A stretch of 64,000 nucleotides of DNA, taken from NCBI RefSeq assembly GCF_014199295.1, contig NZ_JACIJH010000002.1:482348-546347 (forward strand). The letters run 5' to 3'. The DNA comes from Sphingopyxis panaciterrulae. GTDB lineage: Bacteria > Pseudomonadota > Alphaproteobacteria > Sphingomonadales > Sphingomonadaceae. The notes below the pieces were generated by a model, which was not told the origin of the DNA, did no database searches, and saw only the letters and a list, made by a program, of their open reading frames with translations. The position numbers and the translations under genes are program-made. The first letter of the stretch is position 1, and every line of letters starts with the position of its first letter. This document shows positions 1 to 64,000 of this stretch, piece after piece.

Positions 1-905
1 GGCGTCCCGCCGCGGGCCTCTCGATCGAGACCGGGATGCGCTACGAGATATCGCGCCTGTCGCAGACCGGCGACAGCGAACTCAGGAAGTCGCTCTCCTA
101 TTTCAAGCCGCGCCTGCTGGTGTCCTGGGCCGCATCGCCGCGCGACCGGCTGCGGCTGCAGGTCGAGCGCGAGGTGGGACAGCTCGATTTCGAGGATTTC
201 GTGAGCTCGCCGTCGCTGACCAGCGGCACGGTGACCGCGGGCAACAAGGATCTCGAGCCCGACAGCCTCGTCCGCTACGAGGCGGCGTGGGAACGCCGGA
301 TCGGCGACGGGTCGCTGGTCGTCGCGGCGCGGCACGAATCGATCAGCAACCTTGTCGACCGCGTCGTCGTCGTCTCCGACGACGGGACTTTCGACTCGGC
401 CGGCAACATCGGCCACGCCACTCGCGACGAGGTGGAGGCGAACCTCAATCTTCCGCTCGATCCCCTGGGGCTGCGCGGCCTGACGGTGAAGGGGAATGCG
501 CTTTTCCGGCGCAGCCGCGTTCGCGATCCGCTGACCGGCGCCAAGCGCCGCATTTCGGGCGATCCGCCGGTGGAGGCCGATGTCTCGCTGACCTACGACA
601 TGCCTCGCCATGGCTTGCGCATGGGGATCAACTATATCGTCAAGAAAACCGAAATCGAGTTCAAGGTCGACGAGATCGAACGCGACATCGTGTCCGACCG
701 GGTCGATGCCTTCGTCGAGTACAAGCCGTCCGCGCACTGGACGCTGCGCGCCTTCGCCAAGAATCTGACCGACAGCCCGACGATCCGCGACCGCGATGTC
801 TATTCGGCCTTGCGGGGCACGAGCGGAGTCGATTTCCACGAAATCCGCACGCTGCGCAGCGGCCGCTATTTCGGAATCAATGTGCAATGGGCCTTCGGCA
901 GTTGA
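1..905 (+). CDS. TonB-dependent outer-membrane receptor, C-terminal fragment
   Basis: The reading frame is open from the left window edge (codons begin at base 3), so only the last ~300 residues of a larger protein are present. The visible part is alternating amphipathic beta-strand sequence typical of a receptor barrel, with a stretch like RAFAKNLTDSPTIRDRDVY near the end, as in TonB-dependent receptors. It ends GINVQWAFGS, so the usual terminal aromatic residue sits three residues in from the C-terminus. The plug and signal peptide lie outside the window, and the substrate cannot be told. A secreted hydrolase follows in the same direction 291 bases downstream. Confidence 0.8.
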   Translation, partial: RPAAGLSIETGMRYEISRLSQTGDSELRKSLSYFKPRLLVSWAASPRDRLRLQVEREVGQLDFEDFVSSPSLTSGTVTAGNKDLEPDSLVRYEAAWERRIGDGSLVVAARHESISNLVDRVVVVSDDGTFDSAGNIGHATRDEVEANLNLPLDPLGLRGLTVKGNALFRRSRVRDPLTGAKRRISGDPPVEADVSLTYDMPRHGLRMGINYIVKKTEIEFKVDEIERDIVSDRVDAFVEYKPSAHWTLRAFAKNLTDSPTIRDRDVYSALRGTSGVDFHEIRTLRSGRYFGINVQWAFGS

Positions 906-1117
906 GGCGACGGGCCGCGTGGCAAAATTGTATTATTGACCTCATAATTGTAAAATCGCCGCTTAATCACCGGTGGTGGCGCAGTTTGGCTTTGGAAGGG
1001 GAAATTCCCCGCTTTGTCACTCCGCACCTGATCCGTGGCCCAGATAAGCGAGATAACGAAGAAAGCAGGATCACGCCCCTGTTTTCAAACTACGTCACTC
1101 CCCGGTCACCTCCTCTA

Positions 1118-1144
1118 TTGACTCTTTACAATCAAAAATACAAA
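1118..1144 (+). promoter_or_regulatory. candidate sigma70-type promoter upstream of the secreted hydrolase
   Basis: The stretch 906-1196 holds no gene. Near its end is an AT-rich patch unlike the GC-rich surroundings, with TTGACT at 1118-1123 and TACAAA at 1139-1144, separated by a short 15-nt spacer. The hydrolase start lies about 50 bases downstream. A degenerate copy of the dispersed GTCAC-type repeat is also visible near 1017-1045. The promoter call is an inference from motif position only. Confidence 0.3.
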
Positions 1145-1196
1145 AATGCCCTAGCTCGAAAACGGGCAGGGGATTGGCGTGAGTTGGGAGGATGGG

Positions 1197-2852
1197 ATGA
1201 AGCGAGGCGTTTCTTGTCTGTCGATTCTATTGGGCGCGACGATGCTGCCGGGGGCGGCATCGTCGCAGGAGGCGACGACGATGCCGCCGATCCCGCCCTT
1301 CGAATGCGAGGCGATGGTCCATTATGATCGCGAGATGAAGCTGCCCGGTTATATCCTGCCGACATCCGCCGGCCCGCGGACCTGCATACCCTTCACTTCC
1401 AGCCTGCATCGGCCGCCCGAAGGCTATCGGGGCGATTATTATGTCACCGAATTCACCGACGAGAAGCTGCGCGCACGCTGGACGGCCTGCGAACAGGACA
1501 AGGCATGCCGCAAGCGCGTCTTCGACCAGGTGCACAAGCGGCGCCCGCCGAACCGGGAGTTCCGCAACAATGATCCCCGCGACCGCTTCCTGCTGGGAAA
1601 GGTGCAGGAGCGCGGCGCCGCCACCGACCTGACGCAGATTCGCCGGCCCGCCTTCTTCGCGCGCCAGCCCTATACCGAACCCTTCGCCTCGGTCGATGCC
1701 GACACGTCGGTCGTCGAATTCACCGTTCCGGTCGAGGCCTATGAACGACTCCATCTCGGGATGGACGGGACATGGCGAATTCGCGGCTGGTATATCCGCG
1801 GCAAGGGCATCGAGGCCCCCGATGGTACCCGGCGGCGGGCACTGGTCATTTCCAGCGGCGGCGGCGGCGACCGTATCGCCGCGATCGACGATCCGCGCGA
1901 TATCCACTACACCGTTTCCAAGGACGGAACGACCCATCCCAACGACGACTGGCCGAGCGACCATACCGGCTTCCAGGGCATGCGTCATTGGCGCGAGCTA
2001 TGGCGCAAGCTGCACGAAGCGGGCTATGACGTGCTCGCGCTCGATCGTCGCGGCATCGGCATTTCGGGCGGCTACAGCGACACCAACACGCTGCAGCAGG
2101 GACGCGACCTGCTGACGATCGTCGAAAGCCTGCGGACCGGCGAGGGCATGCGCGCGCTGGCGGCGGACGGCCGGCTGAGCACGGGTATGACGGCGGCGGA
2201 GTCGCTGCGGGGCGGCCCGACCGGCGAGGGGCTGCCGGTGTTCTTCATGGGCAGTTCGCGCGGAACCATGGCGAGCGGCTGGGCGATGGCGATGAACTTC
2301 GACCGCGCCTGCACCTATGACGAACCCGAAATCACCTGCCGGGAGGCAAAGGGCGACCCGTCGATCAAGGGCGCCATGCTGCTGGCCGAATATACGAGCG
2401 GCGCCGGCTATGTTCCGAAGGAAACGACCCCCAAGGACGATGGTCGCGGCCCCGGACGCGATCGCGACCTGTTCGTCGGCGGGATCGAGCAGGAGCATAA
2501 TATCGTCTTCTTCCCCAGCTCGGCGATCCTTGCCAGTATGTCGCGCTGGCCGAGCGTGTTCCTCGCCCGCGGCCTCTGGTGCTACGCCGACTCGCTGGAA
2601 GGCTCGATGGCATCCTACAGCCGCGTCGACGGCCCGAAGGAACTGGTCGTGGTCCGCGGTCCGCACCCCTTCTCGGTCTGGCCCGAGCAGGAGAAGAATC
2701 GCGTCATCGAGCGTATGATCGCCTACGGCAAGGCGGCCGTGTTCGGATATCGCGATATTCCGGGCGCGCGGCCGTGGTCCGACATGAAGGAACTGGTGGC
2801 GACCGCGAGCGATGTCTGGGAACCGTCAACAAAGCCGACGCAGGTCAAATAG
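1197..2852 (+). CDS. secreted alpha/beta-hydrolase family protein
   Basis: A 551-residue protein with an N-terminal export signal (MKRGVSCLSILLGATMLPGA, cleavage probably near ASSQE). An alpha/beta-hydrolase core follows, with a nucleophile-elbow sequence MGSSRG that places Ser354 as the likely catalytic serine. Upstream are ALDRRGIGISGG (about 281-292), as in strand/loop elements of the fold, and a glycine-rich SSGGGG that may form the oxyanion hole. I chose the ATG at 1197 because GGGAGG sits six bases upstream; a GTG at 1179 would place extra residues before the signal peptide. It follows a TonB receptor gene, suggesting, but not proving, that it processes a substrate taken up by that receptor. 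The substrate is unknown. Confidence 0.75.
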   Translation: MKRGVSCLSILLGATMLPGAASSQEATTMPPIPPFECEAMVHYDREMKLPGYILPTSAGPRTCIPFTSSLHRPPEGYRGDYYVTEFTDEKLRARWTACEQDKACRKRVFDQVHKRRPPNREFRNNDPRDRFLLGKVQERGAATDLTQIRRPAFFARQPYTEPFASVDADTSVVEFTVPVEAYERLHLGMDGTWRIRGWYIRGKGIEAPDGTRRRALVISSGGGGDRIAAIDDPRDIHYTVSKDGTTHPNDDWPSDHTGFQGMRHWRELWRKLHEAGYDVLALDRRGIGISGGYSDTNTLQQGRDLLTIVESLRTGEGMRALAADGRLSTGMTAAESLRGGPTGEGLPVFFMGSSRGTMASGWAMAMNFDRACTYDEPEITCREAKGDPSIKGAMLLAEYTSGAGYVPKETTPKDDGRGPGRDRDLFVGGIEQEHNIVFFPSSAILASMSRWPSVFLARGLWCYADSLEGSMASYSRVDGPKELVVVRGPHPFSVWPEQEKNRVIERMIAYGKAAVFGYRDIPGARPWSDMKELVATASDVWEPSTKPTQVK

Positions 2853-2862
2853 ACCGGTGAAT

Positions 2863-4215
2863 TCAGGCGCGGTCGGCTTCCGCTCCCGCCCAGCGCAATT
2901 CGGCGGCGAGTCCGCCGAGCGGCGAGCGGCCGAGGCGGAAGCCTGTCTCGGTCGCCTCGGCGAGGTCGCGCACGATAGCGAGGCCGAATCCGTGGCCATT
3001 CCCGGTCTCGTCGATCCGGACGCCCCGCTGGGTCGCCCGGGCGACGGCCTCCTCGGTCATGCCCGGGCCGTCGTCCTCGACGGCAAGAACGACATCTTCG
3101 CCGTCGCGCCGCCCCGCGATGCGGACCTGGCGCCTGGCGTGGCGCGCCGCATTCTCGACGAGCGCGCCGAGCATTTCGGCAAGGTCGCTGTCCTCGATCG
3201 GCAGGCGGAGCGCAGGGTCGATATCGACCGTGAAGATGACGGCCTCGCCATGTTCGGTTCGTTCGATCACTGCGACGAGCCCTTCCGCCACCTGTTGCGG
3301 GTTCGCTTCGCCGCTCGCGCCGCGCGCCGCCGCCGCGCGCGAGCGGGCGAGTTCCGCCTCCAGCGCCGCGCCGGCCGCTTCGACGGCGCGGTCGATTCCG
3401 TCGGCCGCCGCGTCGGCGCCGGCCTCGCGGGCCCGCCGGCTCTGCGCCGCGACGACGGCGAGCGGTGTCTTGAGGCTGTGGGCCAGATCGGCGGCGCGGC
3501 GCCGCGCCCGTCCCAGATCGGCTTCGCGGGCGGCCGCCATCGCATTGATCGCCTCGGTCAGGGGCAGGATTTCCTGCGGATGCCGGCCCGAGAGCCGGGC
3601 CGCGGGGCTGCGCCGCAGGCGGTCGAGCTCGTGCCGCAGCCGGTCGAGCGGTCGCAGCCCCAGGCTGACCTGCGCATAGGCCGCGAGCGACAGCACGAGC
3701 CACAGGAGGCCGAGCGACAGGGCGAGCCGCGTATCGAATTCGCGCAGGGCTTCGCGCATTTCCTGATCGTTCGCGCCGACGCGGACGATGGCATCGACGG
3801 CGCGCACGTCGGGCTGTACGCGGCGGCTGACGAGGGTGAGCTGTTTGTCGAATGGGCCGGCGACGGTGGCGCTCGACCACCCGTCGGTCTTCGCGGGTCT
3901 GTCGGGCAGGCTCTGGTCCCAGAGCGACGGCGATTGCGCGGTGCCGCCGGGGCCGGCGACCTGCCAATAGACCCCGCTGGCGAGCGACTGGAAGGCCGGG
4001 TCGGCGGGGGCGGGGTCGATCACCGGTTTCCCTGCGCTATCGATGGACAGGCCCGCCACGACCTGCTCGGCCAACGCCGTGAGCTGCGCCACTTCGCGCC
4101 GCTCGATATAATCGTGGATAAGCAGCGATATGCCGGCCCAGGCCAGGGCCAGCGCGATGAAGATCGCCACCGCCGCTCCGAGCAGCAGGCGCAGCCGGAG
4201 CGAGGTGCGCGTCAA
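2863..4215 (-). CDS. sensor histidine kinase (PhoQ/QseC-like)
   Basis: A 450-residue inner-membrane kinase. Transmembrane helices lie at about 10-33 and 166-190, flanking a periplasmic sensor region of about 130 residues. A dimerisation/phosphoacceptor segment LAHSLKTPL places His246 as the phosphorylated residue. The ATPase boxes are N (ALVENAARHA, Asn355), G1 (DDGPGM, 381-386) and G2 (GHGFGLA, 407-413). The gene overlaps its partner response regulator by four bases, so the two are translationally coupled. The PepSY-domain gene at the head of the operon suggests envelope or metal stress sensing, as in PhoPQ-like systems, but the signal is unknown. Confidence 0.92.
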   Translation of the reverse strand: MTRTSLRLRLLLGAAVAIFIALALAWAGISLLIHDYIERREVAQLTALAEQVVAGLSIDSAGKPVIDPAPADPAFQSLASGVYWQVAGPGGTAQSPSLWDQSLPDRPAKTDGWSSATVAGPFDKQLTLVSRRVQPDVRAVDAIVRVGANDQEMREALREFDTRLALSLGLLWLVLSLAAYAQVSLGLRPLDRLRHELDRLRRSPAARLSGRHPQEILPLTEAINAMAAAREADLGRARRRAADLAHSLKTPLAVVAAQSRRAREAGADAAADGIDRAVEAAGAALEAELARSRAAAARGASGEANPQQVAEGLVAVIERTEHGEAVIFTVDIDPALRLPIEDSDLAEMLGALVENAARHARRQVRIAGRRDGEDVVLAVEDDGPGMTEEAVARATQRGVRIDETGNGHGFGLAIVRDLAEATETGFRLGRSPLGGLAAELRWAGAEADRA

Positions 4216-4877
4216 TCTATCTTCCCGGTGAGCATATAGCCGAAGCCGCGCTGCGTCTCGATGACCCGGTTGCCGAGCTTGCGCCGCAGGCGGGCGACGA
4301 TCGCTTCGACGGCATTGGTGTCGTGGCCGTCGCTCGCGCCATAAAGATGGTCGGCGATCTCTCCGGCGGAAACGCGCCGGCTCTGCTGGTGGCCGAGGAA
4401 GTTCAGCAGGCGATATTCGAGCTGCGACAACTGGACCTCGCGCCCGCCGAGCGTTGCGGTCATCCGCGCGGTGTCGATCGTCAGCTCGCCGGCGACGAGA
4501 AGCGGCGAGGAATGGCCGGCGGCCCGGCGCACGAGCGCGCGCGCGCGCGCGATCAGCTCGCCGATCGCGAAGGGCTTGGCCATGTAATCGTCGGCACCGG
4601 CATTGATCCCCTCGACCTTTTCGGCCCAGTCGCCGCGCGCGGTCAGGATCAGCACCGGCATCGTCCGCCCGCCGCCGCGCCAGCGCTTGAGGACGCTGAG
4701 CCCGTCGAGGCGCGGCAGGCCGAGGTCGAGGATGGCCAGCGCATAATCCTCGACGTCGCCCTGAAACCAGGCGTCTTCGCCATTGCCGCAGCGATCGACG
4801 ACGAAGCCTGCCGCGGTCAGCGCCTGCGCGACATCCTCGGCCAGGTCGGGATCATCCTCGACGAGCAGGACGCGCAT
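4212..4877 (-). CDS. OmpR/PhoP-family response regulator
   Basis: A 221-residue DNA-binding response regulator. The receiver domain begins MRVLLVEDD with the acidic pair at 8-9 and the phosphoacceptor Asp51 in ILDLGLPRLDG; the conserved Lys is in MAKPF. The C-terminal winged helix includes LSQLEYRLLNFLGH and ends GYMLTGKID, the normal finish for this family. I use the ATG at 4877 rather than the TTG one codon upstream because the ATG overlaps the stop of the PepSY gene as TGATG. It is the cognate regulator of the kinase encoded immediately downstream. Confidence 0.93.
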   Translation of the reverse strand: MRVLLVEDDPDLAEDVAQALTAAGFVVDRCGNGEDAWFQGDVEDYALAILDLGLPRLDGLSVLKRWRGGGRTMPVLILTARGDWAEKVEGINAGADDYMAKPFAIGELIARARALVRRAAGHSSPLLVAGELTIDTARMTATLGGREVQLSQLEYRLLNFLGHQQSRRVSAGEIADHLYGASDGHDTNAVEAIVARLRRKLGNRVIETQRGFGYMLTGKID

Positions 4878-5239
4878 CAATCATCCTCGATCTTGATGAC
4901 GCTGCCGGTACGGGCGTTGATCTCGACCTCGCGGACCCGGCCCGAGGGCGTCAGGATCTTGACCTCATATTTGATGCCCCAGCTTTCATATTCGAGCTCG
5001 ACCTTGACGACCTCGCCGGGCACCTTGGCCTGCGCGATGGCGAGTACGCGGGGCAGCGGCAGCAATTCGCCGCGCTGCACGGCCTGGCGGATGGCGTCCT
5101 GTTCGGCGCGCTTGCGCTCGGCCTTGGACGGGCCGTGGTCGTGCGACTTTTCAAAGCCGTGGGCAATGGTGGGGGCCGCGGCATAGCCGAGCGGCAGCGC
5201 GCCGGCGGCGAGCAGGGCGAGGGCAGAAGTGAAACGCAT
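4877..5239 (-). CDS. PepSY-domain periplasmic protein
   Basis: A 120-residue protein with a signal peptide (MRFTSALALLAAGALPLGYA). A short charged, His-containing linker precedes a single PepSY-type domain: AIAQAKVPGEVVKVELEYE, then KYEVKILTPSGRVREVEIN and a final TGSVIKIEDD. PepSY domains are common in periplasmic proteins linked to peptidase inhibition or two-component signalling. I chose the start at 5239, with AAAGGA seven bases upstream. A second candidate at 5263 has AGGAGG only one base away and would add eight residues before the signal peptide. It is the first gene of the operon with the two-component pair. Confidence 0.75.
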   Translation of the reverse strand: MRFTSALALLAAGALPLGYAAAPTIAHGFEKSHDHGPSKAERKRAEQDAIRQAVQRGELLPLPRVLAIAQAKVPGEVVKVELEYESWGIKYEVKILTPSGRVREVEINARTGSVIKIEDD

Positions 5240-5436
5240 CTTGATGTCCTTTATTCGGTTCATGCCTCCTTTTACGAGTCGCTTGCTGATATCAGCCTGA
5301 TAGCCGGTCGCGCAGCGTTCGCCATACACGCCGGGAAAGCGCCTTTCCCGGCGCAATTCCCGCGGCGGCAAAAAATTTTCGCCATGAGAAGAAGGAAAAT
5401 CTCCTCCCGCGCCTCTTAGGGTGCAAGACAGGACAT

Positions 5437-6033
5437 ATGCAGGGGGAAGGAGAGGTCACGACGAAGGGCGTGAATGTCGAGCGGCGGCGCCGCATGGCCG
5501 CGTGGGTGACACAGCATGTCATTCCCCACGAGCGGGCCGTGCGCGCGTGGCTCGCGCGCCATGCGTCGCAGGAGGATGTCGACGACGTGATTCAGGAAAG
5601 CTATTCGCGCTGCGCCGCGCTGGACAGCGTCGATCATATCCATCGGCCCGACGCCTATTTTTTCTCGATCGCGCGCAACCTCCTCGTCCAGCGCCTGCGC
5701 CGCGCGCGGATCGTGCCGATCGAGGCCTTTGCGGAGATCGACGCCTATCAGGACGATCTGCGCCCCTCGCCCGAGCGCGAGGCCGGCGGCCGGATCGACT
5801 ATAATCGCCTGCTGGCGCTGATCGACAGCCTGCCCGAGCGCCGCCGCCGCATCGTGCGGATGCGCAAGATCGAGGGGCTTTCGCAGCGCGAGATCGCGGA
5901 GCGGCTCGGCGTGAGCGAGAGCATCGTCGAGAACGAGGTCTTCCGCGGCGTGCAGGCCGTGCAGCGCGCCTGGCGCGACGGCGAGGCGGAGGCCGAGGCG
6001 CGCATGGCCGGCGAGCGGGAGCAGCGGCCATGA
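5437..6033 (+). CDS. ECF sigma factor, FecI type
   Basis: A 198-residue extracytoplasmic-function sigma factor. Region 2 covers about 35-95 (ASQEDVDDVIQESYSRC, then RPDAYFFSIARNLL). Region 4 covers about 125-180, with the helix-turn-helix LSQREIAERLGVSESIVEN. The stop overlaps the FecR start by four bases (ATGA), and a TonB receptor with an STN signalling domain follows, the standard cell-surface signalling arrangement. The first residues are uncertain; ATG 5437 is used, with only a weak upstream ribosome site. Confidence 0.9.
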   Translation: MQGEGEVTTKGVNVERRRRMAAWVTQHVIPHERAVRAWLARHASQEDVDDVIQESYSRCAALDSVDHIHRPDAYFFSIARNLLVQRLRRARIVPIEAFAEIDAYQDDLRPSPEREAGGRIDYNRLLALIDSLPERRRRIVRMRKIEGLSQREIAERLGVSESIVENEVFRGVQAVQRAWRDGEAEAEARMAGEREQRP

Positions 6034-6986
6034 CCCGCAGCAGCGCCAGCGACATCGACGCCGACGCCGCGCGCTATGTCGCGCGGATGGACCGCGACGA
6101 TTGGTCCGACGCGCAGGAACGGGACTTGCAGGACTGGCTCGCGCGCGACCCGCGCCACCCCGGCGCGCTGCTGCGCGCGCAGGCGGCGTGGATGACGCTC
6201 GATCTGCCGCGCCCGGCGGAGGCGGTGCCGCAGGACGGGCTGGCGCGTTTCGGATGGCTGAGCCGCCGCAACCTGCTCGCCGGCGGCGGCGCGGCCATCG
6301 CCGCGTCCGTCGCGGGCGCGCTGATGCTCGGCGGCGGAACCAGCTATGCGACATCCGTAGGCGAAATCCGCCGCGTGCCGCTTGCCGACGGCTCGATCGC
6401 CGCGATCAACACCGCCAGCACCATCGAGGTGAAGCTGGACGACGCGGTTCGCCACGTGCGGGTCGAACAGGGCGAAGCCTGGTTCCAGGTCGCCAAGGAC
6501 CGGCAGCGCCCCTTCGTCGTCGCGGCGGGCCGCGCCCGCGTCCGTGCGGTCGGCACCGCCTTTTCGGTGCGGCGGCGCGCAGGCGGCGCCGACATCCTCG
6601 TCACCGAAGGCGAGGTCGAGGTCTGGGCCGACGGTGCCGAGGGGCATCGCGTCCGGCTGGGGGCGGGGTCGCGCGGCTTCGTCGCCGACGATGCGGCGAT
6701 CGAACAGGCGTCCGCGGCGCCATCGGCGATCGACCGCGCGCTCGCATGGCGTAGTGGCAAGGTCGATCTCGCCGGCGACCGCCTCGACAGCGCCGTCGCC
6801 GAGTTCAACCGCTACAACCGCCGCCGCCTCGTCGTCGCCGATCCCGCCATCGCCGGCGAGCGGCTCGACGGCCTGTTCCGTACCGACGATCCCGAAGGCT
6901 TCGCGCAGGCCGTCCACATCACCCTCGGCGTTCCGGTCGACCCGTCCGATCCGGCGCAGATCCGCATCGGCAATCCCGCCCGCTGA
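6030..6986 (+). CDS. FecR-family anti-sigma/transmembrane sensor
   Basis: A 318-residue protein with the usual FecR layout. An N-terminal DUF4880 segment contains DWSDAQERDLQDWLARDPRH. One membrane helix lies at about 80-102 (NLLAGGGAAIAASVAGALML). A periplasmic FecR domain follows (GEIRRVPLADGSIAAINT, then VRAVGTAFSVR and VTEGEVEVWADG), and a C-terminal DUF4974-like segment (VAEFNRYNRRRLVV). It should hold or activate the adjacent sigma factor in response to contact with the STN domain of the downstream receptor. The SRRNLL before the helix is reminiscent of a twin-arginine signal, as in other FecR proteins. Confidence 0.9.
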   Translation: MTRSSASDIDADAARYVARMDRDDWSDAQERDLQDWLARDPRHPGALLRAQAAWMTLDLPRPAEAVPQDGLARFGWLSRRNLLAGGGAAIAASVAGALMLGGGTSYATSVGEIRRVPLADGSIAAINTASTIEVKLDDAVRHVRVEQGEAWFQVAKDRQRPFVVAAGRARVRAVGTAFSVRRRAGGADILVTEGEVEVWADGAEGHRVRLGAGSRGFVADDAAIEQASAAPSAIDRALAWRSGKVDLAGDRLDSAVAEFNRYNRRRLVVADPAIAGERLDGLFRTDDPEGFAQAVHITLGVPVDPSDPAQIRIGNPAR

Positions 6987-7077
6987 ATAAAAGGCGCCCC
7001 GAACTGAAGGAAAACCGCGGTTCGAGACTCTACAGGTCGAAGGCGCCGGACAGGAGCGCCCGATATGGGAGGGAGAC

Positions 7078-10000
7078 ATGGGGATGGGAATCAGCCGCAG
7101 CGCGTTCATGGCCACGACCGCGATCGTCTGCGTCGCGACCGCGACGCCGGCCCTGGCGCAGGCCAAGAGCTTCGACGTGCCGGCACAGTCGGCGACCACC
7201 GGAATCGCGGAACTCGGGCGGCAGGCCGACATCCAGATCGTCGCCGCGCGCAAGGACACCGAGGGCAAGCAGGTCAACGCCGTTCGCGGCGACATGACGG
7301 TCGAACAGGCGCTCGCGCTACTGCTGAAAGGCACCGGCCTGACCGCCCGCCGCACCGGGACGCAGACCTGGTCGGTCGTCCGCGCCGCCGAGCCGCCGGC
7401 CGCGGCCGACGAGTACCGCGGCAACGAAATCGTGGTCACCGCACAGAAGCGGGTGGAATCGGTGCAGGACGTGCCGATCGCCGTCACCGCGCTGTCGCAG
7501 AAGACGCTGGAGGAACAGAAGATCGAGGGTGGCCCCGACATCATGCGCGCGGTGCCGAACCTGACCTTCAGCAAATCCAACTTCACCGGCTATAACCTCT
7601 CGATCCGCGGTGTCGGCACCAAGGCGGTCTCCGCGACCAGCGATCCCGGCGTCGCCGTTTCCTTCAACAACAGCGGCCTGATCCACAATCGATTCTTCGA
7701 ACAGGAATTCTTCGACATGGAGCGGGTCGAGGTGCTGCGCGGGCCGCAGGGGACGCTCTATGGCCGCAATGCGACCGGCGGTGTCGTCAACCTGATCACG
7801 ACCCAGCCCGATTTCGGCGGGTTCGAGGGGAGCATCAAGGGCGAGGTCGGCAATTACAACAGCCGCCGCCTGCTCGCGATGCTCAACGTGCCGCTGGTCG
7901 ACGACGTGCTGGCGGTGCGCGTCGCGGGCTCGATGACCCAGCGCAGCGGCTATGATTACAACGCGACAACCAAGAACCGCATCAACGGCCGCGACCTCTG
8001 GTCGCTCCGCACGACGGTCGCCTTCGAGCCGGCGCCTTGGTTCCGTGCCAATCTGATCTGGGAACGCTTCAACGAGAATGACAACCGCTCGCGCACCGGC
8101 AAGCAGCTATGCCATCGCGATGACGGGCCGACGCATGTGGGTGATGTCGATCTCGCCGATGGGGCGAATATCTATGGCAGCGTGGAAATCCGCCGCGCCC
8201 TGTTCGGACAGGGCTGCAAGCCGGGAAGCCTCTACGATGACGGAGCCTTCGACACGCCCAACGGCCTGTCCTACAGCTTCATTCTGGCTCCTGTCGCGAT
8301 GAAGGATGGCGGGCAGGCGATCGGGGTAGACCCGGTTACAGGTCAGTTGCAATCCGTTATCCAGCCCGTCGATCCCTATGGTGGCCTCCGGCAAATTCCC
8401 AATCTGCGCACGATCGAATCGATCCGCGATCCGCGCTATCGGGCAAAGGCGGACCTCCTCCAATTCAATCTCGATGTGGATATCACGCCCGCACTGACCT
8501 TCACGTCCCAGACGGCCTATAATGAAGATCAGACCTATTCGTTTCAGGATTATAATCGCTTCAAAAGCCTCCCGGTTTTCACCGATACGACGCCCCTTCT
8601 TCAAGGCGGCGTCCTGAATCCCCCGCCCAGCCCCTATCATGATTTGATACCGGGCGGCATTTTCTGCGATCCGCAGATCGGTTGTTCCGATACGATCGCC
8701 GGCTTCGATATCAGCCAGGCCAAGTCGAAACAGTTCAATCAGGAATTCCGACTGCAATCTTCTTTCGACGGCCCATTCAACTTCAGTGCCGGTGTCAACT
8801 ACACGCGGTTCAAGACGTTGACCGACTATTACGTCATGTTCAACGTGCTGACCGCCACGGCCTGGGGCGCAGGGTTTTATCCCCCCTTTGGCCAGGACTG
8901 GGACCCGAATGTGTGCCAGGGTTCCAATACGCTGAATGGAGGGAGCACCGGAAGCGCATTGCCGGTCCCGGCAAGCGACCCCCTGGCGATGTGCCCCTAT
9001 GTCGATCCCAATCCGGTCGAGAGCATCGACGGCAACGGACATAATTATTTCCGGTCCAAGAATCCGTACAAGCTCACGTCCTCGGCGCTGTTCGGCGAAC
9101 TCTATTATAATATCCGCGACGACCTGAAACTGACGGCGGGTTTTCGCTACACCGAGGACCGAAAGACGTTCACCCCCGTTCCATCGCAAGTTCTGCTGGC
9201 ACGCTCTTTGATCGGCGGGGGAACGGTTTCCGCCGGATATCCCGAAGACCCGCCGATCAAGCAGAAGTGGGGCGAGTGGACGGGACGGATCGGCCTCGAC
9301 TGGAAGCCCGATGTTGGTTTCACCGACGACACCATGCTCTATGCCTTCTATTCGCGCGGCTATAAAGGTGGCGGCGCCAATCCGCCGAGCCCCGGGTTCG
9401 CGACCAAGGAAGAGTGGCTCGCCAACGCCATTGCCGATGGCGTCGATCAAGGCAATCTCACCTTCATCGAGCTTTTCAACCAGCTTCCGGTGCTGGAGTT
9501 GACCGGCGTAGAATATGGGCAGACATTCGATCCCGAATTCGTCGATGCCTTCGAAATCGGCGCGAAGAACAGCCTGCTGAACGGGGCGCTGACCCTGAAT
9601 CTCACGGGCTTCTATTATGATTACAAGGATTATCAGGTCTCCCAGATTCGCGACCGAACGGCGGTGAACGAGAATTTCGACGCCAAGGTCTGGGGACTGG
9701 AATTCGAGACGGTATTCGCGCCGACCCGCAATCTGCGGCTCAACGCCAATATCGGCTATCTTCGCACCAAGATCGGGAAGGGGGAGACCTCGATCGACAT
9801 CATGAACCGCACCCAGGGCAATCCCGACTATACGCTGGTCAAGCCCTGGATGCAGTTGCCGTCCAACTGCGTCGTTCCGACCCACGTTGCAGCGGAATGG
9901 GCCAGAACCAATAACGGAGTTGCCCAATATTACGGCCTGTGCGGCGGGGTGCGGGGGCTGATCGGTGGCTTTATCGGTTCGACCATCCGCGATCCCGCTT

Positions 10001-10431
10001 TTGGCGGCGCCCTCTACGACGTCAACAATTACCCCGAACTCAACGGCGGGGCCGGCCTCAAGGCCGATCTCGGTGGTAACGAGCTGCCCAATTCGCCGCG
10101 CTGGACCGCCAATTTCGGCGCTCAATATACGGTCGACTTCGATCCGGACTGGAGCGCGACGATCCGTGGCGACGCCTATTGGCAGGCCAAGAGCTGGGCC
10201 CGCGTCTACAATCTGGCGCCCTATGACCGGCTGCGCGACTGGACGAACTTCAACATTTCGCTTCGCGTTGACGGTCCCGATGATCTGACATTCGAGGCCT
10301 ATGTGAAGAATGTCTTCAACTCGACCCCGCTCACCGATGCCTTTCTGAACTCGGATGACACGGGCCTGACGACCAACGTCTTCACCCTCGATCCGCGCAT
10401 CATCGGGTTCAGCATCGCCAAGAAATTCTAG
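7078..10431 (+). CDS. TonB-dependent receptor with N-terminal STN signalling domain
   Basis: A 1117-residue transducer-type receptor. The signal peptide ends near PALAQA (about 28). An STN domain covers about 31-98 (KSFDVPAQSATTGIAELGRQ). The plug begins at EIVVTAQKR and contains VEVLRGPQGTLYGRNATGG, followed by a long 22-strand-type barrel. The C-terminus IAKKF ends in the expected phenylalanine. Start ATG 7078 follows GGGAGG. It forms an operon with the sigma factor and FecR protein, so its own expression is probably autoregulated by ligand. The ligand is unknown; the barrel is longer than in many siderophore receptors. A strong terminator follows. Confidence 0.92.
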   Translation: MGMGISRSAFMATTAIVCVATATPALAQAKSFDVPAQSATTGIAELGRQADIQIVAARKDTEGKQVNAVRGDMTVEQALALLLKGTGLTARRTGTQTWSVVRAAEPPAAADEYRGNEIVVTAQKRVESVQDVPIAVTALSQKTLEEQKIEGGPDIMRAVPNLTFSKSNFTGYNLSIRGVGTKAVSATSDPGVAVSFNNSGLIHNRFFEQEFFDMERVEVLRGPQGTLYGRNATGGVVNLITTQPDFGGFEGSIKGEVGNYNSRRLLAMLNVPLVDDVLAVRVAGSMTQRSGYDYNATTKNRINGRDLWSLRTTVAFEPAPWFRANLIWERFNENDNRSRTGKQLCHRDDGPTHVGDVDLADGANIYGSVEIRRALFGQGCKPGSLYDDGAFDTPNGLSYSFILAPVAMKDGGQAIGVDPVTGQLQSVIQPVDPYGGLRQIPNLRTIESIRDPRYRAKADLLQFNLDVDITPALTFTSQTAYNEDQTYSFQDYNRFKSLPVFTDTTPLLQGGVLNPPPSPYHDLIPGGIFCDPQIGCSDTIAGFDISQAKSKQFNQEFRLQSSFDGPFNFSAGVNYTRFKTLTDYYVMFNVLTATAWGAGFYPPFGQDWDPNVCQGSNTLNGGSTGSALPVPASDPLAMCPYVDPNPVESIDGNGHNYFRSKNPYKLTSSALFGELYYNIRDDLKLTAGFRYTEDRKTFTPVPSQVLLARSLIGGGTVSAGYPEDPPIKQKWGEWTGRIGLDWKPDVGFTDDTMLYAFYSRGYKGGGANPPSPGFATKEEWLANAIADGVDQGNLTFIELFNQLPVLELTGVEYGQTFDPEFVDAFEIGAKNSLLNGALTLNLTGFYYDYKDYQVSQIRDRTAVNENFDAKVWGLEFETVFAPTRNLRLNANIGYLRTKIGKGETSIDIMNRTQGNPDYTLVKPWMQLPSNCVVPTHVAAEWARTNNGVAQYYGLCGGVRGLIGGFIGSTIRDPAFGGALYDVNNYPELNGGAGLKADLGGNELPNSPRWTANFGAQYTVDFDPDWSATIRGDAYWQAKSWARVYNLAPYDRLRDWTNFNISLRVDGPDDLTFEAYVKNVFNSTPLTDAFLNSDDTGLTTNVFTLDPRIIGFSIAKKF

Positions 10432-10458
10432 GGTCCTCTCCACTGGGGGAACAACCTT

Positions 10459-10506
10459 GGGCCGATGCCTCGCTTGCTCCCGGGCAAGCATCGGCCCGGT
10501 TTTTTG
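10459..10506 (+). terminator. Rho-independent terminator of the sigma-FecR-receptor operon
   Basis: A perfect 10-bp stem, GGGCCGATGC at 10459-10468 with GCATCGGCCC at 10488-10497, is followed directly by GGTTTTTT. An alternative inner stem GCTTGC/GCAAGC is also possible. It begins 28 bases after the receptor stop codon. Confidence 0.9.
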
Positions 10507-10558
10507 GACCAGAGCAAGCCGATGCCTTCTCTCGCACTCCCTCCCCTGAGGGACAACT

Positions 10559-10596
10559 GGCCGCCGTCCCGTCCTTCCCGGCACGGGGCGGCGGCC
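10559..10596. other. strong hairpin in otherwise empty intergenic stretch
   Basis: The 10507-10761 interval holds no convincing gene. It contains a 14-bp stem (10559-10572 with 10583-10596, one G-U pair) closing a 10-nt loop. No U-tract follows on either strand, so it is not a clear terminator. It may serve as an RNA end-stabilising structure for the minus-strand PaaX-like gene, or be a REP-like repeat. Confidence 0.35.
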
Positions 10597-10761
10597 TTCC
10601 TGCCTTCGGGTCGCGAGACCGGGGGTGGGATGACGAGGGCGATCGCGCCGATCGGGATAAGCGCGTTCATCCTGCGCTCTAAAGACGCCGCAAGGGTCCG
10701 CCATGGCAGCCGGCGTTGAATCCAGTCGCGGCGCTCATGGACCGGCCCGGCGATCCGGCGA

Positions 10762-11535
10762 TCAGCTCGCCAGATAGGCGCGCCACATGCGCTTCCCGAT
10801 CCGGTCGTAACGCGTCATCGCTTCCACCAGTTCGATGAGAGCGTCAGGAGGGCAAAGCTCGTCGGGCAGCAGCGGGTCGTGCATGATGCGCCGGATCGCC
10901 GCCCGCCCGATCCGCAGCGTTTCGGCGGCTGCGGCGGCAAGGTCCATGGCTCCGATCGCGTCGGCACTGCGATCCAGATCCTCGGCAAGCCCGCGATGCG
11001 CGGCGCGGAGGGCATCGCTTTGCCAGAGCGTGCGGAATCGCGCCGCCCGCTCGTCGTCGAGCCCGCGGGCCTCGAACAGGAACAGCGAAGGCGCCGCTTC
11101 AAGATAAGCCATGCGGGCCCGGGCGCCATCGGCGCCGCGCGCGAGATTGTCCGGGCGCGCCCAGACATTGGTTTCGGCTTCGGCAAAGCCTTCGAGTTCA
11201 AGCGCACGCAGCGTCCGGCGCCAGACGGTGCGGTCGGCACGCTCCTGCGGTCCCGCGATGGCGAGCAGCCAGTCGCCATTCCACGCGCGGCGACCGTCGA
11301 GCCGCGTCCGCCAGCCCAAGATACGCCGCTGGAGCGGTTCGGCATTGGCGCCGATCGTGTAACGGCCGCGGGCGGTCGGGCGCACTCTGGCTTCGGACTT
11401 CAGCCGCGTCAGCGCCGTGCGAATGCCGGGCGCCTCGATGCCGAACGCCGCGCCGGCGCGAACGAGGTCGGCGACCGAAAACTCCTGCGGGTCGCCGGTA
11501 TCGAACAGGTCGAGAATCAGCGTCCGCGCACTCAT
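10762..11535 (-). CDS. PaaX-family transcriptional regulator
   Basis: A 257-residue regulator. The N-terminal winged-helix portion is ARTLILDLFDTG through IRTALTRLKSEARVRPTARGRYTIG. The central and C-terminal part matches PaaX-like proteins: WNGDWLLAIAG, a run of helices, and MHDPLLPDELCPPDALIEL near the end. PaaX represses phenylacetate catabolism and releases DNA on binding a CoA ester. Divergent transcription from a CoA-transferase operon suggests local control of those genes by an acyl-CoA effector. The start is uncertain: ATG 11535 begins at the family core, while in-frame ATGs at 11553 and 11577 would add 6 or 14 residues. No candidate has a good ribosome site. Confidence 0.82.
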   Translation of the reverse strand: MSARTLILDLFDTGDPQEFSVADLVRAGAAFGIEAPGIRTALTRLKSEARVRPTARGRYTIGANAEPLQRRILGWRTRLDGRRAWNGDWLLAIAGPQERADRTVWRRTLRALELEGFAEAETNVWARPDNLARGADGARARMAYLEAAPSLFLFEARGLDDERAARFRTLWQSDALRAAHRGLAEDLDRSADAIGAMDLAAAAAETLRIGRAAIRRIMHDPLLPDELCPPDALIELVEAMTRYDRIGKRMWRAYLAS

Positions 11536-11558
11536 CGCGTCGCCGCCGGTCATTATCG

Positions 11559-11597
11559 TATTGCGTATTTCGTCCATATTCGTCAATTTATGCAATA
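11559..11597. promoter_or_regulatory. inverted repeat between PaaX-like gene and CoA-transferase operon (candidate operator)
   Basis: TATTGCGTA at 11559-11567 and TATGCAATA at 11589-11597 are inverted repeats (8 of 9 positions), with centres 30 bp apart, about three helical turns. They lie in an AT-rich intergenic region between divergent starts, where a PaaX-like repressor would act. Whether this regulator binds them is inference. Confidence 0.4.
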
Positions 11598-11616
11598 AAT
11601 AATGGGAGAGAGGAAG

Positions 11617-12798
11617 ATGCTGCCCCTCGAAGATGTTACCGTCATCGATCTCACTAGCGTTGTCGCGGGCCCGCTCGCAACGCAGATCATGGCGCAACAG
11701 GGCGCGCGGGTATGGAAGGTCGAGCCGCCCGAAGGCGATCGCTCACGCCTGCTGGGCGCCATCGCGGCGCCCGGATTCAGCTCGGCCTATATGGCGCTGA
11801 ACGCCGACAAGCAGTCGGTGGGGATCGATCTGGGGAGCGCCGATGGCCGCGGCCTGCTGCGGCGAATGATCCCGAAGGCCGACGTGCTGTTCCACAACTT
11901 CCGGCCCGGCGTGCTGGAGCGGCTGGGTTTCGACGCCGCGACACTGCACGCGCTCCGCCCCGACCTGGTCGTCGCGCGGATCACCGGCTTTGGTCAGGAG
12001 GGGCCGATGTGCGGCGGGCGGGCTTATGATCCGATCGTCCAGGCCGAATCCGGCATGGTGAGCTGGGGCGAGGATGGACCGGTGCTGGCGCCGCAGTGGA
12101 TTTGCGACAAGACGGCCGGACTCTACGCCGTGCAGGCGGTCACCGCCGCCCTGTTCGCGCGCGCGCGGAACGGAAAGGGCGCGGTGATCGACATCTCGAT
12201 GCTCGAAGCGGCGGTGGCTTATGGCTGGATGGACCTTCACGGCGGCCAGGCCTTCCCCGACTGTGCCTCGTCGCCGCCCAATATCGCCTCGGTCTATCGC
12301 CCCTGGGCGACGAAGGACGGCTGGATCGTCGTTGTCATGCTGTCGCAGACGGAGTTCGCGGGCTGGGCACGCGCGATCGGGGCGCCCGAACTGCTCGCCG
12401 ATCCGCGCTATGCCGACATGGCGACGCGCTTCCTCAACTGGAACGATCTGCGCGCCTTTTCCGCGCCGCGTATCGCGGCGATGAGTACCGCCGAGGCCGT
12501 GGCGCGACTGGGCGAGGCGGGTGTGCCGTGCGGCGTCGCCAACCCCTCGTCGGCGCTCGCCGGTCACGCCCAGCTAGCCCACGACGATTTCGTGGCGATC
12601 ACGGCGCATCCGGAGGCGGGTGCGGTGCGCCGCACGCGCGCGGTCGCGCGCTTCGATGGCGCGCGGCCCGCGTTCGACGGTCACCCGCCGCGCGTCGGTC
12701 AGCACAGCCGTGCCGTTCTCGCCGCGGCCGGGCTTGGCGATGCCGAAATTTCCGCCGCGTTCGCTTCCGGCGCGGCCCATGCTCCGCAGGAGAATTGA
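11617..12798 (+). CDS. CaiB/BaiF-family (class III) CoA-transferase
   Basis: A 393-residue family III CoA-transferase. It opens VTVIDLTSVVAGPLATQIMAQ, with KVEPPEGDRSR, NADKQSVGIDL and the VARITGFGQEGP segment characteristic of formyl-CoA/carnitine CoA-transferase relatives. These enzymes move CoA between carboxylic acids through an aspartyl-CoA anhydride. I chose ATG 11617, which has GGAGAGAGGAAG immediately upstream; the ATG at 11602 would swallow that ribosome site. It is the first gene of a three-gene operon with a crotonase and an acyl-CoA dehydrogenase, so it probably activates the pathway's acid substrate. The substrate is unknown. Confidence 0.9.
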   Translation: MLPLEDVTVIDLTSVVAGPLATQIMAQQGARVWKVEPPEGDRSRLLGAIAAPGFSSAYMALNADKQSVGIDLGSADGRGLLRRMIPKADVLFHNFRPGVLERLGFDAATLHALRPDLVVARITGFGQEGPMCGGRAYDPIVQAESGMVSWGEDGPVLAPQWICDKTAGLYAVQAVTAALFARARNGKGAVIDISMLEAAVAYGWMDLHGGQAFPDCASSPPNIASVYRPWATKDGWIVVVMLSQTEFAGWARAIGAPELLADPRYADMATRFLNWNDLRAFSAPRIAAMSTAEAVARLGEAGVPCGVANPSSALAGHAQLAHDDFVAITAHPEAGAVRRTRAVARFDGARPAFDGHPPRVGQHSRAVLAAAGLGDAEISAAFASGAAHAPQEN

Positions 12799-12800
12799 CG

Positions 12801-13667
12801 ATGCGCTTTGAAACGCTGTCTTACGCGACCGACAACCGGGTCGCGACGATCACGCTCGACCGTCCCGACCATTTCAACGCGATCGCGCATGGCATGCCGC
12901 GCGAGATTCGCGCCGCGGTCGAGATGGCCGAGGCCGACCAGGACGTCCATGTCATCGTCGTGCGCGGCGCGGGGCCGGGCTTTTGCGGCGGCTATGACCT
13001 CAAACATTATGCCGAGCGCAAGGGCGCGATCAGCGGGTCGCAGGACATGCCGTGGGATCCGACGCTCGATTTCCAGATGATGTGGCGCAACACGCAGGAT
13101 TTCATGGCGTTGTGGCGCGCGACCAAGCCGACGATCGCGCGCGTTCACGGCGCCGCGGTCGCGGGCGGATCGGACATCGCCTTGTGCTGCGACTTTCTCG
13201 TCATGGCCGAGGATGCGCGCATCGGCTATCCGCCCGCGCGCGTCTGGGGCGTGCCGACCCCCGCGATGTGGGTTTACCGGCTGGGGCCGCAGATGGCGAA
13301 GCGGATGATGATGACCGGCGACCTGATCGACGGACGCGAGGCGGAGCGCATCGGCCTGGCGCTGGAGGTGGTGCCCGAGGCCGAACTCGACGATGCGGTC
13401 GAACGGCTTGTCGGGCGGCTGCGCGGGGTGCCGCGCAACCAGCTCATGATGACCAAGACCGTCGTCAATCAGGCCTATGACAATATGGGCCTGAACAATA
13501 CACAGATGTTCGCGACGCTGTTCGACGGCGTTTCGCGCCATTCGCCGGAGGGTATATGGTTCCGCGAACGCGCGCAGGAGGTCGGGTTCAAGCAGGCGGT
13601 GGCCGAACGCGACAGCGGCGACCCCATCGCGAGCCAGGTGTCGAAACGCCTGCCCGCTGAGGATTGA
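12801..13667 (+). CDS. enoyl-CoA hydratase/isomerase (crotonase) family protein
   Basis: A 288-residue crotonase. Two oxyanion-hole segments are visible: GAGPGFCGGYDLKHYAE near 55-71 and HGAAVAGGSDIALCCDFLVM near 115-134. RIGYPPARVWGVPTP is the usual following element. The family hydrates enoyl-CoA or performs related thioester chemistry. ATG 12801 has AGGAG nine bases upstream and lies two bases past the CoA-transferase stop. The general-base positions usually held by Glu are not obvious here, so the precise reaction is open. Confidence 0.88.
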   Translation: MRFETLSYATDNRVATITLDRPDHFNAIAHGMPREIRAAVEMAEADQDVHVIVVRGAGPGFCGGYDLKHYAERKGAISGSQDMPWDPTLDFQMMWRNTQDFMALWRATKPTIARVHGAAVAGGSDIALCCDFLVMAEDARIGYPPARVWGVPTPAMWVYRLGPQMAKRMMMTGDLIDGREAERIGLALEVVPEAELDDAVERLVGRLRGVPRNQLMMTKTVVNQAYDNMGLNNTQMFATLFDGVSRHSPEGIWFRERAQEVGFKQAVAERDSGDPIASQVSKRLPAED

Positions 13668-13678
13668 GGAGAGACGAG

Positions 13679-15301
13679 ATGACCGCGATCCGCCCGATCG
13701 ACCGGCTCGACACGCACGAGGTGTTCAATCAGCCGCCGCCGTTCGAGAATGTGAACCTGTTCAGCGGCGACCGCGCGCTCGTCGATGCGGTGACGCAGGC
13801 TGGTGCGGGCAGCCATGCCGAGCGACTGACGGCGTTGGGGCAGCGCTGCGGTTCGGCCGAGGTGATCGAATGGGGCGTCGAGGCGAACCGCCAGGCCCCC
13901 GTGCTCGACAGCTTCGATCGCTACGGTCATCGCATCGACGAGGTGCGCTTTCATCCCGCCTATCACGAACTGATGCGGCTGGGGCTCGACAATGGGTTCG
14001 CGGCCTCGGCCTGGGACGGCAGCGCGCGCGGGCATACGCTCCACGCCGCGATCCTGTTCCTGACCGGGCAGGCCGATTCGGGGACGAGTTGCCCGATGAC
14101 GATGACCTATGCGGCGGTGCCCGCGTTGCGCGCCGAAGCGGCCGTCGCCGACGTCTGGGTGCCGCGCATCGCCGCCGGCCGCTACGATCCCGCCGCGCGT
14201 CCCGCCGCCGAAAAGGCGGGGGTGACGATCGGCATGGCGATGACCGAGAAACAGGGCGGCAGCGACGTTCGCGCCAACACGACGCGCGCGGAGCCGGCCG
14301 GCGAGGATGGCTGGTACAGCCTGACCGGGCATAAATGGTTCTGCTCGGCGCCGATGTGCGATGCTTTCCTGACCCTCGCCTATGCCGAAGGCGGGCTCAC
14401 CTGCTTCCTCGTCCCGCGCTGGCTGCCCGACGGCGCGCGCAACGCGGGGTTCCGCGTCATGCGCCTCAAGGACAAGATGGGCGATCGCTCGAACGCCTCG
14501 TCGGAGGTCGAATATCATGGCGCGCTGGCGCAGCGCCTCGGGCCCGAGGGGCGCGGCGTCGCGACGATCATCCAGATGGTCCAGCACACGCGGCTCGACT
14601 GCGTGATCGGCTCGGCGCAGCAGATGCGCGGCGCGCTCGCGCAGGCGCTCTGGCACACGGCGCACCGCTCGGCTTTCCAGCGCCGCCTGATCGACCAGCC
14701 CGCGATGGCGGCCGTGCTCGCGGACCTCGCAGTCGAAAGCGAGGCGGCGACCGCGCTCGGCTTCTGTCTCGCGCGGGCGTTCGACGAAGAGGATGCCATC
14801 GCGCGCCTGCTCACTCCGATCGCCAAATATTGGGTGTGCAAGCGCGCGCCGGGCCTGGTTTACGAAGCGATGGAGGCGCACGGCGGCGCGGGCTATGTCG
14901 AGGCGGGGCCGATGCCGCGCCTGTTCCGCCAGTCGCCGCTCAACGCGATCTGGGAAGGATCGGGCAATGTCATCGCGCTCGACGTGCTCCGCGCGGTCGC
15001 GCGCGAGCCCGAGGGGGTCGGGGCGTTGAACGCTTTTCTCGCCGGACAGCGGGGGCGTAACGCGGCTTATGACGCATGGATCGACGCGATCGATCTGCGG
15101 ACCGCGCAGGAAGGAACGGCGCGGCTGCTCGTCGAGCGCCTCGCGCTCGCCGCGCAGGCGGCGGTGCTGCTGGGACAGGACAATCCGATGGCCGAAGCCT
15201 TCTGCCGGTTGCGGCTGGGCGACCGCGGCAGCGCCTATGGCGCGTTCGACGCCGCGATCGACACGCGCGCGATCCTCCACCGCGCGATGCCCGCGGCATG
15301 A
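13679..15301 (+). CDS. AidB-like acyl-CoA dehydrogenase
   Basis: A 540-residue flavoprotein, very close in length to E. coli AidB. The AidB-type signature MAMTEKQGGSDVRANTT is followed by SLTGHKWFCSAPMCDAFL; the middle holds QMVQHTRLDCVIGSAQQMRG, and a catalytic-region sequence AIWEGSGNVIALDVLR comes later. AidB-family members bind FAD and have isovaleryl-CoA dehydrogenase-like activity; E. coli AidB also binds DNA in the alkylation response. The operon here (CoA-transferase, crotonase, PaaX-like regulator) favours a catabolic role. The start at 13679 follows GAGGAGAG. Confidence 0.88.
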   Translation: MTAIRPIDRLDTHEVFNQPPPFENVNLFSGDRALVDAVTQAGAGSHAERLTALGQRCGSAEVIEWGVEANRQAPVLDSFDRYGHRIDEVRFHPAYHELMRLGLDNGFAASAWDGSARGHTLHAAILFLTGQADSGTSCPMTMTYAAVPALRAEAAVADVWVPRIAAGRYDPAARPAAEKAGVTIGMAMTEKQGGSDVRANTTRAEPAGEDGWYSLTGHKWFCSAPMCDAFLTLAYAEGGLTCFLVPRWLPDGARNAGFRVMRLKDKMGDRSNASSEVEYHGALAQRLGPEGRGVATIIQMVQHTRLDCVIGSAQQMRGALAQALWHTAHRSAFQRRLIDQPAMAAVLADLAVESEAATALGFCLARAFDEEDAIARLLTPIAKYWVCKRAPGLVYEAMEAHGGAGYVEAGPMPRLFRQSPLNAIWEGSGNVIALDVLRAVAREPEGVGALNAFLAGQRGRNAAYDAWIDAIDLRTAQEGTARLLVERLALAAQAAVLLGQDNPMAEAFCRLRLGDRGSAYGAFDAAIDTRAILHRAMPAA

Positions 15302-15376
15302 GCGTGCCGGATCGGCCGAGCCCGACCGGCTCGTCCGTCCATAAGTTATCGGAAAATTGTCATAAACTGACGATAA

Positions 15377-15463
15377 TGGTGCGGTCGAGAAGACTCGAAC
15401 TTCCACGGCCTTTCGGCCACAACGACCTCAACGTTGCGCGTCTACCAGTTCCGCCACGACCGC
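15377..15463 (-). tRNA. tRNA-Leu (anticodon GAG)
   Basis: On the minus strand the gene begins GCGGTCG at 15463, paired with CGACCGC at the 3' end. It has a D-arm GGCGGAACTGGTAGACGC, an anticodon arm CAACG-TTGAGGT-CGTTG giving anticodon GAG, a long variable arm as expected for leucine (TGGCCGAAAGGCCG) and a T-arm with GTTCGAGTC. The 3' CCA is encoded at 15377-15379. It reads CUC and CUU codons. Confidence 0.96.
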
Positions 15464-15596
15464 ACATCATGAAGGGCCGAAACGGGTCCGGCACCAGGTA
15501 GGAGCGGGCGCTTAGCAAAGCGCACCCGGCGATGCAAGCGAGCTTCGCCGCATTCGATGACGTAATTCGACCTCGGCGGGTTCGCATATCGTCCCT

Positions 15597-15671
15597 GTCA
15601 CCCCGGACTTGATCCGGGGCCCCGCTCGGCGACGCCCGAAAGCGGGGATCCCGGATCAAGGCCGGGGTGAC
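15597..15671. repeat. palindromic intergenic repeat (GTCACCCCGG family)
   Basis: A 75-bp imperfect inverted repeat begins GTCACCCCGGACTTGATCC and ends with its complement GATCAAGGCCGGGGTGAC. It is REP-like, lies between the tRNA and the lipoprotein gene, and has no coding content. A related degenerate copy is suggested inside the 5' end of gspJ near 27912-27935. Confidence 0.75.
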
Positions 15672-15801
15672 GAAGCAGGCAGGATCGCGCGCCGCCTTTC
15701 AGACAAGCCGCTTCCTCGCCGCATTTATTTTCCCGCCGCGCGGCGCCGCGCGGCGCCCGCGCGCGCCATCGTCATCGAAGCGACATGCAGGAGTCTCCGA
15801 A

Positions 15802-15846
15802 CTGTCACGGCTCTAGCGTCAGAGCGTCATCGAATCACCCTAGTGG
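15802..15846 (+). promoter_or_regulatory. Pho-box-like direct repeats and -10 upstream of the lipoprotein gene
   Basis: Three 7-bp units repeat with exact 11-nt spacing: CTGTCAC (15802), CTAGCGT (15813) and GCGTCAT (15824). The first and third fit the PhoB half-site CTGTCAT well and the middle one is weak. Ten bases after the third unit is TAGTGG (15841-15846), in the position of the -10 element of PhoB-activated promoters. The same layout precedes gspC. PhoB control is inference. Confidence 0.5.
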
Positions 15847-15941
15847 CGGCGTCACCGGGGGCGAGGGGCGTTTCCTTTCCCATGATCCGGTCTGTCTTTC
15901 ATCAGCGGCGCCCGCGGGCGCTCAGCCGAACGGAGATTTTC

Positions 15942-17501
15942 ATGGCGGCTTTCGCACGCGTTCGTTTGGTCATGCTCAGCGGCGTGGCCTGTTCCATTCT
16001 CGCGGCGTGCGGCGCCGACGGCGTCGCATCGCCCGGCGAAGGCGTGATCGTCATCCCGGCGCCCACCCCGACCCCGACGCCCACCCCCACGCCGACCCCC
16101 ACGCCGACGAGCGTCGAGCCCGCCGATTCCTGTCCCTCGATCTCGGGCCCGAATCCGTTGACCGATCTCGGCACGATCAGCGGCCCCGAGGGGACGTGGC
16201 GGAATTGCGGCTTCCCCGCGCGCTTCACCGCGACCACCGCGATCCCGAAGGTCGATGGCGTGATCTATTCGCTGCCTGGCCGCGTCGACGTCGGTACCGA
16301 TCAGGGCGCCGCGAGCACCAACACCGCCGTCACGCTGACCATCGACCCGGGCGTGATCGTCTTCGGTTCGACCGGCGTCTCCTATCTCGCGGTCAACCGC
16401 GGCAACAAGATCGACGCGGTCGGCACGCCGACGCAGCCGATCATCTTCACCGGCCGCGGCAATGTCGTCGGCTCGGCGACCGACAACACGTCGCAGCTCT
16501 GGGGCGGCATCATCCTGCTCGGCCGCGCGCCGGTCACCGATTGCCTCGCGCCCGGCGCCGCCGAAGGCACGGTGGCGTGCGAGCGCGACACCGAAGGCAC
16601 GTCGAACGCGCTTTACGGCGGTGCGCAGCCGGCGGACAATTCGGGCCGCCTCTCCTATGTCCAGATCCGCTATTCGGGCTTCATCCTCAGCGCCGACAAG
16701 GAGCTGCAGGGCCTGACCCCGTCGGGCGTCGGTTCGGGCACCCAGATCGACCATATCCAGATCCACAACAGCTCGGACGACGGCATGGAGGTCTTCGGCG
16801 GCCGTCCGAACTTCAAATATATGATCGTCACCGGCGCCGAGGACGACAGCTTCGACACCGACGTCGGCTATCAGGGCAATATCCAATATGCGATCGCGGT
16901 CCAGCGCGCCGGAGGCGCGGTCGGCGACTCGATGATGGAGATCGACTCGGACGGCAATGAAGATGCGGTGCCGCGCCAGCGCGTCGCCATCTCCAACTTC
17001 ACCTTTGTCCATCGTAACGCCGCGGCCGGCAACGGCGCCGCCATCCGCATCCGCGGCGGCGCGGACTATACGTTCGCCAACGGCCTGATCACCTCGGACA
17101 TGGCGTGCCTCCGCATCGACAGCGCGACCACGACCCAGACGAGCGGGCCGGATGAGCAGGGACCGCCGAAATTCTTCTCGGTCTCGCTGAAGTGCGGCGC
17201 ATCGGCCTTCCGCGGGTCGAACGGCGTCACCGACGCGGCGGTCCAGGCGATCTTCGAGGCGGGGACGAACAACAGCGCCGCCTATACGCCCAGCCTGACC
17301 GGCACGTTCATCAACGGTGCGACCGAGACCGGTCTTGAGCCGTTCGATGCGAAGACGCTGTCGAGCTTCTTCGACACGACCGCCTATGTCGGCGCCGTCC
17401 GCGACGCCAACGACACATGGTACGCGGACTGGACCTGCAATTCGGCGACCGCCGAATTCGGCGACGACAGCGGTAGCTGCACGGCGCTGCCGACGGCCTG
17501 A
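15942..17501 (+). CDS. outer-membrane/surface lipoprotein with beta-helix-like body
   Basis: A 519-residue lipoprotein: the signal peptide ends in the lipobox LAAC with lipidated Cys23. A flexible (TP)n linker at about residues 40-57 precedes a large repetitive domain rich in Gly, Asp and beta-strand (DGVIYSLPGRVDVGTD, HIQIHNSSDDGMEVFGG, AVGDSMMEIDSDGNED), which looks like a right-handed beta-helix. Start ATG 15942 follows CGGAG. It is paired with a TonB receptor and sits just upstream of the type II secretion operon. This recalls Caulobacter ElpS, a phosphate-starvation lipoprotein exported by type II secretion. Export to the surface and a role in nutrient capture are inference. Its enzymatic function, if any, is not recognisable. 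Confidence 0.75.
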   Translation: MAAFARVRLVMLSGVACSILAACGADGVASPGEGVIVIPAPTPTPTPTPTPTPTPTSVEPADSCPSISGPNPLTDLGTISGPEGTWRNCGFPARFTATTAIPKVDGVIYSLPGRVDVGTDQGAASTNTAVTLTIDPGVIVFGSTGVSYLAVNRGNKIDAVGTPTQPIIFTGRGNVVGSATDNTSQLWGGIILLGRAPVTDCLAPGAAEGTVACERDTEGTSNALYGGAQPADNSGRLSYVQIRYSGFILSADKELQGLTPSGVGSGTQIDHIQIHNSSDDGMEVFGGRPNFKYMIVTGAEDDSFDTDVGYQGNIQYAIAVQRAGGAVGDSMMEIDSDGNEDAVPRQRVAISNFTFVHRNAAAGNGAAIRIRGGADYTFANGLITSDMACLRIDSATTTQTSGPDEQGPPKFFSVSLKCGASAFRGSNGVTDAAVQAIFEAGTNNSAAYTPSLTGTFINGATETGLEPFDAKTLSSFFDTTAYVGAVRDANDTWYADWTCNSATAEFGDDSGSCTALPTA

Positions 17502-17519
17502 TCGCTCGCGATCCGATCG

Positions 17520-17552
17520 GGGAGCGGGCCGCCGTGGAACGGGCCCGCTCCC
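17520..17552 (+). other. intercistronic hairpin between lipoprotein and receptor genes
   Basis: A perfect 11-bp stem, GGGAGCGGGCC at 17520-17530 with GGCCCGCTCCC at 17542-17552, is followed by a weakly U-rich UCCUUUACCUGUUUC. It begins 18 bases after the lipoprotein stop. It could be a leaky terminator or a 3' stabiliser giving more lipoprotein than receptor transcript. Confidence 0.5.
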
Positions 17553-17581
17553 TCCTTTACCTGTTTCGGGAAAATTCGACC

Positions 17582-20263
17582 ATGACCCAGCGGCCGCTCT
17601 TCGCCAGCCTGCTCCTTCTCAGCACCGCCCTCGTCGCGCCCGCCGCGCTCGCCCAGGATGCCGATGCGCCTGCCGCCGACGCGTCGGCGGCGCAGCCGGC
17701 GCCGCCGGAAGAGGAGCAGGGCGACGTGTCGATCCCCGGCGGCGCCAATGCGGAAATCGTCGTCACAGGCCGCTTCACCCCCAATGTCGTCCGCGCGACG
17801 CCCGAGGTTGTGTCGGTGCTCTCGTCGGCCGACATTGCGCGCACGGGCGAGGGCGATATCTCGGGCTCGCTCCAGCGCGTGACCGGCCTCAGCGTCGTCG
17901 GCGGCGGCTTCGTCTACGTCCGCGGCCTCGGCGACCGTTATTCGCTCGCGCTGCTCAACGGCTCGCCGCTGCCCAGCCCCGAACCGCTGAAGCGCGTCGT
18001 CCCGCTCGACATCTTCCCCTCGAACGTCATCGATTCGACGCTCGTCCAGAAAAGCTATTCGGCGAATTTCCCCGGCGAATTCGGCGGCGGCGTCATCAAT
18101 CTGACGACCAAGGCAAGCCCGCGCGAGACCTTCCTGACCCTCTCGGGCGGCATCGGCTGGGACAGCGAGACGACGAACGAGCTCGGCTATACCTATTATG
18201 GCAGCGATACCGACTGGACCGGCTTCGATGACGGCACCCGCGATATTCCGAAATCGCTCGCCGCGGCGCTCGCCAGCGGCAGACCGATCCTCGAGGGCGC
18301 GGATTTCAGCGCCGGCGACCTCGAAGCGATCGCGATGGACCTCGTCAATGCGCCAACGACGCTGCTTCAGCAGAACAACCATATTCCGGTCAACTGGTCG
18401 GCGGGGCTGACCGGCGGCACCACCATCGCGGTCGGCGACGGAGAGCTGGGCATCATCGCGACTGCCGGGATCAGCAACAAGTGGCGCACCCGCGACACGC
18501 TTCAGCAGACGTCGGTGAACCAGGATCTCTCGGGCGATCCGCAGACAAGCTACAACCGCGTCGTCACCGACAATCGCATCGTCGTGAACGGCCTGCTCGG
18601 CCTCGGGCTCGAAATCGGCGATCACAAGCTGCGCTGGACCAACCTCTACATCCGCGACACGCTCAAGCAGGCGCGGCTCGCGCTCGGCACCGACCGCAAT
18701 CAGTCCGATCGCGACATCATGAAACAGGACACGGCCTGGTACGAACGCCAGTTGATCGACACCCAGTTCGTCGGCGAATTCCAGTTCGACCGGCTCAGCC
18801 TCGATCTGCGCGGCAGCTATGCCAACTCGCAGCGCGAGGCGCCCTATGAGCGCAGCTTCACCTATGTCCGTACCAACCTGCCGACCAGCCAGGACCCGGT
18901 CGGCGACAAGTTCGTCAACGACCTCGGCGGCAATCGCGGCGATGCGACGATCGCCTTCTCCGACCTGAGCGAGGATCTATGGTCGGGCGGCGTGGACCTG
19001 TCCTACGAGCTGGCGCCCAGGATTACCGCGACGGTCGGCTATGCCTATAGCGACACGCACCGCGTCTCTTCGCGCCGTTCCTTCCAGTATCGCGCTTCGG
19101 GGCTGCCGATCTCGGTGCAGCAGCTTCGTCCCGACTATCTGCTCTCCGACGCGACGATCCAGCTTTACGACATCACGCTGCTCGAAACCTCGGCGCAGGA
19201 CGGCACTGCGGCGTTCGACGCAAAGCTGAGGACTCACGCCGGCTATGCGCAGCTCCAGGCAGAGGTCGTCGCGGGGATCAACGTCAATGCCGGCGTACGC
19301 TACGAAACCGCGAAGCAGACGGTCTTCCCGATCGACCTCTTCGATTCGGGCGCTTCGGCCATCGTCCCGACCGATCTCGACGACGACTATTGGCTCCCCG
19401 CACTGACCGTGACATGGGAAATGGCGCCCGACATGCAGCTTCGCCTCAACGGGTCGAAAACGATTGCGCGGCCGCAGTTCCGCGAACTCGTCGCGCAGGT
19501 CTATCAGGACCCCGAATCCAATCGTCTCTTCCGCGGCAACCCGTCGCTGACCGACAGCGAATTGTGGAATGCCGAGGCGCGTTACGAATGGTATTTCGAT
19601 CGCGACCAGCGCTTCACGCTCGCCGCCTTCTATAAGTCGATCGACAATCCGATCGAGGCTTATACCTCGATCTCGGACTCCTCGGTCAACACCAGCTACG
19701 CCAATGCCCCCAAGGCGACGCTCTATGGCGCCGAGGTCGAGCTTCAGAAATATGTGCCGCTGGCCGACATGTCGGATGCGCCTTTCTGGCAGAGCCGCCG
19801 CCTCGTGCTGATCGGCAACTATACCTATACGCAGTCGAAGATCGAGGTTGGCCCCGGCGACACGACCGTCATCAACGGGGTGACGCAGGATGCTGCCAAT
19901 TATTTCTTCGACGGCGCGCCGCTGACCGGCCAGTCGGACCATCTCGTCAACGTCCAGATCGGGCTGGAGGATACCGACCGGCTGTCGCAGCAGACGTTGC
20001 TCCTCACCTATGCCAGCCCGCGTGTCACCAGCCGCGGCCCGTCGGGCCAGCCGGACCTCAGGGAAAAGCCCGGTCTCTCGCTCGACTTCGTCGCCCGCCA
20101 GGGGCTGATGCTCGCGGGAAAGGAGGTCGAGCTGAAGTTCGAGGCGCGCAACCTGACCGGCCGCAACTATCAGGAGGTGCAGGAATCGGGCGACAACCGC
20201 ATCTATTTCAACCGCTACAAGCTCGGCCGCACCTTCTCGCTGAGCGCCTCTGTGAAATTCTAG
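17582..20263 (+). CDS. TonB-dependent receptor paired with surface lipoprotein
   Basis: An 893-residue receptor. The signal peptide MTQRPLFASLLLLSTALVAP is cleaved near ALAQD. The TonB-box region is AEIVVTGRF. The plug contains GFVYVRGLGDRYSLALLNG and VVPLDIFPSNVIDSTLVQKS, a variant seen in receptors encoded beside lipoproteins, then GEFGGGVINLTTKASP. A long barrel follows, ending LSASVKF with the expected terminal phenylalanine. The cognate lipoprotein lies 80 bases upstream and gspC follows. No STN domain is present, so signalling through a FecR protein is unlikely. The ligand is unknown; a phosphorus-containing substrate is suggested only by the Pho-box-like sites. Confidence 0.9.
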   Translation: MTQRPLFASLLLLSTALVAPAALAQDADAPAADASAAQPAPPEEEQGDVSIPGGANAEIVVTGRFTPNVVRATPEVVSVLSSADIARTGEGDISGSLQRVTGLSVVGGGFVYVRGLGDRYSLALLNGSPLPSPEPLKRVVPLDIFPSNVIDSTLVQKSYSANFPGEFGGGVINLTTKASPRETFLTLSGGIGWDSETTNELGYTYYGSDTDWTGFDDGTRDIPKSLAAALASGRPILEGADFSAGDLEAIAMDLVNAPTTLLQQNNHIPVNWSAGLTGGTTIAVGDGELGIIATAGISNKWRTRDTLQQTSVNQDLSGDPQTSYNRVVTDNRIVVNGLLGLGLEIGDHKLRWTNLYIRDTLKQARLALGTDRNQSDRDIMKQDTAWYERQLIDTQFVGEFQFDRLSLDLRGSYANSQREAPYERSFTYVRTNLPTSQDPVGDKFVNDLGGNRGDATIAFSDLSEDLWSGGVDLSYELAPRITATVGYAYSDTHRVSSRRSFQYRASGLPISVQQLRPDYLLSDATIQLYDITLLETSAQDGTAAFDAKLRTHAGYAQLQAEVVAGINVNAGVRYETAKQTVFPIDLFDSGASAIVPTDLDDDYWLPALTVTWEMAPDMQLRLNGSKTIARPQFRELVAQVYQDPESNRLFRGNPSLTDSELWNAEARYEWYFDRDQRFTLAAFYKSIDNPIEAYTSISDSSVNTSYANAPKATLYGAEVELQKYVPLADMSDAPFWQSRRLVLIGNYTYTQSKIEVGPGDTTVINGVTQDAANYFFDGAPLTGQSDHLVNVQIGLEDTDRLSQQTLLLTYASPRVTSRGPSGQPDLREKPGLSLDFVARQGLMLAGKEVELKFEARNLTGRNYQEVQESGDNRIYFNRYKLGRTFSLSASVKF

Positions 20264-20297
20264 TATAGGGGAAACGAAGTTCGCGGCATTGGCAATC

Positions 20298-20398
20298 GTC
20301 ACCCTGAACGTGTTTCAGGGTTCATGGCCTGCCTTCGAATGAAGCGCTGCGCTGGCCGAGAGAACCGGCCATGGATGCTGAAACAAGTTCAGCATGAC
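20298..20398. repeat. dispersed ~100-bp palindromic repeat, copy 1
   Basis: The left arm GTCACCCTGAACGTGTTTCA and right arm TGAAACAAGTTCAGCATGAC flank a variable middle containing CATGG and CCATGG. Each arm is itself a small hairpin. Further copies lie at 53910-54010, 56191-56291 and 47254-47506 (interrupted), with a single-arm copy at 38341-38370. Confidence 0.85.
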
Positions 20399-20465
20399 GA
20401 TCTTTATGGGATAAGCTTCAGGTTTGGGTGACCAGGGTCTGATCGGTTTCGACTGGCCCATTTGT

Positions 20466-20489
20466 GTGACCCCGCCTTCGCGGGGTCAC
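20466..20489. repeat. short palindrome GTGACCCCGC/GCGGGGTCAC
   Basis: A perfect 10-bp stem with a CTTC tetraloop. It resembles the palindrome at 46146-46183 and has no following T-run. Probably a REP-type element. Confidence 0.6.
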
Positions 20490-20518
20490 AGGGACAGGCA
20501 TAGGGCTTCGGGCGGCGA

Positions 20519-20614
20519 TCAGCCTTTCGCGGGCCGGCCGGGCACCAGTTTCGCATCGCACGCGACCACTTCGGCTTGCGCCAGAATCGCGAATTTATCA
20601 TTTACCCTTGACAT
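20519..20614 (-). CDS. possible 31-residue small protein or gene remnant
   Basis: A 31-codon frame begins ATG at 20614 and ends in TGA at 20519. Its sequence starts MSRVNDKFAILAQAEV and ends DAKLVPGRPAKG, which reads like natural protein rather than random high-GC translation. Upstream on the same strand are AT-rich palindromes and a TTGACT box. I do not recognise it. It could be a real small protein, or the remnant of a larger gene whose middle was lost. Confidence 0.25.
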   Translation of the reverse strand: MSRVNDKFAILAQAEVVACDAKLVPGRPAKG

Positions 20615-20643
20615 TAAATCAAGTTTCATTGACTAAAAGTCAA
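20607..20643 (-). promoter_or_regulatory. AT-rich palindromes with promoter-like TTGAC boxes
   Basis: CTTGACATTAAATCAAG (20607-20623) and the palindrome TTGACTAAAAGTCAA (20629-20643) form closely spaced TTGA/TCAA dyads in a markedly AT-rich patch. On the minus strand TTGACT could serve as a -35 for the 31-codon frame beginning at 20614. Both dyads could be operator half-sites for a small helix-turn-helix regulator. Function is inferred only. Confidence 0.35.
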
Positions 20644-20757
20644 GAAAACATGACGATACCGCTCGATGCCCATGTCGCGATGCGCGGCACTTTCGGCAAC
20701 TTCCGCGCATCCCCTCCCTCTGACCGCCGCCGCCGGACTCGCCCCTCTGCCAAAAAA

Positions 20758-20802
20758 CTGTAATCTTCCTGTCAACTGATTGTCACCGATCGCTTCTAGG
20801 CG
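20758..20802 (+). promoter_or_regulatory. triple Pho-box-like array and -10 upstream of gspC
   Basis: CTGTAAT (20758), CTGTCAA (20769) and TTGTCAC (20780) repeat with exact 11-nt periodicity. They match the PhoB half-site CTGTCAT at 6, 6 and 5 of 7 positions. Ten bases after the last unit is TAGGCG (20797-20802), where the -10 lies in PhoB-dependent promoters. gspC starts 44 bases further on. This is the stronger of the two Pho-like sites in the window. Confidence 0.65.
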
Positions 20803-20846
20803 ATTCGCGAGACCCGTATTTTCAGTTTGGGGGAAATGGACAGCCT

Positions 20847-21701
20847 ATGGCGACGCTGATGCCCGGATCGGCCATTCGGCTGCCGCGTGCGCTTCCCGCC
20901 TGGTTGCGGGTGCGGCCGCGAAGCGCCCGCGACCTGGGACCGCGGCTCGCCCTCGGCCTGATCGGGGGGCTGCTTGTCATCCAGGCGGTGCGGTTGCTCT
21001 GGGCGCTGACCGTCCCGTTGTCGCCGCTCGGCGCGTGGCAGCCGCCCACCGCCGCCATCGCCTCGCCGGCGGAGCGCCGCGCGCTGTTCGCCGGCTTCGA
21101 TCCCTTCTTCCGCACCGGCGGGCAGAGCCCCGCGGCCGCCACCGTCACCGCGCTCGGCCTCACCCTCTACGGCGTGAACATCAACGAGGCGACGGGCGGC
21201 GGTTCGGCGATCATCGCGGCCGAGGACGGGGAGCAGGCGAGCTACGCCGTCGGGGACGAGGTCGCGCCGGGCGTCCGGCTCGCCGGCGTCGCCTTCGACC
21301 ATGTCACCCTCGACCGCGGCGGCGCGCAGGAAAGCCTGTTCCTCGACCAGAGCGGCGAGGCGCCGGTCGCCAGTCCCGCGCTGCCCGCCCCGACGCCGGA
21401 GGTCGGATCGGGCGGCGAACTGTCGCCCGCCGCGCTCAAGGCCGGCATCGGCTTCGCTCCCCGCACCGAGGACGGCCGCGTCACCGGCCTGCTCGTCCAG
21501 CCGCAGGGCGATGGCTCGGTCTTCCGCGCCGCGGGCCTGCGCCCGGGCGATGTCGTCCGTTCGGTCAATGGCCGCCCGATCGGCTCGGCCGGCGATGCCG
21601 CCGCGCTCGCGGGCCAGCTCGCTCCCGGCGCGCGCCTCTCGCTCGAGGTCGAGCGCGGCGCGAGCGTCGTTCCGGTCGCCATCTTCCTCTCCAAACAATA
21701 G
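20847..21701 (+). CDS. gspC: type II secretion system protein GspC
   Basis: A 284-residue inner-membrane protein. A cytoplasmic N-terminus is followed by one membrane helix at about 34-52 (RLALGLIGGLLVIQAVRLL). The periplasmic homology region covers about 80-170 (FDPFFRTGG, then LTLYGVNINEATGGGSAII). A C-terminal PDZ domain covers about 200-284 (GLRPGDVVRSVNGRPIGSAG). GspC links the inner-membrane platform to the secretin GspD. It is the first gene of the gsp operon, behind the Pho-box-like promoter, and six bases separate it from gspD. Confidence 0.93.
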   Translation: MATLMPGSAIRLPRALPAWLRVRPRSARDLGPRLALGLIGGLLVIQAVRLLWALTVPLSPLGAWQPPTAAIASPAERRALFAGFDPFFRTGGQSPAAATVTALGLTLYGVNINEATGGGSAIIAAEDGEQASYAVGDEVAPGVRLAGVAFDHVTLDRGGAQESLFLDQSGEAPVASPALPAPTPEVGSGGELSPAALKAGIGFAPRTEDGRVTGLLVQPQGDGSVFRAAGLRPGDVVRSVNGRPIGSAGDAAALAGQLAPGARLSLEVERGASVVPVAIFLSKQ

Positions 21702-21707
21702 GTCAGC

Positions 21708-23867
21708 ATGCGTTTCAAACTGTCCCTGATGCTCGCCGCCGCGCTGGTCTCCGCCACGCCCGGTCCAGTGCTGGCCCAATATACGCTCAACGTCCGCGAT
21801 GCCGACATCCGCGCCTTCATTCAGGATGCGGCGCGCATCACCGGGCGCACCTTCGTCATCGACGGGCGCGTCAACGGCAAGGTATCGGTCGTCACCGACC
21901 GCCCGCTGTCGCGCAGCGAATATTTCGAGATATTCCTCGCGACGCTGCGCGCCAACGGACTCGTCGCGGTGCCGGCGCCGAACGGCAGCTATCGCATTCA
22001 GCCGATCGACGGCGCCGCCGCGCAGCCCGGCCGCATCGGCAGCGCCCGCGCGGCGCAGAACCAGTTCGTGACCGAGATCATCCGCCTTCGGCATATCGAC
22101 GCGGTGGCGGCGGTCGAAACGCTGCGCCCGCTGGTCAGCCCGCAGGGATCGCTCACCGCCAACCGCAACGCCAACAGCCTGGTCGTTGCCGACTTCGCCG
22201 ACAATATACAGCGCATCCGCGCGCTCGCGGCCAGCATCGACCGCGACACCTCGACCAGCCGCATCGTGACACTCCAGAACGCCGGCGCGCGCGAGATCGC
22301 GCAGGCGCTGCAGGCGCTCGTCCCCGCGGCCGGGGAGGGCGCGCAGGCGCCGGTCGCGATCGTGCCGATCGACAGCAGCAATGCGATCGCCCTGCGCGGC
22401 GACCAGGCGCTCGTCGCACGCTTCGTGGCGATGGCGACCGACCTCGACCAGCGCGCCGCCGGCGGCGCCGAACTGCGCGTTTACTGGCTCGAACATGCCA
22501 ATGCCGAAACGCTTCTCCCGACGCTGCAACAGCTCGTCGGTGGCGGCAGCGACCCGGCGCAGAAGGCGGGCTTGCCCCCGGCCACCTCTTCCTCAGCGGA
22601 TGGACAGGCCGCGCCTGCCCCGATGCCGGCCCCAGCGGCGACGCCCGTTTCGACCAGCGGCAGCGGTGGCAGCATCGCGACGCGCGGCCCGGCGATCGTC
22701 ACTCGCTACGAAGGTGCCAATGCGATCATCGTCGCCGCCAACGCCGACGTGCAGCGCAAGCTCGGCGAACTGATCCGCCAGCTCGACACCCGCCGCCCGC
22801 AGGTGCTGGTCGAGGCGATCGTGGTCGAGATCGGCGACGATGCCGCGAAGAAGCTGGGCGTCCAGTTCCTGCTCGGCGGCAAGAATATCCCCTTCGCCGC
22901 GACGAGCTATGGCAACGCCTCGCCCAATATCCTGACGCTGGGCGGTGCCTATGCCGCGCACGAACTGTCGCAGGAAACGACGACCGTCAACGGCGACACC
23001 GTCGTGACGCAGCAGAACAGCTCGCTCGGTAACAGCCTGCAGGAAGCGGCGGCGGCGTCGCTGCTCTCGGCGACTGGCGGCTTCGCGGGCTTCGCGGGCG
23101 ACATCGGCAAGAATACGGTGTTCGGGGCGATCATCAATGCGGTGAAGTCCGACACGACATCGAACCTGCTCGCGACCCCGCATATCGTGACGCTCGACAA
23201 TCAGGCGGCGAAATTCCTCGTCGGGCAGGAAGTGCCGATCACCACCGGCGAGGCATTGAGCGACAATTTCGACAATGCCTTCCGCACCGTCCAGCGCGAG
23301 GAGGTCGGCATCAAGCTGGAGGTCACGCCGCAGGTCAACGCCGCGGGCGAGGTCAAGATGTTTATCCGGCAGGAGGTGTCGAGCGTCGCCGGACCCGTCT
23401 CGTCGCGCAACAGCGACCTGATCCTCAACAAGCGCTCGTTCGAGACGGTGCTGACCGTCGATGACGGCGAGATGTTCGCGATCGGCGGGCTGCTCAACGA
23501 CGACGAGCGCCGGACGATCGAACGCATCCCGCTCTTGAGCGACATTCCGCTGATCGGCGAGCTGTTCAAGTCGCGCAGCCGCAGCCGCGCCAAGACCAAT
23601 CTGATGGTCTTCATCCGCCCGACCATCCTGCGCAACCGTGCCGACAACACCGCGCTCACCGCGCGCCGCTACGGCTATATCCGCAATTTCCAGCTCCAGC
23701 GGAATCCCGATCAGGAGCCCGCGATCGACGCGCTGGTGCGCGACTATCTGGGCACCGTGCCGCCCGCTCTGACCGCGCCGACGCCTGCCGACGTCACCGT
23801 GGCCCCGGCGCCGCCCGCGCCGGTCGCCATCCCGCCCTCGACCGCCGCCGATGGAGAGCAGCCGTGA
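21708..23867 (+). CDS. gspD: type II secretion secretin GspD
   Basis: A 719-residue outer-membrane secretin. The signal peptide ends near VLAQ (about 24). The N0 domain begins YTLNVRDADIRAFIQDAARI, followed by repeated N1-N3 domains (FVTEIIRLRHIDAVAAVETL, then RGPAIVTRYEGANAIIVAAN). The C-terminal gate-forming domain includes LLATPHIVTLDNQAAKFLVG, VPITTGEAL and FAIGGLLNDDERRTIERIPL. A Ser/Pro/Ala-rich insert lies near 290-320, before N3. Its last bases overlap gspE (GTGA). It forms the channel for folded exoproteins. Confidence 0.96.
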   Translation: MRFKLSLMLAAALVSATPGPVLAQYTLNVRDADIRAFIQDAARITGRTFVIDGRVNGKVSVVTDRPLSRSEYFEIFLATLRANGLVAVPAPNGSYRIQPIDGAAAQPGRIGSARAAQNQFVTEIIRLRHIDAVAAVETLRPLVSPQGSLTANRNANSLVVADFADNIQRIRALAASIDRDTSTSRIVTLQNAGAREIAQALQALVPAAGEGAQAPVAIVPIDSSNAIALRGDQALVARFVAMATDLDQRAAGGAELRVYWLEHANAETLLPTLQQLVGGGSDPAQKAGLPPATSSSADGQAAPAPMPAPAATPVSTSGSGGSIATRGPAIVTRYEGANAIIVAANADVQRKLGELIRQLDTRRPQVLVEAIVVEIGDDAAKKLGVQFLLGGKNIPFAATSYGNASPNILTLGGAYAAHELSQETTTVNGDTVVTQQNSSLGNSLQEAAAASLLSATGGFAGFAGDIGKNTVFGAIINAVKSDTTSNLLATPHIVTLDNQAAKFLVGQEVPITTGEALSDNFDNAFRTVQREEVGIKLEVTPQVNAAGEVKMFIRQEVSSVAGPVSSRNSDLILNKRSFETVLTVDDGEMFAIGGLLNDDERRTIERIPLLSDIPLIGELFKSRSRSRAKTNLMVFIRPTILRNRADNTALTARRYGYIRNFQLQRNPDQEPAIDALVRDYLGTVPPALTAPTPADVTVAPAPPAPVAIPPSTAADGEQP

Positions 23868-25366
23868 GCGAGACCGAGCCGGCCGCGCCGCTGTCGGCGG
23901 CGCCGGTCGACATCCCCTATGGCTTCGCGCGCGCGCATGGCGTCGTGATCGCGCCCGACGGCGAAGGCGGCTGGCTCGCCACGCTGCGCGAGGGCGCCGA
24001 CCCCGCGGTGCTGATCGAGGTCAAACGCTATCTCGCCGCGCCTCTGCGCGTCGCGACCGCGAATGCCGCCGATTTCGACCGGCTACTGTCCGACCATTAT
24101 GCCGTCGATGCGACAAGCGCGATGGCGGGCTCGCTCGAAGGGGGCGACATCGACCTGATCGCCAGCGGCCTGCCCAGCGCCGAGGATCTGCTCGACAGCG
24201 CCGACGACGCCCCCGCGATCCGCCTCATCAACGCGATCATCGCCGAGGCCGTCCGGCAGGGCGTCAGCGACATCCATATCGAGCCCTATGAAAGCGGGCT
24301 GGTCGTGCGGATGCGCACCGACGGTGTGCTGCGCGAGCATCTGCGCATGCCGCCGCATGTCGCGCCGGTCGTGGTCAGCCGCATCAAGGTGATGGCGCGC
24401 CTCGACATCGCCGAGCGCCGCGTGCCGCAGGATGGCCGCATCGCGCTGACGCTGGCGGGCAAGGCCATCGACGTCCGCGTCTCGACCCTTCCGAGCCGCG
24501 CGGGCGAGCGCGTCGTGATGCGCATCCTCGACAAGGACAGCGCCGGGATCGACTTCGACGTCATCGGTCTGACCGGCGAAAGCGACCGCATCCTGCGCGA
24601 AGCGCTGGCCGAGCCCAACGGCATCATCCTCGTCACCGGTCCGACCGGATCGGGCAAGACGACGACGCTCTATGCGGCGCTGGGGCAACTCAACGACGGG
24701 CAGCGCAATATCCTGACCGTCGAGGACCCGGTCGAATATGCCGTCGACGGCGTCGGCCAGACGCAGGTCAATCCCAAGGTCGGCCTCGATTTCGCCGCCG
24801 GACTGCGCGCGATCCTGCGCCAGGACCCCGACGTCGTGATGGTCGGCGAAATCCGCGACCGCGAGACCGCCGATATCGCCGTGCAGGCGTCGCTGACCGG
24901 CCACCTCGTCCTCTCGACCGTCCACACCAACGATGCCGTCGGCGCCATCACGCGGCTCAAGGATCTGAAGGTCGAACCGTTCCTGCTCGCCTCGACCCTG
25001 CGCGCGGTGCTGGCGCAGCGGCTGGTCCGCAAGCTCTGCGACCATTGCCGCGAGCCGGTGCAGGCCGACAACAGCGTCGCCGCGATGCTCGGCCTCGACA
25101 TCGGCACCGTCATCTGGAAGCCCAGGGGGTGCGACCAGTGCGGCCACACCGGGTTCAAGGGCCGCATCGGCGTGTTCGAGGCGATCAAGGTCGACGAAAC
25201 GGTGCGCCGCTACATCTATGCCGGCGGCGATGAGGCGATGATCGCGAAGCATGCTTTCCTGAAGGCGCCGACGCTGGCCAGTGCCGCGCGCGCGATGGTC
25301 GCCAGGGGACTGACGACGCCCGAGGAGGCGATCCGCGTCGCGCGGCGCGAGGATGTCGATGCCTGA
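23864..25366 (+). CDS. gspE: type II secretion ATPase GspE
   Basis: A 500-residue cytoplasmic ATPase. The N-terminal GspE/PilB domain precedes Walker A GPTGSGKTTT at 259-268, the Asp box, Walker B-like DVVMVGEIRDRETA near 322-335 and the His box LSTVHTNDA. A tetracysteine zinc element follows, CDHC and CDQC between about 391 and 428. It starts at a GTG overlapping the gspD stop by four bases. It powers pseudopilus assembly together with GspL and GspF. Confidence 0.96.
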   Translation: MSETEPAAPLSAAPVDIPYGFARAHGVVIAPDGEGGWLATLREGADPAVLIEVKRYLAAPLRVATANAADFDRLLSDHYAVDATSAMAGSLEGGDIDLIASGLPSAEDLLDSADDAPAIRLINAIIAEAVRQGVSDIHIEPYESGLVVRMRTDGVLREHLRMPPHVAPVVVSRIKVMARLDIAERRVPQDGRIALTLAGKAIDVRVSTLPSRAGERVVMRILDKDSAGIDFDVIGLTGESDRILREALAEPNGIILVTGPTGSGKTTTLYAALGQLNDGQRNILTVEDPVEYAVDGVGQTQVNPKVGLDFAAGLRAILRQDPDVVMVGEIRDRETADIAVQASLTGHLVLSTVHTNDAVGAITRLKDLKVEPFLLASTLRAVLAQRLVRKLCDHCREPVQADNSVAAMLGLDIGTVIWKPRGCDQCGHTGFKGRIGVFEAIKVDETVRRYIYAGGDEAMIAKHAFLKAPTLASAARAMVARGLTTPEEAIRVARREDVDA

Positions 25367-26576
25367 TTATCGCTATGTGGCGATCGACCCCAGGGGCCGC
25401 GAGCGCACGGGCCGGCTGGCCGCGGCGAACGACGATGCCGCGCGCGCCGACCTGGTCGCACGCAAGTTCCACATCCTTGCGGTCGAGCCCGCGGGCGCCC
25501 GTCCGGCGCGGGGCCGCTCGCTGCTCGCCTTGCGCAAGACCCGCCTGAGCCGGAAGGATCTCGCGCTCTTCACCCGCCAACTCGCAACGCTTGCGGAGGT
25601 CGCGCCGCTCGAAGAGGCGTTGCGCACGCTGACTCGCCAGAGCGAGGCCGAAAGCGCACGCACGGTGATCGGCGACGTCCATGCCGGTCTGCTCGAAGGC
25701 CGCCGGCTCGCCGACGCGATGGCGCGCCAGCCGGCGAGCTTTCCGCCGCTCTATCGCGCCATGGTCTCGGCGGGCGAGACGACAGGCAGCCTGACGGTCA
25801 TCCTCGCCCGCCTCGCCGACCTGCTCGAACGCCAGGCAGAGGTGCGCGGCAAGTTGATCGCCGCGCTCGCCTATCCGCTCGTCCTCGCCGTCGTCGCGAT
25901 CGGCGTCGTCGCGGCGCTGATGATCTTCGTCGTCCCGCGCGTCGTCGAGCAGTTCACCGACGTCGGCCAGCAGCTTCCCTTCCTGACCCGCGCGGTAATC
26001 GCGATTTCGGGTTTCGCCGCAAGCTGGTGGTGGCTCGTCGCACTGCAGCTTGCTGCCGCAACCTTCGGCTGGATCCGGGCGATGCGCCGCCCGGCCTTCA
26101 AGGCGCGCGTCGATGCGCGCCTGCTTCGCCTGCCGCTCCTCGGCCGGCTGCTGCGCGATCTGTATGCGGCGCGATTCGCGCGCACCCTCGCGACGATGGT
26201 GTCGAGCCGCCTGCCGCTCGTCGAGGGGCTGCGGCTGACGGTACCGACGATCCGCAACGCCGCGCTCGCCGGCGCAACCGCCGGGCTCGTCGACCGGGTG
26301 CGCGCGGGCGGCAGCCTGTCGGCGGCGCTACGCGATGCCGGCATCTTTCCGCCGCTGCTCGTCTACATGACCGCGAGCGGCGAGAGCGCGGGGCGGCTGG
26401 AGACGATGCTCGAACGCGCCGCCGACTATCTGGAGCGCGAGTTCGACCGTTTTACGGCCGCTTCGATGGCCTTACTCGAACCTGTCATAATTGTGCTTAT
26501 GGGGTCGTGCGTCGCCCTCATCATCCTCGCCATCCTCCTTCCGATCCTTCAGTTGCAGAATCTTGCAGGACTATAA
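25359..26576 (+). CDS. gspF: type II secretion inner-membrane platform protein GspF
   Basis: A ~405-residue polytopic protein with duplicated T2SSF domains. The first contains LALFTRQLATLAEVAPLEEA and the membrane span YPLVLAVVAIGVVAALMIFV; the second contains ARFARTLATMVSSRLPLVEG and the C-terminal span LEPVIIVLMGSCVALIILAI. Two ATGs are available (25353, 25359). I prefer 25359 because GAGGA lies at a suitable distance. Either start overlaps the gspE end, so the two are translationally coupled. Confidence 0.94.
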   Translation: MPDYRYVAIDPRGRERTGRLAAANDDAARADLVARKFHILAVEPAGARPARGRSLLALRKTRLSRKDLALFTRQLATLAEVAPLEEALRTLTRQSEAESARTVIGDVHAGLLEGRRLADAMARQPASFPPLYRAMVSAGETTGSLTVILARLADLLERQAEVRGKLIAALAYPLVLAVVAIGVVAALMIFVVPRVVEQFTDVGQQLPFLTRAVIAISGFAASWWWLVALQLAAATFGWIRAMRRPAFKARVDARLLRLPLLGRLLRDLYAARFARTLATMVSSRLPLVEGLRLTVPTIRNAALAGATAGLVDRVRAGGSLSAALRDAGIFPPLLVYMTASGESAGRLETMLERAADYLEREFDRFTAASMALLEPVIIVLMGSCVALIILAILLPILQLQNLAGL

Positions 26577-26579
26577 TAA

Positions 26580-27068
26580 ATGTCGCTGATGCAGCTTTTC
26601 CTCCGCCTGATGTTCGATCCGTCGCGGCCCGCTCACCGCCGGCGCAAGAGCGACGAGCGCGGCTTCACCCTGACCGAGCTGATGGTCGTGATCTTCATCA
26701 TCGGCCTGCTCGCCACGGTCGTGATGATCAACGTCCTGCCGAGCCAGGACAAGGCGATGGTGACCAAGGCGAAGGCTGATATCGCGACGCTGGAAAATGC
26801 GCTCGAACAATATCGGCTCGACAATCTGACCTATCCGGCGAGCGGCGACGGGCTGAACGCGCTCGTCACCGCGCCGCCCGCGCTCGCGCAGCCCGAACGC
26901 TATCGCCGCGGCGGCTACATCAAGAAGCTGCCCGCCGACCCGTGGGGCCGCCCCTATAATTACCAGGCGCCGGGGGCGAGCGGAGCGGCGTTCGACGTCT
27001 GGTCGTTCGGCGCCGATGGCGCCCCCGGCGGGACCGACGAGAATGCGGATATCCGCGCCGACAGTTAA
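26580..27068 (+). CDS. gspG: major pseudopilin GspG
   Basis: A 162-residue type IV prepilin-like protein. The leader ends DERG and is cleaved before FTLTELMVVIFIIGLLATVV, with the conserved Glu at +5. The C-terminal body contains GDGLNALVTAPP, KKLPADPWGRPYNY and FGADGAPGGTDENADI, the calcium-binding C-terminal segment typical of major pseudopilins. The leader is long (27 residues) if translation begins at 26580; ATG 26589 would shorten it. It is processed by GspO. Confidence 0.95.
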   Translation: MSLMQLFLRLMFDPSRPAHRRRKSDERGFTLTELMVVIFIIGLLATVVMINVLPSQDKAMVTKAKADIATLENALEQYRLDNLTYPASGDGLNALVTAPPALAQPERYRRGGYIKKLPADPWGRPYNYQAPGASGAAFDVWSFGADGAPGGTDENADIRADS

Positions 27069-27516
27069 GCGCCCGCGGCCGAACGGCTTCACGCTCGTCG
27101 AACTGATGGTCGTGCTCGCGATCCTCGCGCTCGCCGCGGCGGCGGTCGTGCTCACCATTCCGGGCGAGGAGCAGCATGTGCGCAGCGAGGCCGACCGGCT
27201 CGCCGCCCGCCTCGCTGCCGCGCGCGATATCGCGGTGATCGAGGGACGCAGTGTCGCGGTCGACCTCGCACCGTCGGGCTATGGCTTCGCGCGCCGCATC
27301 GACGGCGCGTGGGAGCCGCTTCCCGGCCGTGCCTTCGAACGGCGAAGCTGGCCATCCGACGTGCGTGTCGCGGCCGGCGGCGGGCAGGGTGTCGCGCGCA
27401 TTCTCTTCGACCGTGTCGGCACCAGCCCGACGCCGCAGGCCGTCATGCTCAGCGGCGGCGATGCGCGTGAGGTTGTACACGTCTCCGCGGCGGGAGAAGT
27501 CAGCCGTGGCGAATGA
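27043..27516 (+). CDS. gspH: minor pseudopilin GspH
   Basis: A ~157-residue prepilin-like protein. The leader MRISAPTVKRPRPNG is cleaved before FTLVELMVVLAILALAAAAV. A GspH-type body follows with ARDIAVIEGRSVAVDL. I chose ATG 27043, which overlaps the end of gspG by 26 bases and gives a 15-residue basic leader; the upstream in-frame ATG at 27016 is also possible. It is part of the pseudopilus tip complex. Confidence 0.85.
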   Translation: MRISAPTVKRPRPNGFTLVELMVVLAILALAAAAVVLTIPGEEQHVRSEADRLAARLAAARDIAVIEGRSVAVDLAPSGYGFARRIDGAWEPLPGRAFERRSWPSDVRVAAGGGQGVARILFDRVGTSPTPQAVMLSGGDAREVVHVSAAGEVSRGE

Positions 27517-27883
27517 GGGGCCGCTTCCCGGCGAAGGAGGTTTCACCCTTCTCGAAATGCTGGTTGCGCTCAGCATCATCGCCATCGCGGCGCTGACGCT
27601 GGTGCGGCTCGACGCCTATGCGGTACGCAGCGCGGGCGATCTCGACGAAAGCACGATCGCGGGCATCGTTGCGCAGAATCGCGCGGTCGAGCTATGGACC
27701 GACCCCGCGCCGCCGACGATCGGCACCAGCGCGAGCAGCGTCGCCAACGCCGGGCGGACCTGGCGCATCGAGCAGCGCGTCGCAAAGACCGCCGACGACA
27801 GCCTGCTCCGCATCGACCTGACGGTTCGGCCCGAAAGCGGGCGTGGGCAGGCGGTGCTGACGATCATCCGGCCGTCGCGATGA
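27506..27883 (+). CDS. gspI: minor pseudopilin GspI
   Basis: A 125-residue prepilin-like protein. GTG 27506 has GGGAGAAG six bases upstream and gives the leader (M)ANEGPLPGEGG, cleaved before FTLLEMLVALSIIAIAALTL. The body contains VAQNRAVELW and a C-terminal beta region, as in GspI. It overlaps gspH by 11 bases and gspJ by four. Confidence 0.88.
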   Translation: MANEGPLPGEGGFTLLEMLVALSIIAIAALTLVRLDAYAVRSAGDLDESTIAGIVAQNRAVELWTDPAPPTIGTSASSVANAGRTWRIEQRVAKTADDSLLRIDLTVRPESGRGQAVLTIIRPSR

Positions 27884-28617
27884 GGGCCCTTCTCTGTCCC
27901 CTCTCTCCGGTCGTGCCGATCCCGGATCACGTCCGGGGGAAGCACCGTCCTTCTGGCGGCGTCAGAAGAAGGAACGGCCCTTCGACAAGCTCAGGGCGAA
28001 CGGCGGAGAAGGGCGGAAACGGCTTTACGCTCGTCGAGATGCTGATCGCGCTGTCGATCTTCGCCGCCATCGCGGCAATGGGCGTCAGCCTCCTGCGCAG
28101 CAGCGTCGACACGCAGAACACGGTGCAGGCGCGGCTGAAGGCGATGGGCGGGATCAATCGGCTGCGCGCGGTCATGGCCAACGACCTTGCGCAGGCGCTG
28201 CCACGGTCGACGCGCGGCCCCTCGGGCGAGGCGGTGCCCGCCTTCCTCGGTTCGCCGACCGGCTTTGCCTTCGTCCATGCCGGCGCGGCCAATGTCGATG
28301 GCGGACCGCGTCCGGGCATCGAGCGCGTCGGCTATGCGCTGATGACCGGCGAATGGCGCCGCGCGACCCAGCCGATGCTCGACGGCACGCCGCTCGGCGC
28401 GGGCGACCGGCTCGTTGCCGACGTGACCGGCGTCGCGGTGCGCTATCGCGGCGCCGACGGAAATTGGAGCACGACCTGGTCTTCGGACCCCGACGATCGT
28501 CTGCCGCGCGCGGTCGAAGTGCGGCTGACGCGCGCCGGGCGTGAGCCGCTGACCATGCTGTTCCTGACCGCGCCGACGCCGCCGCTGCCGCCGGCTCCCG
28601 AAAGTCCCGCGCCGTGA
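27880..28617 (+). CDS. gspJ: minor pseudopilin GspJ with repeat-derived long leader
   Basis: A 245-residue prepilin-like protein. The mature part starts FTLVEMLIALSIFAAIAAMG and continues with the GspJ body (GGINRLRAVMANDLAQALPR, later AVEVRLTRAG). The start overlaps the gspI stop (ATGA), which implies a 48-residue leader. Its codons include a dispersed intergenic repeat (27978-28003, encoding GPSTSSGRT) and an older REP-like fragment. The only other plausible start is GTG 27913, still leaving 37 residues. Such leaders are normally 6-25 residues. The frame remains open, so the gene is probably functional. Confidence 0.88.
   Translation: MRALLCPLSPVVPIPDHVRGKHRPSGGVRRRNGPSTSSGRTAEKGGNGFTLVEMLIALSIFAAIAAMGVSLLRSSVDTQNTVQARLKAMGGINRLRAVMANDLAQALPRSTRGPSGEAVPAFLGSPTGFAFVHAGAANVDGGPRPGIERVGYALMTGEWRRATQPMLDGTPLGAGDRLVADVTGVAVRYRGADGNWSTTWSSDPDDRLPRAVEVRLTRAGREPLTMLFLTAPTPPLPPAPESPAP
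27978..28003 (+). repeat. dispersed short repeat inside the gspJ leader
   Basis: The 26-bp unit begins CCCTTCGACAAGCTCAGGGC. It is a repeat form I recognise as common between genes in sphingomonad chromosomes. Here it is read in frame as PSTSSGRT within the prepilin leader. Confidence 0.6.
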
Positions 28618-29621
28618 CCCGCCCGCCGCAGGCCGAGCGCGGCGCCGCGCTGCTGACCGTGCTGCTGCTCGTCGCGGTGATGGCGGTGATCGCGGCGACC
28701 GCGCTCGACCGGTTGACGCTCGCGACGCGCATTGCGGGAAGCGCCGCCGCGGTCGATCAGGGGCGTGCCTACAGCTTCGCCGCCGAGCAGATCGCGCTGC
28801 GCCGCGTCGCCGATCTCGTGGCGCGCGATCCGGCCAAATTGACGCTGGCGGGCAACTGGCTCGGTCGCGATTTCGTGCTGCCGCTGCCCGGCGGGCAGGG
28901 AACGGCACGGCTGACCGACGCCAACAATTGCTTCAACCTCAACAGCCTCGCCGCCGAAACCGTGCCCGGCCGGCTCAGCCAGCGGGCCGGCGCGGTCGGC
29001 CAGTTCACCGAGCTGATGGTGCTGCTCGGCATCGATCGCGGAGTGGCGCAGGGCATTGCGGGCGCCGCCGCCGACTGGATTGACAGTGACGGCAACGAAG
29101 GCCGGCAAGGCGCCGAGGACGGCGTCTATCGCGCGTTGCAGGCGAGCTATCTGCCCGCCAACCGCAAGATGGCCGATGTCAGCGAATTGCGCGCGGTGCG
29201 CGGCGTTACGCCGAAAATCTATGCGCGGCTCAAGCCCTGGCTGTGCGTGCTGCCGGTCGCCGAGCCGGTGCAGCTCAACGTCAACACGCTCGCCCCCGCA
29301 CAGGCGCCGCTGCTCGCGATGCTGCTGCCGGGCAAGCTCGGCCTTGCGGACGCGCGTGCGGTGCTGGCGGCGCGGCCCGTCGGCGGCTATGGCAGCAGCG
29401 TGCGATTCTGGGCGGCCGGGCCGCTCGCACAGATCAAGCCGCGCGACGATGTCGCCACGCAGGCCGGGGTGACCAGCCGCTGGCTCGCGCTCAGGACGCA
29501 AGTGACGCTGGGGGACGGGGATTTGACAGCCAATTCGCTCATCGATGCCTGGGGCGGTGCCCCCGCCGCGGGCGCCGCGCCGCCGGCGATCGTGCGGCGC
29601 GATTGGGGCGAGAGCGACTGA
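28614..29621 (+). CDS. gspK: minor pseudopilin GspK
   Basis: A 335-residue protein. It begins at a GTG overlapping the gspJ stop. The short leader MTRPPQAERG is cleaved before AALLTVLLLVAVMAVIAATA. GspK lacks the +5 glutamate found in other pseudopilins, and this one does too. The large alpha domain (NCFNLNSLAAE, then IDRGVAQGIAGAAADWIDSD) and paired helix-hairpin regions (MADVSELRAVRGVTPKIYAR) fit GspK, which caps the pseudopilus tip. Confidence 0.93.
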   Translation: MTRPPQAERGAALLTVLLLVAVMAVIAATALDRLTLATRIAGSAAAVDQGRAYSFAAEQIALRRVADLVARDPAKLTLAGNWLGRDFVLPLPGGQGTARLTDANNCFNLNSLAAETVPGRLSQRAGAVGQFTELMVLLGIDRGVAQGIAGAAADWIDSDGNEGRQGAEDGVYRALQASYLPANRKMADVSELRAVRGVTPKIYARLKPWLCVLPVAEPVQLNVNTLAPAQAPLLAMLLPGKLGLADARAVLAARPVGGYGSSVRFWAAGPLAQIKPRDDVATQAGVTSRWLALRTQVTLGDGDLTANSLIDAWGGAPAAGAAPPAIVRRDWGESD

Positions 29622-29622
29622 C

Positions 29623-30774
29623 GTGGCCCGCAGCTTCCTTCTCTGGCTGCCGCCGCTATCGGCGCTCGATGGTTCCGATGCGCCCGCCGATGTCGCCTGG
29701 CTGCGCGTCGAAGACGGGGCGATCGTCGATTCGGGGCAGGACGACGGCTGGGTCGACGCCTGGGAACGTTCCGACGACGCGGTCGAGAGCGACGACCGGC
29801 TGATCGCGCTTGCGCCCGCCGCCGACGTCCCGCTGCGCTGGCACCATTTCCCCGACGCCGCGCCCGCGCAGGCGGCCGCCGCGGCGCGGATCGAGGCATT
29901 GCGGGACAGCCTCGGCGACCCCGCAAGCCTGCACGTCGTCGCCGGCACGCCCGCGTCGGCAGGGCAGGCGGTGCCGGTCGCGGTGACGAGCCACGCGGCG
30001 ATGACCGCCTGGACCGTCTGGCTTGCGGCGCGCGAGCTGGAGGTGGCGGCGATCCTGCCCGCCGCCGCGACGGTGCCGCCGCCCGAACCCGACGCGCTCT
30101 GGTCGGCCGAGGTCGGCGGCGAACAGATCATACGCACCGCCGACCGCGCCTATGTGTCCGACCCCGCGCTCGACCCGTTGATCGCCGCCGGTCGCGACAT
30201 CGCGCCGCTCGATCCCGATGTGATGCGCGAGGCGCTGCTCCTCTCGCTGGCCGCGCCGCCGCTCGATCTCCTCAGCGGCGCGTGGAGGCCGAAGCGGCGC
30301 TGGGCGCTCGACCCGGCGCTGCTGCGGCTCGGCAAGCGCCTGCTCGCCGCGCTCGTCCTCGTCAGCCTGGCGATTCCGCTCGTCCACGCGCTAAGACTCG
30401 CGTCCGACACGCGCCGCGCCGACGAAGCCGTTGTCGCAACGGCGAAGAAGGCGGGGGTGACCGCGCCCGACGCCGCGGCGGCCGAGGCCGAGCTCGACCG
30501 GCGCCTCGCCGCGGCGGGCGGCGGGCCGCTCGCCTTTTCGGTGCCGGCTTCGGCGCTCTTCGGTGCGATGCGCGACACGCCGGGCGTGACGCTCAAATCG
30601 CTGTCGCACCGCACCGACGGCACGCTGACGACGACGCTCGCGGCGCCGCGGGTCGACGATCTCAACCAGGTGCTGCTTGCGCTGCAGGCACGCGGCTATC
30701 GCGTCACCGCGCAGCCGATGGCGGGCACCGACGGGCAGCAGATGGCCAATATCACGGTGCGAGCGGTGCCATGA
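29623..30774 (+). CDS. gspL: type II secretion protein GspL
   Basis: A 383-residue protein. The cytoplasmic actin-like domain occupies about 1-235. A single membrane helix lies at about 240-258 (LAALVLVSLAIPLVHALR), and a ferredoxin-like periplasmic domain at about 300-383 (MRDTPGVTLKSLSHRTDG, then VLLALQARGYRVTAQP). It starts at a GTG one base beyond the gspK stop. GspL recruits GspE to the membrane and pairs with GspM. Confidence 0.9.
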   Translation: MARSFLLWLPPLSALDGSDAPADVAWLRVEDGAIVDSGQDDGWVDAWERSDDAVESDDRLIALAPAADVPLRWHHFPDAAPAQAAAAARIEALRDSLGDPASLHVVAGTPASAGQAVPVAVTSHAAMTAWTVWLAARELEVAAILPAAATVPPPEPDALWSAEVGGEQIIRTADRAYVSDPALDPLIAAGRDIAPLDPDVMREALLLSLAAPPLDLLSGAWRPKRRWALDPALLRLGKRLLAALVLVSLAIPLVHALRLASDTRRADEAVVATAKKAGVTAPDAAAAEAELDRRLAAAGGGPLAFSVPASALFGAMRDTPGVTLKSLSHRTDGTLTTTLAAPRVDDLNQVLLALQARGYRVTAQPMAGTDGQQMANITVRAVP

Positions 30775-31253
30775 GCGAACGGATACGAAACTGGTGGGCA
30801 GGATTGTCGCAGCGCGAGCGCTGGCTCGTCGGTGTTGCGGCGCTGCTCACGCTCGGCGCGCTGTTCTGGGCGCTCGGCCGTCCGACCTATGCCGCCTTCG
30901 CGAGCCTCGAGGCCGATCACAGGACCGCGATAGAAAGGGAAGGGCGCGTCGCTGCCAAGGCGCAATTGTTGGCGCGGCGCCCCGCGAAAACGGTTGCGGC
31001 GGCGACCGATGCCGCCCCGATCGACCAGTTTCTCGCCCAGTCGGCGGGCGAGATCGGGCTGACGCTCGATCGCAACGAGGCGCGCGGGACCGATCAGGCG
31101 ACCATCGCAATCGCGACGGCCAAGGCGCCGGTCCTCACCGACTGGCTCGCCGCGCTCGAAGGACAGGGTTTCATCGTCGACCAGCTCAGCATCACGCCCG
31201 CCGCCGACGGCACCGTCGGCATGACCGCCGAGCTTCGGAGGGCCGCGCCATGA
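30771..31253 (+). CDS. gspM: type II secretion protein GspM
   Basis: A 160-residue bitopic protein. One helix lies at about 17-38 (LVGVAALLTLGALFWALG), followed by a coiled region (FASLEADHRTAIEREGRVAA) and a periplasmic ferredoxin-like domain (LTDWLAALEGQGFIVDQLSI). The start overlaps the gspL stop (ATGA) and the stop overlaps gspN. It is the partner of GspL. Confidence 0.9.
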   Translation: MSERIRNWWAGLSQRERWLVGVAALLTLGALFWALGRPTYAAFASLEADHRTAIEREGRVAAKAQLLARRPAKTVAAATDAAPIDQFLAQSAGEIGLTLDRNEARGTDQATIAIATAKAPVLTDWLAALEGQGFIVDQLSITPAADGTVGMTAELRRAAP

Positions 31254-31969
31254 GTCGCGCACGCAGGCTCTGGTTGGGCGCGGCATTGCTGCTCGCGCTG
31301 GTGCTGATCGCCCTGACCTTTCCGATGCGTCTCGCGCTTGCCTGGGCGGGTGCGGGCGAGGCCGGCATCGCGGCGCGCGAGGTTCGCGGGTCGATCTGGT
31401 CGGGCGAGCTGGTCGAGGCGCGGCTCGGCGCGCTGCCGCTCGGCACGGTGGCCGCCAGCCTGTCGCCGCTCGCCTTGCTGACCGGCGATGTCGACCTTGC
31501 CTTCGCGCGAAGCGACGAGCGCCTCGGCGCTCTCTCGGGCCGCCTCCACGGCAGCCATCCGCGCGGGGTATCGGACGTCAACGGGGTCGCGACGCTCGCC
31601 GGAGGTCTCGGCCCGATTCCCGTCGACAGCTTGCGTTTCGAGGGCGCGACGCTGCGCTTCGATGCCGACGGCCGGTGCGCCCAGGCAGGCGGCCGCCTGC
31701 AACTCGCGGTCGCAGTCCCGATCGCTGGGCTCGACCTCTCACGCGGTCTGTCGGGGCCGCTGCGCTGCGCCGACGGCCGCGCGCAGGCGGCGCTCGCCAG
31801 CCAGTCGGGGATGGAACGGCTGACGCTGACGTTCGACGGCAAGGGTACGTGGCGCGCGCGGTTCGCGATCCGCGTCGATGACGACCCGGCGATGGCCGCT
31901 ACCCTCGCCGCGATCGGATTCAAGGCGGGACCGGACGGGTTCGGGCTGACGACCGCCGGCCGCTTCTGA
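31250..31969 (+). CDS. gspN: type II secretion protein GspN
   Basis: A 239-residue protein with an N-terminal membrane helix (LGAALLLALVLIALTFPM). A mostly beta-strand periplasmic region follows: ARLGALPLGTVAASLSPLAL, then GLSGPLRCADGRAQ with a Cys pair. GspN is an accessory component found in part of the type II systems. It overlaps gspM by four bases. Confidence 0.85.
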   Translation: MSRARRLWLGAALLLALVLIALTFPMRLALAWAGAGEAGIAAREVRGSIWSGELVEARLGALPLGTVAASLSPLALLTGDVDLAFARSDERLGALSGRLHGSHPRGVSDVNGVATLAGGLGPIPVDSLRFEGATLRFDADGRCAQAGGRLQLAVAVPIAGLDLSRGLSGPLRCADGRAQAALASQSGMERLTLTFDGKGTWRARFAIRVDDDPAMAATLAAIGFKAGPDGFGLTTAGRF

Positions 31970-31970
31970 C

Positions 31971-32741
31971 ATGTCGGTTCCGGACGCCTTGCCGTGGGGC
32001 GCGGGCGTCGCTCTGGCGGCCGCGCTCGGCGTTGTCTTCGGTAGCTTCATCGCGACTTTGGTGCTGCGCTGGCCTTCGGATCGTTCGGTCCTCGGGCGAT
32101 CGCAGTGCGACGGATGCGGCCGGCCGCTCGGCGCGCGCGACCTCGTTCCCCTGCTGTCGGCGATGCTGATGCGCGGACGGTGTCGCCGCTGCGGCGCACC
32201 GATCGACCCGTTCCACGGCCGCGTCGAACTGGCATCCGGCCTGATCGGGACCGGCGCCCTGGCGCTGATGCCGGGGGTGACGGGGTGGCTGTGGGCGCTG
32301 TTCGGCTGGCTGCTGCTGCCGCTCGCGCTGCTCGACGCGCGGCATTTCTGGTTGCCCGACCGGCTCAATGCACTGCTAGCGATCGCCGGCCTGCTGTTCG
32401 CCGGTCCGCTCCTAGACACGACGCTCGGCGATCGCTGGATCGGGGCGCTTGCGGGCGGCGGATCGCTGGCGCTCGCCGCCTGGTCCTATCGCCGCTGGCG
32501 CGGGATGGAAGGCATGGGCGGCGGCGATCCGAAGCTCGTCGCGGCGATCGGCGCCTGGCTCGGCTGGCAGGCCTTGCCGTTGATGCTGCTGCTCGCCAGT
32601 CTCGGCGGCATCGGCTGGGCGCTTGCCGCCCAACGAAAAGGGGACCCGCCGCTCGCCGAGCAACGGGTCCCCTTCGGTGTCTTCGCCTGCGCCGCGGCCT
32701 TCGCCGCGGTGCCGCTGTGGCCGTTGATCAGCGGCCTATAA
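31971..32741 (+). CDS. gspO: prepilin peptidase/N-methylase GspO
   Basis: A 256-residue polytopic aspartic peptidase. The zinc-binding CDGC and CRRC pairs are at about 47-74. The first catalytic aspartate is in LLDARHFWLPD and the second in GMGGGDPKL. It cleaves the leaders of GspG-K and methylates the new N-terminus. It starts one base after the gspN stop and completes the operon. Its last 100 bases also contain a terminator serving the convergent pal gene. Confidence 0.94.
   Translation: MSVPDALPWGAGVALAAALGVVFGSFIATLVLRWPSDRSVLGRSQCDGCGRPLGARDLVPLLSAMLMRGRCRRCGAPIDPFHGRVELASGLIGTGALALMPGVTGWLWALFGWLLLPLALLDARHFWLPDRLNALLAIAGLLFAGPLLDTTLGDRWIGALAGGGSLALAAWSYRRWRGMEGMGGGDPKLVAAIGAWLGWQALPLMLLLASLGGIGWALAAQRKGDPPLAEQRVPFGVFACAAAFAAVPLWPLISGL
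32637..32675 (-). terminator. Rho-independent terminator of the tol-pal operon, inside gspO
   Basis: An 11-bp perfect stem (AAGGGGACCCG at 32639-32649 with its complement at 32665-32675) is followed, when read on the minus strand, by TTTTCGTT. No T-run follows in the plus direction. It therefore terminates the minus-strand transcript about 55 bases past the pal stop, while being translated as part of gspO. Confidence 0.7.
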
Positions 32742-33243
32742 CGACCGTCACCGCGCGGCGGTTCTGCGCCCAGGCTTCCTCGTTCGATCCGAGCGCCGCC
32801 GGGCGTTCCTTGCCATAGCTGATGACGTTGATCCGCGACGGATCGATGCCCAGCGAGGCGAGATAATTCTTCGCCGCATTGGCGCGGCGCTCACCGAGCG
32901 CGATATTATAGTCGCGGGTGCCGCGTTCGTCGGCATGACCCTCCAGCGTCACGCGGACGGCGGGGTTGCGCTGGAGCCACTGCGCCTGGCTGCGTAGCGT
33001 AGCCTGATCCTCGGCATCGACATTATATTGGTCGAAATCGAAGAAGATGCGGTCCGACGACACATTGGCAACGAAGTCCTGCTGCGATCCCGGAATCACG
33101 GCGTTGCCGATACCGGTGTCGGTGGACCCGGTGTCGGTACCCTCGGGGGCGGGCGGCAGTTCCTCGGGCGCCTTCTTGGCGCAGGCGCCGACCGCCAGCA
33201 TGGCGACGGCTGCAAGCATGGCGGTCGTTCTACGTATCGTCAT
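32728..33243 (-). CDS. pal: peptidoglycan-associated lipoprotein Pal
   Basis: A 171-residue outer-membrane lipoprotein. The lipobox VGAC gives lipidated Cys21. A short Pro/Thr-rich linker precedes the OmpA-like peptidoglycan-binding domain: IFFDFDQYNVDAEDQATLRS, VTLEGHADERGTRDYN, ALGERRANAAKNYL, and the final QNRRAVTVVIGR. It is the last gene of tolQRAB-pal and works with TolB in outer-membrane constriction and integrity. Confidence 0.96.
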   Translation of the reverse strand: MTIRRTTAMLAAVAMLAVGACAKKAPEELPPAPEGTDTGSTDTGIGNAVIPGSQQDFVANVSSDRIFFDFDQYNVDAEDQATLRSQAQWLQRNPAVRVTLEGHADERGTRDYNIALGERRANAAKNYLASLGIDPSRINVISYGKERPAALGSNEEAWAQNRRAVTVVIGR

Positions 33244-33350
33244 GGCATGGGTCCTCTTCTGTTGTCGTCTTCAATGGGATGGAGCGGGGAATTAACCCAC
33301 GTTAGAATAGTAATTGCAACCCCAGTCGCGGCTTTTGGTTCCGCTTGCCG

Positions 33351-34715
33351 CTAGGGCAGGATGGGGCCCCAGCTCGGGTCGGAGCCGTCGCGCGGGGTCG
33401 GCAGGCGGCGCAGGTTCACGCCGGTCAGGTCGACCTGCCAGATCGTCGACTTGCCGGTACGGCCCGGCGTGGTGCGGAAGAACTGGATCACGCGCCCGTT
33501 CGGCGACCAGGTCGGCGCTTCGTCCTGCCAACTGTTGGTCAGCATCCGCTCGCCTCCGCCCGACGGGGTCATCACCCCGATGCGGAATTCGCCGCCACCC
33601 ATTTTGGTGAAGGCGATCAGGTCGCCGCGCGGCGACCATTCGGGGGTCGCATAGCGCCCGCCGCCGAAGCTGATCCGCCGCTGCTGCGATCCGTCGATGT
33701 TCATCGTATAGATTTGCTGGCCGCCCGAGCGGTCGCTTTCGAACACGATCTTCTTGCCGTCGGGCGAGAAGCTGCCGCCGACGTCGATCCCAGGCGCGTT
33801 GGTCAGGCGCACCGGCGTGCCGCCGTCGGCCGAGATGCGATAGATGTCGGTATTGCCGCCGACCGCCATCGAATAGAGGATCTGCCGCCCGTCGGGCGAC
33901 CAGCGCGGCGCGAAGGTCGCGTTGCCGCTTTCGGTCACCAGCTTCTGCGTCCCCGCCGCCACGTCATAGATGAACACGCGGACGCGGTTGTTCAGATAGC
34001 TGACATAGACGATCTTCTTGTAGTCGGGTGAAAAGCGCGGGCTGATCGCCAGCGCTTGGCCGTTGGTGATGAATTTGTGGTTGCCGCCGTCCGAATCCAT
34101 GATCGCGAGCTGCTTGACGCGGTTCCCCTTCGGCCCGCTCTCGGCGATATAGGCGATGCGGCTGTCGAAGAAGGGCGCCTCGCCCGACAGGCGCGAATAG
34201 ATGGCGTCGGCGCATTTGTGCGCGGCGCGGCGCCAGTCGCCGGGCTGGATCTCGAATCCCTGGCGCACCAGTTCGCTGCCGAGCGCGGTGTCATAGAGAT
34301 AGCAGCCGACGATGAAGCCGCCGGTGCCGGTCGCGCGGACGAAACCGTGGACGACATTCTCCGCATTGCGCGCCTTCCAGTCGGCGAAGCGCGGTGCGGT
34401 GACCTCGGCCATGGTGATCGCCCGCACGCTGCCCGGCCCGAGCGGCGCGTAGAGGCCGCTGCGCTCGAGGTCGGCGGCGATGACCTCGCCGATCTGCCGA
34501 CCCAGAGTGTCGGTGCGCAGGCCAGCGACGGTGGTGACCGACGGGGTCGCGAAGGCGGGAACCGCGATGACGGTGCGCTCCTGCGATAGCTGCCCCTCGA
34601 TCGTCTCGCGGGGCTCGGTCGGAACGACGGTGGGCGGGGTCGGCGCCGCTTCCTGCGCGAGAACGGGCGCCGCGGTCAGCAGCAGGGCGAGCGAAAGACT
34701 GGTGCGAAAGGGCAT
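33351..34715 (-). CDS. tolB: Tol-Pal system periplasmic protein TolB
   Basis: A 454-residue periplasmic protein. The signal peptide MPFRTSLSLALLLTAAPVLA is followed by an N-terminal domain (VPAFATPSVTTVAGLRTDTL) and a six-bladed beta-propeller of repeated units such as SPRFSPDYKKIVYVSY, APRWSPDGRQILYSMA, GGSFSPDGKKIVFESD and TPEWSPRGDLIAF. It lies between tolA and pal on the minus strand. Confidence 0.96.
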   Translation of the reverse strand: MPFRTSLSLALLLTAAPVLAQEAAPTPPTVVPTEPRETIEGQLSQERTVIAVPAFATPSVTTVAGLRTDTLGRQIGEVIAADLERSGLYAPLGPGSVRAITMAEVTAPRFADWKARNAENVVHGFVRATGTGGFIVGCYLYDTALGSELVRQGFEIQPGDWRRAAHKCADAIYSRLSGEAPFFDSRIAYIAESGPKGNRVKQLAIMDSDGGNHKFITNGQALAISPRFSPDYKKIVYVSYLNNRVRVFIYDVAAGTQKLVTESGNATFAPRWSPDGRQILYSMAVGGNTDIYRISADGGTPVRLTNAPGIDVGGSFSPDGKKIVFESDRSGGQQIYTMNIDGSQQRRISFGGGRYATPEWSPRGDLIAFTKMGGGEFRIGVMTPSGGGERMLTNSWQDEAPTWSPNGRVIQFFRTTPGRTGKSTIWQVDLTGVNLRRLPTPRDGSDPSWGPILP

Positions 34716-34720
34716 GTCTC

Positions 34721-35539
34721 TTACCTCTTGATGAAATCGAGCGTGTAATTCTGCCAGAAGTCATATTCGTCTTCGGGCAGGTCGAAGGGCGCGGCGAGCT
34801 CGACCGCGCGTTTGGCGCACTCCTGATGGCGCTGCGCCTGGAACTTGTTGCTGGCATTTTCGCCCGTGGTCGTCACGCTGGTGAAGCCGGCGAGCCCGCC
34901 GGAGCGGCTGAGGCGGAACTTGACCACCGTCTTGAGCTGGTCGACGTCGACCCCGCTGACCCGGCAGCTATCCCAGCGCGGCTTGACCGCCGCCTTGATG
35001 CTGACGTCGATCGAGCGCCGAACCTCGGCCGCGGTCGCGGCGGCGGGTGCGCCGCGGCTCGACGCCTGCTTTGGCTGCGATTTGGACAAGCCTTCGGCGA
35101 TGCCGTCGAGCCGGCCGGTCGGGCGCGCCGCGCTCTTCTTCGGCGTCGCCTTGGGGGTCGGCTTCGGCGTGGGTTTCTCCGCGGCGGGCTGCTTCTTCTT
35201 CGGCGGTGCGGGCGTGGGGCGCGTCGCCTGCTTCGGCGCAGGCGCGGGTTCGGGCTGCGCGATCGGTTCGGGGACGGGCGGCGTCGGCACAGGATCGGGC
35301 GTATAGATTTCGTCCGAATATTCCTCGCCCAGCCGTGCGGCGGGCGGCAGCTCGCTGATTTCGGGCGCGGTCGAGGTCGCCGCGGTCTCCGCGATCAGGT
35401 CGACCTCCATCGGCGGATTGTCGAAGCGGCGGTCGCCCGCGGTCCACTGGACCGAGAGGAGCGCGATCACGACGACGTGCAGCGCCACCGCGATAGCGAC
35501 GCCGTTCCTTTCCATGCCCCGTGATGCCTGTACGGCCAT
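34721..35539 (-). CDS. tolA: TolA-type energy-transducing protein
   Basis: A 272-residue protein. One N-terminal membrane helix (VAIAVALHVVVIALLSVQW) is followed by a Pro/Lys/Ala-rich linker at about 75-150 (repeated PTPKP and PKK units). The C-terminal globular domain covers about 170-272 (SIKAAVKPRWDSCRVSGVDV, then LSRSGGLAGFTSVT). It couples the TolQR motor to TolB/Pal. The divergent C-terminus is normal for alphaproteobacterial TolA. Confidence 0.9.
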   Translation of the reverse strand: MAVQASRGMERNGVAIAVALHVVVIALLSVQWTAGDRRFDNPPMEVDLIAETAATSTAPEISELPPAARLGEEYSDEIYTPDPVPTPPVPEPIAQPEPAPAPKQATRPTPAPPKKKQPAAEKPTPKPTPKATPKKSAARPTGRLDGIAEGLSKSQPKQASSRGAPAAATAAEVRRSIDVSIKAAVKPRWDSCRVSGVDVDQLKTVVKFRLSRSGGLAGFTSVTTTGENASNKFQAQRHQECAKRAVELAAPFDLPEDEYDFWQNYTLDFIKR

Positions 35540-35548
35540 TTTCCCAGC

Positions 35549-36013
35549 CTATCGGTCGGTTTCTGAACCCGTCGTGACCAGCGCGATGCGCGTCAGTCCG
35601 GCGCGGTTGAGTTCGCCCATCACCCGCATCACCCGGCCATAGTCGAGCGACTTGTCGGCGCGCAGCATGATCTGGCGCGGGTTTTCGCTGTTCGCGTCGG
35701 CCGCCGCGATCGCCTCGAGCCGTGCGGGCAGTTCGGTCTCGCGGACTTCTTCCTCGCCGATATAGAGGGTGTCGTCGCCCTTGATCGAGAGCTGGATCGG
35801 GTCCTGCTCCTCGGTGTCGATCGGCTTGGCGCGGCTGTCGGGCAGGTTCACCGGCACCGCCGAGGCGAGCAGGGGGGCGGTGACCATGAAGATGATGAGC
35901 AGTACCAGCATCACGTCTACGAGCGGGGTGACGTTGATCTCCGACATCGGCGTGCGGCGTCCGCCGCGCCCGCGCCGCCGGCCTGCGCCGCCCGATGGTC
36001 CGCTCATCGCCAT
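35549..36013 (-). CDS. tolR: TolR/ExbD-family motor protein
   Basis: A 154-residue protein. It begins with an unusually Gly/Arg-rich cytoplasmic head, then one membrane helix containing the conserved Asp (INVTPLVDVMLVLLIIFMVT), and a periplasmic domain with IMLRADKSLDYGRVMRVMGE. Its start overlaps the tolQ stop by one base. It works in the proton-driven TolQR motor. Confidence 0.94.
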   Translation of the reverse strand: MAMSGPSGGAGRRRGRGGRRTPMSEINVTPLVDVMLVLLIIFMVTAPLLASAVPVNLPDSRAKPIDTEEQDPIQLSIKGDDTLYIGEEEVRETELPARLEAIAAADANSENPRQIMLRADKSLDYGRVMRVMGELNRAGLTRIALVTTGSETDR

Positions 36014-36711
36014 CAGGCTTCGACCTCCAGCTCGCGGCTGAACGTTGCGTGCAGTCCGTCGGCGAAGCGGCCGAGCCGCGATTCGAGGCGGTTCAGCCGC
36101 TGCGAAAAGGCGTTGTAGGCGATGACGGCCGGGATGGCGGCGAACAGACCGATCGCGGTCGCGAACAGCGCCTCGGCGATACCCGGCGCGACCACGGCGA
36201 GGCTGCTGTTATTCTCTGCCGCGATCGCGGTGAAGGCGCGCATGATGCCCCAGACGGTGCCGAACAGCCCGACGAAGGGCGCGACCGCGCCGATCGTCGC
36301 GAGCGTGCCGATCTTCTCCGCCAGCCGGTCGACCTCGCCCTCGATCGCGGCGTTCATCGCGACCGCCAGCCGCTCGCGCGTGCCGTCGCGGTCGACCGTC
36401 TTGCCGGCGGTCGAGCGGCGCCATTCGGTGATGCCGGCGCCCAGCACCTTCGCGCTCGGCAGTTCCTCGCGGCCGTTCTCGTCATAGAATTTGTCGATAT
36501 TGCCCGCGCGCCAGAAATCGCGCTCGAACCGCTCCGAGGCGCGCATCGTCTTGCCGGTGCCGCGGCCGTGGGCGAAGATGACCGCCCAGACATAGATGGA
36601 CGCGAGCAGCAGCCCGATCATCACGATGCGGACGATCCAGTCGGCGTGCAGGAACAGCGCGACGGGGGACAGGGTCGCCGCGTCCGCGGCCAGCGAGATA
36701 TTGTCTAGCAA
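36013..36711 (-). CDS. tolQ: TolQ/ExbB-family motor protein
   Basis: A 232-residue inner-membrane protein with three helices: LFLHADWIVRIVMIGLLLAS, IGAVAPFVGLFGTVWGIMRA, and FATAIGLFAAIPAVIAYNAF. The second and third carry the conserved proton-path region of the family. It overlaps ybgC by seven bases and tolR by one. Confidence 0.95.
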   Translation of the reverse strand: MLDNISLAADAATLSPVALFLHADWIVRIVMIGLLLASIYVWAVIFAHGRGTGKTMRASERFERDFWRAGNIDKFYDENGREELPSAKVLGAGITEWRRSTAGKTVDRDGTRERLAVAMNAAIEGEVDRLAEKIGTLATIGAVAPFVGLFGTVWGIMRAFTAIAAENNSSLAVVAPGIAEALFATAIGLFAAIPAVIAYNAFSQRLNRLESRLGRFADGLHATFSRELEVEA

Positions 36712-37169
36712 GGGATGGTCTCTCCATTCATGATGGCGGTGAATCGGTCGGCCCAGCCCGCCGGCTGGCGGCGCGGCCGGCCGTCGGGCGACAGGAAGGC
36801 GGCGGTGACGCGCCCGTCGGTCAACGTCTCAGCCCGGCGAAGGATGCGCTGCGCGATCATAACGCTGGCGCCGCGCACCGCCTCTACGGTGCTGACGACG
36901 AGCAGGTCGTCGTCGAGTTTCGCGGGGCGGCGGTATTTGATCGCGAGGTCGGTCACCGCCCAGGCGCCGTCGCCCGCCTCCATCGCCGCGCGCTGGTCGA
37001 TGCCGGCGAGGCGCAGCATGTCCGACCGCGCGCGCTCCATATAGCGCAGATAATTGGCGTGATAGACGATGCCCGACAGGTCGGTGTCCTCGAAATAGAC
37101 GCGCGCCCGGTAATGATGCGCCGCGCCGACGAAGGCGCCGGGGACGAAAGGGGGAGGGGCCTGGGTCAT
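36705..37169 (-). CDS. ybgC: YbgC-family acyl-CoA thioesterase
   Basis: A 154-residue hotdog-fold thioesterase with the active-site segment YFEDTDLSGIVYHANYLRYM, where the first Asp of TDLSG is the expected catalytic residue. It is the usual first gene of the tol-pal operon. I chose ATG 37169, giving MTQAPPPFVPG, because the longer in-frame extension to 37361 runs into the region next to ruvB and lacks family similarity. Confidence 0.92.
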   Translation of the reverse strand: MTQAPPPFVPGAFVGAAHHYRARVYFEDTDLSGIVYHANYLRYMERARSDMLRLAGIDQRAAMEAGDGAWAVTDLAIKYRRPAKLDDDLLVVSTVEAVRGASVMIAQRILRRAETLTDGRVTAAFLSPDGRPRRQPAGWADRFTAIMNGETIPC

Positions 37170-37287
37170 CGCCGACGAGCGATAGCCGCTGCACGACTCG
37201 TCGCAAAGCCCCGATCCGCGATTCGTCGCAGTCGCGCGGCGATTGGTGGCGAAAACGTGCGGAAGTTGGCGAAAGTGCCGCGCAGCG

Positions 37288-38316
37288 TCATCCGCCCTGG
37301 GGGTCGAACAGGCTGTCCTGCGTACCGGTGGGAGGTGATATTCCCAAATGTTTCCAAGCACTTGCGTTTAAGCAACGCCCGCGCGCGGTGCGGGCGATCA
37401 GGCCGATCTGGAGCAGATAGGGTTCGATCACGTCCTCGATCGTGTCGCGCGGTTCCGAAAGCCCCGCGGCGAGCGTCTCGACCCCCACCGGTCCGCCGCC
37501 ATAAATGTCTGCGATCATAGTGAGATAGCGCCGATCCATCGCGTCGAGGCCGAGCGCGTCGACCTCCAGCCGGTTGAGCGCCGCGTCGGCAACCTTCGCA
37601 CCGACCGTTGCCGCCCCCGCGACGGTCGCGAAGTCGCGCACCCGGCGCAGCAGCCGCCCGGCTATGCGCGGCGTTCCGCGCGACCGCTTCGCGATCTCGA
37701 GCGCGCCGTCGGACGCGATGGCGAGGCCGAGGAGGCGCGCGGCGCGGCCGATCACCTGCTCGAGCTCGGCATGGGTGTAGAAATTGAGCCGTACCGGAAT
37801 GCCGAACCGGTCGCGCAGCGGCGTCGTCAGCAGCCCCTGCCGCGTCGTCGCGCCGACGAGGGTGAATTTGGGCAGGTCGATCCGCACCGAGCGCGCCGAC
37901 GGCCCCTCGCCGATCATGATGTCGAGCGCGCGATCCTCCATCGCCGGATAGAGGATTTCCTCGACTGCGGGTGCGAGCCGGTGAATCTCGTCGATGAACA
38001 GCACGTCGCCGTCCTCGAGATTGGTGAGCAGCGCCGCAAGGTCGCCCGCCTTGGCGATGACCGGCCCGCTGGTCGAGCGGAAGCCGACGCCGAGTTCGCG
38101 CGCGACGATCTGCGCCAGCGTCGTCTTGCCGAGGCCCGGCGGGCCGAAGAAGAGCACATGGTCGAGCGCGTCGCCCCGCGCCTTCGCCGCCTCGATGAAG
38201 ATGCGCAGATTCTCGCGCGCCGCCGCCTGCCCGACGAATTCGGCGAGCGACTTGGGCCGCAGCGCGGCGTCGGCGTCCTCGGGGGTGCGGATGGGGGTGG
38301 TGATCGAGTCCGTCAT
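37288..38316 (-). CDS. ruvB: Holliday junction branch-migration helicase RuvB
   Basis: A ~342-residue AAA+ motor. It opens [20 protein letters not shown], with Walker [10 protein letters not shown], Walker B FIDEIHRL, sensor I GATTRQG, and a C-terminal winged helix with [13 protein letters not shown]. It acts with RuvA and RuvC in recombinational repair. I take ATG 38316 (MTDSITTP); ATGs at 38325 and 38346 are possible, but the latter lies in a dispersed repeat. Confidence 0.95.
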
Positions 38317-38340
38317 TGGGTGCATTCCCGCGGGCCGCTG

Positions 38341-38370
38341 GGCCATGGACCCTGAAACAAGTTCAGGGTG
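38341..38370. repeat. single-arm copy of the dispersed palindromic repeat
   Basis: CCATGGACCCTGAAACAAG and the following TTCAGGGTGAC match one arm of the ~100-bp family, including its own small CCTGAA/TTCAGG dyad. The opposite arm is absent. It sits just upstream of the ruvB start. Confidence 0.7.
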
Positions 38371-38398
38371 ACGAGAGAGATGGGGCGGCCTCTAGTCA

Positions 38399-38809
38399 TT
38401 AATCATAATGCTCGATCCCGTCGCCTGCGATCGAAACCCAAGGTTCCATCCGCTCCTCGTAAACCGAATAATCGGGCACGAAGCCGTGGCCGGGTTCGAA
38501 ATTGCCGAGCGGGATCGCATAGGCGTCATGATAGGGCCGCGCCCGATACCAGACGCCCGAACCGCAGGTGCCGCAAAAGAAGAAGTCGGCGGTGTTGCCG
38601 CTGGCGCCGGTATATTGCCACATCTTCGCTTTTTCTTCGCCATTGATGCGGACCTGCCCGGCGGGGAAACGGACCTGTGCGGCAAAGGCGCTGCCGCTCC
38701 GCGCCTTGCACTCGCGGCAATGGCAGACCGACACGCGGATCGGCTCGCCGGTGCAGGTCATGCGAACCTGACCGCAGCGGCAGGAGGCGTGGCGGACGGC
38801 CTCGGTCAT
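38399..38809 (-). CDS. GFA-family (glutathione-dependent formaldehyde-activating-like) protein
   Basis: A 136-residue zinc protein with the GFA/CENP-V cysteine pattern: [21 protein letters not shown] and [15 protein letters not shown]. Family members include enzymes that bind S-hydroxymethylglutathione, but many have no assigned function. It lies between ruvA and ruvB and overlaps the ruvA stop by four bases, so it is probably co-transcribed with the ruv genes without a known link to repair. Confidence 0.87.
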
Positions 38810-39405
38810 TTCGCCGCTTTTTTGAGCGCCACCCGAACCAGCGCGTCGAGGCTTGCGCCGGCGCCGAGTTCCTCGCTGGCGGCGGCCACGGCGGTGCTTG
38901 CCTCGCCGGGCTTGAAGCCGAGGCCGGTGAGGGCGGCGACGGCGTCGCCGAGCGGGCCCGATGAGGCGGAGGCGGAGGGATTCGAACCCGCGATCCCGCC
39001 GAGCGCGCCGGCCTTGTCCTTGAGTTCATGCGTGATGCGCTGCGCGAGCTTCGGGCCGACGCCGTTGGCGCGGGCGATCATCGCGCTGTCGCTGCTCGCG
39101 AGCGCGCGTTGCAACTCGCCGATCTCGAGCGCCGACAGGATGGCGAGGGCGACCTTGGTGCCGACGCCCTGGACGCTGGTCAGCAGGCGGAACCAGTCGC
39201 GTTCCTCGGCGCGGGCGAAGCCGAGCAGGCGCAGGAAATCCTCGCCGACCAGCATTTCGGTGTGGACGGTGACGTCGCTGCCGACTGCCCCCAATGCGTC
39301 GAGCGTGCGCGCCGACGCCTCGACCAGATAGCCGACGCCGCCGACGTCGATCACCGCATGGCCTGCGCCGCTGCTGTCGAGCCGTCCGGTGAGTTTCGCG
39401 ATCAT
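38806..39405 (-). CDS. ruvA: Holliday junction-binding protein RuvA
   Basis: A 199-residue protein. An OB-fold N-terminus ([20 protein letters not shown]) is followed by two helix-hairpin-helix motifs ([20 protein letters not shown], then [20 protein letters not shown]) and a C-terminal domain that binds RuvB ([20 protein letters not shown]). ATG 39405 gives the standard N-terminus. Confidence 0.95.
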
Positions 39406-39457
39406 GGGGCCGTGCGTAGCGCGGCGGGAATGAAAAGGGAACAAGGAAGGGGAAATG

Positions 39458-39700
39458 TCTCACGCAAAGGCGCAAAGGCGCGAAGTAGGAATAGAAGATA
39501 TTCTCACACAAAGACACGAAGGGGGCAGTTCTTTGTGCTGGCGTCGGTCTATGACGAAGCCTTCGTTTGAAGGCCGGACGAAGTCCGGCAGGGTATTCCG
39601 CCTCGATCGCGTGAAGGCGCGATGTCGCGGTCGAAGCCGGCATCTTTGTGTCTTTGTGTGAGATTTCTTTTTCTTCGCGCCTTCGCGTCTTTGGGTGAGA
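39458..39700. repeat. 243-bp nested inverted repeat between ruvA and ruvC
   Basis: The outer 28-bp arms (39458-39485 and 39673-39700) match at about 25 positions and begin TCTCACGCAAAGGCGC. Nested arms with CTCACACAAAGACAC lie inside. The middle holds a further dyad, GCCGGACGAAGTCCGGC. No convincing gene is present. It resembles small non-autonomous mobile or repeat elements. Confidence 0.7.
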
Positions 39701-39704
39701 TTTT

Positions 39705-40178
39705 TCAGACGCGCGGCCGGTGGTTGGCGTGGCAGATCGCCACCGCCAGCGCGTCCGCGGCATCCGCCCCCGCGATCTTCGCGCCGGGGAGCAGGACGCG
39801 GAGCATCGCCTGCACCTGTTCCTTGGCGGCGCCGCCGGTGCCGACGATCGCCTTCTTGACGAGGCGGGGGGCATATTCGGCGACCGGCAGCCCGCCGCGC
39901 GCGCAGGCGAGCAAAGCGACGCCGCGCGCGTGGGCGAGCTTGAGCGTCGATTGCGGGTTGTCGTTGACGAACACCTCTTCGACCGCGGCCGAGACCGGCG
40001 CGTGATCGGCGATGACCGCCGCGAGCACCGTATCGAGATGCGCGAGCCGGTCGGGCAGCGCGGCCTTGGCGTCGGTCTTGACCTGGCCGTTGGCGACGTG
40101 GCTGATCCGGCTGCCCTCGACGCGGATCACGCCCCAGCCGGTGCAAGAGAGCGAAGGGTCGAGACCGAGGATGATCAT
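39705..40178 (-). CDS. ruvC: Holliday junction endonuclease RuvC
   Basis: A 157-residue RNase H-fold resolvase. It opens [20 protein letters not shown] with the first catalytic Asp at 7. The second acidic residue lies in [20 protein letters not shown], and the C-terminal [13 protein letters not shown] holds the remaining metal ligands. It is the normal length for the family. Confidence 0.95.
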
Positions 40179-40187
40179 GACCGGAAG

Positions 40188-40282
40188 CCCCTCCCCTTCA
40201 GGGGAGGGGTTGGGGTGGGGGCTGTCGAGGTTGCGCGGGGCCGATGGCCCCCACCCCCGGCCCCTCCCCTGAAGGGGAGGGG
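40188..40282. repeat. G/C-rich inverted repeat between yebC and ruvC
   Basis: Two near-identical ~36-bp arms in inverted orientation each contain the self-palindromic CCCCTCCCCTTCAGGGGAGG. They flank a ~25-bp middle. The element is non-coding and similar in nature to the other intergenic palindromes in the window. Confidence 0.7.
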
Positions 40283-40290
40283 GGATAGAT

Positions 40291-41037
40291 TCACCCCAGT
40301 TTCTCCATCACCGCATCGGGAATCTCGTAATTGCCCCACACGGTCTGGACGTCGTCGTCGTCGTCGAGCGTGTCGATCAGCTTGAACAGCGTCTGCGCGG
40401 TCGCCTCGTCGGCGACCTCGCTCTTCAGCGTCGGCCGCCACGCCAGCTTGACGCCCTCGGCCTCGCCCAGCTTGGCCTCGAGCGCCTTCGCGACCTCGTG
40501 CAGGCCATCGACGCTGGTCCAGATGTCATGGCCGTCCTCGGACGATTCGACGTCGTCGGCACCCGCGTCGAGCGCCGCCTCGAACACCGTGTCGGCATCG
40601 CCCGCGCCGGCGGGGTAGCTGATGAGGCCGAGCCGGTCGAAACCGTGGCTGACGCTGCCCGAGGTGCCGAGGTTGCCGCCATTCTTGCTGAACGCGGTGC
40701 GGACGTTGGTCGCGGTGCGGTTGCGGTTGTCGGTCAGTGCCTCGACGATCAGCGAGACGCCGCCGGGGCCATAGCCCTCGTAGCGGATCTCCTCGTAATT
40801 ATCGCCTTCGCCGCCCGACGCCTTGTCGATCGCGCGCTGGATATTGTCCTTGGGCATCGACTGCGCCTTGGCCGCGTTGACCGCGGCGCGCAGGCGCGCG
40901 TTGGCGTCGGGATCGGGCAGGCCCATCTTCGCCGCGACGGTGATTTCGCGCGCAAGCTTGGAAAAGAGGGCGCTGCGTTTCTTGTCCTGCGCGCCCTTGC
41001 GGTGCATGATGTTCTTGAATTTGCTATGGCCGGCCAC
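40291..41037 (-). CDS. yebC: YebC/PmpR-family transcriptional/translation factor
   Basis: A 248-residue protein with the conserved start [20 protein letters not shown], then [30 protein letters not shown] and [19 protein letters not shown]. YebC proteins are linked to transcriptional regulation of ruvC and quorum genes, and more recently to translation of proline stretches. Its position upstream of ruvCAB is the common arrangement. Confidence 0.95.
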
Positions 41038-41075
41038 GGCCTACCTCCATCATTATGGAAAAATGTGGCGCCGCC

Positions 41076-41223
41076 CTAGGACGGATCGACATTCAGCTCT
41101 GGCGGCCTGCAAATGGCGGCTTTCCGCGCTTCCGGTGCTCACGTGCCAAAAGCACGCTGCGCTCCGGGTCGCGAAAACCCGCCATTTTCGGCTCGCCATC
41201 CTCTGAATGTCGATCCGCCCTAG
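41076..41223. repeat. 148-bp inverted-repeat element
   Basis: The outer 21-bp arms at 41076-41096 and 41203-41223 match at 20 of 21 positions, as inverted copies starting CTAGGACGGATCGACATTC. The inside is partly symmetrical (AAATGGCGG near the left, CCGCCATTTT near the right). It fills nearly all the gap between yebC and the ybjQ-like gene. It has the form of a short non-autonomous element; no target duplication is evident. Confidence 0.7.
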
Positions 41224-41253
41224 CGTGCGGGACTTTTCGAGACAACAGCCGCG

Positions 41254-41571
41254 TTAGAGCACGACCGCGGTGCCGCTGGCCGACACCATCAGCATCGAGC
41301 CGTTCTGGCCGAGCACCTCATAGTCGATATCGACCCCGACGACGGCATTGCCGCCCAGTTTCGCGGCCTCGGCCTCCATCTCGCCCAGCGCTTCCTTGCG
41401 GGCGCGGGCGAGGACGTCCTCATATTTGCCCGAGCGCCCGCCGACGATGTCGGTGATGCTGGCGAACAGGTCGCGGAAGATGTTGGCGCCGACGATGACC
41501 TCGCCGGTGACGATGCCCAGATAGTCGCGGACCGGGCGGCCCTCGACGGCGTTGGTGGTGGTGCTGAACAT
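41254..41571 (-). CDS. YbjQ-family (UPF0145) protein
   Basis: A 105-residue protein with the family pattern: [38 protein letters not shown] and [20 protein letters not shown]. Function is not established. Members form pentameric rings and are often annotated as possible metal-binding proteins. I use ATG 41571, which gives the family N-terminus [11 protein letters not shown]. Confidence 0.88.
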
Positions 41572-41631
41572 GACGGGCCTTCCTCTTATGGCTGGGTGGG
41601 GCCGCATATAGCCCGGAATGCGCCGGGGACG

Positions 41632-42510
41632 CTATGCGCCGACGTGCGGTTCGGGTGCCGGCTTGATCGGGGGCAGGCGCAGCTCGATCTCGCCCTTGCT
41701 CATCTCGACCGCGTGCGGATAGGGGATGTCGATGCCTTCGCGGTCGAAGGCTTCCTTGACCCGGTGCAGCATGTCGGCGCGATACTGGAAATAATCGGCG
41801 ATGCCGACCCAGGCGCGCGCCGAGAGATTGACCGAATATTCGCCGAGTTCGTCGACGCCGATCCATGGCGGCGGCTCGCTCGCGGTGCGCGGGTCGGCGG
41901 TCAGGATAGCGCGGATCACCGCGACCGCCTGGTCGATGTCGTCGTCATAGCCGATGCCGAAGACGATGATGCAGCGGCGCACCCCGTCGCGCGAGAAATT
42001 GACGATGGGGTTGGAGACTGCCTGGCTGTTGGGCACATGGACATGCTTGTCGTCGAGCGTCTGGAGCTGGGTGAAGAAGAGGTCGAGGTCGGTGACCTCG
42101 CCCTCCAGCCCGTTGATCTCGACGAAATCGCCGATGCGATAGGGGCGCATGAAGGCGATGATGATGCCCGAGGCGACATTGCCGAGCGCGCCCTGCAGCG
42201 CGAGGCCGATCGCGAGCGCGCCGGCGCCGAGCGCGGCGACGAGGCTGGCCGTCTGGACCCCGAATTTCTGGAGCACCGCGATGACCACGAAGGCGATGAT
42301 CGCGTAGCGGACGACGAGCGCGAAGAAGCTGCCCAGCGTCTCGTCGATGCGCGGATGCCTGGCCGCCTGGCGCCGCACCGCGTTCGAGATGAAGAAGGCC
42401 AGCCACAGGCCGACCGCGAGGATGCCCGCGGCATAGAGGATGCGCAGGCCCCATACGACCGCGGTGCCGGCAAGCGCCGGGTTGACGTCGGGGGTGAGGT
42501 CGAAGCTCAT
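41632..42510 (-). CDS. small-conductance mechanosensitive channel (MscS family)
   Basis: A 292-residue channel. The helices are YAAGILAVGLWLAFFISNAV, FFALVVRYAIIAFVVIAVLQ, and the pore helix rich in Gly/Ala, ALGAGALAIGLALQGALGN. The beta domain follows with PYRIGDFVEINGLEGEVTD and VHVPNSQAVSNPIVNFSR. It releases solutes upon osmotic downshock. Confidence 0.93.
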   Translation of the reverse strand: MSFDLTPDVNPALAGTAVVWGLRILYAAGILAVGLWLAFFISNAVRRQAARHPRIDETLGSFFALVVRYAIIAFVVIAVLQKFGVQTASLVAALGAGALAIGLALQGALGNVASGIIIAFMRPYRIGDFVEINGLEGEVTDLDLFFTQLQTLDDKHVHVPNSQAVSNPIVNFSRDGVRRCIIVFGIGYDDDIDQAVAVIRAILTADPRTASEPPPWIGVDELGEYSVNLSARAWVGIADYFQYRADMLHRVKEAFDREGIDIPYPHAVEMSKGEIELRLPPIKPAPEPHVGA

Positions 42511-42591
42511 GGGATGAACCTCTCCTTTCGTCGCTGTGATGTCGGATGGGGCCTACCCTGCCCCAGGCGGCGGGGCTTGGCAACCGCGGCC

Positions 42592-42834
42592 CTATTCGAG
42601 TCCGAGCGCCGACTTATAGACGTCGAGAATCGCTTCCATCTCCTTGCGGTCGTGGACCGGCATCTTCCTGAGGCGCACGATCTGACGCATGATCTTGGGG
42701 TCGTAACCCTGCGATTTGGATTCGTTATAGACGTCGCGGATATCGTCGCTGATACCCTTTTTCTCTTCCTCCAGCCGCTCGATGCGCTCGATGAAAAGGC
42801 GCAATTGTTCGTCGGCAGTGGTGGCTTCGCTCAT
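42592..42834 (-). CDS. gapR: GapR-family nucleoid-associated protein (DUF2312)
   Basis: An 80-residue protein. An N-terminal coiled coil ([20 protein letters not shown]) is followed by [20 protein letters not shown] and [17 protein letters not shown]. This matches GapR of Caulobacter, an alphaproteobacterial protein that encircles overtwisted AT-rich DNA and helps replication and chromosome organisation. Length and motif order agree with that family. Confidence 0.88.
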
Positions 42835-42889
42835 GTGTGACTCCGCTGGATGGGGGTGATGGGTCGGCGAGAATCGCCTCGGCGACGCC

Positions 42890-43219
42890 CTAGCGGGGTC
42901 GGGGATTCTTGGCCATGCTTTCTTCCATCCGCGCGAGCTGTTCGGGGGTCGCGGCGACGTGAAACCGCGCTTTCCATTCGGCGGTGGGCATGCCGTGGAC
43001 GATCGCGCGGGCCGCCTCCTTGTCGAGGCCGCCCGCCTCCGCGATCCAGTCCCCCAGGCAGTTGCGGCAGAATCCGGCCAGACCCATCAGGTCGATGTTG
43101 GCGGCGTCGTGGCGGTGCTGCAGCAGGCGGACGAGGCGGCGGAAGGCGGCTGCGGCGACGGCATCGTCGAGGGTGTCGAGCGCGTCGGCTCCGGTCGGCT
43201 GATCGTCGCTGCAGGACAT
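42890..43219 (-). CDS. DUF1244-family protein
   Basis: A 109-residue protein with the DUF1244 core: [37 protein letters not shown] and [15 protein letters not shown]. The conserved Cys pair is in FCRNC. The function of the family is unknown. ATG 43219 is preceded by AAGGAAAA; a longer N-terminus lacks family similarity. Confidence 0.85.
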
Positions 43220-43323
43220 CGGCTTTTTCCTTCCTCCATGAATAGCTATACGGCAATTGTCTTGGCGCGACGGGCGCGCCATGCCAAGCCCACGGTGAAG
43301 GCAGACAGGCAAGCGGAGCAATC

Positions 43324-44778
43324 GTGGTTCAGAGTTTCACCCCCCGCGGGCGCAAGGTGCGTATCCTGGCGACCCTTGGTCCAGCGAGCGCGAATCCCGC
43401 GATGATCGCGGCGCTGCACCGTGCCGGCGCCGACGCCTTTCGCGTCAACATGAGCCACGGCGACCACGCCGGCCATGCGCAGGCGATCGCCGCGATCCGC
43501 GCGCTGGAAAAGGAGACCGGCCGTCCGACGACGATCCTCGTCGACCTGCAGGGGCCGAAGCTGCGCGTCGGCACCTTCAAGGCGGGGCCGGCCGAACTGG
43601 TCAGGGGCAAGCGCTTCGTCCTCGATTCGGACAAGGCGCCGGGCGACGCGACCCGCGTCCACCTGCCGCACCCCGAATTGTTCGCGGCGCTCGAGCCGGG
43701 CACGCGGCTGCTGATCGACGACGGCAAGCTGGTGCTGCGCGTGAAGAAGGTCGAGCCCGGCCGCATCGAGACGCTGGTCGAGGTCGGCGGGCGGATTTCG
43801 GATCGCAAGGGGGTCAATGTCCCCGACGTCGTCGTCCCGCTTGCCGCGCTGACCGAGAAGGACCGCAAGGACCTGGCCTTCGCGCTCGACCAGCATGTCG
43901 ACTGGATCGCGCTGTCCTTCGTCCAGCGGCCCGAGGACGTCGCCGAGGCGCGGCGGCTGATCGGCGGCAAGGCGGCGCTGCTCGTCAAGTTCGAGAAGCC
44001 GTCGGGCGTCGCGCGGCTGGAGGAGATATTGGAGATCGCCGATGCCGCGATGGTCGCGCGCGGCGATCTGGGGGTCGAACTGCCGCCGGAGGCGGTGCCG
44101 CCGCTCCAGAAACGCATCGTCGCGACCGCGCGGCGGATGGGCAAGCCGGTCGTCGTCGCGACCCAGATGCTCGAATCGATGATCGTCTCGCCGTCGCCGA
44201 CGCGCGCCGAGGTGTCCGACGTCGCGACCGCCATCTATGACGGCGCCGACGCGATCATGCTCTCGGCCGAGACCGCGGCGGGCGCCTGGCCGGTCGAGGC
44301 GGTGACGATGATGGATTCGATCGCGCGCTCGGTCGAAAGCGATCCCGACTATTACCGCCGCCTCCATTTCACCGAGACCTTTCCCGACGCGACGACCGCC
44401 GACGCGCTGGCCGAGGCGGCGGGGAGCATCATCGACACGATCGGCGCCGACGCGATCATCTGCTTCACCGCCTCGGGCTCGACCGCGCGGCGCGTCGCGC
44501 GCGAGCGGCCCGGCGCGCCGCTGCTCGTCCTGACCCCGAAGCGCGACGCGGCGCGGCGCATGGGCCTCCTGTGGGGCGCGCATGCGGTGCCGACCAAGGA
44601 TATCGGCAGCTTCGAGGAGATGATCGCCAAGGGCAAGCGCATGGCGCTGCGCCACGGCATCGGGCAGGCCGGCGCGAAGCTGGTGATGATGGCCGGCGTC
44701 CCCTTCGGCACCCCGGGGTCTACCAACGTGCTGCACGTCGCGACGCTGACCGGCGACGAGCTGAAGGGATATGGATGA
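43324..44778 (+). CDS. pyk: pyruvate kinase
   Basis: A 484-residue glycolytic enzyme converting phosphoenolpyruvate and ADP to pyruvate and ATP. Key segments are KVRILATLGPASANPAMIAA, FRVNMSHGDH, ILVDLQGPKLRVGTF, MVARGDLGVELP and VATQMLESMI, followed by the allosteric C-domain. The start is GTG 43324. It is transcribed away from the GapR/DUF1244 pair. Confidence 0.96.
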   Translation: MVQSFTPRGRKVRILATLGPASANPAMIAALHRAGADAFRVNMSHGDHAGHAQAIAAIRALEKETGRPTTILVDLQGPKLRVGTFKAGPAELVRGKRFVLDSDKAPGDATRVHLPHPELFAALEPGTRLLIDDGKLVLRVKKVEPGRIETLVEVGGRISDRKGVNVPDVVVPLAALTEKDRKDLAFALDQHVDWIALSFVQRPEDVAEARRLIGGKAALLVKFEKPSGVARLEEILEIADAAMVARGDLGVELPPEAVPPLQKRIVATARRMGKPVVVATQMLESMIVSPSPTRAEVSDVATAIYDGADAIMLSAETAAGAWPVEAVTMMDSIARSVESDPDYYRRLHFTETFPDATTADALAEAAGSIIDTIGADAIICFTASGSTARRVARERPGAPLLVLTPKRDAARRMGLLWGAHAVPTKDIGSFEEMIAKGKRMALRHGIGQAGAKLVMMAGVPFGTPGSTNVLHVATLTGDELKGYG

Positions 44779-44789
44779 TGTGACGGCAG

Positions 44790-44819
44790 AACGGGGAAGC
44801 CCGGCGCGGCTTTTCCGTT
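44790..44819 (+). terminator. possible terminator hairpin after pyk
   Basis: A 12-bp stem (AACGGGGAAGCC at 44790-44801 with GGCTTTTCCGTT at 44808-44819, two G-U pairs) closes a 6-nt loop, eleven bases after the pyk stop. No U-tract follows beyond the stem, so intrinsic termination is uncertain. Confidence 0.4.
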
Positions 44820-44922
44820 CGGGGATGCCGCGCCCCGTCCGAATCTCCCGTCTATGCTTCGGGAGGTCGATACGGTAATGCGTTGGTCCCCGCAGCGGTG
44901 AGAGAAGGGTGCCCGTTCGCAT

Positions 44923-45720
44923 ATGTTGAGGAATTTGTTTTCGAAAGGTGCGGGCGCCACCGAGACCGAAGCCGAGCCAAGTTCCGAAGGGCCTGCGGCG
45001 AGCGAATCCCGCGCCTATACCGTCGGCTGGCTGCTCAATGTCGAAGGCGCCAGCGTCATCTGGGACACGCCGCGGCCGGTGCGGATCGAGTCGCAGAGCA
45101 AGGACCCCCGATCGGTCGGGCAATGCCCGTCCGTGCTGGACTTCGACCGCCGCCACTTCGTGATCAATTGCCCCATCGACGTGCACCTGCGGCTCAACCT
45201 GACGGGCGGGGGGATGGAAATCACGAATGTGCTCGCAGAAAAGAGCCCGATTCGTGCCGAGGCGCTGCAACGGTGGATCGTGTTCCAGCCGCGGCACGAA
45301 TGGCGCCACCCGCAGCGCCCCGTGCTGCAGATGCTGACGTCTTATGTTTTCGTTTCGGACGACCCGGTCTACGTCAACCAATATCCGCCCCTGTTCCATT
45401 ATACGCCCGACCGGCCGGGCATTCAGATCAGCGGCCGCTTTCCGATCGATATCTGGCCGCGCCCGTTGCAGTGGGCGTTCGAGTGGCACGACACGGCGAA
45501 GGACCTGATCCTGCGGCGCGGCGAACCGCTTTTCTATGTGCGGTTCGACGGCCCTGATCCGGCGGCGCCGACGCGGCTGATCGAGGCGAAGAAGACGCCC
45601 GAGCTCGAAAGCTATATGGCGTCGATTTCGGGCGTTACCGAAATCGTCGGGCAGACCTATTCGCTGTTCAAGACGGCCCGCGAGCGCCGTCCGGCGCGGC
45701 TCCTCTACCCCAAGGAGTGA
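44923..45720 (+). CDS. unrecognised 265-residue protein
   Basis: No family is recognised. The N-terminus has a short Glu/Ala-rich stretch (about 10-30) after MLRNLFSKG. The body contains TVGWLLNVEGASVIWDTPRP, DFDRRHFVINCPIDVHLRLN, a proline-rich VFVSDDPVYVNQYPPLFHYT and GRFPIDIWPRPLQWAFEWHD. It has no signal peptide or membrane helix, so it is presumably cytoplasmic. A second unrecognised gene follows 50 bases downstream in the same direction and is probably co-transcribed. The sequence looks like a conserved, folded protein rather than a spurious frame. Confidence 0.75.
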   Translation: MLRNLFSKGAGATETEAEPSSEGPAASESRAYTVGWLLNVEGASVIWDTPRPVRIESQSKDPRSVGQCPSVLDFDRRHFVINCPIDVHLRLNLTGGGMEITNVLAEKSPIRAEALQRWIVFQPRHEWRHPQRPVLQMLTSYVFVSDDPVYVNQYPPLFHYTPDRPGIQISGRFPIDIWPRPLQWAFEWHDTAKDLILRRGEPLFYVRFDGPDPAAPTRLIEAKKTPELESYMASISGVTEIVGQTYSLFKTARERRPARLLYPKE

Positions 45721-45770
45721 ACGATCCCGCTTCGTCTGCACGATGATGGTCGAATCAAGAGGAATTTGCA

Positions 45771-46133
45771 TTGAAATATGTCGAGGTTGTCGAATGGTCG
45801 GCGAAGGACGGCGGCGTTCGCTTCACCGTGAAGGATGAGGATCAGGCGCTTCACAGCTTTGAGGTAGGCGCCGAATGTTCCGCGGTCCTGGCAGGCGCGC
45901 TGGTCGCCGAATTCGAAAAGCGCGACGGGCCGGACCGCGAAGCGCAGTTGCTCCGCCCGGTCGGGATGCAGACCGGGAAGACGGCGCAGGATGAGCCGAT
46001 GCTGTTCATGACGCTTCGCGGCGGGGCCGAACTGCCCTTCGTTTTCAAGCGCGAAAGCCTGGACGTCCTGATATCCGAGCTCCAGAAGCTCAAAGAGCTT
46101 ATCGAACCCGGAGCGCAGATCCACTGGCGTTAA
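45771..46133 (+). CDS. unrecognised 120-residue protein
   Basis: No family is recognised. The soluble, acidic protein starts MKYVEVVEWSAKDGGVRFTV, carries beta-strand-like sequence to about 100 (PMLFMTLRGGAELPFVFKRE) and ends in an amphipathic helix (DVLISELQKLKELI). It lacks a signal peptide and cysteine clusters. It follows the 265-residue gene and may act with it. Confidence 0.7.
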   Translation: MKYVEVVEWSAKDGGVRFTVKDEDQALHSFEVGAECSAVLAGALVAEFEKRDGPDREAQLLRPVGMQTGKTAQDEPMLFMTLRGGAELPFVFKRESLDVLISELQKLKELIEPGAQIHWR

Positions 46134-46145
46134 CCGGCGCCCTTC

Positions 46146-46183
46146 GTCATTGCGACCCCGGGCTTCGCCGGGGTCGTAATGAC
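46146..46183. repeat. short palindromic repeat GTCATTGCGACCCCGG
   Basis: A 16-bp stem with one mismatch closes a GCTTCG loop and reads GTCATTGCGACCCCGG on the left. It begins 13 bases after the preceding stop. The rest of 46184-46417 shows no gene; promoter elements for bpt are not evident. Confidence 0.65.
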
Positions 46184-46417
46184 GCCTCTGGGATGCGGGG
46201 GAGGCGCGATCATCTTTGCGAACGGACTCCGACCCGATTCAAAACGGGACAAGAGTTAGCGGGCGATTCAGGAAATTTGCATTTTGGCCGTTTCGGGCGC
46301 CGCGAAGTTGGTAAATTGACTTTGCACCATCGGCGGGGCGCGGCATAGTCGGGGACAACCCAAGCGTCGGGGGGCGCCCAAGCCGTCCGCCGCCGAGCCC
46401 TGGAGGAAGCCGCACCC

Positions 46418-47191
46418 GTGTCCGCGCCGTTTCGTTTTCCGCGCTTCTTCGTGACCAGCCCCGCGCCCTGCCCCTATATTGCGGGCAAGACCGAGCGGAA
46501 GGTGTTCACCGAGCTTAGCGGCAACAATGCGAACGAACTCAACGACGCGCTGGGGCGGATCGGATTCCGCCGCAGCCAGTCGGTCGCCTATCGGCCGAGC
46601 TGCGCCGATTGTTCGGCCTGCGTGTCGGTGCGCGTGCGCGCCGGCGAATTCGCCCCCAGCCAGTCGCAGAAGCGCAACCGGCGCCGCAACCGCGACCTTG
46701 TCGTCACCGCCTGCAAGCCGTGGGCGACCGACGAGCAATATCAGCTTCTGCGCGCCTATCTGCTCTCGCGCCACCCCGACGGCGGCATGGCCGACATGGA
46801 CGAGCAGGATTTCGCCGACATGGTCGAGCAGACCCCGGTCGACAGCTATATGATCGAATATCGCGAGCCGACGAGCGACGGCGGCCGCGGCCGCCTCGTC
46901 GGCTGCTGCCTGACCGATCGGCAGGGCGACGGGCTGTCGATGATCTACAGCTTCTTCGACGCGCAGCATCCCGCGCGCGAAGGGCTGGGCACCACGATCA
47001 TCCTCGACCATATCGAGCGCGCCGCGCGCGCCGGACTGCCTTATGTCTATCTCGGTTACTGGATCGAAGGGTCGACCCGCATGGCCTATAAGGCGCGCTT
47101 CCGCCCGCTCGAACGGCTCGGCCCCGACGGCTGGTCGCGCTTCGAACCGGTGGCGTCGGACAAGATCGCGGCGCTGTTCGAACTGGCCTGA
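46418..47191 (+). CDS. bpt: Bpt/ATE-family aminoacyl-tRNA-protein transferase
   Basis: A 257-residue protein. The N-terminal ATE domain has [18 protein letters not shown] and [20 protein letters not shown]; the C-terminal ATE domain has [30 protein letters not shown] and [20 protein letters not shown]. Bpt adds leucine to N-terminal Asp or Glu of N-degron substrates for ClpSP degradation. Start GTG 46418 has GGAGGA upstream. Whether it uses leucine or arginine cannot be decided from sequence by eye. Confidence 0.9.
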
Positions 47192-47253
47192 GAGGGCGGC
47201 GGCGATCTTCGGCGGCGGGCCGGCTTGAATTTCCGGTTTCTTTCTTCCTTCGC

Positions 47254-47506
47254 CATGCTGAACTTGTTTCAGCATCCATGGCGTGGTTTCTCTATTTCCC
47301 GCCCCGTTTCCTTCGAGGGCAGGCCATGGACCCTGAAACAAGTTGGCGCTTATCGCTTTCGCATCCGTCATCCCGTCATTGCGAGCGGAGCGAAGCAATC
47401 CAGAGTGCGCGCAAACCGCTCTGGATTGCTTCGCTCCGCTCGCAATGACGAAGTAAGGAGGCTTACGGATGCCAAGGGTATAATTGCCAAACAAGTTCAG
47501 GGTGAC
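47254..47506. repeat. dispersed ~100-bp palindromic repeat, copy 3, interrupted
   Basis: The left arm (CATGCTGAACTTGTTTCAGC onwards) and the first part of the right arm (ending CCCTGAAACAAGTT at 47344) are separated from the remainder (AAACAAGTTCAGGGTGAC, 47489-47506) by a 144-bp insertion. Removing the insertion and one copy of the 9-bp duplication restores a standard right arm. Confidence 0.8.
47345..47488. mobile_element. 144-bp MITE-like element with 9-bp target-site duplication
   Basis: The element is flanked by direct repeats AAACAAGTT (47336-47344 and 47489-47497). Its 24-bp terminal inverted repeats begin GGCGCTTAT on the left and GGCAATTAT on the complement of the right end; they match at 18 of 24 positions and share GCATCCGT. 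The core holds a perfect 31-bp palindrome (47375-47405 with 47419-47449) that starts GTCATTGCGAGCGGAGCG. It contains no gene and must have been mobilised by a transposase elsewhere. Confidence 0.75.
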
Positions 47507-47657
47507 GAAAAAAAGAGGCGCGAACCGACCTCCACCTCTGTATCCGTCACCGGTTGACCTCTTCCCGCTTTCGGGGGCATAGCTCCGTGTCCAGGGCATA
47601 AGTCCGGGTCGCATCCGAAATTGGTCGCCAAGGGGCTGGCGAGGGGGAGGGGTGCTC

Positions 47658-47726
47658 GTGCGTGCCTGTGTCTGTGTGATGGGTGTCTGCATGATCGGCG
47701 TCAGCGCCATCGGAGCCGCCGCGTGA
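47658..47726 (+). CDS. possible 22-residue leader peptide of the redox operon
   Basis: A GTG-initiated frame encodes a short hydrophobic peptide (MRACVCVMGVCMIGVSAIGA, then A, A), with three cysteines. Its TGA overlaps the GTG start of the 811-residue redox protein (GTGA). GGGAGG lies about seven bases before the start. The layout suggests translational coupling or a small membrane peptide, but no relative is recognised. Confidence 0.4.
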   Translation: MRACVCVMGVCMIGVSAIGAAA

Positions 47727-50158
47727 GCGGGCTGGTGCGGGTCGCGATCATCGGCTCGGGCCCGGCGGGGCTCAGCGCCGCGGCGCGGGCCGCGCAGCTC
47801 GGGCTCAGCCATGTGCTGCTCGAAAAGACCGACCATCTGTCCGACACCATCTTCAAATATCAGAAGGGCAAGCGCGTGCTCGCGACGCCCGAACGGCTCG
47901 ACCTGCGCTCCGACTGCCGCTTCGGCGAGGCGGCGCGCGAGACGATCCTTGCCGACTGGGACGCCGATGCGGCGGCCAGCAAGGTCGAAGTCGTCTATAA
48001 TGCCGAGGTGGTCGAAGTAACGGGCGCGAAAGGCGCGTTCGAGATCAGGACCGCGAAGGGCGACACGATCGCCGCCGAGGCGATCGTGCTCGCCATCGGC
48101 ACCCAGGGCAATCCCAACCGGCTGCGCTGCCCCGGCAACGACCTGCCGCACATCATCTATCAGGTCGACGACCCGGAGGATTTCAAGGACAGGCATATCA
48201 CCGTCGTCGGGTCGGGCGACGCGGGGATCGAGAATGCGCTGGGCGTCGCCGAGGAGGCGCTGGAGAATCGCGTCACCATCCTCAACCGATCGAAGGAGTT
48301 CGCGCGCGCCAAGGCGAAGAATGTCGCCGACCTGACGGAGGCGGGCGAGAATGGCACGATCGACATCCGCACCGAGACGCAGCCCAAGCTGGTCGAGGAG
48401 GGCTGGCTGACGCTGGAAACCCCCGACGGCGATGAGCGCATTGCCTGCGACACCATCGTTGCGCGGCTGGGGTCGGTGGCGCCGCGCGCCTTTGTCGAGG
48501 CGATGGGCATCGAATTCACCGGCCCCGACCGCGAGGCCTTTCCCAAGCTGTCGCCGACCTTCGAGACCAGCGTGCCCGGCCTGTATGTCATCGGCGCGCT
48601 CGCGGGCTATCCGCTCATCAAGCATTGCATGAACCAGGGCTATGACGTCGTCGAGTTCATCAACGGCAACACGGCGCTGACCCCCGCCGACGAAAAGGAT
48701 CTGGCGGCGATCTTCGCCGGCCTGCCGCAAGAGAAATCGGTCAGCGAATGGCTCGATTTCCTGCGCGCGCGCGTCCGCATCTTCGCCGACGTGTCGCCGT
48801 TGCAGATGCGCGAGTTCATGCTCGATTCGACCGTCGGTTTCTACCGGCAGGGCGAGGTGGTGTTCGAGAAGGGCGATCCGGGATCGTCGCTGTTCGCCAT
48901 CGCCGAGGGCCATGCCGAGGTCGAGGTCGCGCCCGGCGTCACGGTGCCGATCGAGGAAGGCTCGATCTTCGGCGAGGTCGGACTGATTTCGGGGCGCAAG
49001 CGCGGCGCGACGATCCGCGCCGGCGCCGACAGCATCTTCGTCGAGGTGTCGCGCACGGCGGCGCTCAAGCTGATGGCGGCGGTGCCGGGGGCGAAGCGCG
49101 CGATCGACCGCATATCGCTCGAACGGCAATTGCTCCAGATCTTCAAGGGCGGGCTGACGGTGGAGGATCTGGCGCCCGTGGTCGAGGGGGCCGAGGTGGT
49201 GCGCGTCCCCGCGGGCAAGGTCGTGCTGACCGAGGGCGACGAGGGCGACGATGTCTATGTCATCCGGTCGGGCTCGATGGTGGTCGAGAAGGATATCGGC
49301 GGCAAGCCGATCTTTCTGCGCTATCTGCCCGCGGGCAGCTATTTCGGCGAGATGGCGGTGCTGAGCGGCGAGAAGCGCAACGCGACGGTCAAGGCGGCGG
49401 TCGGCAGCGAGGTCATCAAGCTGACCGGCGCGGGTTTCAAGGCGATGCTGGCGGCGCGGCCGCAGGTGCGCGAGGCGACCGAGGCCGCGGTTGCTGAGCG
49501 CGCGGCGATGAACGGCTTCATCGAATCGCGCAAGGCGAGCTATGCGAGCGCGGTCGACCTCTATTCCGACACCGCGAGCTTCATCATGAAGGAGGGGCTG
49601 GGCGAGGCGACCGACGCGCTGCTGATCGACGAGAATCTGTGCGTCGGCTGCGACAATTGCGAAAAGGCGTGCGCCGACAGCCATGAGGGGCTGTCGCGGC
49701 TCGACCGCGAGGCGGGCAAGACCTTCGCGCATCTGCACGTGCCGACGAGTTGCCGCCACTGCGAACATCCGCACTGCATGGCCGACTGCCCGCCCAACGT
49801 CATCCACCGCGGCCCCGACGGCGAGGTGTTCATGGAGCCGGGCTGCATCGGCTGCGGCAACTGCATGCGCAACTGCCCCTATGGCGTGATCCGCATGGAG
49901 GCGACGCCGCCGCCCAAGCCGGGCCTCTTGAGCTGGCTTCTGCTGGGCCGGGGGCCGGGGCCGGGCGAACCGTCGCCCAAATGGACCAAGAAGCGGCTGG
50001 GCGAAGAGAAGCCCAAGAAGATCGCGGTCAAATGCGACATGTGCAAGGGGATCGCCGGCGGCCCCGCCTGCGTGCGCGCCTGCCCGACCGGCGCCGCGAT
50101 CCGCGTGTCGCCCGAGGAATTCCTGTCGATCGCCCGGCTCGAGGAGGATGCGGGCTGA
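47723..50158 (+). CDS. FAD/NAD(P) reductase fused to two cyclic-nucleotide-binding domains and a four-cluster 4Fe-4S module
   Basis: An 811-residue cytoplasmic protein. Residues 1-320 form a thioredoxin-reductase/YpdA-like flavin oxidoreductase: FAD motif GSGPAG at 11-16, nucleotide motif GSGDAG at 163-168, no CxxC. Two cyclic-nucleotide-binding domains follow at about 355-465 and 485-590; their phosphate-cassette segments FGEVGLISGRKRGAT and FGEMAVLSGEKRNAT keep the Glu and Arg that contact cyclic nucleotide. Residues 635-790 are a DmsB/HybA-like ferredoxin module with 16 cysteines (640, 643, 646, 650; 677, 680, 685, 689; 708, 711, 714, 718; 771, 774, 783, 787), enough for four clusters. The stop overlaps the next gene (TGATG). 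Inferred role: NAD(P)H-dependent electron donor gated by cAMP or cGMP. Confidence 0.88.
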   Translation: MSGLVRVAIIGSGPAGLSAAARAAQLGLSHVLLEKTDHLSDTIFKYQKGKRVLATPERLDLRSDCRFGEAARETILADWDADAAASKVEVVYNAEVVEVTGAKGAFEIRTAKGDTIAAEAIVLAIGTQGNPNRLRCPGNDLPHIIYQVDDPEDFKDRHITVVGSGDAGIENALGVAEEALENRVTILNRSKEFARAKAKNVADLTEAGENGTIDIRTETQPKLVEEGWLTLETPDGDERIACDTIVARLGSVAPRAFVEAMGIEFTGPDREAFPKLSPTFETSVPGLYVIGALAGYPLIKHCMNQGYDVVEFINGNTALTPADEKDLAAIFAGLPQEKSVSEWLDFLRARVRIFADVSPLQMREFMLDSTVGFYRQGEVVFEKGDPGSSLFAIAEGHAEVEVAPGVTVPIEEGSIFGEVGLISGRKRGATIRAGADSIFVEVSRTAALKLMAAVPGAKRAIDRISLERQLLQIFKGGLTVEDLAPVVEGAEVVRVPAGKVVLTEGDEGDDVYVIRSGSMVVEKDIGGKPIFLRYLPAGSYFGEMAVLSGEKRNATVKAAVGSEVIKLTGAGFKAMLAARPQVREATEAAVAERAAMNGFIESRKASYASAVDLYSDTASFIMKEGLGEATDALLIDENLCVGCDNCEKACADSHEGLSRLDREAGKTFAHLHVPTSCRHCEHPHCMADCPPNVIHRGPDGEVFMEPGCIGCGNCMRNCPYGVIRMEATPPPKPGLLSWLLLGRGPGPGEPSPKWTKKRLGEEKPKKIAVKCDMCKGIAGGPACVRACPTGAAIRVSPEEFLSIARLEEDAG

Positions 50159-51051
50159 TGGCGAGCCTCTTCTCCGGAAAGATATTGCGCCGCCGGGCGC
50201 GCGCGACCCAGACCGAGCGGGTGCGCGAGCGGCGCCACGAAGGCTTCCTGCGCTATGCGGGCTTTCGCTGGGCCAAGATTTCGGGTGGGCTCTGCCTGCT
50301 CGTCATCGTTAGCTATGCGCTGATCGACGTCCAGCCGCGGCCCAATGGCGGAAGCTGGTACGGCTATACGCTCGGCACCGTCGGAGCGCTGCTGATCCTG
50401 TGGCTCACCGCATTGGGCTATCGCAAGCGGCGGATGACGCGCGATTACTGGTCGCTGAAGGCGTGGACCTCGGCGCATGTCTATCTGGGGCTGAGCCTGA
50501 TCGTCATCGGGACGTGGCACACCGGATTCCAGCTCGGCTGGAATGTGCATACGCTGGCGTGGGCGCTGATGATGCTCGTGATCCTGTCGGGCCTTTACGG
50601 CGTGATCGTCTATGCGACGCTGCCGGCCGCGCTGTCGAACAATCGCGACCAGATGACGCAGATGCAGATGCTCGAGGCGATCCGTGCCTTCGACCGCCAG
50701 CTTCATGCCGCCGCGCAGCCGCTGGGCGCCGCCGACACCGCGCCGGTGCTCGCGGCGCTGGAGGAGGACCCGTTCGCGGGCGGCATCCGGGCGCGGCTGA
50801 CCGGGCGCTATCCGCGCTGCGCGACCGCCGCCGCGCAGCGTGCACTGGCCGCCGCGACCGGCGGCGAGGCCGAGGCGCGGGCGAAGGTGGTCGCGCTGCT
50901 GACGCAGAAGCAAGCGGCGCTGGCGCGGCTGCGCGCGCACCTGCGGCTGCGCGCGCTGCTCGAGGTGTGGCTCTATGTGCATGTGCCGCTGACCTTCGCG
51001 CTGATCGCGGCGCTGTCGGCGCATGTCATCAGCGTCTTCTTCTATTGGTAG
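50158..51051 (+). CDS. five-helix membrane protein, candidate quinone/heme b electron carrier
   Basis: A 297-residue inner-membrane protein. Five likely helices are visible: GLCLLVIVSYALIDV, YTLGTVGALLILWLTALGY, AHVYLGLSLIVIGTWHTGF, HTLAWALMMLVILSGLYGVI and a last segment VHVPLTFALIAALSAHVISV. Histidines near helix ends (AHV, WHT, VHT, VHV, SAHV) could bind b-type hemes, as in cytochrome b561 or ferric-reductase-like proteins. A cytoplasmic loop of about 90 residues separates helices four and five. It is the natural link between the cytoplasmic Fe-S protein and the periplasmic decaheme. The family is not recognised with certainty. Confidence 0.8.
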   Translation: MASLFSGKILRRRARATQTERVRERRHEGFLRYAGFRWAKISGGLCLLVIVSYALIDVQPRPNGGSWYGYTLGTVGALLILWLTALGYRKRRMTRDYWSLKAWTSAHVYLGLSLIVIGTWHTGFQLGWNVHTLAWALMMLVILSGLYGVIVYATLPAALSNNRDQMTQMQMLEAIRAFDRQLHAAAQPLGAADTAPVLAALEEDPFAGGIRARLTGRYPRCATAAAQRALAAATGGEAEARAKVVALLTQKQAALARLRAHLRLRALLEVWLYVHVPLTFALIAALSAHVISVFFYW

Positions 51052-51061
51052 GGCGGGGACG

Positions 51062-52945
51062 ATGAGCTTCATCCTGCGCCGCATCGCGACGACCAAGACG
51101 GGCAAGCAGATCGTCCGCGACCAGCCGCTGGACGGCGACACGATCACGCTGGGGCGCGACAGCGGCAATGCGATCCACGTCGCCGACCTGGCGGTCAATC
51201 CGCAGCATGCGACGATCGCCAGCGCCGACGGCCGCCACGTCCGCGTGACCGCGCAGGCGGGGCTGGGCTTCGACCTCAACGGCCGGACGCTCGACGTCGC
51301 CGACATCGACAGCGCGGCGGGCGCCGAGCTGCGCTTCGGCGGCCACCGCCTGACGATCGCGCGCGAGGGCGAGGATATCGTGCTGCTCGTCGAGCGCATC
51401 GACGAACTGTCGCAATCGTCGAAGGACGTCGACGAGACGCGCGCCTTCTCGCTCGCCGGGGTGCTGCCCGGCAAGCGCGTCGGTGCATGGACCTTCGCGC
51501 TGCTGATGCTGCTCGCCTTTCTGGTCGGGCCGATCTGGGCGTGGCACAGCTATCGCGGGGTCGACGAGCGGCCACAGGGCTTTCATGCCGACCAGGCGTG
51601 GCTGTCGGGGCCGCTGTCGAGCGCGCACGCCAATCTGAAGGGCGATTGCCAGTCGTGCCATGTCGAGCCCTTCGTCGCGGTGACCGACAGGGCGTGCGTC
51701 GGCTGCCACACCGGCGAGCACAAGGCGATGAGCCAGGCGCATGCGGATGCGCCGCCCGCGATGCTGCTCGCCGCGCGCGCGCCGCCCGGCGTCGGCGGGC
51801 GGGTGCTCGCGGGCTTTGCCCACGCCTTCAACAAGCCGCCGGGGCGCTGCGTCGATTGCCATAGCGAGCATGAGGGCGCCGGGCCGATGCCCGCGACGCC
51901 GCAGAAATTCTGCGCCGACTGCCACGACGGCATGGCGGCGCGGCTGAAGGCGGCGGGTTTCAAGGCGACGGTCGCCGACGCCGCCGATTTCGGCACCGGC
52001 CACCCCGAGTTCCGCCCGCTCGTCCGCGCCGCGCCGGGCGCGAAGCCGGGGCGCGCGGCGCTCGGCCAGGGGGCGGTCGCCGATTATGGCGGGCTGAAAT
52101 TCCCGCACGACCTCCACCTGCAGGCGAACGGCGGGGTCGCGCGGATGGCGGCGAGCTTCCGCGGCCGTTATGACTTCGGCAAAAAGCTCGAATGCGCAAA
52201 CTGCCACCGGCCCGAGGCGGACGGGGTACGGATCGCGCCGGTCGAGATGGAGCGCGACTGCGCGATGTGCCACAGCCTGGCCTTCGAGAGCGTCGGCGGC
52301 GTCACCCGCACCTTGCGCCACGGCGAGCCCGATCAGGTCGTCGCCGACCTTTATGCCTATTACCGCTCGACCCCCCCGGCGCGGCCGCTGCAACTCGGCG
52401 GCATGGAGCGGCGGCGCCCCGGCGGCTATGCCGAGGGGCAGGTCTACAACATCTATTTCCGCGAACGCGCGGCGCGGCCGGCGCGCGCCGCCGACGCGGT
52501 GCGCGCGGTCTTTTCCAAGGGCGGCGCCTGCTACGACTGCCACACCGTCGTGCCGCCGGCGGCGGGCCAGGGCTGGCAGGTCGAGGCAGTGCATCAGACG
52601 CCGCGTTTCCTGGGCAAGGGCTGGTTCGACCATGACGCGCACAAGGAAACGGCCTGTGCCGACTGCCACACCACGGCACCGCGCTCGAAGCAGGCGAGCG
52701 ACCTGCTCGTCCCCGGCCTGTCGCAATGCCGCGACTGCCATGTCGGCGAGAGCGGCGCGCGGCTGGCCAAGGTCGAGACGGCGACCGCGTCGCCTTGCGC
52801 CATGTGCCACGAATATCACGGCGATGGCGGCAAGCCGTGGGTGCCGGCGCGGCAGCGGCGCAAGCCTGTGATCGCGATCACGGGCGCACAGACCCGCGCG
52901 CTTTATTCCGTGGCTTGGCGCGCGCCGGGCGCCGGGGGCGGATGA
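51062..52945 (+). CDS. FHA-TM-decaheme cytochrome c
   Basis: A 627-residue protein. The N-terminal forkhead-associated domain occupies about 1-110 (ITLGRDSGNAIHVADLAVNP, with Gly31-Arg32, Ser34 and His49 in the phosphothreonine-binding pattern). One membrane helix lies at 142-162 (AWTFALLMLLAFLVGPIWAW). The periplasmic part has ten CxxCH heme sites: CQSCH (196-200), CVGCH, CVDCH, CADCH, CANCH, CAMCH, CYDCH, CADCH, CRDCH and CAMCH. FHA must be cytoplasmic and the hemes periplasmic, which fits one N-in helix. Start ATG 51062 has GGGGAC upstream. No protein kinase gene is seen nearby. Confidence 0.88.
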   Translation: MSFILRRIATTKTGKQIVRDQPLDGDTITLGRDSGNAIHVADLAVNPQHATIASADGRHVRVTAQAGLGFDLNGRTLDVADIDSAAGAELRFGGHRLTIAREGEDIVLLVERIDELSQSSKDVDETRAFSLAGVLPGKRVGAWTFALLMLLAFLVGPIWAWHSYRGVDERPQGFHADQAWLSGPLSSAHANLKGDCQSCHVEPFVAVTDRACVGCHTGEHKAMSQAHADAPPAMLLAARAPPGVGGRVLAGFAHAFNKPPGRCVDCHSEHEGAGPMPATPQKFCADCHDGMAARLKAAGFKATVADAADFGTGHPEFRPLVRAAPGAKPGRAALGQGAVADYGGLKFPHDLHLQANGGVARMAASFRGRYDFGKKLECANCHRPEADGVRIAPVEMERDCAMCHSLAFESVGGVTRTLRHGEPDQVVADLYAYYRSTPPARPLQLGGMERRRPGGYAEGQVYNIYFRERAARPARAADAVRAVFSKGGACYDCHTVVPPAAGQGWQVEAVHQTPRFLGKGWFDHDAHKETACADCHTTAPRSKQASDLLVPGLSQCRDCHVGESGARLAKVETATASPCAMCHEYHGDGGKPWVPARQRRKPVIAITGAQTRALYSVAWRAPGAGGG

Positions 52946-52988
52946 TGATTCGGGCGACCGGGGGGCCGGCGCGGAGCAGGGGACGGAG

Positions 52989-53837
52989 ATGCTGATCGCG
53001 CAGATCACCGACATCCATATCGGCTTCGATCCGGACAATCCGGCCGAATATAACCGCAAGCGCCTCGACGACGTCCTCGACCTGCTGATCGAGGGGCCGA
53101 ACCGCCCCGACCTGCTGCTGGCCACCGGCGACATCACCGACCGCGGCGACCCCGACAGCTATCGCCGGCTGGAAACCGCCTTTTCGCGTTGCCCCTTTCC
53201 GGTGTGGCCGAGCGTCGGCAATCACGACCTGCGCGACAATTTTCATGCCCATTTCCCCGGCTTCGACGACGGCGACGGCTTCGTTCAATATGCGATCGAA
53301 CTGCCCGAACTGCGCCTCGTCACCATCGACACGCTGGAGGAAGGGCGCCACGGCGGCGCCTTCTGCGCCGCCCGCGCCGCCTGGCTCGACGCCGAACTGG
53401 CGAAGGACGCGGCCAAGCCCACCTATATCGTCATGCACCATCCGCCGGTCGAAAGCGGCATCGAATGGATGAACACCCATCCCGACGAGCCGTGGGTCCA
53501 TCGCTTTACCGAGGTGGTGCGCCGGCACGATCAGGTGCGCGGGCTGATCTGCGGCCACCTGCACCGCGCGGTCACCGTCGCGTGGGAGGGGCGCACCATC
53601 GCCATCTGTTCCTCGACCGCGCCGCAGGTCTCGCTCGACCTGCGCCCGATCGACGCGGACGCCCCCGACGACCGCCCGATGATCGTCGCCGAGGATCCTG
53701 CCTATGCGCTCCACCGCTGGAACGGACGCGAGCTGGTCAGCTTCTACGATCATGCCGGCGCCCACACGATGCTTGCCAAATATGACGCGCGGTTGCAGCC
53801 GCTGGTGCGCGAGCTGAAGGCCGAGCGGCCGGTTTAG
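52989..53837 (+). CDS. CpdA-like class III 3',5'-cyclic nucleotide phosphodiesterase
   Basis: A 282-residue metallophosphoesterase. The metal motifs are DIH (Asp8, His10), GDITDRGD (Asp48), GNHD (78-80), HHPP (His150-151) and GHLH (His190, His192). The order and length match CpdA-type cAMP phosphodiesterases. GGGGACGGAG precedes the start, and the gap to the decaheme gene is 43 bases. Lying beside a protein with two cyclic-nucleotide-binding domains, it is a good candidate for the enzyme that resets the signal. Substrate identity is inference. Confidence 0.85.
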   Translation: MLIAQITDIHIGFDPDNPAEYNRKRLDDVLDLLIEGPNRPDLLLATGDITDRGDPDSYRRLETAFSRCPFPVWPSVGNHDLRDNFHAHFPGFDDGDGFVQYAIELPELRLVTIDTLEEGRHGGAFCAARAAWLDAELAKDAAKPTYIVMHHPPVESGIEWMNTHPDEPWVHRFTEVVRRHDQVRGLICGHLHRAVTVAWEGRTIAICSSTAPQVSLDLRPIDADAPDDRPMIVAEDPAYALHRWNGRELVSFYDHAGAHTMLAKYDARLQPLVRELKAERPV

Positions 53838-53909
53838 GGGAGAGGTGACGGGAGGCCTTGCAAAGGCCGTTGGTTGCGCCATTTGCGAACTCGAGGCGTC
53901 ATCTCCTTC

Positions 53910-54010
53910 GTCACCCTGAACTTGTTTCAGGGGCCATGGCCTGCCCTTGAACGCAGCGCAGCGTCGAAGGAGATGCCGGGCCATGGATGCTGAAACAAGT
54001 TCAGCATGAC
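53910..54010. repeat. dispersed ~100-bp palindromic repeat, copy 4
   Basis: It reads GTCACCCTGAACTTGTTTCA on the left and TGAAACAAGTTCAGCATGAC on the right, with a CATGGCC/GGCCATGG pair inside. It lies between the phosphodiesterase gene and the convergent hutC end. The remaining 53838-54063 bases hold nothing else. Confidence 0.85.
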
Positions 54011-54063
54011 GAAGGAAGAGGCCGGTGCTCCAACCCGAAGGGTCTGCGCCTTTGCGACGAGGC

Positions 54064-54783
54064 TCAGCCTTCTTGCCCCCCGCTCGGCCCGAAACGCGCG
54101 ACCAGGTCATAGGCGTCGCCGGGGAAGATCTGGCGCACATGGGTGACCCCCTCGGCGCGGCGCCAGGTGCGGCGCTCGACGCAGAGGCAGGCGGTACCCG
54201 GCGCGACCTGAAGCAGGCGAGCGACGGCGGGGGATGCCGCAAGCGCCGAAATGCGCGTCTCCGCCTCGGTCCAGGGGATATGGCGGAGCAGCCATGTTCC
54301 CGGCGGGGTGTCGTCGGACCCGGCATCGGCGATGTCCGGAACGGCGGCGAGGCTGACGAGGCGATATTCGACCGCCAACGGAATGTTGTCGGCCAGATGC
54401 AGTCCGTCGAGCTGGATGAGTCGCCCCGCGCCGGCGAGCTGCGTCTCGGCTGCGTTTCCCGTTTCGGGGTCGCGGATGCGGCGTTCGAGGGGGACATAGG
54501 CGTAATGCTGGCCGCGCTCGCGGATCTGGGCCGCGAGGTCGGGCACGTCGAGGATCATCGAATGGACACGCGGCCGCGCGACGAAGGTGCCCGCGCGCTT
54601 GCGCCGGTCGATCAGCCCCGCGGCGGCCAGCGCCGACAGCGCCTTGCTGACCGTCATGCGCGCGCAGCCATATTGCGCCATCAGCGCCTGCTCGGTCGGC
54701 AGGCGGTCGCCGGGCGCCAGCTCGCCGGCGAGGATGCGCGCCTCGAAATCGGCGCGGATGCGCTCGTGGAGCGGCCCGCTCAT
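54064..54783 (-). CDS. hutC: histidine utilisation repressor HutC (GntR family)
   Basis: A 239-residue regulator. The winged helix occupies about 1-75 (LAPGDRLPTEQALMAQYGCA, then RMTVSKALSALAAAGLIDRR). The UTRA effector domain follows, with LERRIRDPETGNAAE, IPLAVEYRLVSL and CVERRTWRRAEGVTHVRQIF. HutC proteins bind urocanate and release hut operators. The gene overlaps hutF by four bases and is co-transcribed with it. Confidence 0.92.
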   Translation of the reverse strand: MSGPLHERIRADFEARILAGELAPGDRLPTEQALMAQYGCARMTVSKALSALAAAGLIDRRKRAGTFVARPRVHSMILDVPDLAAQIRERGQHYAYVPLERRIRDPETGNAAETQLAGAGRLIQLDGLHLADNIPLAVEYRLVSLAAVPDIADAGSDDTPPGTWLLRHIPWTEAETRISALAASPAVARLLQVAPGTACLCVERRTWRRAEGVTHVRQIFPGDAYDLVARFGPSGGQEG

Positions 54784-56156
54784 GCGAGCAGCCGCGCGAG
54801 GGTGGCGGCGTAGCGCGCGGCGACGGCCTCGCGCGCGCGGTGCCGTCCGGCCGCGACCAGCCTGTCGCCGCGCCGCCACACGCCATCGACCGCGCCGCGC
54901 CCGGCCGCGAAGACGAAGGCGTCGAGCAACAGGTCGCCATCCCGGCCCGCGAGCGAGGGATGGTCGCGGTCTAGGCTGACGATATCGGCGGACGCGCCGA
55001 CCGTGAGGCCGGCGGGGGCGCCGAGCGCGGCGCCGCCCCCCTCGACCGCGGCGGCGTAGAGGTCGGTCCCGGTCGAGCGGCCCTCGCCGCGCGCGAGCAG
55101 GTTGCGGCCGCGCCGCGCGAGGCGCTGGCCATATTCGAGCAGGCGCAGTTCCCCGGCGGCGTCGATCCGCACATTGGAATCGCTGCCGACCCCGTAGCGC
55201 CCGCCTGCCGCGACGAACGCCTCTGCCGGGAACAGGCCGTCGCCGAGATTGGCCTCGGTGATCGGACAGAGGCCGGCGACCGCGCCGCTTTGGGCCATCG
55301 CGGCGGTTTCGCCGGCGGTCATGTGGGTCGCGTGGACGAGGCACCAGCGCGCGTCGACCGCGGCATGGTCGAGCAGCCATTCGACCGGCCGCGCGCCGCT
55401 CCATGCAAGGCAATCCTCGACCTCCTTCATCTGCTCGGCGATGTGGATATGGACCGGGCGGCCCTCGGCGAGGGGCGCGAGCGCCGCCAGTTGCCCGGCC
55501 GACACCGCGCGCAGGCTGTGCGGGGCGACGCCGACGACCGCGTCGGGCAGGTGCGCCGCCGCCGCGTCGGCACCGGCGAGCAGGCGCGCATAACCGTCGA
55601 GGTCGTGGACGAAACGCGCCTGCGCTGGCGTCGGCGGCTGCGCACCGAATCCGGCGTGGGCGTAGAGGACGGGGAGCAGGGTCAGCGCGATGCCGCTTTC
55701 GGCCGCGGCGTCGACGATCGCGGCGCTGGTTTCGGCGGGATCGGCATAGGGCGCGCCGCCCGGCGCATGGTGCAGATAGTGGAATTCGCCGACGCGGGTG
55801 AAGCCGCTTTCGAGCATCTCGACATAGGCGAGCGCTGCGACGGCGCGGATGTCGTCGGGGGTCATCCGATCGAGAAAGCGGTACATGGTCTCGCGCCACG
55901 TCCAGAAGCTGTCGCCCGCCGGTCCGCGCCGCTCGGCGAGTCCGGCCATGCCGCGCTGGAAGGCGTGGCTGTGGAGGTTGGGAAGACCGGGCAGCGCGCA
56001 ACCGTGGCGCGCGTCGCCGGGGGCGGGCGCGGCGCCGGTTTCGACGGCGGCGATCCTTCCCGCGGCGATGGTCAGGCGCACGCCGCGCGCCCAGCCCGAG
56101 GGCAGCAGCGCGTCGTCGAAGAAGAGATGATGTTCGGTCGCCTGTTCGCCAGCCAT
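54780..56156 (-). CDS. hutF: formimidoylglutamate deiminase HutF
   Basis: A 458-residue amidohydrolase. The metal motif is LPNLHSHAFQRGMAGLAE. It continues with FWTWRETMYRF, VGEFHYLHHAPGG, VHIHIAEQMKEVEDC, LVHATHMTAGE and GVGSDSNVRID. It converts N-formimidoyl-glutamate to N-formyl-glutamate and ammonia. ATG 56156 has GGAGG upstream; the longer in-frame extension encodes an Arg-rich stretch that runs toward the neighbouring repeat. Confidence 0.92.
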   Translation of the reverse strand: MAGEQATEHHLFFDDALLPSGWARGVRLTIAAGRIAAVETGAAPAPGDARHGCALPGLPNLHSHAFQRGMAGLAERRGPAGDSFWTWRETMYRFLDRMTPDDIRAVAALAYVEMLESGFTRVGEFHYLHHAPGGAPYADPAETSAAIVDAAAESGIALTLLPVLYAHAGFGAQPPTPAQARFVHDLDGYARLLAGADAAAAHLPDAVVGVAPHSLRAVSAGQLAALAPLAEGRPVHIHIAEQMKEVEDCLAWSGARPVEWLLDHAAVDARWCLVHATHMTAGETAAMAQSGAVAGLCPITEANLGDGLFPAEAFVAAGGRYGVGSDSNVRIDAAGELRLLEYGQRLARRGRNLLARGEGRSTGTDLYAAAVEGGGAALGAPAGLTVGASADIVSLDRDHPSLAGRDGDLLLDAFVFAAGRGAVDGVWRRGDRLVAAGRHRAREAVAARYAATLARLLA

Positions 56157-56190
56157 GATCCGCCTCCGTCTCCGCCTTCTCTCTTCTCGC

Positions 56191-56291
56191 GTCATGCTGA
56201 ACTTGTTTCAGCATCCATGGCCCGGTCTTGCTGCAAACGCCGCGTAAGCCGAGAGGGCAGACCATGGATGCTGAAACAAGTTCAGCATGAC
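56191..56291. repeat. dispersed ~100-bp palindromic repeat, copy 5
   Basis: It begins GTCATGCTGAACTTGTTTCA and ends TGAAACAAGTTCAGCATGAC, with 28-bp near-perfect outer arms including CCATGG. It separates hutF from the hutI promoter region. Confidence 0.85.
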
Positions 56292-56343
56292 GAAGGCGGG
56301 AAGGGTGGCGCCTTTCGTCTGCGTCATCCCTACCGCCTGCATT

Positions 56344-56357
56344 TATGTCTATACATT
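56344..56357. promoter_or_regulatory. candidate HutC operator
   Basis: The dyad ATGTCTATACAT is a short AT-rich palindrome (ATGT/ACAT arms) in the divergent hutF-hutI region, about 60 bases before hutI. GntR/HutC proteins usually bind sites of this type. TACATTATT inside it could also be a -10. Assignment is inferred from position and symmetry. Confidence 0.45.
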
Positions 56358-56418
56358 ATTGTGCGATTGGTGCAATCTCGCGGCATCAGGACAGAATGAG
56401 TCAGGGATCGAGGCGATC

Positions 56419-57618
56419 ATGCGCTGTGACAGGCTGTGGACCGATGCGCGGCTGGCGACGATGGCGGGCGACGGGCTCGGCATCGTCGAGCGGGGTGTGG
56501 TCGCGGCGAAGGGCGGCGCGATCCTCTATGCCGGCGCGGCCGCCGACGCGCCGGCGTTCGAGGCCGATGCGGTAACCCGCTGCGACGGGCGCTGGATCAC
56601 GCCTGGCCTGATCGACTGCCACACCCATCTGGTCCACGCCGGCAATCGCGCCCGCGAATTCGAGATGCGGCTCGAGGGCGCCTCCTATGAAGAGATCGCC
56701 CGCGCCGGGGGCGGCATCGTCTCGACCATGCGCGCGACGCGGGCGGCGAGCGAGGCGGAACTGGTCGCCACCGCGCTGCCGCGCCTCGACGCGCTGCTCG
56801 CCGAAGGCGTGACGACGGTCGAGATCAAGTCGGGCTATGGGCTCGATACCGACAGCGAGATCCGCATGTTGCGCGCCGCGCGGCGGCTCGGCGAGGTGCG
56901 CGACGTGCGGGTTTCGACGACCTTCCTCGGCGCGCACGCGCTGCCGCCCGATTATGAAGGCGACGCCGACGCCTATATCGCCCATGTCGTGGACGCGATG
57001 CTGCCCGAGGTCGCGCGGCTCGGCCTCGCCGACGCGGTGGATGCTTTTTGCGAAACCATCGGCTTCACCGCCGCGCAGACCGGGCGGTTGTTCGAGGCCG
57101 CGACCCGTGCCGGGCTGCCGGTGAAGCTCCACGCCGAGCAATTGTCGAACCAGCATGGCGCCGCGCTCGCCGCGCGCTTCGGGGCGCTGTCGGCCGATCA
57201 CCTCGAATATCTGGATCAGGCGGGCGTCGCGGCGATGGCGAAGGCGGGCACGGTCGCGACTTTGCTGCCCGGCGCCTTTTATTTCGTGCGCGAAACGCGC
57301 CTGCCGCCGGTCGCGGCGCTGCGCGCGGCGGGTGTCCCCATCGCGCTCGCGACCGACTGCAACCCCGGCACCTCGCCGCTGACTTCGCCGCTGCTGGTGA
57401 TGAACATGGGCGCGACCTTGTTCCGCCTGACCGTCGCCGAATGCCTGCGCGGCGTCACGCGCAACGCGGCCGCGGCGCTGGGGCTCGGCGACCGCATCGG
57501 GACGCTCGAAGCCGGCAAGGCCTGCGACCTTGCGATCTGGGACGTCGAGCATCCCGCCGAGCTCGTCTATCTTATGGGGCTGAACCCGCTCCATGCCCGC
57601 ATATGGAGTGGCCGATGA
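56419..57618 (+). CDS. hutI: imidazolonepropionase HutI
   Basis: A 399-residue amidohydrolase. The metal-binding segment is [20 protein letters not shown]. Other key regions are [64 protein letters not shown] and [12 protein letters not shown]. It opens 4-imidazolone-5-propionate to formimidoylglutamate. ATG 56419 follows GAGGCG. It overlaps hutH by four bases. Confidence 0.95.
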
Positions 57619-59144
57619 CCGATATCCTCCTCGTTCCCGGCGCCGTTTCGCTGGCCGACTGGCGCGCCATCCACCGCGGCGCCGCGGTGCGGCTCGACCC
57701 GGCGGCGGCGTCGCGCATCGCCGAAAGCGCCGCGGCGGTCGGCCGCATCCTCGCGCATGGCGACCCGGTCTATGGCATCAACACCGGTTTCGGAAAGCTG
57801 GCGAGCGTGCGGATCGACGCGGCCGACCTGGCGACCCTTCAGCGCAATATCGTGCTCAGTCACGCGGCGGGGACCGGGGCGCCGTCGCCGGCGCCGGTGG
57901 TGCGGCTGATGATGGCGCTCAAGCTCGTCAGCCTCGCGCAGGGCGCCTCGGGGGTGCGACCCGAAACGGTGGCGTTGCTCGAAGCGATGCTGGGACAAGG
58001 GCTGACCCCCGTGGTGCCGTCGCAGGGCTCGGTGGGGGCGAGCGGCGACCTCGCCCCGCTCGCGCATATGGCGGCGGCGATGATCGGGGTCGGCGAGATC
58101 GAGCTGGCGGGCGAACGGCTGCCCGCCGCCGAGGCGCTCGCGCGCGCCGGTCTGGCACCGCTGGACCTGGCCGCGAAGGAAGGGCTGGCGCTGCTCAACG
58201 GCACGCAATTTTCGACCGCCAATGCGCTCGCCGGTCTCTTCGCGGCCGAAACGCTGTTCGCCGCCGCGCTCGTCACCGGCGCGCTGTCGACCGAGGCGGC
58301 CAAGGGGTCGGACACCCCCTTCGACCCGCGCATCCACGACCTGCGCCGCCATCGCGGGCAGATCGAGGTCGCGGCGGCGCTGCGCGCGCTGATGGCGGGA
58401 TCGGCGATCCGCGCCAGTCACCGCGACGGCGACCCGCGCGTGCAGGACCCCTATTGCCTGCGCTGCCAGCCACAGGTCATGGGCGCCGCGCTCGACCTGC
58501 TGCGCCAGGCCGCGACGACGCTGGCGGTCGAGGCGAACGGCGTGTCCGACAATCCGCTGATCTTCCCGGATGCCGATGAGGCCCTGTCGGGCGGCAATTT
58601 CCATGCCGAGCCGGTCGCCTTCGCCGCCGACATGATCGCGCTGGCGCTGTGCGAGATCGGCTCGATCGCCGAGCGGCGGATCGCAATGCTGGTCGACCCG
58701 GCGCTGTCGGGACTGCCCGCCTTCCTGACCCCGCAGCCGGGGCTGAATTCGGGCTTCATGATCCCGCAGGTCACGGCCGCGGCGCTGGTCAGCGAGAACA
58801 AGCAGCGCGCCTATCCGGCGAGCGTTGATTCGATCCCAACCTCGGCCAATCAGGAGGATCATGTGTCGATGGCGGCGCACGGCGCGCGGCGGCTGCTTGC
58901 GATGGCGGAGAATGCGAGCGCGGTGATCGGCATCGAGCTGCTCGCGGCGGCGCAGGGGTGCGATTTCCATGCCGGGCTGGCTTCGTCGGGCGCGCTGGAG
59001 GCCGTGCGCGGCCGGCTGCGCGCGGCGGTGCCGATGCTCGACCACGACCGGCATTTCCACCCGGACATGGAGGCGGCGACCGCGCTGGTGCGCGGCGGCG
59101 CGGTGGCGGAGGCGGCGGGGCTGGCGCTGCCGGGGATCGCCTGA
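57615..59144 (+). CDS. hutH: histidine ammonia-lyase HutH
   Basis: A 509-residue lyase converting histidine to urocanate. The self-forming MIO group comes from Ala142-Ser143-Gly144 in [32 protein letters not shown] and the C-terminal [14 protein letters not shown] are also conserved. It is the normal length for the family. ATG 57615 overlaps the hutI stop. Confidence 0.97.
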
Positions 59145-59941
59145 TGGACTGGCTGCGCGTCCATCGCGGCGAGGCGCCGCTGGTCGTCGCCGTTCCGCAC
59201 GGCGGCATCGGGCTGGCCGGATTGGAGGACGCCTTCGTCTCGCCGTGGCGGGCGCGGCTCGACACCGACTGGTGGGTGGAGGATCTTTATGCCTTCGTCC
59301 GCGATCTCGGCGCGACGACGGTGGCGACCGGCATCTCGCGCAGCGTCATCGACATGAACCGCGACCCGTCGGGCGCCTCGCTCTATCCGGGGCAGGCGAC
59401 GACCGAATTGTGCCCCACGACGACCTTCGACGGCGACCCGCTCTATCGGGGCGCCGCGCCCGATGCGGGCGAGATCGCGCGGCGCAAGCGGGCGTTCTTC
59501 GAGCCCTATCACAGGGCGCTGGCCGCCGAGGTCGCGCGGCTGCGCGCCCTCCATGGCCGCGTCCTGCTCTACGACGCCCATTCGATCCGCAGCCACGTCC
59601 CGCGCCTGTTCGACGGTGAATTACGACAATTCAACATCGGCACCAACGGCGGCACGACCTGCGCGCCCGAGTTGGAAGCCGCGGTTGCCGCGATCTGCAC
59701 CGCGAGCGGACAGAGCCATGTCGTCAACGGCCGCTTCAAGGGCGGCTGGACGACGCGCCATTACGGCCGCCCCGAAAGCGGCGTCCACGCGATCCAGATG
59801 GAGTTGGCGATGCGCGGCTATATGACCGAGCCGGCGATGCTCGACGAGGGCAACTGGCCGCCCCCCCTCGACAGCGCGCCCGCGATCCTGCCGGTGTTGC
59901 GGCAGGTGATCGCCGCCGTGCTCGACTTTGCGAAAGGATGA
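59144..59941 (+). CDS. hutG: N-formylglutamate deformylase HutG
   Basis: A 265-residue zinc hydrolase with [11 protein letters not shown] at the metal site, [33 protein letters not shown] and [20 protein letters not shown]. It releases formate and glutamate. It overlaps hutH as TGATG. Its presence with HutF shows the two-step deiminase/deformylase route, not the formiminoglutamase route. Confidence 0.95.
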
Positions 59942-59943
59942 CC

Positions 59944-61608
59944 ATGACCCGTCTCGACAACAGCCGCGTGATCAAGGCGCCGACCGGCACCGAGTTGAAC
60001 GCCAAAAGCTGGCTGACCGAAGCGCCGCTGCGGATGCTGATGAACAACCTCCACCCCGACGTCGCCGAGCGGCCCGAGGAACTGGTCGTCTATGGCGGCA
60101 TCGGCCGCGCAGCGCGCGACTGGGAGAGTTTCGACCGCATCGTCGCGGCGCTGAAGCGGCTCGAGGACGATCAGACCCTGCTCGTCCAGTCGGGCAAGCC
60201 GGTCGGCGTGTTTCGCACCCACGCCGACGCGCCGCGCGTGCTGATCGCCAACAGCAACCTCGTGCCGCACTGGGCGACGTGGGAGCATTTCAACGAACTC
60301 GATCGGCGCGGGCTCGCCATGTACGGGCAGATGACCGCCGGATCGTGGATCTATATCGGCACGCAGGGTATCGTGCAGGGCACATACGAGACGTTCGTCG
60401 AGATGGGGCGCCAGCATCATGGCGGCGACCTGTCGGGCAAATGGCTGCTGACCGCCGGGCTGGGCGGCATGGGCGGCGCGCAGCCGCTCGCGGCGGTGAT
60501 GGCCGGCGCCTCGTGCCTCGCGGTCGAATGCCAGCCGAGCCGGATCGAGATGCGCCTGCGCACCGGCTATCTCGACGTCGCCGCGCAGTCGATCGAGGAA
60601 GCGATGGCGGTGATCGACCAGAGCTGCGCCGAGAGGAAGCCGGTATCGGTCGGCCTGCTCGGCAACGCCGCCGAAATCCTTCCCGAACTCCATCGCCGCG
60701 GCGTCCGCCCCGACCTGCTGACCGATCAGACGAGCGCGCACGATCCGGTGAACGGCTATCTGCCGATCGGCTGGAGCGTCGCCGACTGGGTCGAACGGCG
60801 CGAAAGCGATCCCGAGAGCGTCGCGAAGGCCGCCAAGGCGTCGATGGCCGTGCATGTCCGCGCGATGCTCGATTTCCAGGCGGCGGGGGTGCCGACGACC
60901 GATTACGGCAACAACATCCGCCAGATGGCGAAGGACGAGGGGGTCGAAAATGCGTTCGACTTTCCCGGATTCGTCCCTGCCTATATCCGCCCGCTCTTCT
61001 GCCGCGGCATCGGGCCGTTCCGCTGGGCGGCGCTGTCGGGCGATCCCGAGGATATCTACCGGACCGACGCCAAAGTGAAGGAACTGCTGCCCGACGACGC
61101 GCATCTTCACCACTGGCTCGATATGGCGCGCGAGAAGATCCATTTTCAGGGCCTGCCCGCGCGCATCTGCTGGGTCGGGCTCGGCGACCGCCACCGGCTC
61201 GGCCTCGCGTTCAACGACATGGTCGCGTCGGGGGAACTGAAGGCGCCCGTCGTCATCGGCCGCGACCATCTCGATTCGGGCTCGGTCGCCTCGCCCAACC
61301 GCGAGACCGAGGCGATGAAGGACGGCAGCGACGCGGTCAGCGACTGGCCGCTCCTCAACGCGCTGCTCAACACCGCGAGCGGCGCGACCTGGGTCTCGCT
61401 CCATCATGGCGGCGGGGTCGGCATGGGCTATTCGCAGCATGCGGGCATGGTGATCGTCGCCGACGGCACCCCCGAAGCCGCCGCGCGGCTCGAACGCGTG
61501 CTGTGGAACGATCCGGCGACCGGCGTGATGCGCCACGCAGACGCCGGATACGACATCGCGATCGCCTGCGCGCGCGACAAGGGGCTCGACCTGCCCGGCC
61601 TTGCCTGA
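59944..61608 (+). CDS. hutU: urocanate hydratase HutU
   Basis: A ~554-residue NAD-dependent hydratase. It starts [18 protein letters not shown], with the NAD site [46 protein letters not shown] and [13 protein letters not shown]. It converts urocanate to imidazolonepropionate. I prefer ATG 59944, preceded by AAGGA at proper spacing; ATG 59938 overlaps the hutG stop and would add two residues. Confidence 0.96.
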
Positions 61609-61660
61609 TCCCGCTTGCGGCGGCGGGAACCCTTTGCCCGCCGCCGCGCTATCAGGGACG

Positions 61661-62146
61661 ATGGAACTCAACGCGCCGACGCTGATCCACTGGATCGACT
61701 TCGACCTTGTGTCGCGGCTCGGGGCCGCGGCCGTGCTCGGACTGCTGCTCGGCCTCGACCGCGAAATCCGCGGCCATGCGGCGGGGCTGCGCACCCATGG
61801 GCTGATCTGCTTCTCGGCCGCCGCGATGACGGTGTCGGTGATCGCCCTCTATATGCAGATCGGCGGCCAGCGGTCGGACGTGCTGCGCATCTATGAGGCG
61901 GCGGGCGCCTTCATCGGCATCATCGGCGCCGGGCTGATCGTGTTCAGCCGGGGCGAGGTGCATAATCTGACCACCGCCGCGCATCTGTGGCTCGCCGCGG
62001 TGATCGGCATCGCCTGCGGCGCCGCGCAATGGCCGCTGGTGTTGATCGGCGGCCTCGTCAGCCTGGTCATGCTGACGCTGCTGCGCATCGCCGAACGCCG
62101 ATGGGAGGACAAGGATGACGAAGCGGAGGACGCGGCGCGGCCGTGA
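61661..62146 (+). CDS. MgtC/SapB-family membrane protein
   Basis: A 161-residue protein with the family signature LLLGLDREIRGHAAGLRTHG and helices LICFSAAAMTVSVIALYM, AGAFIGIIGAGLIVF and LWLAAVIGIACGAAQ. Family members are linked to magnesium or phosphate homeostasis; this one lacks the long C-terminal domain of Salmonella MgtC. It starts 52 bases after hutU but is probably unrelated to histidine use. Confidence 0.85.
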   Translation: MELNAPTLIHWIDFDLVSRLGAAAVLGLLLGLDREIRGHAAGLRTHGLICFSAAAMTVSVIALYMQIGGQRSDVLRIYEAAGAFIGIIGAGLIVFSRGEVHNLTTAAHLWLAAVIGIACGAAQWPLVLIGGLVSLVMLTLLRIAERRWEDKDDEAEDAARP

Positions 62147-62350
62147 CCGCCGACCCCCTCACTATTCCGCTTGCCGCCCCCGCGCGCGGGGCATATCATA
62201 GGACTACTGCGATGCGGGGGGAATGCGCACCACGGATGCGCCTTTATATTACCGCACGCACGGGTCGCGCGCCGATCACGGACGTCAGCTCGGGGTTTCC
62301 ATCCACGGCATCGAGCACCGCGCGATATCCATCCGTACACCCATTGTCGT

Positions 62351-63370
62351 TCAATAGTTTTTCGAAGCCAGCACCGATCCGTCGAGCGCGTCGGTGACGG
62401 TCACCTGCCGGAATTTCGCGCGGATCGCCGACTGGTCGCTATTTTTGAAGAAGCTGGAGCCGGCCGGCGCGAAGGTCACGGCGACGATCACTTTTCGCTC
62501 CGGATTGCGCTGGGCCAGCGCCGCGGCGGCATCGCGCGTCAGCGTGATCGCGGGCAGCAGTTCGCGTGACTTATAATCCACCAACCCGGCCACGCCCTCG
62601 TCGGCGTCTCCAAAGACCACCCACCATTGCGACATGCGATTGAACTTGTAGATTTTCGATCCGTCCGTCGACGCGCATTGCGGCGTGGCGAGCGATGCCT
62701 GGAAATGGTTGATGGCCTGTCGCGTCCCGTCTCTCCACAATTCGACGACCGCGCCGTCATAATAGGGCGCGCGGGTTTCGAGGTCCTGCGGTTTCAGCGT
62801 CGTCGCAACCCCCGGCATCTGGAGCTGAAAACTGCCATCAGCGGCGTTCCATTGGCCGAGTTTGGCGGTGAAATAGAGGGTCATGTCGCGCGGCTGTGTC
62901 GCCGCCCAGGCCTTGAGTTCGTTGCGGGCTTGGGTGAGCGCGGCCTTGCCGCGCTCGCGATCGCCGAACTCACCGGCCAGATCCTCGCTCATCTGGATGC
63001 CACGCTCGCAGGAGCGGATGGCGGTGTACCACACCCAGATGGGTTCGAATGCCTCCGTGACCAGCGTATCATTGGCCACAGCCCAGAGGATGAAAGGGGT
63101 GATGGCGACCATGCGTTGCTGGAACTTGCGTTCGCTGTCGGCATCCATGGGCTTGCCGCCAAGACCATGGACGTTCCGGTCCCAGTCGGCCGGCATCCAG
63201 CTTGGCGGCATCACCAACTCGTCCGCCGGCACCGCAGCCCGCGAAGCCGATGCCGTCTGCGATGGCGCGGTCTTCGTTTCGCCGCCTTCGGGCGCCGGCG
63301 AGCCGCCGCCGCAACCCGCCAGCACCAGAGCCAGCGACATCGCGCCGGTGCGCATCCCTATCCGTGTCAT
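62351..63370 (-). CDS. unrecognised lipoprotein
   Basis: A 339-residue protein. The signal peptide ends in LAGC, giving lipidated Cys20, followed by a low-complexity Ser/Ala/Glu-rich stretch. The rest is a folded region with VNDTLVTEAF-like start (AVANDTLVTEAFEPIWVWYT), QMSEDLAGEFGDRERGKAAL, and a C-terminal beta part ending VTDALDGSVLASKNY. No family is recognised. The adjacent 62147-62350 stretch shows no gene. Confidence 0.7.
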   Translation of the reverse strand: MTRIGMRTGAMSLALVLAGCGGGSPAPEGGETKTAPSQTASASRAAVPADELVMPPSWMPADWDRNVHGLGGKPMDADSERKFQQRMVAITPFILWAVANDTLVTEAFEPIWVWYTAIRSCERGIQMSEDLAGEFGDRERGKAALTQARNELKAWAATQPRDMTLYFTAKLGQWNAADGSFQLQMPGVATTLKPQDLETRAPYYDGAVVELWRDGTRQAINHFQASLATPQCASTDGSKIYKFNRMSQWWVVFGDADEGVAGLVDYKSRELLPAITLTRDAAAALAQRNPERKVIVAVTFAPAGSSFFKNSDQSAIRAKFRQVTVTDALDGSVLASKNY

Positions 63371-63500
63371 ACCAATCTCCGCCCCAATGCGATCGAGATC
63401 GGCCTTGTGTCATGCGGGACGGCGCCGCGTCTTCACGCGCTTATCAAGGATTTCTAAAGCCTTGGGACAGCGCCCGATCCAGGGCGCCGGCGCAAGGGAA

Positions 63501-63911
63501 TCAGTCCTTCTGCCGGTCGCGCGCGCGACCGAACCCCTCGCGCGCCATGCAGCGCGCCAGCCAGTCGCGCGTCGCCGGGCCCAGCACGTCTTCCGCGCCC
63601 AGCGTGGTCGCCAGAAAGGCCGCATAGCCGATCGCGATATCGGCGATGGTGAAACGCCCCGCGACCAGCCAGTCGCGCCCGTCGGCGAGCGCCGCCTCGA
63701 TGCTCCTGGCGCGGCCGGCGAAGAAGGCGCGATAATCCTCTACCGCCTGCGCGAGCCGCCGTTCCTCGCGCTCGACGCGTGTGTAGCGGATCATGATCGC
63801 GAGGGGAAAGGTCAGCGTTGCGTCGCTGCGATGCAGCCAGTTGCGCCAGGTCCAGTAATCGCGCTCGTCGCGGCGCAGCTCGAGCGGCGTTCCCGCGGCG
63901 ATGCGTGTCAA
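63501..63911 (-). pseudogene. glutathione S-transferase fragment, N-terminus missing
   Basis: About 136 residues of a GST C-terminal helical domain: DERDYWTWRNWLHRSDATLT, then FPLAIMIRYTRVEREERRLA, DYRAFFAGRARSIEAALADG, and DWLVAGRFTIADIAIGYAAF. The thioredoxin-like N-terminal domain is absent. The frame runs into sequence at 63913 onward that looks like the terminus of an insertion sequence. The apparent TTG at 63911 is probably not a start. A possible in-frame fusion with the element cannot be excluded from this window. Confidence 0.65.
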
Positions 63912-63912
63912 A

Positions 63913-64000
63913 CGGCGTTCAAAAGGGACCCCCGATCGGCGTCGAAGAGGGACCCCCTTTTCGGATAATATGATGCTGGTTTGTTGAAGATGGCCTTGCG
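63913..64000. mobile_element. terminal region of an IS21-like insertion sequence (partial)
   Basis: Two 21-nt direct repeats at 63913-63933 and 63937-63957 match at 18 positions and share AGGGACCCCC. They are spaced 24 bases apart, the form of multiple terminal repeats in IS21-family elements. An AT-richer stretch follows (TAATATGATGCTGGTTTG). The element continues past the window edge, so no transposase is visible and the family is a tentative call. Confidence 0.4.

What the first reader, a model, noticed from the sequence alone, without database searches (positions are those of the whole stretch)
47658..53837. Cyclic-nucleotide-gated transmembrane electron pathway
Five consecutive frames are tightly spaced or overlapping: a possible leader peptide, an FAD/NAD(P) reductase fused to two cyclic-nucleotide-binding domains and four 4Fe-4S clusters, a five-helix membrane protein, an FHA-TM-decaheme cytochrome, and a CpdA-like phosphodiesterase. 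Seen directly: 16 ferredoxin cysteines, two phosphate cassettes with Glu and Arg kept, ten CxxCH sites, and all CpdA metal motifs. Inference: electrons flow from NAD(P)H through flavin and Fe-S clusters across the membrane to periplasmic hemes, switched by cAMP or cGMP and reset by the phosphodiesterase. I know of no characterised system with this set.
Basis: partly seen in the sequence, partly recalled or inferred. Interest (0 to 1): 0.92.

Follow-up and report, generated by a model that had tools for sequence, protein, structure and literature searches.

The report
Cyclic-nucleotide-gated electron export pathway
This Sphingopyxis-like bacterium carries a four-gene operon, kept in the same order in nearly all the related genomes that have it, whose proteins are predicted to carry electrons from NAD(P)H out through the inner membrane to a chain of hemes and would likely be switched by a cyclic-nucleotide signal, which would make it an electron pathway with a built-in second-messenger gate.

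Summary
Operon: short leader ORF; A (FAD/NAD(P)H reductase, 2 cyclic-nucleotide domains, 4 [4Fe-4S]); B (5-TM, four-histidine pattern of a diheme b cytochrome); C (FHA-TM-decaheme); D (SpdA/CpdA-like phosphodiesterase). A-B-C stays together in every Sphingomonadales locus with room and in most other Pseudomonadota loci examined; adjacent D was seen only in Sphingomonadales. Glu and Arg of both nucleotide pockets are kept in 108-109 of 109 rows. All 19 genomes with that decaheme, of 289 Alphaproteobacteria, have A. A second form lacks the reductase but keeps a pocket, four clusters, the same four membrane histidines and a decaheme (14 of 14 loci). Best reading: NAD(P)H-driven, nucleotide-gated electron export to terminal multihemes of the envelope. 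Binding, direction and final acceptor are untested; the phosphodiesterase 'reset' is weakest. Ten searches of open-licence papers found no description.

The parts
47554..47583 (+). promoter-like TTGACC - 18 bp - CATAGC, conserved upstream of A across Sphingopyxis-type loci
   Evidence: conserved block in an alignment of 22 upstream regions; read by eye, start site not shown
47652..47726 (+). short leader ORF (24 codons from GTG 47652), stop overlaps the start of A
   Evidence: conserved start, open frame and overlapping TGA in 22 of 22 loci, 17-26 aa
47723..50158 (+). gene A: FAD/NAD(P)H reductase - 2 cNMP-binding domains - 4 [4Fe-4S] (811 aa)
47738..48640 (+). A: TrxR/YpdA-like FAD and NAD(P)H domain (res. 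6-306)
   Evidence: PF07992 3.5e-32; GxGxxG 109 of 109
48842..49078 (+). A: cyclic-nucleotide-binding domain 1
   Evidence: PF00027 1.4e-13; E418 and R427 109 of 109
49199..49453 (+). A: cyclic-nucleotide-binding domain 2
   Evidence: PF00027 7.7e-18; E543 108 of 109, R552 109 of 109
49640..50083 (+). A: 16 cysteines of four [4Fe-4S] clusters (res. 640-787)
   Evidence: each 109 of 109; Fer4 families
50158..51051 (+). gene B: 5-TM membrane protein, four-histidine (diheme b-type) pattern H107/H121 and H275/H289
   Evidence: His 104 of 104, 14 of 14 in distant homologues; model pLDDT 87.6
51062..52945 (+). gene C: FHA - TM - decaheme c-type cytochrome (627 aa)
   Evidence: 10 CxxCH in 100 of 102 rows, 9 in two; FHA PF00498 in 43 of 49 members
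52989..53837 (+). gene D: class III phosphodiesterase, SpdA/CpdA-like
   Evidence: PF00149 7.2e-16, NCBIfam SpdA 140 bits and CpdA 78 bits, both under cut-off; metal motifs invariant in 75 of 75

Best explanation
The operon encodes a redox protein (A) with a flavin/NAD(P)H domain, two cyclic-nucleotide-binding domains and four iron-sulphur cluster motifs, a membrane protein (B) that would hold two b-type hemes, and a membrane-anchored decaheme (C), which together are predicted to carry electrons from NAD(P)H across the inner membrane and would likely be gated by a cyclic nucleotide. Shown by sequence: domains, ligand residues, gene order, linkage. Inferred: NAD(P)H reduces the FAD of A; electrons pass through four [4Fe-4S] clusters to an inner heme (H107/H275) and an outer heme (H121/H289) of B, then to the ten hemes of C, then to terminal multihemes of the outer envelope (decaheme-LVIVD with HbpS-like protein, porin-like barrel and tetraheme in this lineage; a pentaheme plus an outer-membrane-type protein in others). 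Moving electrons outward drains NAD(P)H and membrane potential, so a gate is expected: nucleotide on the two domains between reductase and clusters would set whether the halves of A make contact, and the cytosolic FHA domain of C may add phospho-threonine control. D may lower the nucleotide locally in Sphingomonadales. The final acceptor is unknown; a substrate that enters through the barrel is my first guess.
For: Domains. Both pockets keep Glu and Arg in 108-109 of 109 A rows, all 16 Cys in 109 of 109, B histidines in 104 of 104, ten hemes of C in 100 of 102; as a control, 3 of 6 other CNBD proteins read in the same genome lack Glu and Arg. Gene order: B next to A in 22/22, 56/56 and 21/28, C next to B in 22/22, 53/53 and 23/27 loci (Sphingopyxis-type, other Sphingomonadales, other Pseudomonadota). 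Outer block in the same cluster elsewhere and at G000:C20 here. Co-occurrence: 19 of 19 genomes with the decaheme-LVIVD among 289 Alphaproteobacteria have A, 11 of 11 among 398 Pseudomonadota. Sister form without the reductase keeps 16 Cys, one full pocket and the four B histidines (14 of 14). The genome has two class III cyclase domains. Charge pattern of B puts H107/H275 on the cytosolic and H121/H289 on the periplasmic side.
Against: Nothing shows nucleotide binding or electron flow. B has no significant family or PDB match (PF01292 only 18.7 bits, cut-off 30.1). A is patchy: it is in own genome, one same-genus and 6 same-family genomes and absent from 11 listed same-family genomes. A occurs without B or C in the DNA held of L127, L136 and L158, and without the decaheme-LVIVD in 7 of 26 class genomes and 4 of 15 phylum genomes. 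The barrel model has 18 strands and an AlgE-like fold, which does not suggest a sheath around a decaheme. D is not adjacent outside Sphingomonadales (0 of 26). The co-occurrence figures ignore kinship between genomes.
Confidence: 0.6

Rival explanations
1. The electron route is right but the cyclic-nucleotide domains no longer sense anything: they are a structural spacer, and there is no second-messenger gate.
For: No binding was tested; after the Arg of domain 1 stands Gly in 85 of 109 rows, where small Ala/Ser/Thr are usual (recalled); in the sister form a second cassette-like stretch is not canonical.
Against: Glu and Arg of both pockets are near invariant across rows that fall to 42-50% identity, and the one canonical pocket of the sister form keeps both in 14 of 14; other CNBD proteins of this genome have lost them (3 of 6 read).
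Confidence: 0.17
2. The system is an Ext-type oxyanion or metal reductase: the point is reduction of a toxic or respirable substrate (selenite, tellurite or similar) that enters through the barrel, and the cyclic nucleotide is only tuning.
For: The decaheme-LVIVD scores best against ExtM (68.8 bits) and the pentaheme of the sister form against ExtKL (56 bits); the barrel model is a porin-like channel; loss of the porin ExtI affects selenite/tellurite conversion in Geobacter (PMC5877670, passages read).
Against: All scores far below the curated cut-offs (800, 250); inner-membrane parts differ (Ext has a Rieske protein and a cytochrome b; no flavin or cNMP protein is named in the passages read).
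Confidence: 0.2
3. Electrons run inward: an external or periplasmic donor reduces C, B and A to make NADPH.
For: The parts are in principle reversible; multiheme/porin conduits for Fe(II) oxidation run inward (recalled).
Against: Inward flow to NADP+ is uphill against redox potential and membrane potential; the host groups are mostly aerobic heterotrophs (recalled); I saw no obvious donor oxidase among the recurring neighbours (by eye, most neighbours not annotated).
Confidence: 0.07
4. A-B-C and the outer cytochrome block are separate pathways that merely sit together.
For: In Sphingopyxis they lie in different places.
Against: Same order in one cluster in distant families; 19 of 19 and 11 of 11 co-occurrence; the sister form has its own outer block in 14 of 14 loci.
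Confidence: 0.06

Closest known systems
Geobacter extHIJKLMNOPQS cluster (ExtI porin, ExtKL/ExtM/ExtN/ExtS multihemes, ExtO Rieske, ExtP cytochrome b); PMC5877670, passages read
   Same: inner-membrane b cytochrome plus several multihemes plus a porin in one cluster; ExtM and ExtKL are the best named hits of the decaheme-LVIVD and of one pentaheme
   Different: no flavin reductase, cyclic-nucleotide or FHA protein named there; Rieske instead of 4x[4Fe-4S]; scores far below family cut-offs
CbcL-type inner-membrane quinol cytochromes of Geobacter (recalled)
   Same: diheme b domain joined to a c7-type multiheme c cytochrome, like B + C
   Different: takes electrons from quinol in one polypeptide; here a separate NAD(P)H/FAD/Fe-S protein with cNMP domains; sequence relation not tested
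MtrCAB / porin-cytochrome conduits (recalled)
   Same: decahemes and an outer-membrane barrel linked in one cluster
   Different: barrel model is 18-strand AlgE/OprD-like, not a wide sheath; C is inner-membrane anchored; outer decaheme carries LVIVD repeats
NADPH oxidases (NOX/ferric reductase family; recalled)
   Same: NADPH -> FAD -> two stacked b hemes across the membrane, with a regulatory gate, drains reductant outward
   Different: iron-sulphur relay and decaheme; no sequence relation seen; gate would be a cyclic-nucleotide domain
AegA/HycB/HydN polyferredoxins and YpdA/TrxR-like reductases
   Same: best named hits of the two ends of A
   Different: no cNMP domains (recalled); A lacks a conserved CxxC and is below the cut-off of every NCBIfam row shown

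Membership tests
cyclic-nucleotide-binding domain (PF00027) | domain over Pfam cut-off | tested here: met
   two stretches, 52.8 and 66.4 bits, cut-off 27.5
cyclic-nucleotide-binding domain (PF00027) | Glu and Arg of the phosphate cassette kept | tested here: met
   E418, R427, R552 109/109; E543 108/109
cyclic-nucleotide-binding domain (PF00027) | binds a cyclic nucleotide | not testable with these tools
   needs a binding assay
YpdA / thioredoxin reductase | NCBIfam whole-protein cut-off | tested here: not met
   YpdA 133 bits, cut-off 340; TrxR 59, cut-off 343
YpdA / thioredoxin reductase | conserved redox CxxC (TrxR, recalled) | tested here: not met
   the four Cys outside the Fe-S part are kept in 31, 72, 101 and 87 of 109 and form no CxxC
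diheme membrane cytochrome b | two TM helices each with a His pair 13-14 residues apart | tested here: met
   H107/H121 and H275/H289 104/104; 14/14 in the sister form, where H131 is replaced in at least 12 of 14; helices in model
diheme membrane cytochrome b | known family (PF01292 cytochrome b561) or fold | tested here: inconclusive
   18.7 bits, cut-off 30.1; no informative PDB fold match
FHA domain | PF00498 match, Gly-Arg and His motif | tested here: met
   43 of 49 members at E<=0.01; G31, R32 102/102, H49 92/102; the window's own copy only PF16697, under its cut-off
CpdA / SpdA phosphodiesterase | class III metal motifs | tested here: met
   D8, H10, D48, N78, H79, H150, H190, H192 75/75
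CpdA / SpdA phosphodiesterase | NCBIfam cut-off | tested here: not met
   SpdA 140.2 of 400; CpdA 77.7 of 225
MtrCAB porin-cytochrome complex | wide MtrB sheath (26 or more strands, recalled) | tested here: not met
MtrCAB porin-cytochrome complex | outer decaheme of MtrC/MtrF type (PF22113) | tested here: not met
   no PF22113 match at E<=0.001 in the decaheme-LVIVD of this genome
Geobacter Ext cluster | ExtM/ExtKL over NCBIfam cut-off | tested here: not met
   68.8 of 800 and 56 of 250
Geobacter Ext cluster | role in selenite/tellurite reduction | not testable with these tools
   needs a deletion strain

The most novel reading that the evidence does not exclude
Bacteria own a widespread class of trans-envelope electron pathways that are opened and closed by a second messenger at the protein level: a cyclic nucleotide bound inside the electron-transfer protein itself decides whether cytosolic NADPH (or, in the sister form, another reduced donor) is drained through a diheme membrane cytochrome and a decaheme to terminal cytochromes of the cell envelope. 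It would be a bacterial counterpart in principle to gated NADPH oxidases, present in two forms with interchangeable outer modules.
Probability: 0.45. Interest if true: 0.92.

Novelty: new variant of a known kind. Interest (0 to 1): 0.8.

Why it matters
Known links between cyclic nucleotides and multiheme electron transfer act on transcription (recalled). Here the nucleotide pockets sit inside the redox protein, between the flavin domain and the clusters, so signalling and electron flow could be joined in one polypeptide. One or other form is in 45 of 289 sampled Alphaproteobacteria (26 type I, 19 type II, none with both), so it would be a common, unnamed branch of envelope redox chemistry, and one whose gate can be tested with one purified protein.

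Tried and rejected

Limits of counts: A/B/C/D rows come from loci chosen by similarity to A and include 21 close Sphingopyxis-type loci (L009-L029; a few of these, and of L030-L088, are titled only by higher ranks and are placed by similarity). For A, 108 of 110 ORFs passed a length filter; B 103 of 104, C 101 of 101, D 74 of 74; barrel C-terminus 36 of 42 ORFs passed. Adjacency needed a gap of -200 to 900 bases and enough contig, so some misses may be contig ends or badly chosen starts. 'Other Pseudomonadota' there are 28 loci outside the window's order. Only 6 of the 9 other PF00027 matches of the genome were read for the control. Type II clusters were read in 14 of the 20 places listed; B-profile scores there are 23-68 bits, and in L195 the pentaheme is cut by the contig end. 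The query was a 503-residue piece cut by a contig end, so full-length relatives were not candidates.
Full report
WHAT IS THERE. The window lies in a 4.43-Mb genome in 35 contigs, at G000:C2:482348-546347; the nearest named relatives of A in the protein search are Sphingopyxis (92% identity; one unnamed protein has 97%). The stretch 47652-53837 holds five same-strand frames: a 24-codon leader, A (811 aa), B (297 aa), C (627 aa) and D (282 aa). The leader's TGA overlaps A's GTG start (4 shared bases) and A's TGA overlaps B's ATG (1 base), the usual layout of translationally coupled genes. No Rfam family lies in 46000-54500.

THE PROTEINS. A joins a YpdA/thioredoxin-reductase-like FAD/NAD(P)H domain, two PF00027 domains and a polyferredoxin part closest to AegA/HycB/HydN. 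In 109 rows (window plus 108 loci) the FAD glycines, all 16 ferredoxin cysteines, and Glu/Arg of both phosphate cassettes are kept (E418, R427 and R552 109, E543 108), while the four other cysteines vary and form no CxxC. As a control I read six of the nine other PF00027 matches of this genome: three keep Glu and Arg, three have lost both (by eye), so retention is not automatic. B is a five-helix membrane protein; an AlphaFold model (57 sequences, mean pLDDT 87.6) places H107 and H121 in helix 100-122 and H275 and H289 in the last helix. All four are invariant in 104 of 104 rows, and so is H131. The basic residues sit on the N-terminus, the loop 88-99 and the large loop 156-267, so H107/H275 face the cytosol and H121/H289 the periplasm: two stacked hemes across the membrane (inferred). 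C has an N-terminal FHA-like domain, one TM helix and ten CxxCH; 100 of 102 rows have ten, two have nine, and G31-R32 of the FHA motif are invariant; 43 of 49 members match PF00498. D is a class III phosphodiesterase with the metal residues kept in 75 of 75 rows, nearest to SpdA but below its cut-off.

THE LEADER IS REAL. Upstream of A, 22 of 22 Sphingopyxis-type loci (window and L009-L029) have a G-rich ribosome site, a conserved start and a 17-26-codon ORF whose TGA overlaps A's start; the start lies 50, 62, 65, 68, 71, 74 or 77 bases before A, always 2 mod 3. A promoter-like TTGACC-18-CATAGC is conserved further up. What the leader does is not known.

GENE ORDER. B is next to A in 22 of 22 Sphingopyxis-type, 56 of 56 other Sphingomonadales and 21 of 28 other Pseudomonadota loci with room; C next to B in 22/22, 53/53 and 23/27; D next to C in 20/20, 51/53 and 0/26. 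A-B-C is therefore the module and an adjacent D a Sphingomonadales trait in this sample (one locus of another order, L159, has a 37%-identical D some 5 kb further on). Exceptions where A stands without B and C in the DNA held: L127, L136 and L158. The module is patchy: in a sample of 398 Pseudomonadota, A is in the window's genome, one same-genus and six same-family genomes, and missing from 11 listed same-family genomes.

THE OUTER HALF. In many families A-B-C runs straight on into a small secreted protein, a protein with three HbpS-like stretches (PF03928), a barrel-like protein and a 1244-1463-aa secreted protein with ten CxxCH and C-terminal LVIVD repeats (PF08309). Of 59 loci L030-L088 (10-kb flanks, some cut by contig ends) 36 have that decaheme and 34 the barrel downstream, mostly on the opposite strand, and 45 a CcmI/CycH-like cytochrome-maturation protein upstream. 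In the window's genome the block is elsewhere: G000:C20 holds, on one strand with small gaps, a tetraheme (13638-15077), the HbpS-like protein (15083-17062), the barrel (17174-18985) and the decaheme-LVIVD (18988-23208), with a CcmI-like gene divergent. The decaheme has ten CxxCH in 36 of 36 complete ORFs; the barrel ends in Tyr or Phe in 36 of the 36 ORFs of 540-800 aa (of 42).

CO-OCCURRENCE. Among 40 genomes of the genus A is found in 36 and the decaheme-LVIVD in 38; two 99%-complete genomes lack both, two poorer ones (85% and 73% complete) lack A alone. Among 289 Alphaproteobacteria 26 have full-length A (my count, best E at most 8.5e-204; 279 have some match at E<=0.001, most of them to one domain only) and 19 the decaheme: all 19 have A. 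Among 398 Pseudomonadota the figures are 15 and 11, all 11 with A. Chance would give this with about 3e-24 and 2e-18 if genomes were independent, which they are not. A without this decaheme: 7 of 26 and 4 of 15; two of these (G060, G105) carry instead a tetraheme, a pentaheme and an outer-membrane-type protein beside A-B-C, and G424 has the HbpS-like protein and barrel at its contig end.

A SECOND FORM. The class search with A also hit 558-607-aa frames that cover only its second half. Of two such proteins scanned, one has three PF00027 stretches and one two; both have 4Fe-4S families and no reductase domain. In 14 of 14 neighbourhoods read they are followed by a B-like membrane protein (profile scores 23-68 bits) and a C-like decaheme, with a pentaheme (cut by the contig end in L195) and an outer-membrane-type protein in the same neighbourhood. 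All 16 cysteines, one complete nucleotide cassette and H107, H121, H275 and H289 of B are kept in 14 of 14, while H131, invariant in form I, is replaced in at least 12 of 14. This is an independent test of the diheme reading and shows that nucleotide domain + polyferredoxin + membrane histidines + decaheme is the conserved core, the flavin reductase being one of at least two ways to feed it. Form II is in 19 of 289 class genomes, none of which has form I.

MECHANISM. Most likely: NAD(P)H -> FAD -> 4 [4Fe-4S] in A -> inner then outer heme of B -> ten hemes of C -> terminal multihemes. An electron leaving the cell this way costs reductant and membrane potential, so an always-open path would be harmful and a gate is expected. 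The two nucleotide domains lie between flavin and clusters, and the large cytosolic loop of B and the FHA domain of C are on A's side of the membrane. I infer that a cyclic nucleotide sets the contact of the two halves of A, or of A with B. The genome encodes two class III cyclase domains, so a nucleotide source exists. Every step of flow, binding and gating is inference. D could lower the nucleotide, but its nearest named family acts on 2',3'-cNMPs (name), so 'reset' is not supported beyond adjacency.

KNOWN SYSTEMS. The outer cytochromes are nearest to ExtM and ExtKL of the Geobacter ext cluster (68.8 and 56 bits against cut-offs of 800 and 250), where loss of the porin ExtI affects selenite and tellurite conversion but not Fe(III) citrate reduction (PMC5877670, passages). 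The inner-membrane parts there are a Rieske protein and a cytochrome b, not A-B-C. B + C resemble CbcL in plan (recalled). A search with an N-terminal piece of one decaheme-LVIVD found 1261 relatives; among the 120 listed, those that bear a name are called 'hypothetical protein' or 'multiheme c-type cytochrome' and come from Alphaproteobacteria, Gammaproteobacteria, Burkholderiales and, as MAGs, Vicinamibacteria and Bacteroidetes. Ten literature searches found no description (list and limits under Tried and rejected).

VERDICT. Observation confirmed, interpretation partly supported and extended: a conserved, unnamed envelope electron pathway with nucleotide-binding domains in its cytosolic redox protein. 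I file it as a new variant of multiheme envelope electron-transfer systems; if the gate is shown, it would be a new kind of control.

Noticed in passing
L180, L181, L190-L201 (e.g. L180:1103-9002 -): Sister system: CNBD/4x[4Fe-4S] protein without reductase domain + B-like + C-like decaheme + pentaheme + outer-membrane-type protein, 14 of 14 neighbourhoods; 19 of 289 alphaproteobacterial genomes. Its electron donor is unknown.
   Followed up: partly
G000:C20:13638-23208 (L172:4638-14208): Second locus of the same genome: tetraheme, HbpS-like protein with a lipobox-like signal (by eye), AlgE-like barrel, decaheme-LVIVD.
   Followed up: partly
L131:14418-19164, L134:2346-7308: Form I A-B-C sits beside the tetraheme/pentaheme/outer-membrane set typical of form II: outer modules look interchangeable.
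   Followed up: partly
window 47652-47726 and the same place in L009-L029: Conserved 17-26-codon leader (often MPVR[AR]F...) overlapping the start of A; function unknown.
   Followed up: partly
G000:C12:28698-29791: A class III cyclase domain next to a CNBD protein with a canonical phosphate cassette: a possible nucleotide source or sensor pair.
   Followed up: no
L056:5998-6573 and 4 more of 59 loci: Small two-TM protein upstream of A, which by recall looks like a Pycsar TM effector; not tested.
   Followed up: no
window 47240-47480 and 53900-54020: Similar stretches (GAACTTGTTTCAG...) flank the operon on both sides, like dispersed intergenic repeats; read by eye.
   Followed up: no
window 54064-59144: Downstream frames look by eye like a histidine-utilisation (hut) cluster; upstream 46418-47191 is an arginyl-tRNA-protein transferase.
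   Followed up: no
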